From positions 1 to 40,004 of the forward strand of contig JADZEY010000108.1 of the NCBI GenBank assembly GCA_020850315.1: DNA of 40,004 bases, written 5' to 3'. The DNA comes from Armatimonadota bacterium (lineage in GTDB: Bacteria > Bacteroidota > Ignavibacteria > OLB7). Positions 1 to 40,004 of the stretch are shown piece after piece. The position numbers and the translations under genes were made by a program. The stretch's first letter is position 1. Each line of letters opens with the position of its first letter. A model generated the notes under the pieces. It saw only the letters and a program-made list of their open reading frames with translations. It was not told where the DNA came from and searched no databases.

Positions 1-72
1 CCATTGCCAGCGGAGCGATTCTTCCGGCAACATATCGCGGAAGCCTTTTAGAGATTGATAGCGAGGGGACAT
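1..72 (-). CDS. hisS: Histidyl-tRNA synthetase, N-terminal fragment (cut by window edge)
   Basis: Reading leftwards from an ATG at 70-72, the minus strand gives 24 open codons that run off the window. The peptide contains the stretch KGFRDMLPEES, which resembles the conserved N-terminus of class II histidyl-tRNA synthetases (the KG-x-x-D-x-L-P motif that begins the catalytic domain). The enzyme charges tRNA-His in the cytoplasm. Only the start is visible, so the catalytic motifs cannot be checked. It lies downstream of modB on the same strand, separated by 183 bases containing a heptamer array, so it probably has its own promoter. The call rests on a short motif and is therefore moderate. Confidence 0.68.
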   Translation of the reverse strand, partial: MSPRYQSLKGFRDMLPEESLRWQW

Positions 73-92
73 GATAGGTTGGTAAGAGTGGT

Positions 93-169
93 TAGTCAGT
101 AGTCAGTAGTCAGTAGTCAGTAGTCAGTAGTCAGTAGTCAGTAGTCAGTGGTCAGTAGTCAGTGGTCAT
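93..169. repeat. Tandem heptamer array (TAGTCAG)n
   Basis: Eleven consecutive 7-base units can be read. Units at 93-148 are eight exact TAGTCAG copies; then come TGGTCAG, TAGTCAG and a final TGGTCAT. There are no spacers, so this is a simple short tandem repeat and not a CRISPR. It lies between hisS and modB and is followed by AT-rich TTCATAC-like heptamers at about 189-225. Confidence 0.95.
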
Positions 170-255
170 TTTTCCCCTTCTTCATTTCATACTTCATCAT
201 TCATACTTCATACTTTCATTTGTCATTCGAGCTTTTCAATCATTCGCCATTCCTC

Positions 256-921
256 TCACCGTCCAAGCCCGAGTTTCCGTTGCAGCCCATAAACTCCCAG
301 CAGGATGACGAAGGAGATTGCCAACAGGATCAGCGAGGTCTGGCCTGCGGCGGAGTAGTCCATGGCTTGGACGTTATCGTAAATGGCGATTGAGATGGTG
401 CGGGTTTGGCCGGGAAGGTTTCCGCCCACCATCATCACCACGCCGAACTCACCCAGTGTGTGCGCAAAGCTAAGAACGATTCCGGCAATCACCCCCGGCG
501 TGGCCAGTGGCAAGGTGATCCGCAGAAACGTCTGCAATCGCCCCACCCCCGAACACCATGCCGACTCCATCAGGTTTCGATCCACGCTTGCAATGGCAGC
601 GGTGAACGGCTGCACGGCGAACGGTAGGCTGTAGAGTATCGAAGCGATCAGCACGCCATGGAAGGTGAAGGGGAGTGCGCTGCCGAACAGGTCGTTCCAG
701 ATACTTCCCAACGTCCCTTGCGGGCCGATTGCCATCAGGATGTAGAACCCCAGCACCGTTGGCGGAAGGATCAGCGGCAGCGCGACCACTGCTTCAATCA
801 GGAATTTCCAGCGGATCCGTGTGACGCTAAGCCACCATGCCAACGGCAGGCCGATCACCACCAAAATCAGCGAGGTGAGCAACGACAACCGGACGCTTAA
901 CCAGAACGCTTGCCAATCCAT
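256..921 (-). CDS. modB: Molybdate ABC transporter permease ModB
   Basis: This 221-residue inner-membrane protein is the usual length for ModB, the permease that moves molybdate (or tungstate) delivered by ModA. It is rich in hydrophobic segments consistent with about five membrane helices. Its cytoplasmic EAA-type loop is visible around residues 120-145 (ESAWCSGVGRLQTFLRITLP), followed by the typical HTLGEFGVVMMVGG segment. The ATG is at 919-921 with a weak AAGGG upstream. The modA stop lies 33 bases upstream, so the two are co-transcribed. The ATPase gene modC, normally next, is absent here, since hisS follows. The ATPase must be elsewhere or shared. Confidence 0.93.
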   Translation of the reverse strand: MDWQAFWLSVRLSLLTSLILVVIGLPLAWWLSVTRIRWKFLIEAVVALPLILPPTVLGFYILMAIGPQGTLGSIWNDLFGSALPFTFHGVLIASILYSLPFAVQPFTAAIASVDRNLMESAWCSGVGRLQTFLRITLPLATPGVIAGIVLSFAHTLGEFGVVMMVGGNLPGQTRTISIAIYDNVQAMDYSAAGQTSLILLAISFVILLGVYGLQRKLGLGR

Positions 922-954
922 CAGCTTGCCCTTTGGGGTTGTCTTTTTGTGGGG

Positions 955-1752
955 TTATCCTTCCGAAACGGAAAAACCGTACTGGCGCAAAATTCCTTTC
1001 CCACGTGGGCTGGCCATAAATGCCCGCAACTGCTGGGCGGACTCTGGGTCGGCGGCCCATTTCAAGATCACCCCTCCTTGCTCCAGCCGTGGATAGAGTT
1101 CCAGCGGAAGCTCCACATATTTTCCGGCTTTTTGCATTGCTGGGGCCAGTGCCAGCGACAAGGCAATAATCCCAGCATCGGCAGCCCCTGTTTGTGCGAA
1201 CTGCGCGGTTTGTGCGATGTTGTCGCCGTAGATCAACCGGGGCTTGATCTGTTGGTAGATACCACTGCTGTTCAAGGCTGCAACGGCGGCGCGTCCGTAG
1301 GGGGCGTACTCGGGGTTGGCAATCGCTACTTTCCGCGCCGATGAATCCAGCAGCGAACGAATCCCCAACGACAGATCAATCGGCGAACCCGATGGAACCC
1401 ACACCACCAGATGCCCAACTGCGTAGGTGAACTGGCTTCCCGGAAGGGTGAGTTGTTGTTGAGCCAGCTTGTTGGGATACTGAATATCAGCCGACAAGTA
1501 CAGATCGAACGGAGCGCGGTTGGAAAGTTGGGCGTAGAAATTCCCCGACGATCCGTAGGAGACCGTGACGGTGATTTCGGGGTGCGATTGCTTGAAGGCT
1601 GCCACCACCTCATCGAACGCAAATTTTAAATCCGAAGCAGCCGCAACGGCGACGGTTTTGCCGACTGTGTTTTGCTGCGAAGGGAGGAGCAACCACACGG
1701 CAACCGCTGCAATCACCACAATACCAAGTACCCAGATTCTTCGTTGTTTCAT
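955..1752 (-). CDS. modA: Molybdate-binding periplasmic protein ModA
   Basis: This is the substrate-binding component of the molybdate ABC transporter. The 265-residue reading begins MKQRR followed by a single hydrophobic signal segment (residues about 5-22). The mature part shows the family landmarks AAASDL near the start, a YGSSGNFY oxyanion-binding segment, NPEYAPYGRAA and YGDNIAQTAQF. I chose the ATG at 1750-1752 because AAGG lies seven bases upstream. An ATG at 1758 has worse spacing. The frame stays open to 1848, but that extension runs through a terminator hairpin (1809-1831) and is unlikely to be coding. modB follows after 33 bases. Confidence 0.93.
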   Translation of the reverse strand: MKQRRIWVLGIVVIAAVAVWLLLPSQQNTVGKTVAVAAASDLKFAFDEVVAAFKQSHPEITVTVSYGSSGNFYAQLSNRAPFDLYLSADIQYPNKLAQQQLTLPGSQFTYAVGHLVVWVPSGSPIDLSLGIRSLLDSSARKVAIANPEYAPYGRAAVAALNSSGIYQQIKPRLIYGDNIAQTAQFAQTGAADAGIIALSLALAPAMQKAGKYVELPLELYPRLEQGGVILKWAADPESAQQLRAFMASPRGKGILRQYGFSVSEG

Positions 1753-1808
1753 GCTCATGCCTTGTTTGGTGAATGGCTTCATCCATGTTGTTAGAGGTGT
1801 TGGAACAG

Positions 1809-1831
1809 AAAAGCCCTTCGGTTGGAAGGGC
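1809..1831 (-). terminator. Rho-independent terminator after the PTS IIA gene
   Basis: On the minus strand a perfect 7-bp stem (GCCCTTC/GAAGGGC, 5-base loop) is followed immediately by TTTT and then CTGTT. It lies 59 bases beyond the IIA stop codon and 57 bases before the modA start. It should end or attenuate transcription of the IIA gene before modAB, and it argues against a longer modA reading. Confidence 0.8.
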
Positions 1832-1889
1832 GTAATCAGCAGAAGCATGGTTGAACGTGATACGCGGTGGTAACGCCGCCAACAACCCG

Positions 1890-2360
1890 CTACGTTGCGA
1901 AGTACCGTCCTTCCTCTTGCCGGAACAACTCCAACACTTGTTCCGGGCTTGCTGCCTGAAGCAGTTGGCTGCGGAAGGAGTCGCTGTTCATCAGGCGGCT
2001 GACGCGACTTAGCAGTTTTAGATGGGTTCCCACGTGCGAATCGTTCCCAACCAACATGAAGATCAACCGAACAGGTTGGTCATCCAACGAATCAAAATCC
2101 AGCGGCTGGGCGGTGATTGCAAATGCGGCAACAATGTCGGTAATGGCATCGGTTTTGCCGTGGGGGATCGCAAAGCCATGCCCCACGCCGGTGCTCATAA
2201 TCTTTTCCCGTTCCAGAATGGCCATGCGAACCTTCTCCAAGTTGATTACCTTGGGTGAGGTCTCTATCATATTGACCATACTGTTCAACGCTTCTTCCTT
2301 GGTTTCAGCCTGAAGGTTTGTTGCGATGAACGCTGTGCTCAGTATCGAGGAAATGTGCAT
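1890..2360 (-). CDS. PTS IIA-Ntr/fructose-type phosphocarrier domain protein
   Basis: This is a 156-residue single-domain EIIA of the fructose/mannitol/nitrogen class. The phosphorylatable histidine is expected at residue 67 in the segment GHGFAIPHGKT, which matches the family active site. The rest (LIFMLVG, THLKLLSRVSRL) also fits PtsN-like proteins. In many bacteria lone IIA-Ntr proteins regulate potassium, nitrogen or envelope functions through the nitrogen PTS instead of sugar transport. No sugar permease domain is nearby, which favours a regulatory role here. The ATG at 2358-2360 is supported by CAGGAG five bases upstream, so a longer open frame up to 2456 is not used. It is followed by the terminator at 1809-1831. 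Confidence 0.88.
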   Translation of the reverse strand: MHISSILSTAFIATNLQAETKEEALNSMVNMIETSPKVINLEKVRMAILEREKIMSTGVGHGFAIPHGKTDAITDIVAAFAITAQPLDFDSLDDQPVRLIFMLVGNDSHVGTHLKLLSRVSRLMNSDSFRSQLLQAASPEQVLELFRQEEGRYFAT

Positions 2361-2476
2361 ATCGGCTCCTGAACTGATGGGAAATGGGTTGATTCCACCC
2401 TGTTTAGCGGGTCGGCAACATACAAAAAAAGGGATGGGGGAAAGTGTGAAGAACAATTTGAAGGGGGGCGTGGTTT

Positions 2477-2544
2477 GTGGTCAGTTGTCAGTTGCAAAGA
2501 GGGGGGGCGTGGTCAGTTGTCAGTTGTCAGTTGCAAAGAGGGGG
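2477..2544. repeat. Duplicated block containing TCAGTTG heptamers
   Basis: Two copies of a block reading GTGG, then TCAGTTG units, then CAAAGAGGGGG are present. The first (2477-2507) has two heptamers; the second (2509-2544) has three. A degenerate GGGGGGCGTGG precedes them at 2463-2473. The unit differs by one base from a rotation of the TAGTCAG array at 93-169. The block lies between the IIA gene and the end of the toroid lipoprotein gene. Confidence 0.9.
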
Positions 2545-2581
2545 AGGTGTGGTTCGTTGATAGGCACTCAGTTCCTTCTTT

Positions 2582-3814
2582 CTATCCACCTTCCAATTCC
2601 CGACACCCAACCACTGCCAGTGCTGTTGCCAGAATCGGATCGTCCTCCTTCATCAGCACGCTGTGGCGGTTGCTGAAACTGCCGTCCTTGTGTTGCTCGG
2701 CAGCGTAGATGGCGGCGGCCTGCTGGGGCCAGTCTCCGGCAATTCCCAACGCGCGGTAGGCTTGGCAGCGTCCGGCAAGGTGGTAGTAGTGAAGTGCCAA
2801 ATGCCACGGCTCGGGGTCGCCTTCGGGGATGCCTTCGGGGCGGTCAAGGACTGGGTGGGTAATTAGCCAGTTTCGCACCCCCCCGATGCGCTCGTCGGTC
2901 AGCGGAACGCCAGCGGCCACCAATGCCAACGCGCCGTCGCAGGTTGCCGTGGCGTAGCTTCGGAAGGTGGCACAATGCTTTGCGTCGGCGGGTTCTTGCA
3001 GCCCCTTGTTTGCCCCCAACACAATCGGCGAAAAGTAGAAACCGCCATCGTAGCGGACCTTCCCCACGGCTTGCTCATCCAACCGATCATGCGGTTGCTG
3101 GCGCTGTTCGGATGGATGCTTCTGAAGAAGCCGCAAAAAGGCTGTGGCGTTGTCGTACATCGCTTGGTTCCGCACCCCCGATTCGCGCATTGCCTGAAGC
3201 ACCATGCGGTGGTGCGAAAGATCAACATGGCCGGGGCTACCTTCTGGCAAGGTTGGCGAACCAAACCCCCATGCTCCGTAGGCCAGATGTGCCGGACCAA
3301 AGCCGCGTTGCTCGGTGAGTTGTTGGCGTTGCAGGTAGGCAATGGTGTTGGCAATCAATGGCTGGTCGGTTGGTGTTCCGGCTTTGGCCAAGCAGCGCAG
3401 CCCGTAGCTGGTGGCGTAGTTGGGGTATTCGGTGATGTCGGGATCGCCCAACCCGATGCAGCCGTCGGCGTTGATGCTTCCGCGGATGAACTCCAATCCC
3501 CGCTCAATTTGTTGTTGCCGCCCTTTCTGCAGTTCGGCGGGAAGCCGAAGCAAGGCGTTCAACACAAATGGAGTGTAGGCTTGGCCGGAACGGAGCATCG
3601 CGTACTGCCGGCTGCGCCAAGCTCCATCGGATGATTGCTGGCCCCAAAGGTAATCGGCGGCGCGGCGGAGCGTTTGGGCGGGGTCAACGGTGGGGTTGCA
3701 TCCGTTCAGCAGCGTCGGGACGCTTCCCCCAATCAGAAGAAGCGTCCCCCCGCGTAGTGCTTGTTTCAGGAAGGTGCGGCGGCTTGCGGCGACCTTTTCG
3801 GGGCGATTGTTCAT
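2582..3814 (-). CDS. Tat-exported lipoprotein with alpha/alpha-toroid (squalene cyclase/prenyltransferase-like) repeats
   Basis: The 410-residue product starts with a twin-arginine signal (SRRTFLKQ, residues 11-18), a hydrophobic stretch and a lipobox-like LLNGC with Cys39, suggesting export in folded form and lipid anchoring. The mature part carries repeats of the terpenoid-cyclase/protein-prenyltransferase toroid type, for example LWGQQSSDGAWRS near residue 55 and a TCDGALALVAAG segment further on. The DxDD acid motif of squalene-hopene cyclases is not visible, so terpene cyclisation is not supported. It lies 21 bases downstream of a second toroid gene and is almost certainly co-transcribed with it. 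The substrate and reaction are unknown. Confidence 0.8.
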   Translation of the reverse strand: MNNRPEKVAASRRTFLKQALRGGTLLLIGGSVPTLLNGCNPTVDPAQTLRRAADYLWGQQSSDGAWRSRQYAMLRSGQAYTPFVLNALLRLPAELQKGRQQQIERGLEFIRGSINADGCIGLGDPDITEYPNYATSYGLRCLAKAGTPTDQPLIANTIAYLQRQQLTEQRGFGPAHLAYGAWGFGSPTLPEGSPGHVDLSHHRMVLQAMRESGVRNQAMYDNATAFLRLLQKHPSEQRQQPHDRLDEQAVGKVRYDGGFYFSPIVLGANKGLQEPADAKHCATFRSYATATCDGALALVAAGVPLTDERIGGVRNWLITHPVLDRPEGIPEGDPEPWHLALHYYHLAGRCQAYRALGIAGDWPQQAAAIYAAEQHKDGSFSNRHSVLMKEDDPILATALAVVGCRELEGG

Positions 3815-3835
3815 TGGCTCGGTTCGTTTGCGTAG

Positions 3836-5209
3836 CTATTGCACTACTCCGGTTGTTCCACCTTTGCCGCTGGTGATCCGAAGCATCTCGGCATCGCGGT
3901 CGGCGGTCAGGCACAGGATCACCGCAGCGGTGCAGAACACCGGGCTGGTGATGCAGTGATGCCCGCTCCAGCTTCCATCTCCATTCTGGATTTTCTGCAA
4001 CCGCTCGTGCATTTTATCATTCCATTTGCGCCAGTCGTCGCCGCCGGTGACAACCAACGATTCGCTGGAGAGCATGTAGCTTAGGAACTCCTCTCCGCCA
4101 TTGTTGCCAAAGCCGGAAAGCACCCGCTCATCGTTAAGTTTTGCCACGGCTGCGCCGTTTTGGTCGTAGGCGCGTGCAAGTTTGGAGGCTTCATTCCGGG
4201 TTATCCCGGCCTTCACCAAATTATCCACCGTGACATCATCGCTGTCGCGTAGTTTCCCTTCCCGTTTGGCTGCAACCACAATATCCTTTGCCCTTTTGGT
4301 TTCCTTTGCCGCGGCGCGTTGGCCGCTGGAGTTTGCGTACAGTTCAATCCCGGCTCCGGCATCGGCGCGGTACGATTTTGTGCTGGGGTTGTAGTTCCCT
4401 TTCTGATACTCGCGCGAGCGTTCCAGCACGCTATCGTTCACGGCACGTCCGTTTTCCTGGGCAATTTCCAGTGCGTTGTTGGCCATCGAGGATTGCAGCA
4501 CCGGTGCCCATCCGCCGTGGTTCCAGCTGCCGTCTTCTTTCTGGGAGTTTTCAATCTTCCGCACGCATTTGTCCAGTGCTTTCTCGGCGCGGGCTTTCAG
4601 TGTTGGCTCGTCGGCCAATGTTGGCAGCACGCGGCCAAAGAACTGGGCACAGAGCGAGACATCTACAAACTCACCCAGCTTCCGTTGGGGTTGTGTTCCG
4701 GCAACGTCGCTGATTCGTGGGCCTTCTTCTTTGTATTGCTCTACAGTGGTCAGTAAGTACTCAAGTGCGTGGCGGAGGTTTTCGCTGTACTCCCCTTTCA
4801 CTGGGTTGTAGCCGGCGCGAAGCAGTGCCATTGCGGTGAAGGCTGTTGTGCCGGGGTCAACCGTTACTGCGTGGGGATCGCGTTGGCCCTGTTTAGCGTA
4901 GCTTCCGGCGCCCCATCCACCATCCTTGTGTTGGGCATCGACCAACCACTGCAAGCCTTTTTGCATGAATGGATCAATGGGGCCGGGTTGGGTAATGGTT
5001 TCGTTGTTGTTGTTGGGGGTATTGTTGTTCAGCGGGGCATTTCTACCGTTTTGGGGAACATACTCGGTGGTTGCGGAATGTTGGTTGCCGAAGAAGGAGG
5101 TGATGCTGGCACCAAGCATCAATGTGCCAAGCGTAGCAAGTGCCGAAGCCCGAAGTGTGGTGAACTGCTGCGCCGTGCGGCGCGCTGGTGTGCGATGATC
5201 CTTTTGCAT
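3836..5209 (-). CDS. Exported alpha/alpha-toroid (prenyltransferase/squalene oxidase repeat) protein
   Basis: This 457-residue protein starts at the ATG 5207-5209, supported by AGGAT six bases upstream; the frame is open to 5356 but without good start signals. An N-terminal hydrophobic segment (about residues 20-40) is followed by an Asn/Pro-rich linker (NNNTPNNNN). Toroid repeats then follow: LVDAQHKDGGWG near residue 90, ENSQKEDGSWNHGGW in the middle, and QNGDGSWSGHHC near the end with further Cys and His. The DGxW signatures are QW-like. No DxDD motif is seen. The HHC...C cluster could bind metal, by analogy with protein prenyltransferase beta subunits, but this is inference. It is the first gene of a two-gene unit with the lipoprotein toroid. 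Confidence 0.78.
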   Translation of the reverse strand: MQKDHRTPARRTAQQFTTLRASALATLGTLMLGASITSFFGNQHSATTEYVPQNGRNAPLNNNTPNNNNETITQPGPIDPFMQKGLQWLVDAQHKDGGWGAGSYAKQGQRDPHAVTVDPGTTAFTAMALLRAGYNPVKGEYSENLRHALEYLLTTVEQYKEEGPRISDVAGTQPQRKLGEFVDVSLCAQFFGRVLPTLADEPTLKARAEKALDKCVRKIENSQKEDGSWNHGGWAPVLQSSMANNALEIAQENGRAVNDSVLERSREYQKGNYNPSTKSYRADAGAGIELYANSSGQRAAAKETKRAKDIVVAAKREGKLRDSDDVTVDNLVKAGITRNEASKLARAYDQNGAAVAKLNDERVLSGFGNNGGEEFLSYMLSSESLVVTGGDDWRKWNDKMHERLQKIQNGDGSWSGHHCITSPVFCTAAVILCLTADRDAEMLRITSGKGGTTGVVQ

Positions 5210-5458
5210 GGTGTGATCCTGATTAACATGGAAGATGACGGTGGATTGGATGTGATGGCCACACCCTCCCCTTCCCCCTGCTGTGGGAGAGGCCGATTTT
5301 CGATGTTCGTTGCGCAAGGAACATGGGGATGACGGCATGGGGTGGGTTTGTGACATGGGGGATTTTTATTCTTGTTTAAGGAAATGAAAAATCCCAAATT
5401 GACTCTATCAATTGGTGATTTCCCATCATCTATCTATCCTATTCTGGAGAGGTCCATC
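5210..5458. promoter_or_regulatory. Divergent intergenic region with 9-bp inverted repeat
   Basis: The 249 bases separate the divergent toroid operon and the 942-residue secreted protein gene. An inverted repeat GGGATTTTT (5359-5367) and AAAAATCCC (5387-5395) with a 19-base loop is present, and a C-rich/GGGAGAGG tract occurs at about 5263-5292. Promoters for both directions should lie here, but I cannot pick out convincing boxes. The plus-strand gene has GGAGAGG six bases before its ATG. Confidence 0.45.
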
Positions 5459-8287
5459 ATGCGTTCTGTTTGGTCTGTTCTGCTTGGGTTGCTTCTTGCT
5501 CATCTCACGGTTCTGGGGCAACAGCAAGATGTACGATTATCCTCCGAACCAGTTAGTTGTTTGCTACCAACTGACCTTCGTATTCAATCTGCAGCAAGCA
5601 TCGGCTCGACGGTGTTAGTGGCTTGGGGGACGGTTGTTGCCGAAGGGCAATCGGGTGGTGTGAAGAATGCGTTGCGGTTCCAATTGCTGCGCGACACAAC
5701 GCCGGTTGGTTTGCAGCGAACATTGCATGGGGCCGAAGCCATACCCCACAGTGTAGTGCGGGTGTTCGAGGTAATGGATCGTTATCTGATTCTGTGGAAT
5801 GACCGACGCGCCGGAGCGGAAGGGATCTATGCGCAAATAATGGATACCGCAGGAAATTTTGTAGGCGATGAACAGCAAATCAGCAACGGCATACTTCAGG
5901 CTGATAGCCTAGTGTGGCGGGTGCGTTCTTCCGCAGGGTGGTTTTTGGTTTGGCAAGATACGTCCACAGGGGGAAGGTTGCGGGGAGTGAGGCTGGATGA
6001 TCGGGGCAATCCAACGGACACGCCAACAACGCTGGCAATAGGAACGTACCGCTGGGGGCAGCAATTTTCTGCTATCCCAGGGCTGCTTTTGCTGAAGGAT
6101 CAGTCGGGAAATGCATTTGCTTTTTGGGGCGATAGTGGAATCGCTCCTATGCCGCTCCCCTCCGATCATTTCAAAGGTTCATATTTCTTGGATGCCGATA
6201 GCTCGTTGCTTGTATTGAAGGATACCACACTCTCCTTCTACAACTCCTTTGTTGATACGATCCCTGCTAAAACACTTCAGCTATCGTTTGGCCCCAACAT
6301 ACCGTATGGCTCGAACCTACTACGCGGCACGCCGATAGTGATGAAAGATGATAGTGGCGGGATCAGCATTATTTATATGCGCGAGCGGATAGCATTGGAG
6401 AATGTCTCTTATATCAGCCATCTCTACCGTCAAAAAATCCAAGGGGATACCCTCGGCAAAAAAGATACGCTTGCTGTATTAAAGTATTTGGATTATACCC
6501 ATGGTGGTTTCGCAGGGTATCGAACCAAGTTTGACGCAGCAATTATTAGCCAAGGATTTGATAACACCACCCTTGTCACTGTAAGGTTTTTTGAAGAGGA
6601 AATACAGAATTATATGATTTATAGAAGGGTTCCTAAATTTTTGACGTTCGCACATGATAACACAACATTTATGGGACCATTTCGGGATGCGGTGCTGCCA
6701 AGGCCACTGCGCCGTTTGGGGATAGATGGATCGCCAATAGAACGAAGGTTGTTCGATACGGTAAGTTCGGTTAGCGTGGTGGTGGCATCAGGTGCCGAGC
6801 AAGTGTTGACCACAAACATTACTGGCGAGATAATAAACACCCCGCAGCTACGCCCCAACGTGATTGAACGCGAAGGAAGGTTGTTGGTGACATACAACCA
6901 ACCGGAAGACAAAGCCAAATACGTTCTTGGCGGATGGGATGGGGGAGTAAATTCTACCGTGCGAATGTTGCGTCCACTGAGTATTCCTACCTATTATACT
7001 GTAGATGTTGATAAAACCTACGAATCAACTACTGAACAACTTTATGGTATGAATTATGCAGTTATACAACATAGGTTCTTTACCTCAAAATACACGCAAC
7101 GACGAGGGGAAACTCCAACCACTACATATACCGAAGAGTCCAATTTTTACATTGCAACCGATACAGGATGGTGTAAAGCAATCAAATTTAATGGTGCTGC
7201 AGTGCTGTGGCATGGAATACATTCGGCAGTGCTGGTGATGAGGCCATTGGAATTTCAGTATAACCCAGAGGAAAAAATGTTGTATGGGGGCGAATTAATT
7301 CAAGAAGATCCACTTGCAACGATCCCTAAACATCAACGGCGATACATCTATGCGTTAACCTCACACGGGAAAGTACAGTGGCAAATTGATAATGTCCCTG
7401 TAGTGGTTCCCGAATATCGAGATTCTGTAAAAGCCATTATTCCAATTGCCGACAAAGAATTTTTAGCCATCTATCCGGCCAGCCAGCAGCATCTGAAGGA
7501 TACTGTAGTGATGGAACAATCATCCCTACCCCAGATAAACGGGAAGATTGGATATCTGCGGTATATGGCACTCCGTAATCAGCGATACCTACGCTATTAT
7601 TCAATGGAGTCTGCGCCAAATACCTTACTGCTGGAAATCTTCTCTCACGGCGGAACATTGTTGGATTCTACCTCTTTGCAGTTCAATGGTTTGGCATCGC
7701 GGGTTGCTATCACACAGAACCCTGCTGATCGCTCTATTGCATTATTGTATGGCGGCGCAGGGGGGGCAAAACTGACGTTGTTGAGTGAACGACTGCGGGT
7801 GCAGAAAGATATCGATGCTGGCATGATGCCACTGCAAGATTATCCTCTCAGCATCACCCGCGATACCGTTGGGCTTGTGGCAGGGATATTCCGCAACGAC
7901 ACGCTGTTTGCTGTGTGGGAGGACCTCCGGAACGGCACACCGGATATTTACAGCACAGCATGGAAGACCCCGGAAACTATGGTGGCTCCCATCCTGCCGC
8001 CTCCCTCCTTAGCCATTTCCACAAACCAACCGATTAGTATCACAGCGGTTGCGCCAATCCCCTGCAAGGATCAACTGATCGTCCAACATCACCTTGCCGA
8101 GGGGGGAATTGTGACGTTCGACATTCTGGATGACATGGGAAGGAGCGTCAAGCAGATCACAAAAAAACTTCCGCAAGGCGTAAGCGAAAGCCATTTGGCA
8201 ACCGATGATCTGTTCCCAGGAGGCTATGCAGCAAGGATGCGGAGCCAGCATGGGGAAGCTATCATCCGGTTTCTTGTGGTGAGGTGA
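5459..8287 (+). CDS. Large secreted protein with type IX secretion-like C-terminal sorting domain
   Basis: The 942-residue product begins with a clear signal peptide (hydrophobic residues 5-20, cleavage likely near LGQ). GGAGAGG lies six bases upstream of the ATG at 5459; the frame extends upstream to 5372 without support. The long central region has no family that I recognise. Scattered short motifs such as LVWQDTSTGGRLRGVRLD, LILWNDRRAGAEGIYAQ and FAVWEDLRNGTPDIYS look like repeated beta-strand blades and suggest a beta-propeller-like body. The last about 85 residues (VAPIPCKDQLIVQ ... GGYAARM ... IIRFLVVR) resemble the sorting tail of type IX secretion cargo. The coding sequence looks more AT-rich around 6300-7600 than its neighbours. 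It is likely monocistronic. Confidence 0.75.
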   Translation: MRSVWSVLLGLLLAHLTVLGQQQDVRLSSEPVSCLLPTDLRIQSAASIGSTVLVAWGTVVAEGQSGGVKNALRFQLLRDTTPVGLQRTLHGAEAIPHSVVRVFEVMDRYLILWNDRRAGAEGIYAQIMDTAGNFVGDEQQISNGILQADSLVWRVRSSAGWFLVWQDTSTGGRLRGVRLDDRGNPTDTPTTLAIGTYRWGQQFSAIPGLLLLKDQSGNAFAFWGDSGIAPMPLPSDHFKGSYFLDADSSLLVLKDTTLSFYNSFVDTIPAKTLQLSFGPNIPYGSNLLRGTPIVMKDDSGGISIIYMRERIALENVSYISHLYRQKIQGDTLGKKDTLAVLKYLDYTHGGFAGYRTKFDAAIISQGFDNTTLVTVRFFEEEIQNYMIYRRVPKFLTFAHDNTTFMGPFRDAVLPRPLRRLGIDGSPIERRLFDTVSSVSVVVASGAEQVLTTNITGEIINTPQLRPNVIEREGRLLVTYNQPEDKAKYVLGGWDGGVNSTVRMLRPLSIPTYYTVDVDKTYESTTEQLYGMNYAVIQHRFFTSKYTQRRGETPTTTYTEESNFYIATDTGWCKAIKFNGAAVLWHGIHSAVLVMRPLEFQYNPEEKMLYGGELIQEDPLATIPKHQRRYIYALTSHGKVQWQIDNVPVVVPEYRDSVKAIIPIADKEFLAIYPASQQHLKDTVVMEQSSLPQINGKIGYLRYMALRNQRYLRYYSMESAPNTLLLEIFSHGGTLLDSTSLQFNGLASRVAITQNPADRSIALLYGGAGGAKLTLLSERLRVQKDIDAGMMPLQDYPLSITRDTVGLVAGIFRNDTLFAVWEDLRNGTPDIYSTAWKTPETMVAPILPPPSLAISTNQPISITAVAPIPCKDQLIVQHHLAEGGIVTFDILDDMGRSVKQITKKLPQGVSESHLATDDLFPGGYAARMRSQHGEAIIRFLVVR

Positions 8288-8335
8288 TTCTTCTGGATTG
8301 TTGAGGTGGAGTTTCCCCTTCGCGCCACCCCTTGT

Positions 8336-8350
8336 TGCAAATGATTTGCA
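8336..8350. promoter_or_regulatory. 7-1-7 palindrome, candidate Fur-family (Fur/Zur) operator
   Basis: TGCAAAT-G-ATTTGCA is a perfect 7-1-7 inverted repeat, the geometry typical of Fur, Zur and PerR operators. It lies 65 bases upstream of the start I chose for the first gene of a likely metal-uptake unit and nine bases before a candidate -33 element. Which regulator binds is not visible from the sequence. Confidence 0.5.
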
Positions 8351-8358
8351 TTTTCTCC

Positions 8359-8389
8359 TTTGCAGCGCGTTGGCTTCTGCCTACATTTG
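8359..8389 (+). promoter_or_regulatory. Bacteroidota-type promoter (TTTG-N19-TACATTTG)
   Basis: TTTG at 8359-8362 is followed after exactly 19 bases by TACATTTG at 8382-8389, matching the Bacteroidota primary sigma consensus TTTG/N19-21/TAnnTTTG. Transcription would begin about 8395, very close to the GTG at 8401, giving a nearly leaderless message or implying a later start. Confidence 0.5.
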
Positions 8390-8400
8390 CCCCCCGAAAC

Positions 8401-8787
8401 GTGAAGAAGTTGGCGACCATAGCGCGTACTATCGCGGTGCTGATGCTTGCCGCCGTTTGGCTGGCCGTATCCACCGCAAGCCTTATCCACGATGCCCTAC
8501 ACCATGGGGTGGCCGGGCACGGGGCGGCTTCGCATGGTGATGGCTTCCGCCCCACGTCGGCTGCTTCCAGCACGGTTGTTGCGCTTGATGCTACCGATGC
8601 TCATGCGGCCACAATCGCAGCGTGCTTCTTCTGCATTAACGGCCCGCTATTGCTGTTGCTATCGGTGGTTGCTCCACTGGTTCTTCTGCTTCATTCCTTC
8701 CGTTACCGTCGTTCCCGTTGCTCCTGGGCTATTGCCTACCATCGCTTCCTTCTTCCCCCGCTTCGTGCCCCGCCACAGTTCGGCTGA
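8401..8787 (+). CDS. Small His/Cys-containing membrane protein, DUF2946-like, metal-uptake neighbour
   Basis: The 128-residue reading from GTG 8401 begins VKKLATIARTIAVLMLAAVWLA, a signal or membrane helix. A His-rich segment (LIHDALHHGVAGHGAASHGDG) follows, then a C-FF-C motif, a second hydrophobic helix, and a tail ending LLPPLRAPPQFG. The layout of His-rich loop, CxxC, membrane segment and terminal RAPP recalls DUF2946-type proteins, small proteins often found beside TonB receptors, but the match is by eye. The frame stays open upstream to about 8332. I prefer 8401 because the palindrome and promoter occupy the upstream part. No clear ribosome site is seen. A metal-sensing or chaperone role is inference from residues and neighbours. 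Confidence 0.55.
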   Translation: MKKLATIARTIAVLMLAAVWLAVSTASLIHDALHHGVAGHGAASHGDGFRPTSAASSTVVALDATDAHAATIAACFFCINGPLLLLLSVVAPLVLLLHSFRYRRSRCSWAIAYHRFLLPPLRAPPQFG

Positions 8788-8907
8788 TCTTCACCGCTTC
8801 CGCTTTCCGTTACTCGTTCCCTGAACTTGATTCACTGCTTCGCTTGGTAGCGTGGCTTCCCGTTGTGTGGTTGCCACTGCTGCTGCGTGGCTGTCGCCAA
8901 GATGGTG

Positions 8908-11313
8908 ATGAACCGATTTAACCAGCGATTTCCGCAAACCAACAACGCGGGAACCGCCAATGCCTACTATCTCCTTTTCCTGACAACGCTGCTTGTGGGG
9001 TGCTGTGTGCTCCCCGCATGGAGCGGTGTGCCCGGTGGTCCCGATAAGGTTCCGCACGCACGGCTGTACGGCCACGTACTGGATAGCCTTACCGATCGCC
9101 CGCTGGTCTCGGCTACGGTTGCAATCCCCGAATTAAAACGGGGAACGTTTGCCGGGCGCGATGGATCGTTCGAACTGACAGGCCTTCCTTCGGGGCAGTA
9201 TCAGGTGGTGGTGACAATGGTGGGCTATGCCGAACAACGGATGCTTGTTGATCTGAACCATGAGGAGTATCTGACGATTCGCCTTGCCCCAAAAGATGTT
9301 CAAGGAGGGCAAATTACCGTTAGCGATCGTGCCGATGGGTCGGGTCTGCTCGGTTCCTCCCGCTCGGTGACGGTGCTGACCGAGGCCGATCTGGAAAAAA
9401 CTCGCGGCCAAACCCTTGGCGAATCGCTGAAAGACGTTGCCGGGGTGGCATTGCTCAGCACGGGGCCCTCCATTGCTAAACCGGTAATTCGGGGGCTGCA
9501 TAGCCAGCGGGTGTTGGTGGTGAACGCTGGGGTTCAGCAAGAAGGGCAGCAGTGGGGTGCCGAACACGCGCCGGAAATTGACCCCTTCTCCCCTTCCAGC
9601 ATCCAAGTATTGCGGGGGCCGGCGGGGGTGGAGTTCGGGGCCGGCGCAATCGGTGGAGTGATCCGCCTTGAGCCGCGCCCGCTCCCCAGCAAGGTTGGAG
9701 TTGATGGTGATTTGAATCTCAACCTGTTTTCCAACAATATGCAAGGCTCGGGAGGGTTGCTGTTGGAAGGGGGGCTTGGGGCGGGATTGTCGGCACGGCT
9801 GCAAGGGAGCTTGCGGAAAGCTGGCGATTCACGCACCCCCAACTACGTTCTTAGCAACACCGGATTTGAGGAGTCGAACGGGTCGCTAACGTTCGGCTGG
9901 CAGGGGGAGCGTTCCGGGGCCGAGCTACTGGTCAGCCATTTCGGCACAACGCTTGGCATCTTCCGTGGCTCGCATATCGAGACCGCCGATGATCTGCTTC
10001 GGGCAATCGAGCGTGGTCGCCCGGCTGTTGAGCATCCCTTTGGCTATCAGATTGCTGCGCCGCGCCAGGAGATCACCCACAACACCATCTCCCTGAATGC
10101 CCATTACGTTGCGCCCTCGGTTGGGAAGTATGATCTGCAATATGGATTCCAGCAAAACCACCGGCAGGAGTTCGATTCCCACAATCGCCGTTACGGTGGC
10201 GACACCACTGGCCAGCTTGCCGCGCGCCGTGCCGCGTTGGATATGACCCTCACCACCTACACACTTGGTGCAAAGCTGCACCACAACGGCATTGGCCCGC
10301 TGTACGGAACCGTTGGCGCAGAAGGAATGCGGCAGGGGAATGTGTTGGATGGTCAGATATTTCTGATCCCGCAGTACCGGATGTACAGCGGTGGAATCTA
10401 CCTGCTGGAAAACGCCCAGTTTGGCGATCTGTTGCTGAGCGGAGGGTTGCGCTACGATTACCGCTGGACAAAAGTCTATCAGCTTCCCGCAAAACGGATT
10501 ACCGACACCACACTGGACTACGGCAGCCTAACGGCAGCGATAGGCGCAACCTGGGGTTTTGCCGAGGCATGGTCCTTGAACGGAAACATCGGTAGCTCCT
10601 GGAGGCCGCCGGGGGTGAACGAACTGTACAGCAACGACGTGCATCACGGCGCGGCGCAGTTCGAGATTGGAAGCCTGAAGATCGGTAGCGAGCGGGCCTA
10701 CAACATGGATTTTACGCTGAAGCACCTGAGCGAACAAGCACGTGGTGAGATCAGCATCTACGCCACAACGTTCGACGGCTTCATCTACCTTCGTCCCGAC
10801 ACCGTGCCCACCGTCACGATTCGTGGGGCATATCCCACGTTCCGCTACACCCAATCCGACGCGCTGTTAATGGGGATTGATGGAACGATTGAGTACCACC
10901 TTCTGGACCCGTTGCACGTTGGGGCAACGCTCAGCATTGTTCGCGGCGATAACACCACCACAAACGAGCCACTGCTTGGGATGCCAGGCGACAGGCTTCG
11001 GCTAATGGCACACATTGACGTGCCGGAAGTAGGTGATTGGTTGATTGCCCCCTACATCGAGCCATCGGCGCAGATGGTGCGAACCCAGACGCGCTATCCT
11101 GCCGGCGTTGATTACGCCCCACCCCCTTCCGGCTACACCCTGTTCAACCTTGACGCTGGGGCGCGGATCAGCCTTCTTTCGCATCCGATCACCCTTGCCG
11201 TCAGCGTCCAAAACATTTTCAACACCAGTTACCGCGATTACCTAAGCCGCTACCGTTATTTCAGCGATGACCCTGGAAGAACTGTGGTGCTGCGGATGGG
11301 GATAACGCTGTGA
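8908..11313 (+). CDS. TonB-dependent outer-membrane receptor, ZnuD-like
   Basis: About 801 residues with an N-terminal signal segment (residues 20-40). A CarboxypepD_reg-like domain follows (LYGHVLDSLTDRPLVSATVAI ... GQYQVVVTMVGYAEQ), then a plug domain (SVTVLTEADLEKTRGQTLGESLKDVAGV ... VIRGLHSQRVLVVNAG), then a beta-barrel ending in the aromatic-rich GRTVVLRMGITL. NELYSNDVHHGAAQFEIGS in the barrel closely matches the ZnuD-like receptors of Bacteroidota as I recall them. Such receptors import metals or metal chelates across the outer membrane. An ATG six bases earlier (8902) is an equal alternative. The downstream lipoprotein follows after 49 bases and the His/Cys protein precedes it, so the three form a probable metal-uptake operon. 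Zinc as substrate is inference. Confidence 0.87.
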   Translation: MNRFNQRFPQTNNAGTANAYYLLFLTTLLVGCCVLPAWSGVPGGPDKVPHARLYGHVLDSLTDRPLVSATVAIPELKRGTFAGRDGSFELTGLPSGQYQVVVTMVGYAEQRMLVDLNHEEYLTIRLAPKDVQGGQITVSDRADGSGLLGSSRSVTVLTEADLEKTRGQTLGESLKDVAGVALLSTGPSIAKPVIRGLHSQRVLVVNAGVQQEGQQWGAEHAPEIDPFSPSSIQVLRGPAGVEFGAGAIGGVIRLEPRPLPSKVGVDGDLNLNLFSNNMQGSGGLLLEGGLGAGLSARLQGSLRKAGDSRTPNYVLSNTGFEESNGSLTFGWQGERSGAELLVSHFGTTLGIFRGSHIETADDLLRAIERGRPAVEHPFGYQIAAPRQEITHNTISLNAHYVAPSVGKYDLQYGFQQNHRQEFDSHNRRYGGDTTGQLAARRAALDMTLTTYTLGAKLHHNGIGPLYGTVGAEGMRQGNVLDGQIFLIPQYRMYSGGIYLLENAQFGDLLLSGGLRYDYRWTKVYQLPAKRITDTTLDYGSLTAAIGATWGFAEAWSLNGNIGSSWRPPGVNELYSNDVHHGAAQFEIGSLKIGSERAYNMDFTLKHLSEQARGEISIYATTFDGFIYLRPDTVPTVTIRGAYPTFRYTQSDALLMGIDGTIEYHLLDPLHVGATLSIVRGDNTTTNEPLLGMPGDRLRLMAHIDVPEVGDWLIAPYIEPSAQMVRTQTRYPAGVDYAPPPSGYTLFNLDAGARISLLSHPITLAVSVQNIFNTSYRDYLSRYRYFSDDPGRTVVLRMGITL

Positions 11314-11362
11314 AATAGGAACGTCAGAACTCACATAATCAACTTGTCAAGGAGACAAACCG

Positions 11363-11929
11363 ATGAATCGCTTCCAGAGCCTCACCATCGTTGCCGGGCT
11401 GTTGTCCATGCTGATTGCCAGCTGTAGCGACGACCCCAGCACCGGGCCAGATGCCCCCGAACATGAAGAGCCGAACAAGGTACTACTACAGTTGACCAAT
11501 TTGGCCAATGCAAGCGATGTTGTCACCGCTACCTTCTTTGATGAAGACGATGCCGGGGGGGACGCGCCAACCATTGACACCGTACGGCTAACCAGCAACG
11601 CAACCTACAGCGGAACAATTCGGCTGTATCACCAACACGGGGCCACCATCGAAGAGCTAACAGCGGACATCGAGCGGCTGAAAGATGAGCATCAATTCTT
11701 CTACACAGCAGAGGGCGGGATTGCCGGGCGGGTATTTATCACCCCCACCGACAAGGATTCCAAAAATCTACCAGTTGGGTTGAAGTTTACCGCAGTGGTG
11801 GGGAACGGCGTGCCAACAACAGGAACGCTGAATGTGATATTGGGGCATTTCGATGAGGCTCCAAAAGATGGCGTTACCCTTAGCCCAGAATCAGATATAG
11901 ATATTGATTTTCCGGTGGTGGTGAAGTAA
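11363..11929 (+). CDS. TonB-receptor-associated lipoprotein (family sometimes labelled type 1 periplasmic binding fold)
   Basis: The 188-residue product has a signal peptide with lipobox LIASC (Cys at residue 21) and then an acidic linker. The mature part shows TATFFDEDDAGGDAPTIDTV, a TYSGTIRLY strand and a KDEHQFFY motif. These are hallmarks of a small lipoprotein family found immediately after ZnuD-like TonB receptors in Flavobacteria-type genomes. AAGGAG lies eight bases before the ATG at 11363. The conserved placement suggests a surface or periplasmic partner of the receptor. The biochemical role is not known. Confidence 0.78.
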   Translation: MNRFQSLTIVAGLLSMLIASCSDDPSTGPDAPEHEEPNKVLLQLTNLANASDVVTATFFDEDDAGGDAPTIDTVRLTSNATYSGTIRLYHQHGATIEELTADIERLKDEHQFFYTAEGGIAGRVFITPTDKDSKNLPVGLKFTAVVGNGVPTTGTLNVILGHFDEAPKDGVTLSPESDIDIDFPVVVK

Positions 11930-11987
11930 GCCAATTCCCTCCCCCGGTTCAGTTCAACAACAACAGTTTGCCGTGGCAGCACTATCC

Positions 11988-12413
11988 TTACTCAGGTTGT
12001 GGTGCTGCGGCAAGCTCTTTTTGTTGGTCGGGGTTGGTAAGGGCTTCCTTCGGTAGCGTTTTCATTCGCAGAAGGTAGGTGGTGGTGCAGGTTGCGGTGC
12101 AGATCAATGCCACCGTTGCTGTCCACCGTCCAATGCTGTAGATGGAGAAGCCAATAGATACCCAAAGAAAACCAAGTGTTATCACCTTTGCCCGCATTGG
12201 CATTCCACGCCGCTCCTTGATGTTCCTGATGTAGGGGCCAAGATGCCGGTGGTTCATCAACCAGTCATGCAGCCGCTTGGAACCCCGCACGTAGCAGGCC
12301 GAGGCAAGCAGCAAGAACGGAGTAGTGGGAAGCAGCGGCAGAAAAATGCCAGCCACACCAACCCCCACAAAGAAGGTCCCAAGAACGTTGTAGAAGATTT
12401 TTATGGGGGTCAT
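11988..12413 (-). CDS. YbaN-family (DUF454) inner-membrane protein
   Basis: A 141-residue membrane protein. The opening helix region FYNVLGTFFVGVGVAGIFLPLLPTTPFLLLASACY and the following RGSKRLHDWLMNHRHLGPYI are diagnostic of DUF454/YbaN proteins, with the conserved LPLLPTTPF turn. Two further helices follow around residues 80-120. Function in the family is unknown. ATG 12411-12413 is preferred over an upstream TTG at 12437 because the conserved domain begins right after it, although no ribosome site is clear. It follows the PDZ repeat gene by 45 bases on the same strand, so co-transcription is likely, and it converges with the lipoprotein gene. Confidence 0.87.
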   Translation of the reverse strand: MTPIKIFYNVLGTFFVGVGVAGIFLPLLPTTPFLLLASACYVRGSKRLHDWLMNHRHLGPYIRNIKERRGMPMRAKVITLGFLWVSIGFSIYSIGRWTATVALICTATCTTTYLLRMKTLPKEALTNPDQQKELAAAPQPE

Positions 12414-12458
12414 AACACTTGCAAGATAGCATCGCAAAACTGTGATGAGTGATCCGAT

Positions 12459-14885
12459 TTATTTCCCCCCATCATCAAACACTATCCCCTTGTTCCCTTT
12501 CACCACTGCTGTTCCAGGGCGGACCCGTGGCTCCACGTAGTAGTCATCCCCATGCCCAATATCCAGCAGCAATCCCAACGATCCATGCTTCCGTGGGCGG
12601 TTGAAGTTCCCGCCCCCCTGGCTGTGTGTGGTGTCGCTTAGCTTGATGTAGTAGTGGTCGTTCCCGTTGTAATCCAGCAGCCACGCAAACGCGACGTTCA
12701 GCGCCGAACCCTGACTACTGGTGGAGCCACGATAGGTGTCGTTTCCGGCAAGGTCCTCCAGGCAGCCGCTGGACCAGTCGTGCGCGTTTCCCTGCTCAAG
12801 GCCGTGATAGGCATCGTACATATCATCGCCGGCATCATCCAGCAACGCGCCAAACGAAAGATGGATACCGCTCCCCTGCGAGTACTGCCCAGCGGTGTAG
12901 CGGTCGTAGCCCTCGGCATCGTGCAGTATCCCCAGCGCGTACCAGTAGCTTCCCCCCTGGCTGAAAAAATCGCTGGCGTACAGGTCGCTGCCGCGGCGGT
13001 CGCTTAGCAGGCCGATTCCGCCGTCGGTTCCAATTCCCGTGGTCCAGGGGCGCATCCCGTAGCCGAATCCTTGCGACATCGCCAAGTGCGCCCGCCCTGG
13101 ATAACGCGAGTCGGGAATTTTCCAGCCGGCGCGGTAGCTGTCGTTCCCTTCCGTTTCAAGGATTGCCCCATAGCCCCGCGCATATCCGAACGCTTGCGAG
13201 AAGACCTCCGACGAGTACTGGTCGGCCCCACCCCCTTCCCAAATGATCCCGGCCCCCAAAAATCCTGCCCCTTGCGAACACCACCGTGCGGTGTACACGT
13301 CATCCCCCGCGTAGTCGGCCAGCACGCCAATTCCCAACAGGCCCGCCCCTTGCGAGAACATGGCCGCCCGATAGGTGTCGTTCCCCTGAAGATCAACCAG
13401 CATATCCACCGCGCCAACGCCGGCACCTTGCCCTGTGGTGTTGCTGTGGTACAGGTCATCACCGCCAACATCAACCAGCAAGCGGAAGGAACCGAGCGTT
13501 GCCGGGGGAAGCTGATACACGTCATCGCCCCCCACATCCATGATGAACAGAAACGTGCCACTGTAGCGATTTGGCCCCGGCCCACCAATCACGCAACGCC
13601 CCTGCGGTGTTGTCCATTCGTGAATCACGGTTCCGGTTACTCCATCGGCTCTTGGTGAGGAATGGGGTGTTGGAATGGTGGACGCTATCTGCCGTATCCA
13701 TCCGGTGTCGGCCAACGTGGCCAGCATCTGCGCGGCGGTGAACAACGCGGCCATATCTACCTTGTCGGCTTCGGCGAACAGCGCGGCCATGCGCGACTCC
13801 TGGGCGTTGCGGGCATTGCGGCGGCGGGTGCGGTCGCCGATGGAGTCAAGCAAGGTTTCCCAATCATGCTCAATATCCAGAATCCGCATCAGCTGCGCCG
13901 TCAGCGAGTCAAGGTTGGGGCGCACCGGGGAATAGGCCCTGTCCAACTGCTGTTGCACCGCCGCAAACCCAGCCGCTACTGCATCGAAATTGGTGGGCTG
14001 CGCAGCAGTTGGCAGCTCCGCTGGCAAGCCAACCGGAAGGTCCAGCGCGTGGCCGGCAGCCCACAACGCACCGGCGACTCCATTGGCCCCGAACGAACTC
14101 CATGCTTCTTCCGACAAATACCGTGAGTAGGCCGCCAGCCGTGTGGGATGGTTGTGCAGATAGGTGATGGCGTTCAATCGCCACGGATTGGGGCGGCCCG
14201 CAAAGGGGACTGTGCAAAAATCTTGGTCGCTAATCACCCGCATCTGCTTCTTGATGGTATCCCCCCAAGCGGTAAGCCCTTGTTCGGCCAGCGTCTGCCC
14301 AAGCCAGCTTGCTTGCGTTGTCGGGAACACCCCCCGCCCGTTGAATTGCGGCTCCAGAAACGGCATTGGTGTTCGGGTTGCGGTTGCAAGCCGGATGGGG
14401 AATTCCCTCACCACTCCATCCCGCAAGATGCGGAACCAGGCCGTGTCGCCGGGGCGCATATCGCGGGCGGTGATGGCCATGTATTCATCGCCGTTATGCA
14501 GGCTGTCGCCGATCGGTTTCCCGTTCATTGATAGGATAATATCGCCGATGAAGATTCCCGATTCATCCGCCGGCCAGTGTGGCATCAGGTGCCAAATCTT
14601 GAAGCCCCTTGCGCCAGCAGGGAAACCGGCCAGCACCGCTGCGGTGTCGGCGGGAACCGGGTTGCTGTAGATGCCAAGCCGTGGGCGCAGTGGATCCGGC
14701 GGGCCAGGCCACGTAAATGCGGGAAGGTCCACCACCCGTAGGCTTTCGCGGATGAGTGAGTCGAGCCGGGAGGGTTGGGCAGCAGCGGGGATGCTGGCCG
14801 CAATGCAGAAAACGCAGAAGAGAATAGACCACAGAGGGGACAGAGGCAGAGCGGGGAAAAGCGTGCGCGGGAAACGGTTGTTCAT
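12459..14885 (-). CDS. Exported PDZ protein with about 12 GxDxY/SQG repeats (predicted beta-solenoid)
   Basis: The 808-residue product has an N-terminal signal (hydrophobic stretch about residues 15-35 ending in PAAAQ). A PDZ-like domain covers about residues 90-180 (GFPAGARGFKIWHLMPHWPADESGIFIGDIILSMNGK). A helical, less conserved middle follows. From roughly residue 440 the chain is a run of units ending in G-[ND]-D-x-Y (GDDVY, GDDLY, GNDTY, GADQY, GNDSY, GSDLY, GYDRY, GDDMY, GNDHY, GDDYY), joined by FSQGxGxGxxGxLxD segments. The spacing of 25-45 residues and small/acidic residues suggest a calcium-binding or stacked beta-solenoid; this is inference. The start ATG at 14885 is chosen because it opens the signal peptide. 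It is divergent from gcvT. Confidence 0.75.
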   Translation of the reverse strand: MNNRFPRTLFPALPLSPLWSILFCVFCIAASIPAAAQPSRLDSLIRESLRVVDLPAFTWPGPPDPLRPRLGIYSNPVPADTAAVLAGFPAGARGFKIWHLMPHWPADESGIFIGDIILSMNGKPIGDSLHNGDEYMAITARDMRPGDTAWFRILRDGVVREFPIRLATATRTPMPFLEPQFNGRGVFPTTQASWLGQTLAEQGLTAWGDTIKKQMRVISDQDFCTVPFAGRPNPWRLNAITYLHNHPTRLAAYSRYLSEEAWSSFGANGVAGALWAAGHALDLPVGLPAELPTAAQPTNFDAVAAGFAAVQQQLDRAYSPVRPNLDSLTAQLMRILDIEHDWETLLDSIGDRTRRRNARNAQESRMAALFAEADKVDMAALFTAAQMLATLADTGWIRQIASTIPTPHSSPRADGVTGTVIHEWTTPQGRCVIGGPGPNRYSGTFLFIMDVGGDDVYQLPPATLGSFRLLVDVGGDDLYHSNTTGQGAGVGAVDMLVDLQGNDTYRAAMFSQGAGLLGIGVLADYAGDDVYTARWCSQGAGFLGAGIIWEGGGADQYSSEVFSQAFGYARGYGAILETEGNDSYRAGWKIPDSRYPGRAHLAMSQGFGYGMRPWTTGIGTDGGIGLLSDRRGSDLYASDFFSQGGSYWYALGILHDAEGYDRYTAGQYSQGSGIHLSFGALLDDAGDDMYDAYHGLEQGNAHDWSSGCLEDLAGNDTYRGSTSSQGSALNVAFAWLLDYNGNDHYYIKLSDTTHSQGGGNFNRPRKHGSLGLLLDIGHGDDYYVEPRVRPGTAVVKGNKGIVFDDGGK

Positions 14886-15050
14886 TGCATTGCTGGTTTG
14901 GATTGGAAGCAAAGGGAATATATCGCCAACAAGATTACCGCTTGCAACGGCAGATTGGCCGGGGAGTTCTGGCAGCGGTTTTGTAAGTTCGCCCCGCAAA
15001 TGCTCCACAGGGCTTGCTCTTCAATCCGCTTTAACTGACCGCATCCACCA

Positions 15051-16154
15051 ATGACCGAAACCGCACTGAAACGCACAGCGTTCTACGACCTCCATCTGGC
15101 CGCTGGGGCCAAGATTGTCCCCTTTGCTGGGTTCGAAATGCCCGTGTCGTATCGGGGAATTGTTTCCGAACACACGGCCGTTCGCCAGCGGGTTGGGGTG
15201 TTCGATGTCTCGCACATGGGCGAGGTTCTGGTGACAGGGCCAAACGCTCTAGAGTTCGTGCAGAAGATCACCGTCAACGATGCCTCGGTATTGGCCGTTG
15301 GGCAAGCCCAATACAGTGCCATGTGCCGCCCCGATGGTGGCATTGTGGACGACCTCCTTGTCTATTATCGCGGGCCGGAACACTACCTGCTGGTGATTAA
15401 CGGGGCGAACATTGACAAAGACTTCGCGTGGATGCAGCAGAACGCTATCGAAGGGGCAACCCTGGTGAACGCTTCCGACGACTACTCGCTGCTGGCGATC
15501 CAGGGGCCGAAGTCGTTAGAGACTCTGCAGAAGCTGACCGACACCAACCTTAGCACGCTGGAATACTACCACTTTGCCGAAGGGGAAATTGCTGGCGTTC
15601 CAGCAATCATCTCCCGTACCGGCTACACCGGCGAACTTGGCTTCGAACTCTATTTCAGCAGCAACCGCCAACCCAGCGAAACGGTCTGGAATGCAGTGAT
15701 GGAGGCCGGTGCCGAGTTCGGAATCGAGCCAACTGGCTTGGGCGCGCGCGACACGCTCCGGTTGGAGATGGGTTACTGCCTGTACGGCAACGACATCACC
15801 GACCACACCAACACCATCGAGGCAGGGTTGGGGTGGATCACGAAGCTGGACAAAGGTGAGTTCAACGGGCGGGAAGCACTGGCCGCAGTGAAGGCCGCAA
15901 AACCATCACGGAAACTGGTGGCGTTCCAGATGAACGAGCGGGGCATCCCACGCCAGCACTACAAGATTGCCGCCGATGGACGCGAAATCGGCGAAGTCAC
16001 CAGTGGAACATCCTCGCCAACGCTATCGGAAGGAATTGGGATGGGATACGTGGAGTCGGCGTTTGCAAAATCCGGAACGGAGATCGCCATTGTCATTCGC
16101 GACAAACATATCCCGGCAACAATTGTGAAGCTCCCGTTTGTGAAAAAAGGGTGA
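15051..16154 (+). CDS. gcvT: Aminomethyltransferase, glycine cleavage T protein
   Basis: A 367-residue enzyme of normal GcvT length. It transfers the methylene carbon from aminomethyl-lipoyl H-protein to tetrahydrofolate and releases ammonia. Visible signatures include FDVSHMGEV near residue 50, YSAMCRPDGGIVDDLLVYY near residue 90, RTGYTGELGFELY near residue 190 and GARDTLRLEMGYCLYGNDI near residue 230, all typical of GCV_T. The C-terminal domain ends with GYVESAF and IPATIVKLPFVKK. No H- or P-protein gene is adjacent. Divergent from the PDZ gene, it is followed by an intrinsic terminator at 16169-16201, so it is probably a single-gene unit. No glycine riboswitch was recognised upstream. Confidence 0.96.
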   Translation: MTETALKRTAFYDLHLAAGAKIVPFAGFEMPVSYRGIVSEHTAVRQRVGVFDVSHMGEVLVTGPNALEFVQKITVNDASVLAVGQAQYSAMCRPDGGIVDDLLVYYRGPEHYLLVINGANIDKDFAWMQQNAIEGATLVNASDDYSLLAIQGPKSLETLQKLTDTNLSTLEYYHFAEGEIAGVPAIISRTGYTGELGFELYFSSNRQPSETVWNAVMEAGAEFGIEPTGLGARDTLRLEMGYCLYGNDITDHTNTIEAGLGWITKLDKGEFNGREALAAVKAAKPSRKLVAFQMNERGIPRQHYKIAADGREIGEVTSGTSSPTLSEGIGMGYVESAFAKSGTEIAIVIRDKHIPATIVKLPFVKKG

Positions 16155-16168
16155 TGATAGCATTGCAG

Positions 16169-16201
16169 AAAAAGGCATACCGATTGGTGTTGCCCCTTTT
16201 T
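16169..16201 (+). terminator. Intrinsic terminator after gcvT
   Basis: An A-run followed by GGCA-t-ACC, a 4-base loop, GGT-gt-TGCC and then CCTTTTT forms an imperfect hairpin ending in a T-run. It starts 15 bases after the gcvT stop codon and ends before the YbbR gene. Confidence 0.68.
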
Positions 16202-16228
16202 CACTATTGATCCAAACCTCTATTTCCT

Positions 16229-17185
16229 GTGAGCCAACGCAACAAAAAGGCCAGCTTGTGGCGTGTGTTAGGGGCGTTTTTTTTCGCAGCACTGCTGTGG
16301 GGGATCACCGCCCTTTCCGACACGTACAGCTCTAGTCTGAGCCTTCCGCTGCGCGTGGATCTTCCCCCCGACCAAGCGTTGCTGGAGCCCCTTCCTTCCA
16401 CTATCGAGGTAACGCTTCGGGCCAGCGGTTGGGCGTTGCTGAAAATGCAAGCAACGGGGCAGACCGAATGCGTGCTTCACCCGGCGGTGCGGGGCCAAGA
16501 AAAACAGCGCGAGGTGATGGTGGACCGCGCTGCGTTGCTAACCGAAGTGCGTGCCGGATTGCCAGGAGCCGAGCAAGTCACCAACGTCTATCCGGATTCG
16601 CTGACGATGGTGATTGGCCGCGTGGCAAGCAAGCGCGTGCCACTGATACCGGTGGGGATCATCAACACACGGCAGGGGTTCGAGGTGATTGGAAATTACC
16701 AGATAACCCCCGATAGCGTCACCATCATCGGCTCGGCAAAAGCCTTGCAGGGAACCACAGCATGGACTACCGAGCCGATTCAGTTGGAAGATATCCACCA
16801 ACCAGTTTCCCGGATGCGTATTCGGGTAAGCGACACGCTTCCCGGTGTTGTTCGCCCAACGCCATTGATTGCCGAGCTTAGTGCTGATGTGCAGGAGACC
16901 GCCGAGCGCACCTTCCCGGATATTCCGATCATCAACCGAGCTGCCGCACGCGACACCACGTTGAAATTGGTGTTGCAACCGGAGCGTGTGGCAATTTGGG
17001 TGCGTGGCGGTGCACGCGACCTTAGCCGGTTAAATCCCCGATTGTTGCGGGTCTGGATTGATGTTGCCCCCGGTATTGATACCCTAGGCTACGCCCGCCC
17101 GCGCCTGCTAAATTTACCGCCCGGGCTTCGGGTTATCCGCTTTAGCCCCGAACGGGTGAGGTATCTATGGAGGAAGGAACGGTAG
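16229..17185 (+). CDS. YbbR-domain membrane-anchored protein
   Basis: A 318-residue protein starting at GTG 16229. It has one N-terminal membrane helix (residues about 10-28, VLGAFFFAALLWGITAL) and then an extracytoplasmic beta-rich region of repeated YbbR-like modules: SLPLRVDLPPDQALLEPLPSTIEVTLRASG, and YQITPDSVTIIGSAKALQGTTAWTTEPIQLEDI further on. In Firmicutes the YbbR protein CdaR regulates the diadenylate cyclase CdaA. No cdaA is present here, so that function is not shown. The gene sits just after the gcvT terminator and 49 bases before the XRE-cupin regulator, with which it may be co-transcribed. Confidence 0.78.
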   Translation: MSQRNKKASLWRVLGAFFFAALLWGITALSDTYSSSLSLPLRVDLPPDQALLEPLPSTIEVTLRASGWALLKMQATGQTECVLHPAVRGQEKQREVMVDRAALLTEVRAGLPGAEQVTNVYPDSLTMVIGRVASKRVPLIPVGIINTRQGFEVIGNYQITPDSVTIIGSAKALQGTTAWTTEPIQLEDIHQPVSRMRIRVSDTLPGVVRPTPLIAELSADVQETAERTFPDIPIINRAAARDTTLKLVLQPERVAIWVRGGARDLSRLNPRLLRVWIDVAPGIDTLGYARPRLLNLPPGLRVIRFSPERVRYLWRKER

Positions 17186-17234
17186 CCGTTAGCATCATCT
17201 TCCCATCCCTGAACAAACCGCAGCAATAACTACC

Positions 17235-17852
17235 GTGCCACGCCACATCATCCATCATCCCAAATATCTGGGCGAAAACTTGCGCCGCCTGCGGCAATCA
17301 CGCGATTGGACGCTGGAGCGATTGGGGAACGCTGCCGGGGTGACAAAAGGCTACGTGTCGCTGGTAGAATCGGGGAAACGGGCCCCCCACTGGGCAACGT
17401 TGATGCGGATGATCCATGGTTTGGGAACCACACTTTGTTGGTTCTTCACGCGAGCCGAATCCGTTCCAATGCCAGAGGATGGGGTGCGCAGCCGCCGCGC
17501 CGATAGAATTGTGGTGACCGGCCCGCCACTCAGCGATAAAGGGCATCACCTATCCCTACCAACCGAGCCGTACACACACATCTTAACTCCATTTCATGAG
17601 GGATTGCAGACCGAGGCGGTGGAAGTGTTCCTGCCACCTCACACCGAATGGGCCATAGAGCCGATCAGTTTTGGCGGCATGGTGGCAGCCTATGGGCTGA
17701 AAGGCCGGATGCTGTTGGTGATGGAAGGAACGGAGTACATCGTGCATGAAGGGGAGGTTCTTCACTATGATGGCAGTTGCCCACACCAGCTTCGCAACTA
17801 CACCGATCACCCCTCCTTGGTGCTGCTGACAATCTCACCCGTGGCGTTGTGA
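17235..17852 (+). CDS. XRE-family transcriptional regulator with C-terminal cupin domain
   Basis: The 205-residue protein begins (GTG 17235) with a helix-turn-helix domain at about residues 12-65, visible as LGENLRRLRQSRDWTLERLGNAAGVTKGYVSLVESG. A linker follows, and a cupin_2 barrel occupies residues 115-200, with a VHEGEVLHYDGSCPHQLRN core. This architecture is a common one-component regulator in which the cupin senses a small molecule, often tied to amino acid, polyamine or oxidative metabolism. The effector here is unknown. It is the last plus-strand gene before a convergent junction with the MoeB-rhodanese gene, and two palindromic structures lie in that gap. Confidence 0.87.
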   Translation: MPRHIIHHPKYLGENLRRLRQSRDWTLERLGNAAGVTKGYVSLVESGKRAPHWATLMRMIHGLGTTLCWFFTRAESVPMPEDGVRSRRADRIVVTGPPLSDKGHHLSLPTEPYTHILTPFHEGLQTEAVEVFLPPHTEWAIEPISFGGMVAAYGLKGRMLLVMEGTEYIVHEGEVLHYDGSCPHQLRNYTDHPSLVLLTISPVAL

Positions 17853-17930
17853 ATCGGGGGCTTTTGTGAAGTCGGTAGAAAGAAGCGACGAAGAACCGTA
17901 GCATCGCTCATCTCCCTCCGTTCGTCATTG

Positions 17931-18017
17931 CCCCGAATGATTCGGGGTCTTCGACAAGGAGTCTTCAACGAAGCACCGCCAGATGGTCTTGCGCCGCTGC
18001 TTCGCGGTGCTTCGTTG
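17931..18017. repeat. Two palindromes between convergent genes
   Basis: CCCCGAAT-G-ATTCGGGG (17931-17947) is a perfect 8-1-8 palindrome. Nineteen bases later CAACGAAGCACCGC (17966-17979) pairs perfectly with GCGGTGCTTCGTTG (18004-18017) around a 24-base loop. No T-run follows on either strand. The position between the ends of the XRE-cupin gene and the MoeB-rhodanese gene would suit a bidirectional terminator or a REP/MITE-like repeat. Confidence 0.75.
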
Positions 18018-18039
18018 CTATCCCGCAGTGTAGCTCTGG

Positions 18040-19203
18040 CTAATACTTCGGCACGCTTGGATCCACGCGGTCGCTCCAGGCAAGAATCCCCCCGGCAAGG
18101 TTCTCCAAATTGCTGTAGCCAAGCGACTGCAGATACTCAACCGCCTTCCCCGAACGCGCTCCCGAGCGGCAATGGATCACCACCCTCCCTTCACGTGGAA
18201 TTTCGGAGTAGCGTGCTGGAATCTCGCCCAGCGGAATCAAGGCTCCGCCCAAATTGCACAGGTCGTACTCGTGCGGTTCGCGCACGTCAATCAGTGTGTG
18301 TGGTGTGCCGCTGCTGCGCAGTTCGGCAAGCTGTTCAACGGTGATTTCTGGTAGTGCCATGGCTGCTGTTGATTGTTTGTGAGATGTCTGGCTCTGGGCT
18401 GGTATGCCGCAGAACTCTTGGTAATCTATCAATCCTGTGATTGTTGGATGCTGGCCGCAGAGTGGGCAGTCGGGGTCGCGGGCAAACCGCAGCTCGCGGA
18501 ATTGCATTGCCAGCGCGTCGTACAGAAGCAACCGTCCAATCAGCGGCTCGCCGATTCCGGTCAGCACCTTCACTGTTTCGGTGGCCTGCAACGTGCCGAT
18601 CACCCCCGGCAAAACCCCCAACACCCCCCCCTCGGCACAGCTGGAGACTGACCCCGGCGGCGGTGGCTCGGGATACAAGCAACGGTAGCAGGGGCCATGC
18701 TTGCTCCAGAATGTGGAGGCTTGCCCCTCGAACCGAAAAATGGATCCGTAGATGTTGGGGATCCCCAGCAACACCGCCACGTCGTTGCTAAGGTAGCGTG
18801 TGGGGAAGTTGTCGGTTCCGTCAACAATGGCGTTGTAGCCGGTTGCAATCGGCATGGCGTTGGCACTGGTGAACGGTTCGTCGTGGGTCACAACCTCAAT
18901 GTGCTGGTTGATCTCCAGCATCCGCTTCCGTGCCGACTCCACTTTTTTCTTTCCTACCTCGGGGGTTCCATGCAGCACTTGGCGTTGCAGGTTCGATTCC
19001 TCCACAACATCGCTATCCACAATGCCGATGTGGCCAACCCCGGCGGCGGCCAAGTACAACGCCAGCGGGGAACCCAATCCCCCCGCACCAATCAGCAGCA
19101 CGCTGGATTCTTTCAGCCGTCGCTGCCCCTCTATCCCAAATTCAGGAAGCAGGATGTGGCGGCTGTAGCGGCGCAGCTCGTTGGGCGTTAGTTGCGTGGG
19201 CAT
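18040..19203 (-). CDS. MoeB/ThiF-type adenylyltransferase fused to rhodanese (MoeZ-like)
   Basis: The 387-residue protein has an E1-like domain (residues about 5-250) and a rhodanese domain (about 280-387). The first adenylates the C-terminal glycine of a ubiquitin-like sulfur carrier (MoaD or ThiS class). The nucleotide-binding GAGGLGSPLALYLAAAGVG and the SDVVEESNLQRQ segment are clear. The CYRC and CPLC pairs should hold the structural zinc. The conserved SSCAEGGVLGVLPGVIG region follows CYRC. The rhodanese loop CRSGAR places the persulfide cysteine at residue 345. Start ATG 19201-19203 is preferred over an upstream extension. Which sulfur carrier it serves cannot be told; molybdopterin synthesis would fit with ModAB in the window. 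Confidence 0.9.
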   Translation of the reverse strand: MPTQLTPNELRRYSRHILLPEFGIEGQRRLKESSVLLIGAGGLGSPLALYLAAAGVGHIGIVDSDVVEESNLQRQVLHGTPEVGKKKVESARKRMLEINQHIEVVTHDEPFTSANAMPIATGYNAIVDGTDNFPTRYLSNDVAVLLGIPNIYGSIFRFEGQASTFWSKHGPCYRCLYPEPPPPGSVSSCAEGGVLGVLPGVIGTLQATETVKVLTGIGEPLIGRLLLYDALAMQFRELRFARDPDCPLCGQHPTITGLIDYQEFCGIPAQSQTSHKQSTAAMALPEITVEQLAELRSSGTPHTLIDVREPHEYDLCNLGGALIPLGEIPARYSEIPREGRVVIHCRSGARSGKAVEYLQSLGYSNLENLAGGILAWSDRVDPSVPKY

Positions 19204-19252
19204 TGGATTGGATATTGCACAGTAGAAAATTTTTGGCCAAGATAGCACCGAA

Positions 19253-19284
19253 ATTGCACCGAAGGATCAATCTTCCGGTGCAAT
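19253..19284. promoter_or_regulatory. 32-base interrupted dyad in a divergent promoter region
   Basis: ATTGCACCG (19253-19261) and CGGTGCAAT (19276-19284) are exact reverse complements. The inner 14 bases are also largely complementary (AGGAT with ATCTT, one wobble). A direct CACCGAA copy lies just upstream at 19246-19252. It sits between the MoeB-rhodanese start (19203) and the metallophosphoesterase start (19332), so it could be an operator or a transcript hairpin. Confidence 0.55.
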
Positions 19285-19331
19285 GATAATTCTGTTGGCT
19301 TCGTCCGCCACTTCGCCTAAATTCCAACGCA

Positions 19332-20366
19332 ATGGAGCAACAACCACAGCAACCGCAAGCCTCGCCCAACAGCGTAAGCCGCCGCAAATTTCTTGGGGGG
19401 CTTGGGCTTACGCTGTTAGGGGGAACCGCTGCGGTGGCTGCCGACCATTGCGGGGCTACGCAACCAGGGGTGGCAATAGCGCCACAGTATCCAAGCATCC
19501 CCGTTTCCGAGCCGCTGCGCAAGCTGATTGTGGTTGGCGATACCCAGCGGACAACATGGCCCGAGCGGTTGTTCTTGGGGCGCACCCAAAACGACACCGA
19601 ACGGAGCCAAGTTCTGCGGGCCATTGCCGATGAGAAACCGGACCTTCTGCTGCATCTGGGTGATATGGTTGCCGCTGGCGAGGATGCCGACGACTGGGCA
19701 TATTTCGACACCCTATCCGCCGCGCTGCGCCAGCAAAACACGCCAGTGCTGGCATTGTTGGGGAACCATGACTACGGGATGTGGCGGCATAGCAAACGGG
19801 TGCTGCAACTGTGCCACAATCGCTTCCCCAACACCCTTAATCGCCCTGCTGTCAGGCGGGTTGGCGGGATTGCTTTGGTGTTGCTGGACTCCAACTTCAG
19901 CCACATTCCCCCCTGGATACAAAGGGAGCAGCAGCAGGAATACCGCAAAGCCTTACGCCACCTTGACGACGACCCAACGGTTCGCACTGTGATCGTGGCT
20001 TCGCACCACCCACCGTACAGCAACAGCCAGCTTGGGGGCGATAGTCGCGTGGCCGATGAGTTCGCCCAGCCTTTTTTGGAGTCAAGAAAAGGGGGACTCT
20101 ATCTGTCGGGGCATGTGCATTCCTACGAGCGATTCAGCCAGGAGGGGCGGGTGTTTGTGATAAGCGGCGGCGGCGGCGGGCCACGCCGTGCGGTCAGCAA
20201 TGGGGCGGATCGTCCGTTCACCAACGACCAGTACCAGATCGGCTCGGTTCGCCCGTTCCATTACCTGCGGATCGCCGTGGCCGAGCGTGGGCTTTACTGC
20301 GAAGTGATGATGCTGAAAGGAACAACGTTTGAATGTGGCGACCAATTTCACATTGGGCATGGATAA
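19332..20366 (+). CDS. Tat-exported calcineurin-like metallophosphoesterase
   Basis: A 344-residue hydrolase with a twin-arginine signal (SRRKFLG, residues 16-22) and a hydrophobic segment ending near AVAAD. The binuclear-metal motifs appear in order: VVGDTQ (position of the usual GDxH, with Thr and Gln in place of x-His), HLGDMV, GNHDYG, ASHHPPYSNS and LSGHVHSYERF. Related enzymes include purple acid phosphatase-like proteins that cleave phosphomonoesters or diesters outside the cytoplasm. The first motif lacks its usual histidine, which may alter one metal site. The stop codon overlaps the start of the GWxTD gene (ATGGATAA), indicating translational coupling. It is divergent from the MoeB-rhodanese gene. 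Confidence 0.86.
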   Translation: MEQQPQQPQASPNSVSRRKFLGGLGLTLLGGTAAVAADHCGATQPGVAIAPQYPSIPVSEPLRKLIVVGDTQRTTWPERLFLGRTQNDTERSQVLRAIADEKPDLLLHLGDMVAAGEDADDWAYFDTLSAALRQQNTPVLALLGNHDYGMWRHSKRVLQLCHNRFPNTLNRPAVRRVGGIALVLLDSNFSHIPPWIQREQQQEYRKALRHLDDDPTVRTVIVASHHPPYSNSQLGGDSRVADEFAQPFLESRKGGLYLSGHVHSYERFSQEGRVFVISGGGGGPRRAVSNGADRPFTNDQYQIGSVRPFHYLRIAVAERGLYCEVMMLKGTTFECGDQFHIGHG

Positions 20367-21789
20367 CAATATCAGGATTGGCAAGACAATGGTGAGGGCA
20401 GCCGTCAGCTGCTTGGGGCCGCAGTGTGCGATTGCTGCGTTCTTTCTATTTCTGCTGGCGATTCCGTCAGCCGCCCAGGTTCCGGCCAGCCGCCAACCGC
20501 CGACGTTAGAGCAGTTGGCAGCCATGGGGGATGATTACTTTCTTGAAGTGACCACTCTTCCCGGAAACGAAGCTGGGCGTGGCCGGGCGATTATCAGCTT
20601 CCGGCTGAGTTATGACCTGCTCAACTTCCGCAAAGCCGGGCGCGATGCCGATGGCGCGGAAGCCTACATCGCAACCCCGGCGCTCTATGCCGAGGCTATC
20701 GGCTCCGATGGAGTAGTGGTGGGAAGCGGGGAGTGGAGCGATACGGTGAGGGTTGTGGGATACGGGGGAACAAACTCCCGCTCGCTATTTGTGTGTGGTG
20801 TTGTGGAGTTGCAGCTTCGCCCCGACATCTACACCTTCAGCTACAGCCTACGCGATGGCGCGATTGAGCCTGTGTTCCGCCAAACCACTCCCCCCCAAGT
20901 GATGGATGATTTCCGCTCCAACTCCCCTGCAATCGGGACCCCGTTGTTTCTGCGCAGAACGTCGGGCGACACCATGACCGCTGCGGGGATAGATGGAAAT
21001 GCCAAGTTCGGCGGGCCGTTGGTGGCGTATGTCCCGTTGGCTTCGCGAGTGGGGCCTGGCACGCTTGGTTGGCAGTTGCTGAACGCACCGTCGGCATCGG
21101 GCGATGGCGACCACAGCACAACACCTGTGGCCGAAGGGAATGGAGAGTTGTTAGGTGCGATGACGCTAAGCCAAGCAGATTGCAACCAGGGGTATATCAG
21201 TGTTATGGGGCTGCGCGAAGGCATTCCGCCCGGAGCCTACGGGGCGATCGTGAACATCCCAAGCGCGGGGCTTCCACCGGCTGAGTATCTGCTGGTGCTG
21301 ACCTTGCACGCTGGGGGAAGCAGCGTCACCGATACGGTTCCGTTTGCGTTGCGCTGGATTGATATGCCGGTCTCGTTGCTGCGTCCGGAGTATGCAATCC
21401 GCGCTTTGTACCCGATTGCGCCGGAGGACACGATTGACGAACTGCTTTCTGGCAGCAAGGAGGATCGGGCCGAGGCGTTGAATAACTTCTGGCAGCAGCG
21501 CGACCCCACCCCCGCCACCCGATACAACGAGCGGATGGCCGAGTACTACCGCCGGGTTGATTACGCGTACTTCAATTTCAAAAACTTGGAGCAGCGGGAT
21601 GGCGTGCAAAGCGATCGTGGAAAAATCTACATCCTGTACGGCCCCCCAACCACGGTTGATTGGCAGATGCAGCCGGGGGCATCCCCGCGTGAGGTATGGA
21701 CCTACCGCAATGCCGTCAATCGCCAGTTTATCTTTGCCGATGGGGGGGCAACCGGGGCTTATCGCTTAATTGAGTATCACGATCTGTGA
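20359..21789 (+). CDS. GWxTD-domain protein with divergent signature
   Basis: The 476-residue exported protein begins at ATG 20359, eight bases inside the metallophosphoesterase; a further ATG at 20389 is possible. The N-terminus carries a signal segment (AIAAFFLFLLAIPSAAQ). A long beta-rich region then leads to a C-terminal module (about residues 380-476) with RMAEYYRRVDYAYFNF, RGKIYILYGPP and PREVWTYRN, which is the GWxTD domain layout known from Bacteroidota/Chlorobiota and related phyla. In the usual G-W-x-T-D position this protein reads G-V-Q-S-D, so the name-giving Trp and Thr are replaced. Function of the family is unknown. Confidence 0.8.
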   Translation: MDNNIRIGKTMVRAAVSCLGPQCAIAAFFLFLLAIPSAAQVPASRQPPTLEQLAAMGDDYFLEVTTLPGNEAGRGRAIISFRLSYDLLNFRKAGRDADGAEAYIATPALYAEAIGSDGVVVGSGEWSDTVRVVGYGGTNSRSLFVCGVVELQLRPDIYTFSYSLRDGAIEPVFRQTTPPQVMDDFRSNSPAIGTPLFLRRTSGDTMTAAGIDGNAKFGGPLVAYVPLASRVGPGTLGWQLLNAPSASGDGDHSTTPVAEGNGELLGAMTLSQADCNQGYISVMGLREGIPPGAYGAIVNIPSAGLPPAEYLLVLTLHAGGSSVTDTVPFALRWIDMPVSLLRPEYAIRALYPIAPEDTIDELLSGSKEDRAEALNNFWQQRDPTPATRYNERMAEYYRRVDYAYFNFKNLEQRDGVQSDRGKIYILYGPPTTVDWQMQPGASPREVWTYRNAVNRQFIFADGGATGAYRLIEYHDL

Positions 21790-21994
21790 GAACTGAAGGG
21801 GCATTTGTCGGTAAGGCTCTATATTGCGCCCCGTGTGTCTGGGGTCGAACCGACTGAATTGCACGAAGACGACGACTTCCTTTCCCGTAATAGCCTTCAA
21901 AGCCGCCTGCTTTCCACACAATTCAGTCTGCCGATTTCTGGTTTCCCACGGGCCATCCAGCCTTTGCCAACAACAACATTTTGCTTCCGCGACC

Positions 21995-24900
21995 ATGAGC
22001 ACGTTCGGTCTGAACTCCGCGTATATCAACGAAATGTATTACGAGTTCCTCCGCAATCCCAATGCGTTCGATGCAACGTGGCGAACCTTTTTCGCCACCT
22101 ACAATCCGAACGAGGAAACGCAGGAGAATGAACTTCCTGCCACCCCGCCACGCACCAACCAAGCAGCTGCTCCGGCGCCAGTATCGGCGGCCCCGGCACC
22201 AACGCCGACCCCGGCAGCCACCGGGCCGCAGCCACGCAATGGCAATACCCCGCCGGCATCAGCTGCGCCGCAAAATGTGGAGCCACCGGCGGCCAAACCT
22301 GCCCCGGCAGCAAAATCACCCCAGCCGGTTCCCGATGGTGCGCGCCAGCTAACCAGTGTGGCATTGCGGATTGCCCAGAATATGGAGCAAAGCCTAGATG
22401 TCCCAACAGCAACCTCCTTCCGGGAAGTCCCCGTGAAGTTGCTGGAAGAGAACAGGATTCTGCTGAACAGCTACCTGAAGGCAACCGATGGTGGAAAACT
22501 GAGTTTCACCCACCTTGTCGGGTGGGCATTGGTGAAGGCGTTGGGGCAGTATCCATCCCTGAACAACGAGTTCCGCGCCATTGATGGCAAATCCTATCTG
22601 GTTGTCCGGCCCGATGTTAATCTGGGATTGGCAATTGACCTTCAACGCCCCGATGGTGGCCGCTCGCTGGTGGTTCCCAGCATCAAGCGTGCCAACACCA
22701 TGGACTTTCGGCAGTTCTACGAGAGCTACGAGGCGATTGTCCGCAAGGCGCGCCAGGGGAAACTTGGCCCCGACGATTATGCAGGAACCTCCATCACCCT
22801 CACCAACCCGGGAACGATTGGTACCAACGCCTCGGTACCACGGCTGATGGTTGGGCAAGGGACCATCATCGCCACCGGCTCAATCAACTACCCTGCGGCC
22901 TACCAAGCAATGGATTCCGCCACGTTAAGCGAGCTTGGTGTCAGCAAGGTGATGCAGATGACCTCCACCTACGATCACCGTATTATCCAGGGGGCCGAAT
23001 CCGGATTGTTTTTGGCCTACGTTCAGGAATTGCTCACCGGTGAACATGGGTTCTACGATGAGATTTTCAACAGCCTGCAGATACCCTACAAGGCATTGCT
23101 ATGGCAACGCGACCGCCACCCTGCACTGTTCGGAATTGACCGGGGTGAGATGATCCGCGAACAGCAGCGGATTCTGCAGATGATTAACAGCTATCGGATG
23201 CGTGGCCACCTTCACGCACACCTTGATCCACTTGGGCGCGAGGTTCAGTATCAGCCGGAGCTTGACCCTGCCACCTACGGCCTAACCATCTGGGACTTCG
23301 ACCGCCGATTTAGCGCGGGGGGTCTTGCCGGGCAGGATGAGATGAATCTGCGGGATATTCTTACTGTGCTTCGCGACACCTACACCCAACGGATCGGTGT
23401 GGAGTTCATGCACATCCAGGACATTGACGAGCGGAACTGGCTGCAAGAACGGATGGAGCGCACCCGCAACCAGCCAAAACTAACCCCCGAACAGCGGCGG
23501 CGAATTCTGCAGAAACTGAGCGAGGCCGAGGTGTTCGAGAAGTTCCTTCAGACGAAGTACACCGGCCACAAACGGTTCTCGCTGGAAGGAAGTGAAACCA
23601 TGATTCCGATGATTGAGGAGATGGTGTATGCCGCTGCCGATGATGGAGTGAAAGAAGTGCTGATTGGAATGGCACACCGTGGCCGCCTGAATATGCTGGC
23701 AAACGTGCTTGGGAAAAATGCCGGGAAAATTTTTGGGGAATTTGAGGATGCTCACGGCGTGGACACCGTAACCGTGCTTGGTTCCGGCGATGTGAAATAT
23801 CACTTGGGCGCGCGCGGGATTGCCCAGACCGACAGCGGCGCAACAATTGGAATGTGGCTGGCACCAAACCCAAGCCACCTTGAAGCAGTAAATCCAGTGA
23901 TTGAAGGGATGACCCGCGCCCGCCAGGACCGCGCCGGTGCCGGAAGCTACGGCCACTACATCCCCCTACTGGTGCACGGCGACGCAGCCTTTGCCGGCCA
24001 GGGAGTTGTTGCCGAAGGGCTGAACATGAGCCAGTTGAACGGCTATCGGACTGGGGGAACAATTCATCTGGTGATCAATAACCAAATTGGCTTCACAGCA
24101 TCCCCCGACGACACCCGCTCCGGCATCTACGCCACCGACATCGCCAAGATGTTGCACGTCCCAATCTTTCATGTGAATGCCGACGACCCAGAGGCCTCGG
24201 TGTATGTGATGGGGTTGGCCTACGAGTATCGCCAGCGTTTCAACCGTGATGTTGTGGTGGATCTGTACTGCTACCGTCGGCATGGCCATAACGAGACCGA
24301 CGAACCGAGCTACACCCAGCCGGTGATGTATAAAAAAATTCGTTCCCATCCATCGGCACGCTTGGTGTACACGGGGCGGCTGCTCCGCAATGGCACGCTG
24401 ACAACTGATGATGTTGACCGGATGGAAGGTGAGTTCCGTGAGAAGTTGGAGGCGTTGCTTGCGGCCACCAAAGCACAACCAATGCCATCTGTTCCAAGCG
24501 ACCCGCTGGCCGAACAACAGATCAACCCGGTGAACACTTGGACCAACCCCAACACCGGGGTTCCTGAATTTGTGCTGAAGCATATTGCCGAGCAGCTTTC
24601 AACAATCCCACAAGGGTTTGAGATTCATCCCAAGCTGGCCAAAATTGTTGAAGGGCGGATGAACGCCGTCAACGATGGAAAGATTGATTGGGCGCTGGCC
24701 GAATCATTAGCGTTTGGATCGCTGCTGCTGGAAGGGCATCCGATTCGTTTGTCGGGCCAGGACTCGCGGCGCGGAACATTCTCCCAACGCCACGCAGCAC
24801 TGATGGATCAAACCACTGGCCAAGCCTACGTTCCGCTGAACAATCTGGGGGAAACGCAGGCTCCGTTTATGGCCTATGATTCTCCGTTGTCGGAGTATGC

Positions 24901-25717
24901 AGTGCTTGGGTTCGAGTATGGCTATGCCGTGGTGGATCCGCAAGCATTGGTGTTGTGGGAGGCGCAGTTCGGCGATTTCGTTAACGGTGCCCAGATTGTG
25001 ATTGACCAGTTTATCTCCTCCAGCGAAGACAAGTGGGGCCAAACAAGCGGCTTGGTGATGCTGTTGCCTCATGCCTTTGAAGGCCAAGGTCCGGAACATT
25101 CATCGGGGCGTTTGGAGCGGTTCTTGACGTTGGGAGCCGAGGACAACATGCAAGTGGTGATCCCATCAACCGCCGCGCAATACTTCCATGTTTTGCGGCG
25201 GCAGATGAAACGTGAGGTCCGCAAGCCGTTGATTGTTATGACCCCCAAGAGCCTGCTTCGCGACCCGATGGTGGCTTCGGCTTTGGGTGAGATGACAACT
25301 GGCTCGTTCCAGACGATCATTCCCGATGCTGAGATTAGCAACCCACAAGCGGTGAACCGGGTTATCTTCTGCTCCGGCAAGGTCTATTATGATTTGCTTC
25401 GGGCTCGGCGTGCGTCGGGGCAGCTGGATGTGGCGATTGTTCGGATTGAGCAACTCTATCCCTTCCCCTTCGATGAAGTGCTGAACCAACTAAAAATCTA
25501 CGACCACGTTCGCGATATTGTGTGGTTGCAAGAAGAGCCAAAAAACATGGGTGCATGGCCAACGTTTGCCCACAACTTCTTGGCGTTGATTTTTGACCAC
25601 CAAAAACTCTCCTTCTTGGGCCGCCCTGCATCGGGAAGCCCTGCATCCGGTAGCGGAAGGCTGCATGGATTGGAGCAATCGGAGATTATGCGCCGGGCAT
25701 TGGAGTTCAGCAAATAG
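21995..25717 (+). CDS. kgd: Fused 2-oxoglutarate dehydrogenase E2-E1 (Kgd/OdhA type)
   Basis: A 1240-residue polypeptide joining three parts: a short N-terminal E1-type segment (residues 1-40, NEMYYEFLRNPNAFDATWRTFF), an Ala/Pro linker (about 45-105), an E2 acyltransferase catalytic domain (about 110-345) and a full E1 thiamine-diphosphate domain (about 400-1240). The E2 signature TYDHRIIQGAESG has its His at residue 328. E1 landmarks include AHRGRLNMLANVLGK near residue 560 and RRHGHNETDEP. No lipoyl domain is present, as in actinobacterial Kgd/OdhA, so a separate lipoyl E2 is expected. It acts in the TCA cycle converting 2-oxoglutarate to succinyl-CoA. ATG 21995 starts the conserved N-terminus; the frame is open upstream to 21824 without support. 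Confidence 0.94.
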   Translation: MSTFGLNSAYINEMYYEFLRNPNAFDATWRTFFATYNPNEETQENELPATPPRTNQAAAPAPVSAAPAPTPTPAATGPQPRNGNTPPASAAPQNVEPPAAKPAPAAKSPQPVPDGARQLTSVALRIAQNMEQSLDVPTATSFREVPVKLLEENRILLNSYLKATDGGKLSFTHLVGWALVKALGQYPSLNNEFRAIDGKSYLVVRPDVNLGLAIDLQRPDGGRSLVVPSIKRANTMDFRQFYESYEAIVRKARQGKLGPDDYAGTSITLTNPGTIGTNASVPRLMVGQGTIIATGSINYPAAYQAMDSATLSELGVSKVMQMTSTYDHRIIQGAESGLFLAYVQELLTGEHGFYDEIFNSLQIPYKALLWQRDRHPALFGIDRGEMIREQQRILQMINSYRMRGHLHAHLDPLGREVQYQPELDPATYGLTIWDFDRRFSAGGLAGQDEMNLRDILTVLRDTYTQRIGVEFMHIQDIDERNWLQERMERTRNQPKLTPEQRRRILQKLSEAEVFEKFLQTKYTGHKRFSLEGSETMIPMIEEMVYAAADDGVKEVLIGMAHRGRLNMLANVLGKNAGKIFGEFEDAHGVDTVTVLGSGDVKYHLGARGIAQTDSGATIGMWLAPNPSHLEAVNPVIEGMTRARQDRAGAGSYGHYIPLLVHGDAAFAGQGVVAEGLNMSQLNGYRTGGTIHLVINNQIGFTASPDDTRSGIYATDIAKMLHVPIFHVNADDPEASVYVMGLAYEYRQRFNRDVVVDLYCYRRHGHNETDEPSYTQPVMYKKIRSHPSARLVYTGRLLRNGTLTTDDVDRMEGEFREKLEALLAATKAQPMPSVPSDPLAEQQINPVNTWTNPNTGVPEFVLKHIAEQLSTIPQGFEIHPKLAKIVEGRMNAVNDGKIDWALAESLAFGSLLLEGHPIRLSGQDSRRGTFSQRHAALMDQTTGQAYVPLNNLGETQAPFMAYDSPLSEYAVLGFEYGYAVVDPQALVLWEAQFGDFVNGAQIVIDQFISSSEDKWGQTSGLVMLLPHAFEGQGPEHSSGRLERFLTLGAEDNMQVVIPSTAAQYFHVLRRQMKREVRKPLIVMTPKSLLRDPMVASALGEMTTGSFQTIIPDAEISNPQAVNRVIFCSGKVYYDLLRARRASGQLDVAIVRIEQLYPFPFDEVLNQLKIYDHVRDIVWLQEEPKNMGAWPTFAHNFLALIFDHQKLSFLGRPASGSPASGSGRLHGLEQSEIMRRALEFSK

Positions 25718-25817
25718 AGATACAGAGCCTGCCAAAGGGCTTTCAAGATTTGCAGCCAGTGAGTATCATCGCGGCCGCAAAGGTTATCACACAAAAGCCG
25801 CCGCTGGTTTTGCACTG

Positions 25818-25840
25818 CGCCGATGCCTTCTGCATCGGCG
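25818..25840 (+). terminator. Hairpin after the kgd-type gene, possible terminator
   Basis: CGCCGATGC and GCATCGGCG form a perfect 9-bp stem with a CTTCT loop, followed by TTGTTG. The weak T-content after the stem makes it a plausible but not ideal intrinsic terminator. It lies 101 bases after the stop codon and 54 bases before the thioredoxin gene. Confidence 0.6.
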
Positions 25841-25893
25841 TTGTTGCATGGGGGGAAGGGAAACATCAACGACTATAAAAGCATTCAGAAACC

Positions 25894-26388
25894 ATGAAAG
25901 CGATGAACAGAATAGTGATTGTGATCGCAGGAACACTGCTAACTGCGGGGTTGCTGCTTGCGGCAAACGTGGTGGAAGTGCAATGGAAAACTGCCAGCGA
26001 AGCCTTCACCGAAGCAAAGGCTTCCAAAAAGAAAATAGTTCTTGACGTGTACACCGACTGGTGCGGGTGGTGCAAGCGGATGGATAAATCCACCTACGGT
26101 AACGCCGATGTTGCTGCCTACTTGGGGGAAAAATATGTGGCAGCAAAAATGAATCCGGAAAAAGAAGGAACGGTTCAGTATCAGGGGAAGAACTACACCC
26201 AAGCAGAGTTTGCGCAAGCGTTGGGAATTAGCGGCTATCCTGCCACTGCGTTCTTTGATGAGAGCGGCGAGCTGCTGACAGTGATCCCCGGGTTTGTGCA
26301 ACCCGCCGATTTCCAAAAAGTGCTGACCTACTTTGCCGAGAACATCCACAAAACAAAAACGTGGGAAGAATACATGAAGGCGAAGTGA
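25894..26388 (+). CDS. Periplasmic thioredoxin-fold protein (CGWC active site)
   Basis: The 164-residue product has a signal peptide (hydrophobic residues about 7-23). A thioredoxin fold follows with the redox motif CGWC at residues 57-60 within YTDWCGWCKRMDKSTY, and the cis-proline segment SGYPATAFFDESGELL near residue 115. The WCGWCKRMD form is typical of DsbD-gamma/SoxW-like thioredoxins that act outside the cytoplasm. The ATG at 25894 is used, with an ATG four codons later as an alternative. The stop codon overlaps the start of the next gene (GTGA), so the two products are translationally coupled. The partner protein it reduces or oxidises is unknown. Confidence 0.86.
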   Translation: MKAMNRIVIVIAGTLLTAGLLLAANVVEVQWKTASEAFTEAKASKKKIVLDVYTDWCGWCKRMDKSTYGNADVAAYLGEKYVAAKMNPEKEGTVQYQGKNYTQAEFAQALGISGYPATAFFDESGELLTVIPGFVQPADFQKVLTYFAENIHKTKTWEEYMKAK

Positions 26389-27140
26389 GTCAGGATTGGG
26401 AATCGGGCGTGTGGGAAGTTGATCTTGCATGGGGGCGGCGTGGCGCGCGCGATGCTGCCGCTCGTGGCGATGTGATGGTCGTGGTGGATGTTCTCAGCTT
26501 CTCCACCGCAGTTGCAACCGCGGTGGCGCATGGTGGCGCAGTGTATCCATGCGGCAAGCAGGATGATGTGACTGCCATCGCGCAATCGGTTGGTGCGGCT
26601 GTGGCTGTGCATCGTCGCAATGCTGTTGCTGGGCAATTCTCCCTTTCCCCACTCTCCTTCTGCTCTATGCAGCCGGGACAACGTGTTGTGCTTCCGTCGC
26701 CGAACGGTTCGGTCTGTTCCCACTATGGCCGCCATATTCCGGCATTGTTTGCTGGTGCGCTGGTCAACGCAGCCGCAACGGCTTCCGCCGCCATGATAGA
26801 ATGCGCCAAGCATCGCCAGCGGCTTACAATTATCTGTGCTGGCGAGCGGTGGGAAGATGATTTTGAACAAGAAGGAATGCGTGTGGCGATTGAAGATTAC
26901 TTGGGTGCGGGTTCCATCATCAGCCAGATTGCTGCCCCAAAATCCCCGGAAGCAATCCTTTGTGAATTAGCTTTTTCTGCTTCGCGCGAAACTCTATCGG
27001 AGCTTCTGCATGGTTGCTGTAGCGGTCGGGAACTAACTGAGCGTGGTTTTCGCGGCGATGTTGATCACGCGCAGCAGTTGGATTGCTATCCCGTTGCGGC
27101 AGTGCTGAGTAACGGGTGTTTCGTCCCGTGGGCCGCGTAA
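26385..27140 (+). CDS. comB: 2-phosphosulfolactate phosphatase family protein (ComB-like)
   Basis: A 251-residue protein of the ComB family, named for hydrolysing 2-phosphosulfolactate in archaeal coenzyme M synthesis. Family features include VVVDVLSFSTAVATAVAHGGAVYPCG near the start, LPSPNGSVCS in the middle and LTIICAGERWED followed by EQEGMRVAIEDYLGAG. The GTG at 26385 overlaps the thioredoxin stop by four bases and has AAGG four bases upstream; an earlier GTG at 26361 is less likely. Many bacteria without coenzyme M carry this gene, so the substrate here may be another phosphosulfonate. No other sulfolactate genes are in the window. Confidence 0.83.
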   Translation: MSQDWESGVWEVDLAWGRRGARDAAARGDVMVVVDVLSFSTAVATAVAHGGAVYPCGKQDDVTAIAQSVGAAVAVHRRNAVAGQFSLSPLSFCSMQPGQRVVLPSPNGSVCSHYGRHIPALFAGALVNAAATASAAMIECAKHRQRLTIICAGERWEDDFEQEGMRVAIEDYLGAGSIISQIAAPKSPEAILCELAFSASRETLSELLHGCCSGRELTERGFRGDVDHAQQLDCYPVAAVLSNGCFVPWAA

Positions 27141-27256
27141 CTTCCGATAGCTGACGGTCGTCTGGATTGGCACAACATTCCGCAGGGCGTTTTGGATAAT
27201 TGCACCTAATCTGGCTCGCTTCTGCCTCTTTTCCTTTCACACTATCCATTCTCATC

Positions 27257-29089
27257 ATGTCCCGTCAGGCGTTCTTCCTGTTGGCAGCACTACCGTTGCT
27301 TGTTGCTGCTTGCGCAACACCGCGTAGCGTCACAACCACCAGCGTGCCAACCTCAGCAGCTGCCACCTACACCGTTGCAATCCCAAATGTAGCAGCCGAG
27401 CAGTTCCAAATTACCGCCACGATTAAGGGCATTGCCACCGACACCACTACCTACTTCTTCCCAATCTGGGGGCCGGGGGCGTATGATCTTGTCTATTTCG
27501 GCAAATATGTGCGGAATTTTACGGCGACCGGAGCCAATGGGGAGCCATTGAAGGTGCGCCAAATGGATAGCAGCGCCTTCCTAATCAGTGGTATCAACGG
27601 CGTGGTGAACCTTCGCTACGATGTGGAGGATATCGAAAACGTTCCTAATTCGGCTTGGTTTGGCTTAAGTGATATTGAGCCGAACCAGGCTTTTGCCAAC
27701 ACTCCTGCCTTGTTTGGTTATGCTGCGGGCTACAAGGAAATCCCTCACACCGTCACCTACGCTCGGCCTCAGGGGTGGGATATCACCATTGGTTTAGATC
27801 CGATTGCTGGCCAGCCTGACAGCTACGCTGCACGGGATTATGATGAACTGGTAGATGCGCCAGTTCACATGGGAAAATTTCAACGGATAGAGTTTCTGGT
27901 GGATGGGAAGCCACACATCATCAGTATCAATGCGCCGGAGACCCTTGCCAAATCGGAAATGCAGTCATTGAGGGACACTGCCCAGCGGGTTGTGCGGATT
28001 GTTAGCAGCCTATTTGGGGAGCTTCCCTACAAGCGGTATATCTTCCAAGTGTTCCTTGCTGATATGGATCAAGCATCAATGTCTGCTTTTGGGGCGTTGG
28101 AGCACGCAAACAGCTCTACGTATCGGATGCCTTTCGTGAAAGGATCCGTAGCCCAATCGCTGGCTGAAGTGCTGGCTCACGAGTATTGGCATTTGTGGTC
28201 ACCAAAGCGTATCCATGTTGCAGAATTAGGACCATTCAACTACCAGCGGGGGCCGCGTACCCGATCGCTCTGGTTTGCCGAAGGGCTGACGGAATACTAT
28301 GCCCAAGCGTTGCTTGCGCGAAACGGGATGGTATCGCCCGAAAAAATCATTGGGGATATCAATCAGGCGGCTGAGTCGTTTGGAGTGCGGCGGCAACGCG
28401 AGGCAATCACTGATCTGAGTCTGCGTGTTGCCGAAGCTCCGTTGTTTGAGATCATCGGACTGTATTCCAAAGGGCCGATGATTGGGTTTTTGTTAGATGC
28501 CGAGATTCGGTTGCAAACAGGGAACCGGAAATCGCTGGATGATGCCATGCGGTTCTTCAACGAAAAATATGGCAAAACCGGCACGACCTTTGGGGATGAT
28601 GATATTATGCCAGTGATTGAGCAGGCGACCGGCACCAAGCTCACTGATTTCTACAAACACTACATTGCTGGTCGGGAACCTCTACCGTTTGCCGAGTATC
28701 TCCCCCGATTAGGCTTTACCTCGATAACGACTTACGACACCACGGCAACCTTCGGAGCTACGTTCAGTGCCGATAACAAAGGGTGGGTGGTGGAAGATAT
28801 TGCCCCAAACGGAGCTGCTGCGGCAATGGGATTGCAAAAAGGGGATATCCTAACTGAGGTGCAAGGTGGGGAAAATCAATTTTCTCTAACAAGCATTCCC
28901 CCTCAGTTTGCTGATATGTTAGCAAGCCAGCTACCGCCAGGGCTGATGGTCAGCTTCTTGCGCAACGGTGCTACAAAACAAGCTACAATTGTTGTAAAAA
29001 CAGCGATTGTTGAGCAAAAGCAGTGGGGGCTTGATCCAAACGGAGCGGGGCTGAGTGTGCAAATCCGTACAGCGATGATTGGAGCCTAA
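27257..29089 (+). CDS. M61-family glycyl aminopeptidase with PDZ domain (lipoprotein)
   Basis: A 610-residue exported zinc peptidase. The signal peptide ends in a lipobox (LVAAC, Cys19), so it is probably anchored in a membrane. An N-terminal beta domain covers about residues 35-210. The thermolysin-like catalytic domain carries HEYWH at residues 308-312 and the third zinc ligand glutamate in WFAEGLTEYY about 30 residues later. A C-terminal PDZ domain shows WVVEDIAPNGAAAAMGLQKGDIL at about residues 510-535. M61 enzymes prefer N-terminal glycine or alanine. ATG 27257 begins the signal peptide; upstream codons are not supported. It stands alone between comB and purE. Confidence 0.92.
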   Translation: MSRQAFFLLAALPLLVAACATPRSVTTTSVPTSAAATYTVAIPNVAAEQFQITATIKGIATDTTTYFFPIWGPGAYDLVYFGKYVRNFTATGANGEPLKVRQMDSSAFLISGINGVVNLRYDVEDIENVPNSAWFGLSDIEPNQAFANTPALFGYAAGYKEIPHTVTYARPQGWDITIGLDPIAGQPDSYAARDYDELVDAPVHMGKFQRIEFLVDGKPHIISINAPETLAKSEMQSLRDTAQRVVRIVSSLFGELPYKRYIFQVFLADMDQASMSAFGALEHANSSTYRMPFVKGSVAQSLAEVLAHEYWHLWSPKRIHVAELGPFNYQRGPRTRSLWFAEGLTEYYAQALLARNGMVSPEKIIGDINQAAESFGVRRQREAITDLSLRVAEAPLFEIIGLYSKGPMIGFLLDAEIRLQTGNRKSLDDAMRFFNEKYGKTGTTFGDDDIMPVIEQATGTKLTDFYKHYIAGREPLPFAEYLPRLGFTSITTYDTTATFGATFSADNKGWVVEDIAPNGAAAAMGLQKGDILTEVQGGENQFSLTSIPPQFADMLASQLPPGLMVSFLRNGATKQATIVVKTAIVEQKQWGLDPNGAGLSVQIRTAMIGA

Positions 29090-29203
29090 GTTTCTGAAGG
29101 AGGGGGGGCAATAGGCAGTTGTGGATGAGAGAGAATGTGTATATTTATCGGCCTTTCTTGGGGAAAACTGCAAAAAACGATTAAAAACGCCAAAATAGAA
29201 ACT

Positions 29204-29692
29204 ATGCGCGATCAGGCTCCGCTGGTGGGAATCATCATGGGAAGCAGTTCCGATCTTCCTGCTATGCGCCCTGCAGCGGAAGTTTTGGAGGAATTTGGTA
29301 TCCCGTTTGAGATGCGCGTCGTCTCGGCCCATCGAACCCCAGACGACATGGCGAAGTACGGGAAAACAGCGCACGAGCGTGGTATCCAAGTAATTATCGC
29401 TGGTGCTGGTGGGGCGGCGCATCTTCCGGGGATGGTTGCTTCTTATTCACCATTGCCAGTGATTGGGGTTCCGGTAAAATCGAGCAACCTAAGCGGACTA
29501 GACTCACTTTTATCCATTGTGCAAATGCCAAAAGGGGTTCCGGTTGCCACCGTAGCCATTGACAACGGGAAAAACGCAGGGATTTTAGCTGTTCAAATCC
29601 TCGGGAGTTCACAACCTGAAGTTTTACATAAAGTGATAGTCTATAAAGAAAGAATCGCTGAAGAATCGCGAAATCAGAACGAAGAACTTTGA
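29204..29692 (+). CDS. purE: N5-carboxyaminoimidazole ribonucleotide mutase (class I PurE)
   Basis: A 162-residue cytosolic enzyme of purine synthesis that rearranges N5-CAIR to CAIR. The full set of signatures is present: [10 protein letters not shown] near residue 12, [12 protein letters not shown] near residue 45 with the catalytic-site His, [15 protein letters not shown] near residue 70, and [22 protein letters not shown] near residue 95, which together indicate the bacterial class I type. ATG 29204 gives the normal N-terminus; the frame is open to 29135 without support. purK, the usual partner, is not adjacent. A gene-poor stretch of about 330 bases follows. Confidence 0.97.
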
Positions 29693-30023
29693 GCGTGACG
29701 GGATTTCACGTTTGGTGATAGTGATTCACAGAGTGAAAGATGACAGAAGAGAAATTTGTTTGAATTCCAGTGAATTTCGCTTTCTGGCACTATGATTGCA
29801 GGAGATATACTCCCAGGCTTGGTGTGCTATGCCATCAACCGGGGTTCTTTGAAACGCGGGAAACGGAATCGAAAGGAACGCTGGTCGTTACGAACAGCCT
29901 TTTTGAAGAAGAAGATTGCTGAAGTGAATGCCAGACGGTATATTTGCCGCCCTTGCATCATACTACGAAAACGTGGTTTTCACTGACGCGCTTCGCATAC
30001 GGGGAGTGCGTCTCGCTATTTCT
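29693..30023 (+). promoter_or_regulatory. Gene-poor region leading to the tRNA gene, weak promoter candidate
   Basis: No convincing gene is seen. A 64-codon open frame (29792-29986) is strongly basic and has no family resemblance. TATATTTG at 29939-29946 fits the Bacteroidota -7 element TAnnTTTG, with TTTG at 29912-29915 but a spacing of 23 instead of 19-21 bases. It may serve the tRNA gene that starts 78 bases after it. Confidence 0.3.
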
Positions 30024-30099
30024 GCGTCCGTGGCTCAATGGATAGAGCATCAGATTCCGGTTCTGAGGGTTGGGGGTTCGAGTCCCTCCGGACGCGCCA
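30024..30099 (+). tRNA. tRNA-Arg (anticodon CCG), CCA encoded
   Basis: A full cloverleaf can be folded by eye. The acceptor stem GCGTCCG pairs with CGGACGC. The D arm is GCTC...GAGC. The anticodon stem TCAGA/TCTGA encloses loop TTCCGGT with anticodon CCG at 30057-30059. The T arm is GGGGG-TTCGAGT-CCCTC with one wobble pair. The discriminator is G and CCA is encoded at 30097-30099. It reads the arginine codon CGG. There are no other RNA genes nearby. Confidence 0.96.
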
Positions 30100-30188
30100 A
30101 AGAGAGATGTCGTGCAGTTTATTCAACATGAGCTATCGGCATTCTAGATACTGACAACACTAAATTTTATAGGGAATACAGTTACTAC

Positions 30189-30905
30189 ATGGCTCAGCAG
30201 CCTGATAATACAGCAGAGACACTAACTGCTGCCGACACAACCGCAACAGGTGAGCGTTGGGGAATACTCCGCAATGCTCGCCTATTGGCAATTATTGGTA
30301 TTGTTCTTCTGGCAGTTGCTGGTGGAGTGTTTTTCTTTTTAAGCAGCCGCGCCGAAGCCCGTGAAGAAGCCCAAACACAGCTTGCCCGTATCCGCCCATA
30401 CTATGATCAAGGCGAGTACAGTGCTGCTATTAATGGCGATTCTGTAAAGAAAATCGGCAATACTAAGCCGCTTGGATTGCGTGCTATCGTTGAGGAGTAT
30501 AGCTCAACCCCGGCTGGAAAAATTGCAGCACTCTATTTAGGCAATGCGTATCTGGCTACCTCCCAAGCTGCAAAAGCCAAGGAACCATACGAAATTGCAA
30601 CCAGTGCTGACGATGACTTGGTGCGTGCAGCCGCACATGCTGGATTAGCAGCAGTCTATGAGACAGAGAATGCGTACGAAAAAGCAGCTGATGAGTATAA
30701 AAAAGCCGCAGACGAAGATCGTTTAGAGCTTCGTTCGGCTGATTTTTTGCTTGGGGCTGCAAGAAATTATGAGAAGGCAGGAAAGAAGGAAGAGGCTATT
30801 CGGTATTACCGGATGGTTGCTACCAACCAAGGGGACGCTGCCGGGGCTTCCGATGCGGCGTTACAGGCAAAGCTTGCCTTAGCCCGCAATAAGGTGGAAT
30901 TGTAA
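30189..30905 (+). CDS. Membrane-anchored tetratricopeptide repeat protein
   Basis: A 238-residue protein with a polar N-terminus, one membrane helix at about residues 34-52 (LAIIGIVLLAVAGGVFFFLSS) and an Ala-rich helical C-terminal region. The TPR-like motifs include GNAYLATSQAAKAKEPYEIA, AGLAAVYETENAYEKAADEYKKA and GAARNYEKAGKKEEAIRYYRMV, giving about three to four repeats. The layout resembles YfgM-like proteins, which assist secreted-protein folding at the translocon, but the resemblance is at fold level only. It is followed after 163 bases by the giant surface protein gene with no visible terminator between. Confidence 0.82.
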   Translation: MAQQPDNTAETLTAADTTATGERWGILRNARLLAIIGIVLLAVAGGVFFFLSSRAEAREEAQTQLARIRPYYDQGEYSAAINGDSVKKIGNTKPLGLRAIVEEYSSTPAGKIAALYLGNAYLATSQAAKAKEPYEIATSADDDLVRAAAHAGLAAVYETENAYEKAADEYKKAADEDRLELRSADFLLGAARNYEKAGKKEEAIRYYRMVATNQGDAAGASDAALQAKLALARNKVEL

Positions 30906-31068
30906 TTCTGGGGTGAACAACAACGCACACTAACGGCACAGAAAAGAATCACGTATGAACATTGGGACCCCCTCCGAATCGCTTTCTGGCGGTTCATCTA
31001 TCCATAGAGAAAGAGCTAAAAACACAATACATCGGTTAATCAATGATACTCTCATCGCAGGAGGAAAC

Positions 31069-34000
31069 ATGCAACGTTTGTTGAAGACATTGCTCCTCTC
31101 GGCAGCGTTCGTGCTTGTCGGTCAAAGCGTTCTCGCGCAGACGCTTCCGATTGTACAAGTAAGCGGGCGCGTGTCGCAGACAGGGCTACGGGTATTCACC
31201 AAGGATACGCTGTATCAAATAGCGGGTGATTACCACGTTGCCGGCATTCTGCTCATCGAGCCGGGAACAACTGTAGAATTTCTGCCTAACGGCCGACTGA
31301 TCGACTCGGTTGGTGGCAGGATCATCGCCGACGGCGATCTCCAAGCAACTTGGAATCGTTCGACGCCTGATCTGACTGCTTATCCTGACGGATTTGCTGA
31401 CATCAGCTTTATCCGCGATAACGTCTTTGTTGGCGGTAAGCCAGAAATCACGGCGCCGGGCCTTAGCTGGTCTAACTACGCGCCGTATCTCTTTTTCTAC
31501 TACGGAAACTTTCTCGATCGCTACCCTTCAGACCCAAATCTGAAGAATGTCTCGTATCGTCGTGACGTTACGCGGGCACCGATCATCTTCCGTGGTCGCC
31601 CAGTAAACAAGTTCTCGCGCGAGTGGGGACACATCGTGATTCTGCCAGGCGCAGATACTGCGGTGTTCCGTAACGTGCAATTCGTGAACTTCCGCAAGGA
31701 TACCGCAGCGGTGAAGACCACGTTCTTCTACGCACCAAACGGTGAAAATCTTGGCGGCCTATACAACAACGGCCAGATTGTTGCTGCTGACCGCTTGAAC
31801 AAGCAACTTCGCACCCTTACCACTGGTGGTGGTGGTGCTCTTACTGTCTTCTCCTCGAAGACATGGTTGTTGGACTGCCGTTTCGATAGCAACTTCGCAC
31901 GTTATCATGGTGGTGCTGTGCAATTCTTGCAGGCTCCGTTTGATAACACGATTACTGACCCGCAATACACGTCGTTCTATCCAGTGGATACGAACCTTGC
32001 TGAACGGCCACAGCATGGCCAATTTGTCTATCCAAGCTTCGATCCGGAAAGCTACGACCACTATACCCACGCGATCTACACTCCGTTCGGTGTCATACCA
32101 ATTATGACCATGACGGATCCACGAGTGAACTGGGTTGTTGGGCCATACACTCCGGCACCGCCATACGATATGACCGGTATTATTCAGTACCGCCAAACAT
32201 ATGACGACGGTCGTCAGGCTATCAATAAAGGGCGCGTTCGCCGCGTTTCCTTCCGCGATAATCGCGTTGTGGTCAGCAACTTCACCGAAGACTTGGCCGG
32301 CTATCGCGACAACATTGATGAAGTACCAATCATCAATAACTCGCTTCCTGGCGGCGTTGCTAAGAACGAAGCATACGGTGGTGCTGTCTATATCTCAGGT
32401 CGTCGTCACGTGACGGTGTACTGGGGGCGTGCAATGGGCGATCCAATGGACACAGTGGTTGCCGAACGCAACTATGCTGTGAACTTCCAGGGGCCTGTTG
32501 CTAGCTCGCAAGGCGCCCGCGGTGGTGCAATGTATGTGAACGATAGCACCTCGATGGTCTTCCAGCTTGCTCGCTTCGAAAACAACTTCACTGCTGTGCC
32601 AAATGTGCCGATGGATGATTACACTCAACGTGGCCGTATGTCGCAGGGTGGCGGTATCTACATGGGCAAAACCTCGCCACAGCTTACTGTGCGTGATGTG
32701 ATCTACTTCCGCAACAACAAAGCGGGCCGTGGTGGTGGTATCTACGTTGCCGCCATGGATAACCCATTTGGCAATAACATCCTGATCTTCGATCCGTTCC
32801 TCTCGCCGAACTTGTTGGGCGATAGCGTGTACTTCATTCGCAATACTGCCGAATACGACGGTGGCGCAATCTACACGCAGCGGAACATGACGATTGACGC
32901 TCGGTACTTGACGTTAAGCGACGGCAGTGGCCGTTTGGTGGATCACCGCATTCTGCTGGACAGCAACGCTGCTGGTTTGGCTGGTGGTGCTATCGTGATT
33001 GATAATCAAACAAACATGATGAAGAGCAATGCACGGATTACCCGCGCACTCTTCACCAACAACGCCGCTGGTGACTCGGCAATGGCTTCGGATTTGCGCT
33101 TGATCAAACTCTATGATCCGGTCAACAATCCAGCCAATCCTATCAACCCATACAGCGTTCGTACCTACAGCGATTCCTTCCGTCTGCCACGCAGCATCAC
33201 CCAACACATCCTTGGTGGTGGTGCTATCTACTCGCGGTTTGGCAATACCAATTTCTATCAAGCAGTTGAGTTCAATCACAACTGGACAAAGAGCGGAAAC
33301 GGTGGTGCCATTGCAATGATCACACCAGTGACCGCAAACCGCTACTTCTTGGCAGAAGGCGACATCGCCTACAACTTTGGATCCAATCAGTCTGTTCCGT
33401 TCAACGACGGCCCAGAGCCAAGCGATATGCGTCAGATGACGCGCTTCATCCGCAATTATGCAATGAAGGATTCGATGAACGCTGAGCTGAACGTTGATCC
33501 ACGTTACAGCGAGAATATGCTTCTTGATCCGAAGCGTAATGGAACTGGCTTGGGTGGCGCAGTCTATATCAACGATCGCCAGCCGCCAGGGCCAAACCCA
33601 GGATATGCACGTACCGACTCGGTGATTTCGCACCGTGTCCGTATGGAGCAGAACTGGGCATGGTCGGGTGCAGCAGTCTATTCCGATAACTACGAGCTTC
33701 GGTTCCTGCTCAGCAAGTCGCTGGTGGCTGGCAACCGCGCACTATCGGATGAAGGTCGCAACGTTGACACTATCGAAAACTACAAGACCTCGCCGGCTGC
33801 AAACCGCACCGCTGGAACAATCTTCTACGGTGATATCTCCGGCCCATTGCCACAGCAAGAGTACCACATTGGTGCTAACTCCATCTACGACAACGATGCA
33901 CGCTTCCTGCTCCGCCTGCCGGATGTTCCGCAAGGCTTGGTTGGCAGCGGCCGCGGCGGCGTAGATACGTTGCGCGGCAACTACTGGGGACAAACCGAAG

Positions 34001-37000
34001 CTCCGCTCACGACCATCTTGGCTACAGGAACACCTCAAAACACCTTCTACGTGATGGGGAACGGCTGCACTTTGCCGCTGAAGAACCCAACAAAGGTGAA
34101 CGAGCAAGGCCCATTTGAATCACGGTGGGCTGGCTACAACTACACGCCAATCCCTGTTGGGTTGATCCCTGGCTTGGATACCCTGTTGATGCAAGGCCGT
34201 GTGTACGACCTGTTCGACAAGGGTGTTGATATCAACAGTGCCGATTACTCCATCCCACGTATGGCTCCAATCGAGGACTTCTCGGTTGGCCTGCCCGACC
34301 GCCTGCGCACCTTCGGTACGCTGGGTGGCCCGAACAGCCCATATATGGATAAAGTGGTTCGCCGCTTGACCCGTGATCCTTGGATTGCTGACGTTGACTT
34401 GATCAACAACAAGCTCCAACGTGAGTGGGTTGGCGATCATCCAATTGGCTACCCGCTCTTCCTTGAAGCATTGGCTAACTACTTGGGCGATCCAAACACC
34501 GATAACAATGACCAGTATGCATTGAATCAGACAGTTTTCTTTGTCATCAATGCTGAAACAGGCGAGTTTGTTCGCGCAAACTTGAAGCAGATTCGCGAAG
34601 GAAGCGACCTCTTCCGCTCACGGATTGAGTTCGTGCCGGACTCCATCAACCGTGACATTCTGATGCGTCGCGCATTGGAAGGCCGTGCTGGCTTCTCGAT
34701 TGGTGAGCTTCATCGCTTGGCTCCGCGCTGGTATGTGGAGCAAGGATATAGTTTGGAGCAAGCACGCCTTGCCGCAGCTAAGTACGAAGATTCGGTTGCC
34801 GTTGCTGGTCGCCGCTACGGTGGTTTGGTCAGCGAATTGGGTGGCGTGAACTTCCGCTACATCAACCGCGTCAATCCGGTCACGTTTGCTGATGTGTATG
34901 GTGGCGAACGCTACCACGCGCTTCCAGTGTTGACTGGCGACCGTATTTGGGTTGTTAGCCGCACCATGTTGTGGGATGTCAACGAAGACATCACCACCGT
35001 GGTCAACAACGCACGTTTCGCTGGTCTGGAATTCCAGATTGACGACGACAACAGCGTCCTTGCGCCGATCATCTACGGTGACAAGACTGCGCTGGAAGCG
35101 AAGCAACCAGCAGAGCTGCGCAACACCCGCTTCTTGATTGAGGATGCCAACTATCCAAGCGATAAGACTGGCCGCATTAAGTCGCAGATCTTCGACATCA
35201 CAGCTGTTGACATCAATGGATTCTACGACCCACGGTCGTTCTACTTCCCAGATCGCTACACTGGTCTGGAGTATGCTTGGACTCCGTTGGTTGAGTTCCC
35301 GAACTCTTCGGTTGTTGTTCCAAGCACCAATCCAGCCGAGATTCGCTTGGCATCGTGGCTGAAAGCTGATACGGTCTTCCCATCAGCCGTTCATGCAAAC
35401 GCAATTACACGTGATAGTGCCCACGCCTATGGCTTCGTCCGCTTCTACGGCCAGCCACACAACCCAGACGTAGTGCCGGGTGGTGAGTTGTTCGAGATTC
35501 GTGTGACCAACTATCCGCCAAGCGTTCGCACAGTGGATTCGTTGAAGGGATTGGTGCCGGATGATACCGTTGCCAAGTACATCTATCTCTATCCACCGTA
35601 CTACAACTGCCAAGTCTATGATCCGCAGACGGCTCGTTACTTGCAGCAGGATACGGTTGACGTGACAGGTGCCGCAACAGCAACCTATCGCTTCCGCATC
35701 TTCGTTCAGGACACACGCCCGAACTTCTTGGGTGATGTGGCCAAGTGTCCAGGACGTGGCATCTACAATGCTGTTGCCCAAGTCACCGACTCGCTCCGTT
35801 TCGACTTTGATGTCAATACGGACGATGAGAACGAAGACAACGACGCAGCAACACGTGATAACTGGAGCTTCCCATACGGGCGCACAACTTACGGCTTCCA
35901 GTTTACCGATCGGAATAGCGGGAACAACTCCAACACCATTCCGACCGAGAACGATGATGCTAAAGAAATTCGTCCGGTGTGGATGGGTGATACGTACTTA
36001 CATGACATCAATCGCGCACCCGATCAAGGTGCAACGGTTCTTCAGACTGGTAATGTGATTGTACGTATGACCGAGGTTGTTGCTCTGAATTTGCTGAAGA
36101 ATCCAGCCCAGTCGAACAACCTTTACAACACCGACACGATCTTTACGGTTGTGGCAAACGACGGACACACTGGCCAAAACCAGCGCAACGTTCGGGTGTA
36201 TGTGAACATTGCTCCATCGCTGATTGCGCAAACCTTGCCACCAGCGAAGGAAGACATTGATTACAACCCAACGCTGTTGGATTCCAACAAACGGATTAAA
36301 GCTGAAGACCTGAACAAGGGTGATCGCGTTCGGTTCACGCTCGTCTATCGCGACGACGCACTGAACCCAGCAGACCTGCGTACGGGTGGACAGACGTTAG
36401 ATAAGAATGGTGCGCCAATCCAGCACACCTCAACAATCGCCTTCGTGCGTCGCGACCCATGCTACTTTGAAGCAGGTGTCTATAACGCACCGAAGACAAC
36501 ACCAAGCTGGTTGAAGATCAACCCAATCTCTGGTATTCTGTACGGTACGCCGGGCTTGAACGATGCTCCGCATCTTTCCACCAACCCGAACTTCCCGCCA
36601 CAGTTCGGTCCAGATACGGTGACAGTGATTGCCGAGGACGAGTATGGATTGACCGACGTCGAGACCTATATCTTGGAAGTTGATTCCACGAACCACAAAC
36701 CAAAACTGTTCGGTCGTCCGGCAGTGCAGTGCGTGTTCGCTGGCGAAGCCTACAAGGATAGTCTCTGCGTCCGTGATCGCGACTTGGGTCGTTTGGATCC
36801 ACGCTTCTATGAAGAGCTGAAGCTGCGTGCATACTCTGATGCTCCAGCATATCAGGGCGTGACCTTCACGGTGACACCGAACACATTCAAGGGCGCAACA
36901 AACGACACGAACTGCTTCCAGATTTCGGCAAATATCCCAGCCAACGTTCCGGCTGGCAAGATGCCGATCACGGTAGAAGTAACCGATCTGGGTGGCAACA

Positions 37001-37932
37001 AGGACTACCTGACGTATGAGATTTCCATCAGCGAGGCATTGATCTTCAGCGTGCCAGTGCGTGTTCAGAACACAAACTTGGGCGAGCAGAGCGTGGCTTA
37101 TCAAGACATGATCTTCGGTATGGCACGTAACGCAACCACTGGTGAGGAGCCAAGCGCATACGGCCGTCTTGATTCGCAATACTGCGAGTACGAGATTCCA
37201 CCGAAGCCGCCAACCGACGTGTTCGATGCTCGTTGGACTATCCCGAACGTGAACGGCGTTCAGCGCAACATCTTCCCGCAGAACCCAAGCCCAGGCCAGG
37301 GTGAGATTGCTTGGAAAGCCAGCTACCAATCTGGACACCAAGATAACAGCAGCCCGAACCTGCCAATTATGATCTGCTGGGCAAAGAAGGATATTGATAC
37401 CGCAATCCGTCGCAACGGCGGCTTCAAGCTCCATATCATGGATCTTGGTGGTGGTTCAATCTTCCGCGTGGATATGCAGAACCCAACTGGCCAAGGTGCA
37501 AAGCTGACGCAAGGTGTTGTGGTACAACAACGCGCTAACGGCGATACCATCTGCCTTGTCATCAGCTTGACAACGCTGGATGGATTCAAGATCGCCTACG
37601 GCTTGACCTCGGACGCACCAGAAGAACCAACAACCGGTGGTAGCATGAACCTTACCAAGTACATGCTTGCTCCGAACGCGCCAAACCCATTTGCTGGAAC
37701 AACGCAAATCGGCTTCTACGCGCCGAAGAGTGGATCAGTGACCCTTGATGTGTACAACGTCAACGGCGAATTGGTCAAGACGCTGATTAACGGAACTGTG
37801 GATGCAGGCAACAACACCGTGGAATGGAATGGCACCGACAACAACGGTAAAGCCGTTGCCAGCGGAGCTTATACCTACCGCCTGACAGCAGGTGCTACGG
37901 TGCTAAGCCGAACCATGATCCTGACGAGGTAA
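31069..37932 (+). CDS. Giant beta-helix surface protein with type IX secretion sorting domain
   Basis: The 2287-residue product starts at ATG 31069 behind a strong AGGAGG (31059-31064). A signal peptide covers residues 1-22 (cleaved after VLAQ). Residues about 60-1000 contain at least ten GGAxY/GGGIY-type turns (for example GGAVYISG, GGGIYMGK, GGGIYVAA, GGAIYTQR, GGGAIYSR), typical of right-handed beta-helix proteins of the polymorphic outer-membrane/pectate-lyase class. Later parts include cadherin/He_PIG-like segments (PTSWLKI-like and GILYGTPG near residue 1820). The last about 85 residues (LAPNAPNPFAGTTQIGFYAP ... TYRLTAG) are a type A sorting tail. Codons favour CCA, GGT, GCT and CGT more than neighbours, which fits high expression. 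It probably forms an abundant surface layer or adhesin. Confidence 0.85.
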   Translation: MQRLLKTLLLSAAFVLVGQSVLAQTLPIVQVSGRVSQTGLRVFTKDTLYQIAGDYHVAGILLIEPGTTVEFLPNGRLIDSVGGRIIADGDLQATWNRSTPDLTAYPDGFADISFIRDNVFVGGKPEITAPGLSWSNYAPYLFFYYGNFLDRYPSDPNLKNVSYRRDVTRAPIIFRGRPVNKFSREWGHIVILPGADTAVFRNVQFVNFRKDTAAVKTTFFYAPNGENLGGLYNNGQIVAADRLNKQLRTLTTGGGGALTVFSSKTWLLDCRFDSNFARYHGGAVQFLQAPFDNTITDPQYTSFYPVDTNLAERPQHGQFVYPSFDPESYDHYTHAIYTPFGVIPIMTMTDPRVNWVVGPYTPAPPYDMTGIIQYRQTYDDGRQAINKGRVRRVSFRDNRVVVSNFTEDLAGYRDNIDEVPIINNSLPGGVAKNEAYGGAVYISGRRHVTVYWGRAMGDPMDTVVAERNYAVNFQGPVASSQGARGGAMYVNDSTSMVFQLARFENNFTAVPNVPMDDYTQRGRMSQGGGIYMGKTSPQLTVRDVIYFRNNKAGRGGGIYVAAMDNPFGNNILIFDPFLSPNLLGDSVYFIRNTAEYDGGAIYTQRNMTIDARYLTLSDGSGRLVDHRILLDSNAAGLAGGAIVIDNQTNMMKSNARITRALFTNNAAGDSAMASDLRLIKLYDPVNNPANPINPYSVRTYSDSFRLPRSITQHILGGGAIYSRFGNTNFYQAVEFNHNWTKSGNGGAIAMITPVTANRYFLAEGDIAYNFGSNQSVPFNDGPEPSDMRQMTRFIRNYAMKDSMNAELNVDPRYSENMLLDPKRNGTGLGGAVYINDRQPPGPNPGYARTDSVISHRVRMEQNWAWSGAAVYSDNYELRFLLSKSLVAGNRALSDEGRNVDTIENYKTSPAANRTAGTIFYGDISGPLPQQEYHIGANSIYDNDARFLLRLPDVPQGLVGSGRGGVDTLRGNYWGQTEAPLTTILATGTPQNTFYVMGNGCTLPLKNPTKVNEQGPFESRWAGYNYTPIPVGLIPGLDTLLMQGRVYDLFDKGVDINSADYSIPRMAPIEDFSVGLPDRLRTFGTLGGPNSPYMDKVVRRLTRDPWIADVDLINNKLQREWVGDHPIGYPLFLEALANYLGDPNTDNNDQYALNQTVFFVINAETGEFVRANLKQIREGSDLFRSRIEFVPDSINRDILMRRALEGRAGFSIGELHRLAPRWYVEQGYSLEQARLAAAKYEDSVAVAGRRYGGLVSELGGVNFRYINRVNPVTFADVYGGERYHALPVLTGDRIWVVSRTMLWDVNEDITTVVNNARFAGLEFQIDDDNSVLAPIIYGDKTALEAKQPAELRNTRFLIEDANYPSDKTGRIKSQIFDITAVDINGFYDPRSFYFPDRYTGLEYAWTPLVEFPNSSVVVPSTNPAEIRLASWLKADTVFPSAVHANAITRDSAHAYGFVRFYGQPHNPDVVPGGELFEIRVTNYPPSVRTVDSLKGLVPDDTVAKYIYLYPPYYNCQVYDPQTARYLQQDTVDVTGAATATYRFRIFVQDTRPNFLGDVAKCPGRGIYNAVAQVTDSLRFDFDVNTDDENEDNDAATRDNWSFPYGRTTYGFQFTDRNSGNNSNTIPTENDDAKEIRPVWMGDTYLHDINRAPDQGATVLQTGNVIVRMTEVVALNLLKNPAQSNNLYNTDTIFTVVANDGHTGQNQRNVRVYVNIAPSLIAQTLPPAKEDIDYNPTLLDSNKRIKAEDLNKGDRVRFTLVYRDDALNPADLRTGGQTLDKNGAPIQHTSTIAFVRRDPCYFEAGVYNAPKTTPSWLKINPISGILYGTPGLNDAPHLSTNPNFPPQFGPDTVTVIAEDEYGLTDVETYILEVDSTNHKPKLFGRPAVQCVFAGEAYKDSLCVRDRDLGRLDPRFYEELKLRAYSDAPAYQGVTFTVTPNTFKGATNDTNCFQISANIPANVPAGKMPITVEVTDLGGNKDYLTYEISISEALIFSVPVRVQNTNLGEQSVAYQDMIFGMARNATTGEEPSAYGRLDSQYCEYEIPPKPPTDVFDARWTIPNVNGVQRNIFPQNPSPGQGEIAWKASYQSGHQDNSSPNLPIMICWAKKDIDTAIRRNGGFKLHIMDLGGGSIFRVDMQNPTGQGAKLTQGVVVQQRANGDTICLVISLTTLDGFKIAYGLTSDAPEEPTTGGSMNLTKYMLAPNAPNPFAGTTQIGFYAPKSGSVTLDVYNVNGELVKTLINGTVDAGNNTVEWNGTDNNGKAVASGAYTYRLTAGATVLSRTMILTR

Positions 37933-37964
37933 CGACCCCGGCGTAATCTGTCAACACTACTGAA

Positions 37965-37994
37965 CAGATGGCGGGCTTCACCGCCCGCCATCTG
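37965..37994 (+). terminator. Strong 12-bp hairpin between two surface-protein genes
   Basis: CAGATGGCGGGC (37965-37976) and GCCCGCCATCTG (37983-37994) form a perfect 12-bp stem around a six-base loop. No T-run follows, so it may be a weak terminator or a stabilising or processing hairpin that tunes expression of the downstream gene. Confidence 0.55.
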
Positions 37995-38074
37995 CCAGTA
38001 ACCGAAAGGGGGGTTGATGGGTTGTGAAAGCGAGAAAGAGAACAATGTTAGAAACAGGATATAGGAGAAACAGC

Positions 38075-40004
38075 ATGAAACTGAGTCGAACAATTTTCGG
38101 AGTTGCTGCCGGGGTGGCTCTGTTAGCAGCGGGGGCTGCGCAGACCGCTTGGGCGCAGCACATTGCCGATCAATTCACGATCAGTACTCAAAACGTGCTG
38201 TACCAGCCACAGGCCGGCAAGGGAATTATCATCCCGCGCAACGCGTTCTTGGATGTGTACAGCAACGTGGTGAATCCTGATGACGGTGTTGCCGGCCCAA
38301 TCCCCATCGGATTCCCATTCGAATTCGATAATCAGTTATTTACCGATGTCTATATCTCGGTAAATGGCTGGCTGAATTTTGAAGGGCGCTTTATCACTAG
38401 CGACCCATACACATTGTTCAGCGCAAACAATGGTCCAAATTTGACAGTGGCTCCCTACTTCGGCGACCACTATCTGCGTACCCCAGGGTACGACCTAACC
38501 GATCCGCTTGGGCGTACTTATACGCCAAGCTACATCCGCTACATTCAAGAAGATGGCGGCTTCGATGCTCAGGGGAACCCACTTCAAGATCGCTTTGTTG
38601 TTGAATGGGAAAACCTGAATATCAACTACTATTTCGACCCGGTCTATCCGGACGATCCATTCTCGCCAAATCGCCAACCGCAGGCTCCATCTATCGCTTC
38701 GTTCCAAGCACACTTGGTGGAAGCTCCATTTAATGAGCCATCGCGTTCGGGTGATATTGAATTCCATTACGGACCAGCCGGTACCAGCAGCGGAACCAGT
38801 ATTGTCAAGATCAGCGGTGCGTCGGTTGGTTTGGAGAGTGCTCCATACGTGCCAAACGGCACCACCACTTGGATGAACGCTGTTGCTTGGTTGGAAAGCG
38901 GGTTTGACAACGACAGCTTGCGCAAAAGCACACGCCTAACCGCAAATTGGCCACCATCGGGCTTGCCAGGACGCATCTTCCTCTTCTCATCGCGTCACGT
39001 CCGCCGTATCGGCTCGTGGGGTGATGGCGATGCCAACTTGACGCAATTGGACGTGTTGCTCCCAGGTTCTATCCGTGGGGATCAACGCCGCTTTGTGACC
39101 TTTGCAGATGTTATCCGCATCCTGCGTCACTCAGCAACGCGCAACTTGGCAAGCACACAAACCAGCACCGTTGATTTTGACTCGGTGTTCGGTCGTCACG
39201 GCTTCCACGGTGATGTGAACCACAACGGACGTTTCTACTATTCCTCCAGCAAGTACAACAACAGTGGTGACTCGTTGGATCAGTTTGGGCAGATTGTCTA
39301 TTACAAGGTTCTCTTCCCGACCAAAGACGTGAACCCAGCACTCCCCTTCCCACAGGACAACACCTTCAATGGCTTCTTATTTGATGCCGATGAGTTTGAC
39401 GCATCGTTGATTATGACCTACTTGGCTGCCAAGTTGCCAGTGCTTCCTTGGTTGCCAGATACGTTGCCACCGTTCACCGGAAAAGTCACGCCAAACGTGG
39501 CTAACAATGTTGATCTTCGGATTGGCGGAACGGTGACCGGGAATACTGTGGAAATCCCAGTACGCTTTAACGGCGTGGTGAACGGAGCACAAAGCATAGC
39601 TTTTGATGCTGCTCCAGGAACTAAGATTGTGGATATCCGCTTCAACGACCGTACCGACAACAAGTGGATAACCGGTTATGCTACCGAAAGCCGTGCAGCC
39701 ATTGCTGTCACTGGTCACTTCGAGCAAGGTGATGTGGTTGCAACTTTGGTTGTGGAAGCTAATCCACAGGGTGATGTGGTCTTCCGTAATGTTCGCTTCA
39801 GCGAGAAGGATAAGGGGTTGTACCGCCTTAGCCCGAACAGCGCAGTAGAGACGGGAGCGGCCACGTTAGGCTTGTCGCAAAACATGCCGAATCCATTCAG
39901 TGCAAACGCCAAAACCAGCATCAGCTACACAACTCCTGTTGATGGGTCTGTGATGCTTCGGGTGTTCGATGTTCTTGGCCGCCAGGTTCGTACGCTTATC
40001 AACA
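38075..40004 (+). CDS. Secreted protein with dockerin-like and cohesin-like segments and type IX sorting tail (3' truncated by window)
   Basis: An open frame of 643 codons runs from ATG 38075 (AGGAGA seven bases upstream) to the window end without a stop. A signal peptide ends near residue 28 (QTAWAQ). Residues about 60-130 (PIGFPFEFDN ... VYISVNGWLNF) resemble a nidogen-like lectin-type opening common in FCB surface proteins. A dockerin-like calcium loop GDVNHNGR occurs near residue 380, with FDASLIMTYLAA later, as if the two dockerin halves were split by an insertion. A cohesin-like region (VDLRIGGTVTGNTVEIPVRFNG) follows. The last visible residues (SQNMPNPFSANAKTSISY ... VFDVLGRQVRTLIN) begin a type A sorting tail. 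It follows the giant surface protein and shares its codon style. Confidence 0.8.
   Translation, partial: MKLSRTIFGVAAGVALLAAGAAQTAWAQHIADQFTISTQNVLYQPQAGKGIIIPRNAFLDVYSNVVNPDDGVAGPIPIGFPFEFDNQLFTDVYISVNGWLNFEGRFITSDPYTLFSANNGPNLTVAPYFGDHYLRTPGYDLTDPLGRTYTPSYIRYIQEDGGFDAQGNPLQDRFVVEWENLNINYYFDPVYPDDPFSPNRQPQAPSIASFQAHLVEAPFNEPSRSGDIEFHYGPAGTSSGTSIVKISGASVGLESAPYVPNGTTTWMNAVAWLESGFDNDSLRKSTRLTANWPPSGLPGRIFLFSSRHVRRIGSWGDGDANLTQLDVLLPGSIRGDQRRFVTFADVIRILRHSATRNLASTQTSTVDFDSVFGRHGFHGDVNHNGRFYYSSSKYNNSGDSLDQFGQIVYYKVLFPTKDVNPALPFPQDNTFNGFLFDADEFDASLIMTYLAAKLPVLPWLPDTLPPFTGKVTPNVANNVDLRIGGTVTGNTVEIPVRFNGVVNGAQSIAFDAAPGTKIVDIRFNDRTDNKWITGYATESRAAIAVTGHFEQGDVVATLVVEANPQGDVVFRNVRFSEKDKGLYRLSPNSAVETGAATLGLSQNMPNPFSANAKTSISYTTPVDGSVMLRVFDVLGRQVRTLIN

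Follow-up and report, generated by a model that had tools for sequence, protein, structure and literature searches.

An exported PDZ protein with a C-terminal repeat domain

The window (the whole 40,004-nucleotide stretch of DNA analysed here) carries on its minus strand a gene for a four-part protein, in which an N-terminal export signal, a PDZ domain, an all-helical domain and a long repeat domain follow one another, with a membrane protein gene lying downstream (Table 1). The N-terminus of the product looks like a cleavable export signal, judged by a simple rule and a helix in the AlphaFold2 (AF2) model, and a simple hydrophobicity rule picks out an export-like stretch in 70 of the 75 relatives with a complete N-terminus. 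Export, with the periplasm or cell surface as the predicted location, is part of the best overall explanation discussed below.

The PDZ domain was recognized by Pfam PDZ_2 with an E-value of 5.9e-6 (just below the gathering score) and by NCBIfam degP_htrA_DO, which matches the PDZ part of the protein, and it superposes on PDZ domains of the HtrA family with a structural Z of ~15. An exported PDZ protein is what the sequence-only reading had proposed for this gene, and the export stretch together with the PDZ match at residues ~66-171 bears this out. The domain is thus of the PDZ1 type seen in the HtrA/DegP/DegQ/DegS proteases. By contrast with these enzymes, the window protein has its PDZ followed by the helical domain and then the solenoid; Pfam found no trypsin-like protease domain in it, and only the signal and a short linker precede the PDZ. 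The predicted protein is not a protease, because the HtrA catalytic domain is absent. Orthologues from the same taxonomic order are 57-84% identical to it.

Table 1. Features of the PDZ-solenoid gene and its downstream neighbour (window coordinates)
Feature	Coordinates	Strand	Residues	Basis or remark
PDZ-solenoid gene	12459..14885	-	808 codons + stop	
N-terminal export signal, ending ...PAAAQ	14778..14885	-	~1-36	sequence and AF2 helix 17-31
HtrA/Deg-type PDZ domain, without protease domain	14373..14690	-	~66-171	Pfam, NCBIfam, structure matches
All-helical domain, family motif D.xRLxxV..Lxx.PL	13677..14321	-	~189-403	AF2 and alignment
Repeat domain, predicted beta-solenoid of ~14 coils	12468..13661	-	~409-806	AF2, VIA, alignments
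D-x-x-G-x-D-x-Y turn array	12537..13538	-	450-783	motif scan and coil profile
Coil 6 insertion loop, adjoining R612/P613	13026..13124	-	588-620	alignment and conservation
Coils 5-9 with conserved non-motif residues (candidate binding/active site)	12777..13196	-		conservation, 81 sequences
DUF454 membrane protein gene	11988..12437	- (same strand)		21 nt downstream of the PDZ-solenoid gene

The repeats form a predicted beta-solenoid of fixed length

A scan of the window protein with the motif D-x-x-G-x-D-x-Y (close variants allowed) gave twelve matches between residues 450 and 745. One of them is a shifted overlap at 683/684, leaving eleven distinct units, and a further unit with one extra residue at 775-783 brings the total to twelve. 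Given that shuffled domain sequences yielded a mean of 0.4 matches and a maximum of 4 (2000 trials), the roughly twelve GxDxY repeats counted from the letters are real. The unit had been written as SQGxGxGxxGxLxDxxGxDxY and assigned to the C-terminal half of the protein. Its turn does run throughout (D 95%, G 99%, D 99% and Y 98% over eleven coils in 81 sequences), but SQG is not part of every unit, coils 5-9 being the only ones in which 94% or more of the relatives have the Q; the C-terminal placement was confirmed, with boundaries refined to residues ~409-806. The repeat period is ~26 residues (26-28), with a single long insertion in coil 6. The three repeat domains of the source genome, that of the third paralogue included, align over their full length with coil-specific residues conserved.

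AF2, given the isolated repeat domain and 81 aligned family sequences, returned a regular solenoid of ~14 coils (pLDDT 94.4, pTM 0.93), with xGxLxD and Yxxx as two of its strands and a third, short one; in the full-length model most repeats likewise exceed a pLDDT of 90. The beta-solenoid that the sequence-only reading had offered as a possibility is thereby supported, no disorder being predicted across the repeats and no known solenoid family matching the sequence. The C-terminal domain is accordingly described here as a predicted rigid beta-solenoid, in which a single RTX-like turn, D-x-x-G-N/D-D-x-Y, closes every coil. A low-complexity or disordered repeat was ruled out by the high pLDDT, the fixed coil number and the column-specific conservation, and the alignment indicates that the family is of fixed length with a constant coil count.

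A Foldseek search of PDB and BFVD with the isolated domain found no match at E <0.001, an absence that is no proof of a new fold. VIA, which realigned Foldseek's own candidates with the predicted model as query, placed PDB 3p4g on top (Z 22.7, rmsd 3.3 Å over 272 residues, 16% identity), followed by EtpA (Z 17.9) and then by several general beta-helix proteins; PL6 alginate lyases were also among the matches (Z 14.5-14.7, rmsd near 5 Å).

The turn resembles that of RTX repeats, but the family is distinct

The acidic turn had been likened to RTX calcium nonapeptides, with the remark that the unit is longer, and both observations hold: a Ca2+-bound beta-helix of RTX type stands nearest among solved folds, the Asp/Gly register of the coils agrees with that of RTX repeats, and the unit is a ~26-residue coil with one turn. 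In turns of the RTX consensus XUXGGXGXD, Ca2+ is bound by the carbonyl groups of G5 and G7 together with the Asp9 carboxylate (PMC6891781). Placed in this register, the coil profile has a large aliphatic residue at position 2, G7 at 99%, N or D at position 8 in 86% and D9 at 99%, which is the U-x-x-x-x-G-x-D-x-U register of the calcium turn in RTX repeats (PF00353). By contrast, Y (98%) replaces the next aliphatic residue of RTX, D replaces the first glycine of GGXGXD (position 4, 95%) and the second glycine is variable, so that there is no GG; the family has one turn per coil, whereas RTX repeats have two nonapeptides (18 residues) per coil and two Ca2+ rows. A further, apparent difference is the predicted N-terminal export signal of the family, RTX proteins being delivered by type I secretion through a C-terminal signal, without an N-terminal signal peptide.

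Membership of the RTX family was ruled out by three kinds of comparison. PF00353 matched none of the 81 family sequences and nothing in the source genome, while as a control it recognized genuine RTX proteins from elsewhere in the phylum (E 7e-14). With reciprocal unit profiles, the RTX-unit profile matched 0 of 66 family members, the coil profile matched 66 of 66, and the coil profile had no significant match among RTX proteins. Finally, when the family profile was compared with the profiles of four RTX segments, the probability was 0.2%.

The solved structure closest to the model, 3p4g, is region IV of MpAFP/MpIBP, the Ca2+-bound RTX-type beta-helix of the Marinomonas primoryensis ice-binding adhesin, and it shares with the predicted model a right-handed solenoid with one G-N-D turn per coil. 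Its coils are 19-21 residues long with the consensus xGTGNDxuxuGGxuxGxux (PMC3492233), compared with ~26 residues in the family, which differs also in an extra Asp at RTX position 4, a fixed coil count and coil-specific residues; there is no match between the two at the sequence level.

Because the model has two Asp per coil in ladders and the repeat domain has a net charge of about −27, it is likely that divalent cations, most probably Ca2+, are lined up along the Asp ladders. Since RTX profiles miss the family, the turns could instead hold the ladders by hydrogen bonds or by another cation. If the ladders do bind calcium, a variant with 26-residue coils joins the RTX-like solenoids, one carrying an N-terminal signal and not a type I substrate.

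A widespread domain family without an established name

The sequence-only reading had recognized no established domain name, and none came to light: the repeat domain of the window protein has no Pfam, NCBIfam or PHROGs profile match, the 81 family sequences scanned singly in Pfam gave chance-level matches only with no enzyme signature in the domain, no PDB chain matched the family profile at E <10, and literature searches for the combination of features found no description. The domain is a real, conserved and unnamed family whose solenoid is RTX-like yet distinct.

The source genome (4.24 Mb, 99.8% complete) encodes two paralogues, one of 998 aa with a C-terminal HEAT solenoid and one of 703 aa with a different N-terminal part. 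A profile of the three repeat domains of this genome, run against GTDB species genomes, found at least 344 relatives, the best 80 of which were kept. By title and lineage, the matches listed fall into about 18 phylum-level groups: Planctomycetota, Nitrospinota, Zixibacteria, Eisenbacteria, WOR-3, Ignavibacteria/Kapabacteria, Chlorobiota, Cloacimonadota, Latescibacterota, Fermentibacterota, Verrucomicrobiota, Kiritimatiellota, Tectomicrobia, Stahlbacteria, Coatesbacteria, Effluviviacota, Myxococcota and Gammaproteobacteria; all listed relatives are metagenome-assembled genomes by title, and single outliers could be mis-binned. Within the phylum of the source, 23 of 296 sampled genomes carry the family, all 23 in the same class, and in its order all five genomes examined do so, four of them with three copies each. 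A phage or plasmid origin was rejected, with no relative in viral contigs (pattern scan) or in PLSDB plasmids. This conserved, exported domain of ~365 residues occurs in hundreds of bacterial species, yet no profile in Pfam, NCBIfam or PHROGs recognized it.

The window gene is under strong purifying selection and the repeat domain is its most constrained part. Against the orthologue of a congener, dN/dS was 0.14 for the whole gene, 0.08 for the repeat domain, 0.14 for the PDZ and 0.23 for the helical part; against more distant orthologues the repeat domain retains 67-70% identity and the PDZ and helical part 42-52%.

HEAT and PDZ modules in different branches

Family members with a complete N-terminus have the helical domain followed by the ~365-residue repeat domain. 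The window protein has the defining features of the family, namely a helical domain with P247 (96% in the family), about twelve turns, and R612, Y647, H675 and D703. What is attached to this core varies. A HEAT solenoid is fused C-terminally in 36 of 83 loci; in another 22, the gene that follows on the same strand, frequently with an overlap, encodes a HEAT protein homologous to the fused extension, so that HEAT is fused or next door in 58 of 83 loci in total. In two further loci (L025 and L035) the HEAT frame overlaps in a stop-to-stop listing, and these may join the next-gene group. Most of the next-gene HEAT proteins start with an export-like stretch. HEAT proteins of the PBS-lyase type (HEAT_2, HEAT_PBS) are thus the partner of the family in most loci, but across the 83 loci none is fused or next door at the window gene or in the PDZ branch.

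PDZ was detected by Pfam in 8 of 54 diverse members, and the PDZ forms make up one side of a tree branch (support 82/77). The neighbourhoods of this branch showed no conserved partner gene and indicated no pathway; the neighbours of HEAT-fused Kapabacteria members (NFACT-like, TPR and RibD genes) looked lineage-specific and uninformative. Single members carry, according to Pfam, an exonuclease/phosphatase domain, a PQQ propeller, a PPIC rotamase or a Por secretion tail. By sequence reading and Pfam tallies, an endonuclease/phosphatase-like N-terminal domain was assigned to L040/L064 and a PQQ-type propeller-like N-terminal segment to L054, and in L033 the N-terminal part is long and contains repeat-like helical sequence. 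A third paralogue branch, comprising L003 (from the source genome, C98), L086 and L090, sits on a long stem of 2.59 changes per column, and its N-terminal region looks different.

Conserved residues outside the motif cluster in coils 5-9

Leaving aside two residues in the turn of coil 12, which is shifted, non-motif, non-glycine columns with at least 85% identity in the 81 sequences occur only in coils 5-9: Q564, F566, Q605, R612, P613, Q643, Y647, W648, Y668, Q670, H675, L681, Q698, H702, D703 and L709, a list that, L681 and L709 set aside, is at least 88% identical. None of the non-motif residues of coils 1-4 reaches 85%, and H675 and D703 are 100% conserved across many phyla. W648, H675 and D703 all lie at −8 from the next turn, in coils 7, 8 and 9, respectively; having the same register in three successive coils, they should stack, which suggests a stacked functional trio. 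Similarly, Q564, Q643, Q670 and Q698 all lie at −13 from the next turn, suggestive of a structural glutamine ladder. The coil 6 insertion loop shows moderate conservation in the consensus of the family but diverges in the window protein. From this pattern of conservation, coils 5-9 likely hold a candidate binding or catalytic site, while the same residues could instead serve folding or a fixed protein contact and not a ligand. The HEAT coupling, through fusions and neighbouring genes, together with the invariant non-repeat residues, makes a specific function likely and testable.

A possible mechanism and its alternatives

The explanation that we favour, with confidence that is about evenly balanced, is an exported Asp-ladder solenoid, probably loaded with Ca2+, that bears a ligand or substrate site and is brought to clients in the envelope by PDZ or HEAT modules. 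In such a protein, two aspartate ladders would run along one edge of the ~14-coil solenoid and bind divalent cations, most likely Ca2+, which would be required for folding after export. The conserved residues of coils 5-9, beside the coil 6 loop, would form a pocket for ligand binding or catalysis that is shared by the entire family. The PDZ, or in other branches the fused or next-door HEAT solenoid, would act as the docking module; the PDZ may grip the C-terminal tails of envelope proteins and so let the solenoid site reach its client or partner. More tentatively, and with clearly less than even confidence, the family may represent an undescribed and ancient envelope system, in which the exported Asp-ladder (Ca2+) solenoid with a new stacked-residue active or ligand site forms an obligate pair with an exported HEAT protein in most lineages and has PDZ docking in one branch.

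The main rival, which we regard as rather unlikely, is a pure scaffold: a metal-stiffened platform would assemble envelope complexes via PDZ or HEAT, and the conserved patch would be a protein-protein interface with neither catalysis nor a small ligand. PDZ and HEAT are both protein-interaction modules, the presence of HEAT in or beside the gene in most loci fits a constant partner surface, and the domain lacks a Pfam enzyme signature. However, the PDZ branch keeps the invariant residues without HEAT fused or next door, and therefore the patch cannot serve HEAT contact alone; in addition, a His/Asp/Arg/Tyr/Trp set with an insertion loop would more commonly mark a pocket than an extensive interface.

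Glycan-active beta-helix proteins are numerous, and an envelope polysaccharide-active lyase or hydrolase, with His, Asp, Arg and Tyr as catalytic residues and the cation ladders as stabilizers, would account for the invariance or near-invariance of H675, D703, R612 and Y647 as well as for the PL6 alginate lyases among the structural matches. We consider this improbable. The PL6 matches are much weaker than 3p4g; AlyF, a PL6 parallel beta-helix lyase, shares the general beta-helix architecture (Z 14.7, rmsd 4.8), but there is no family match and both the coil motif and the conserved residues differ. Neither the window protein nor any of the 81 family sequences matched a lyase or Beta_helix profile in Pfam, no glycosidase family match was found, and no carbohydrate gene cluster lies nearby. 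A structural or ice/surface-binding solenoid with a repeated flat face as its binding surface, as in region IV of the Marinomonas adhesin, belongs to the same fold class (Z 22.7) but is very improbable, an ice-binding face being ruled out by the absence of Thr columns (no coil-profile position exceeds 13% Thr among the listed residues, and Asn is frequent only at a position within the turn), with the coil count fixed and conservation confined to a few coils and not spread along a face.

Other genes in the window

Elsewhere in the window, a 2325-aa ORF (30955-37932, plus strand) matches Chlamydia polymorphic membrane protein repeats in its first part (E 6.5e-14) and is likely a surface beta-helix protein, and a 1297-aa fusion (21824-25717, plus strand) combines a 2-oxoacid dehydrogenase E2 catalytic domain with a full 2-oxoglutarate dehydrogenase E1. 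A 971-aa ORF (5372-8287, plus strand) has no Pfam match, and two adjacent minus-strand genes (2582-3814 and 3836-5356) give squalene-hopene cyclase C-terminal matches, one of them weak.
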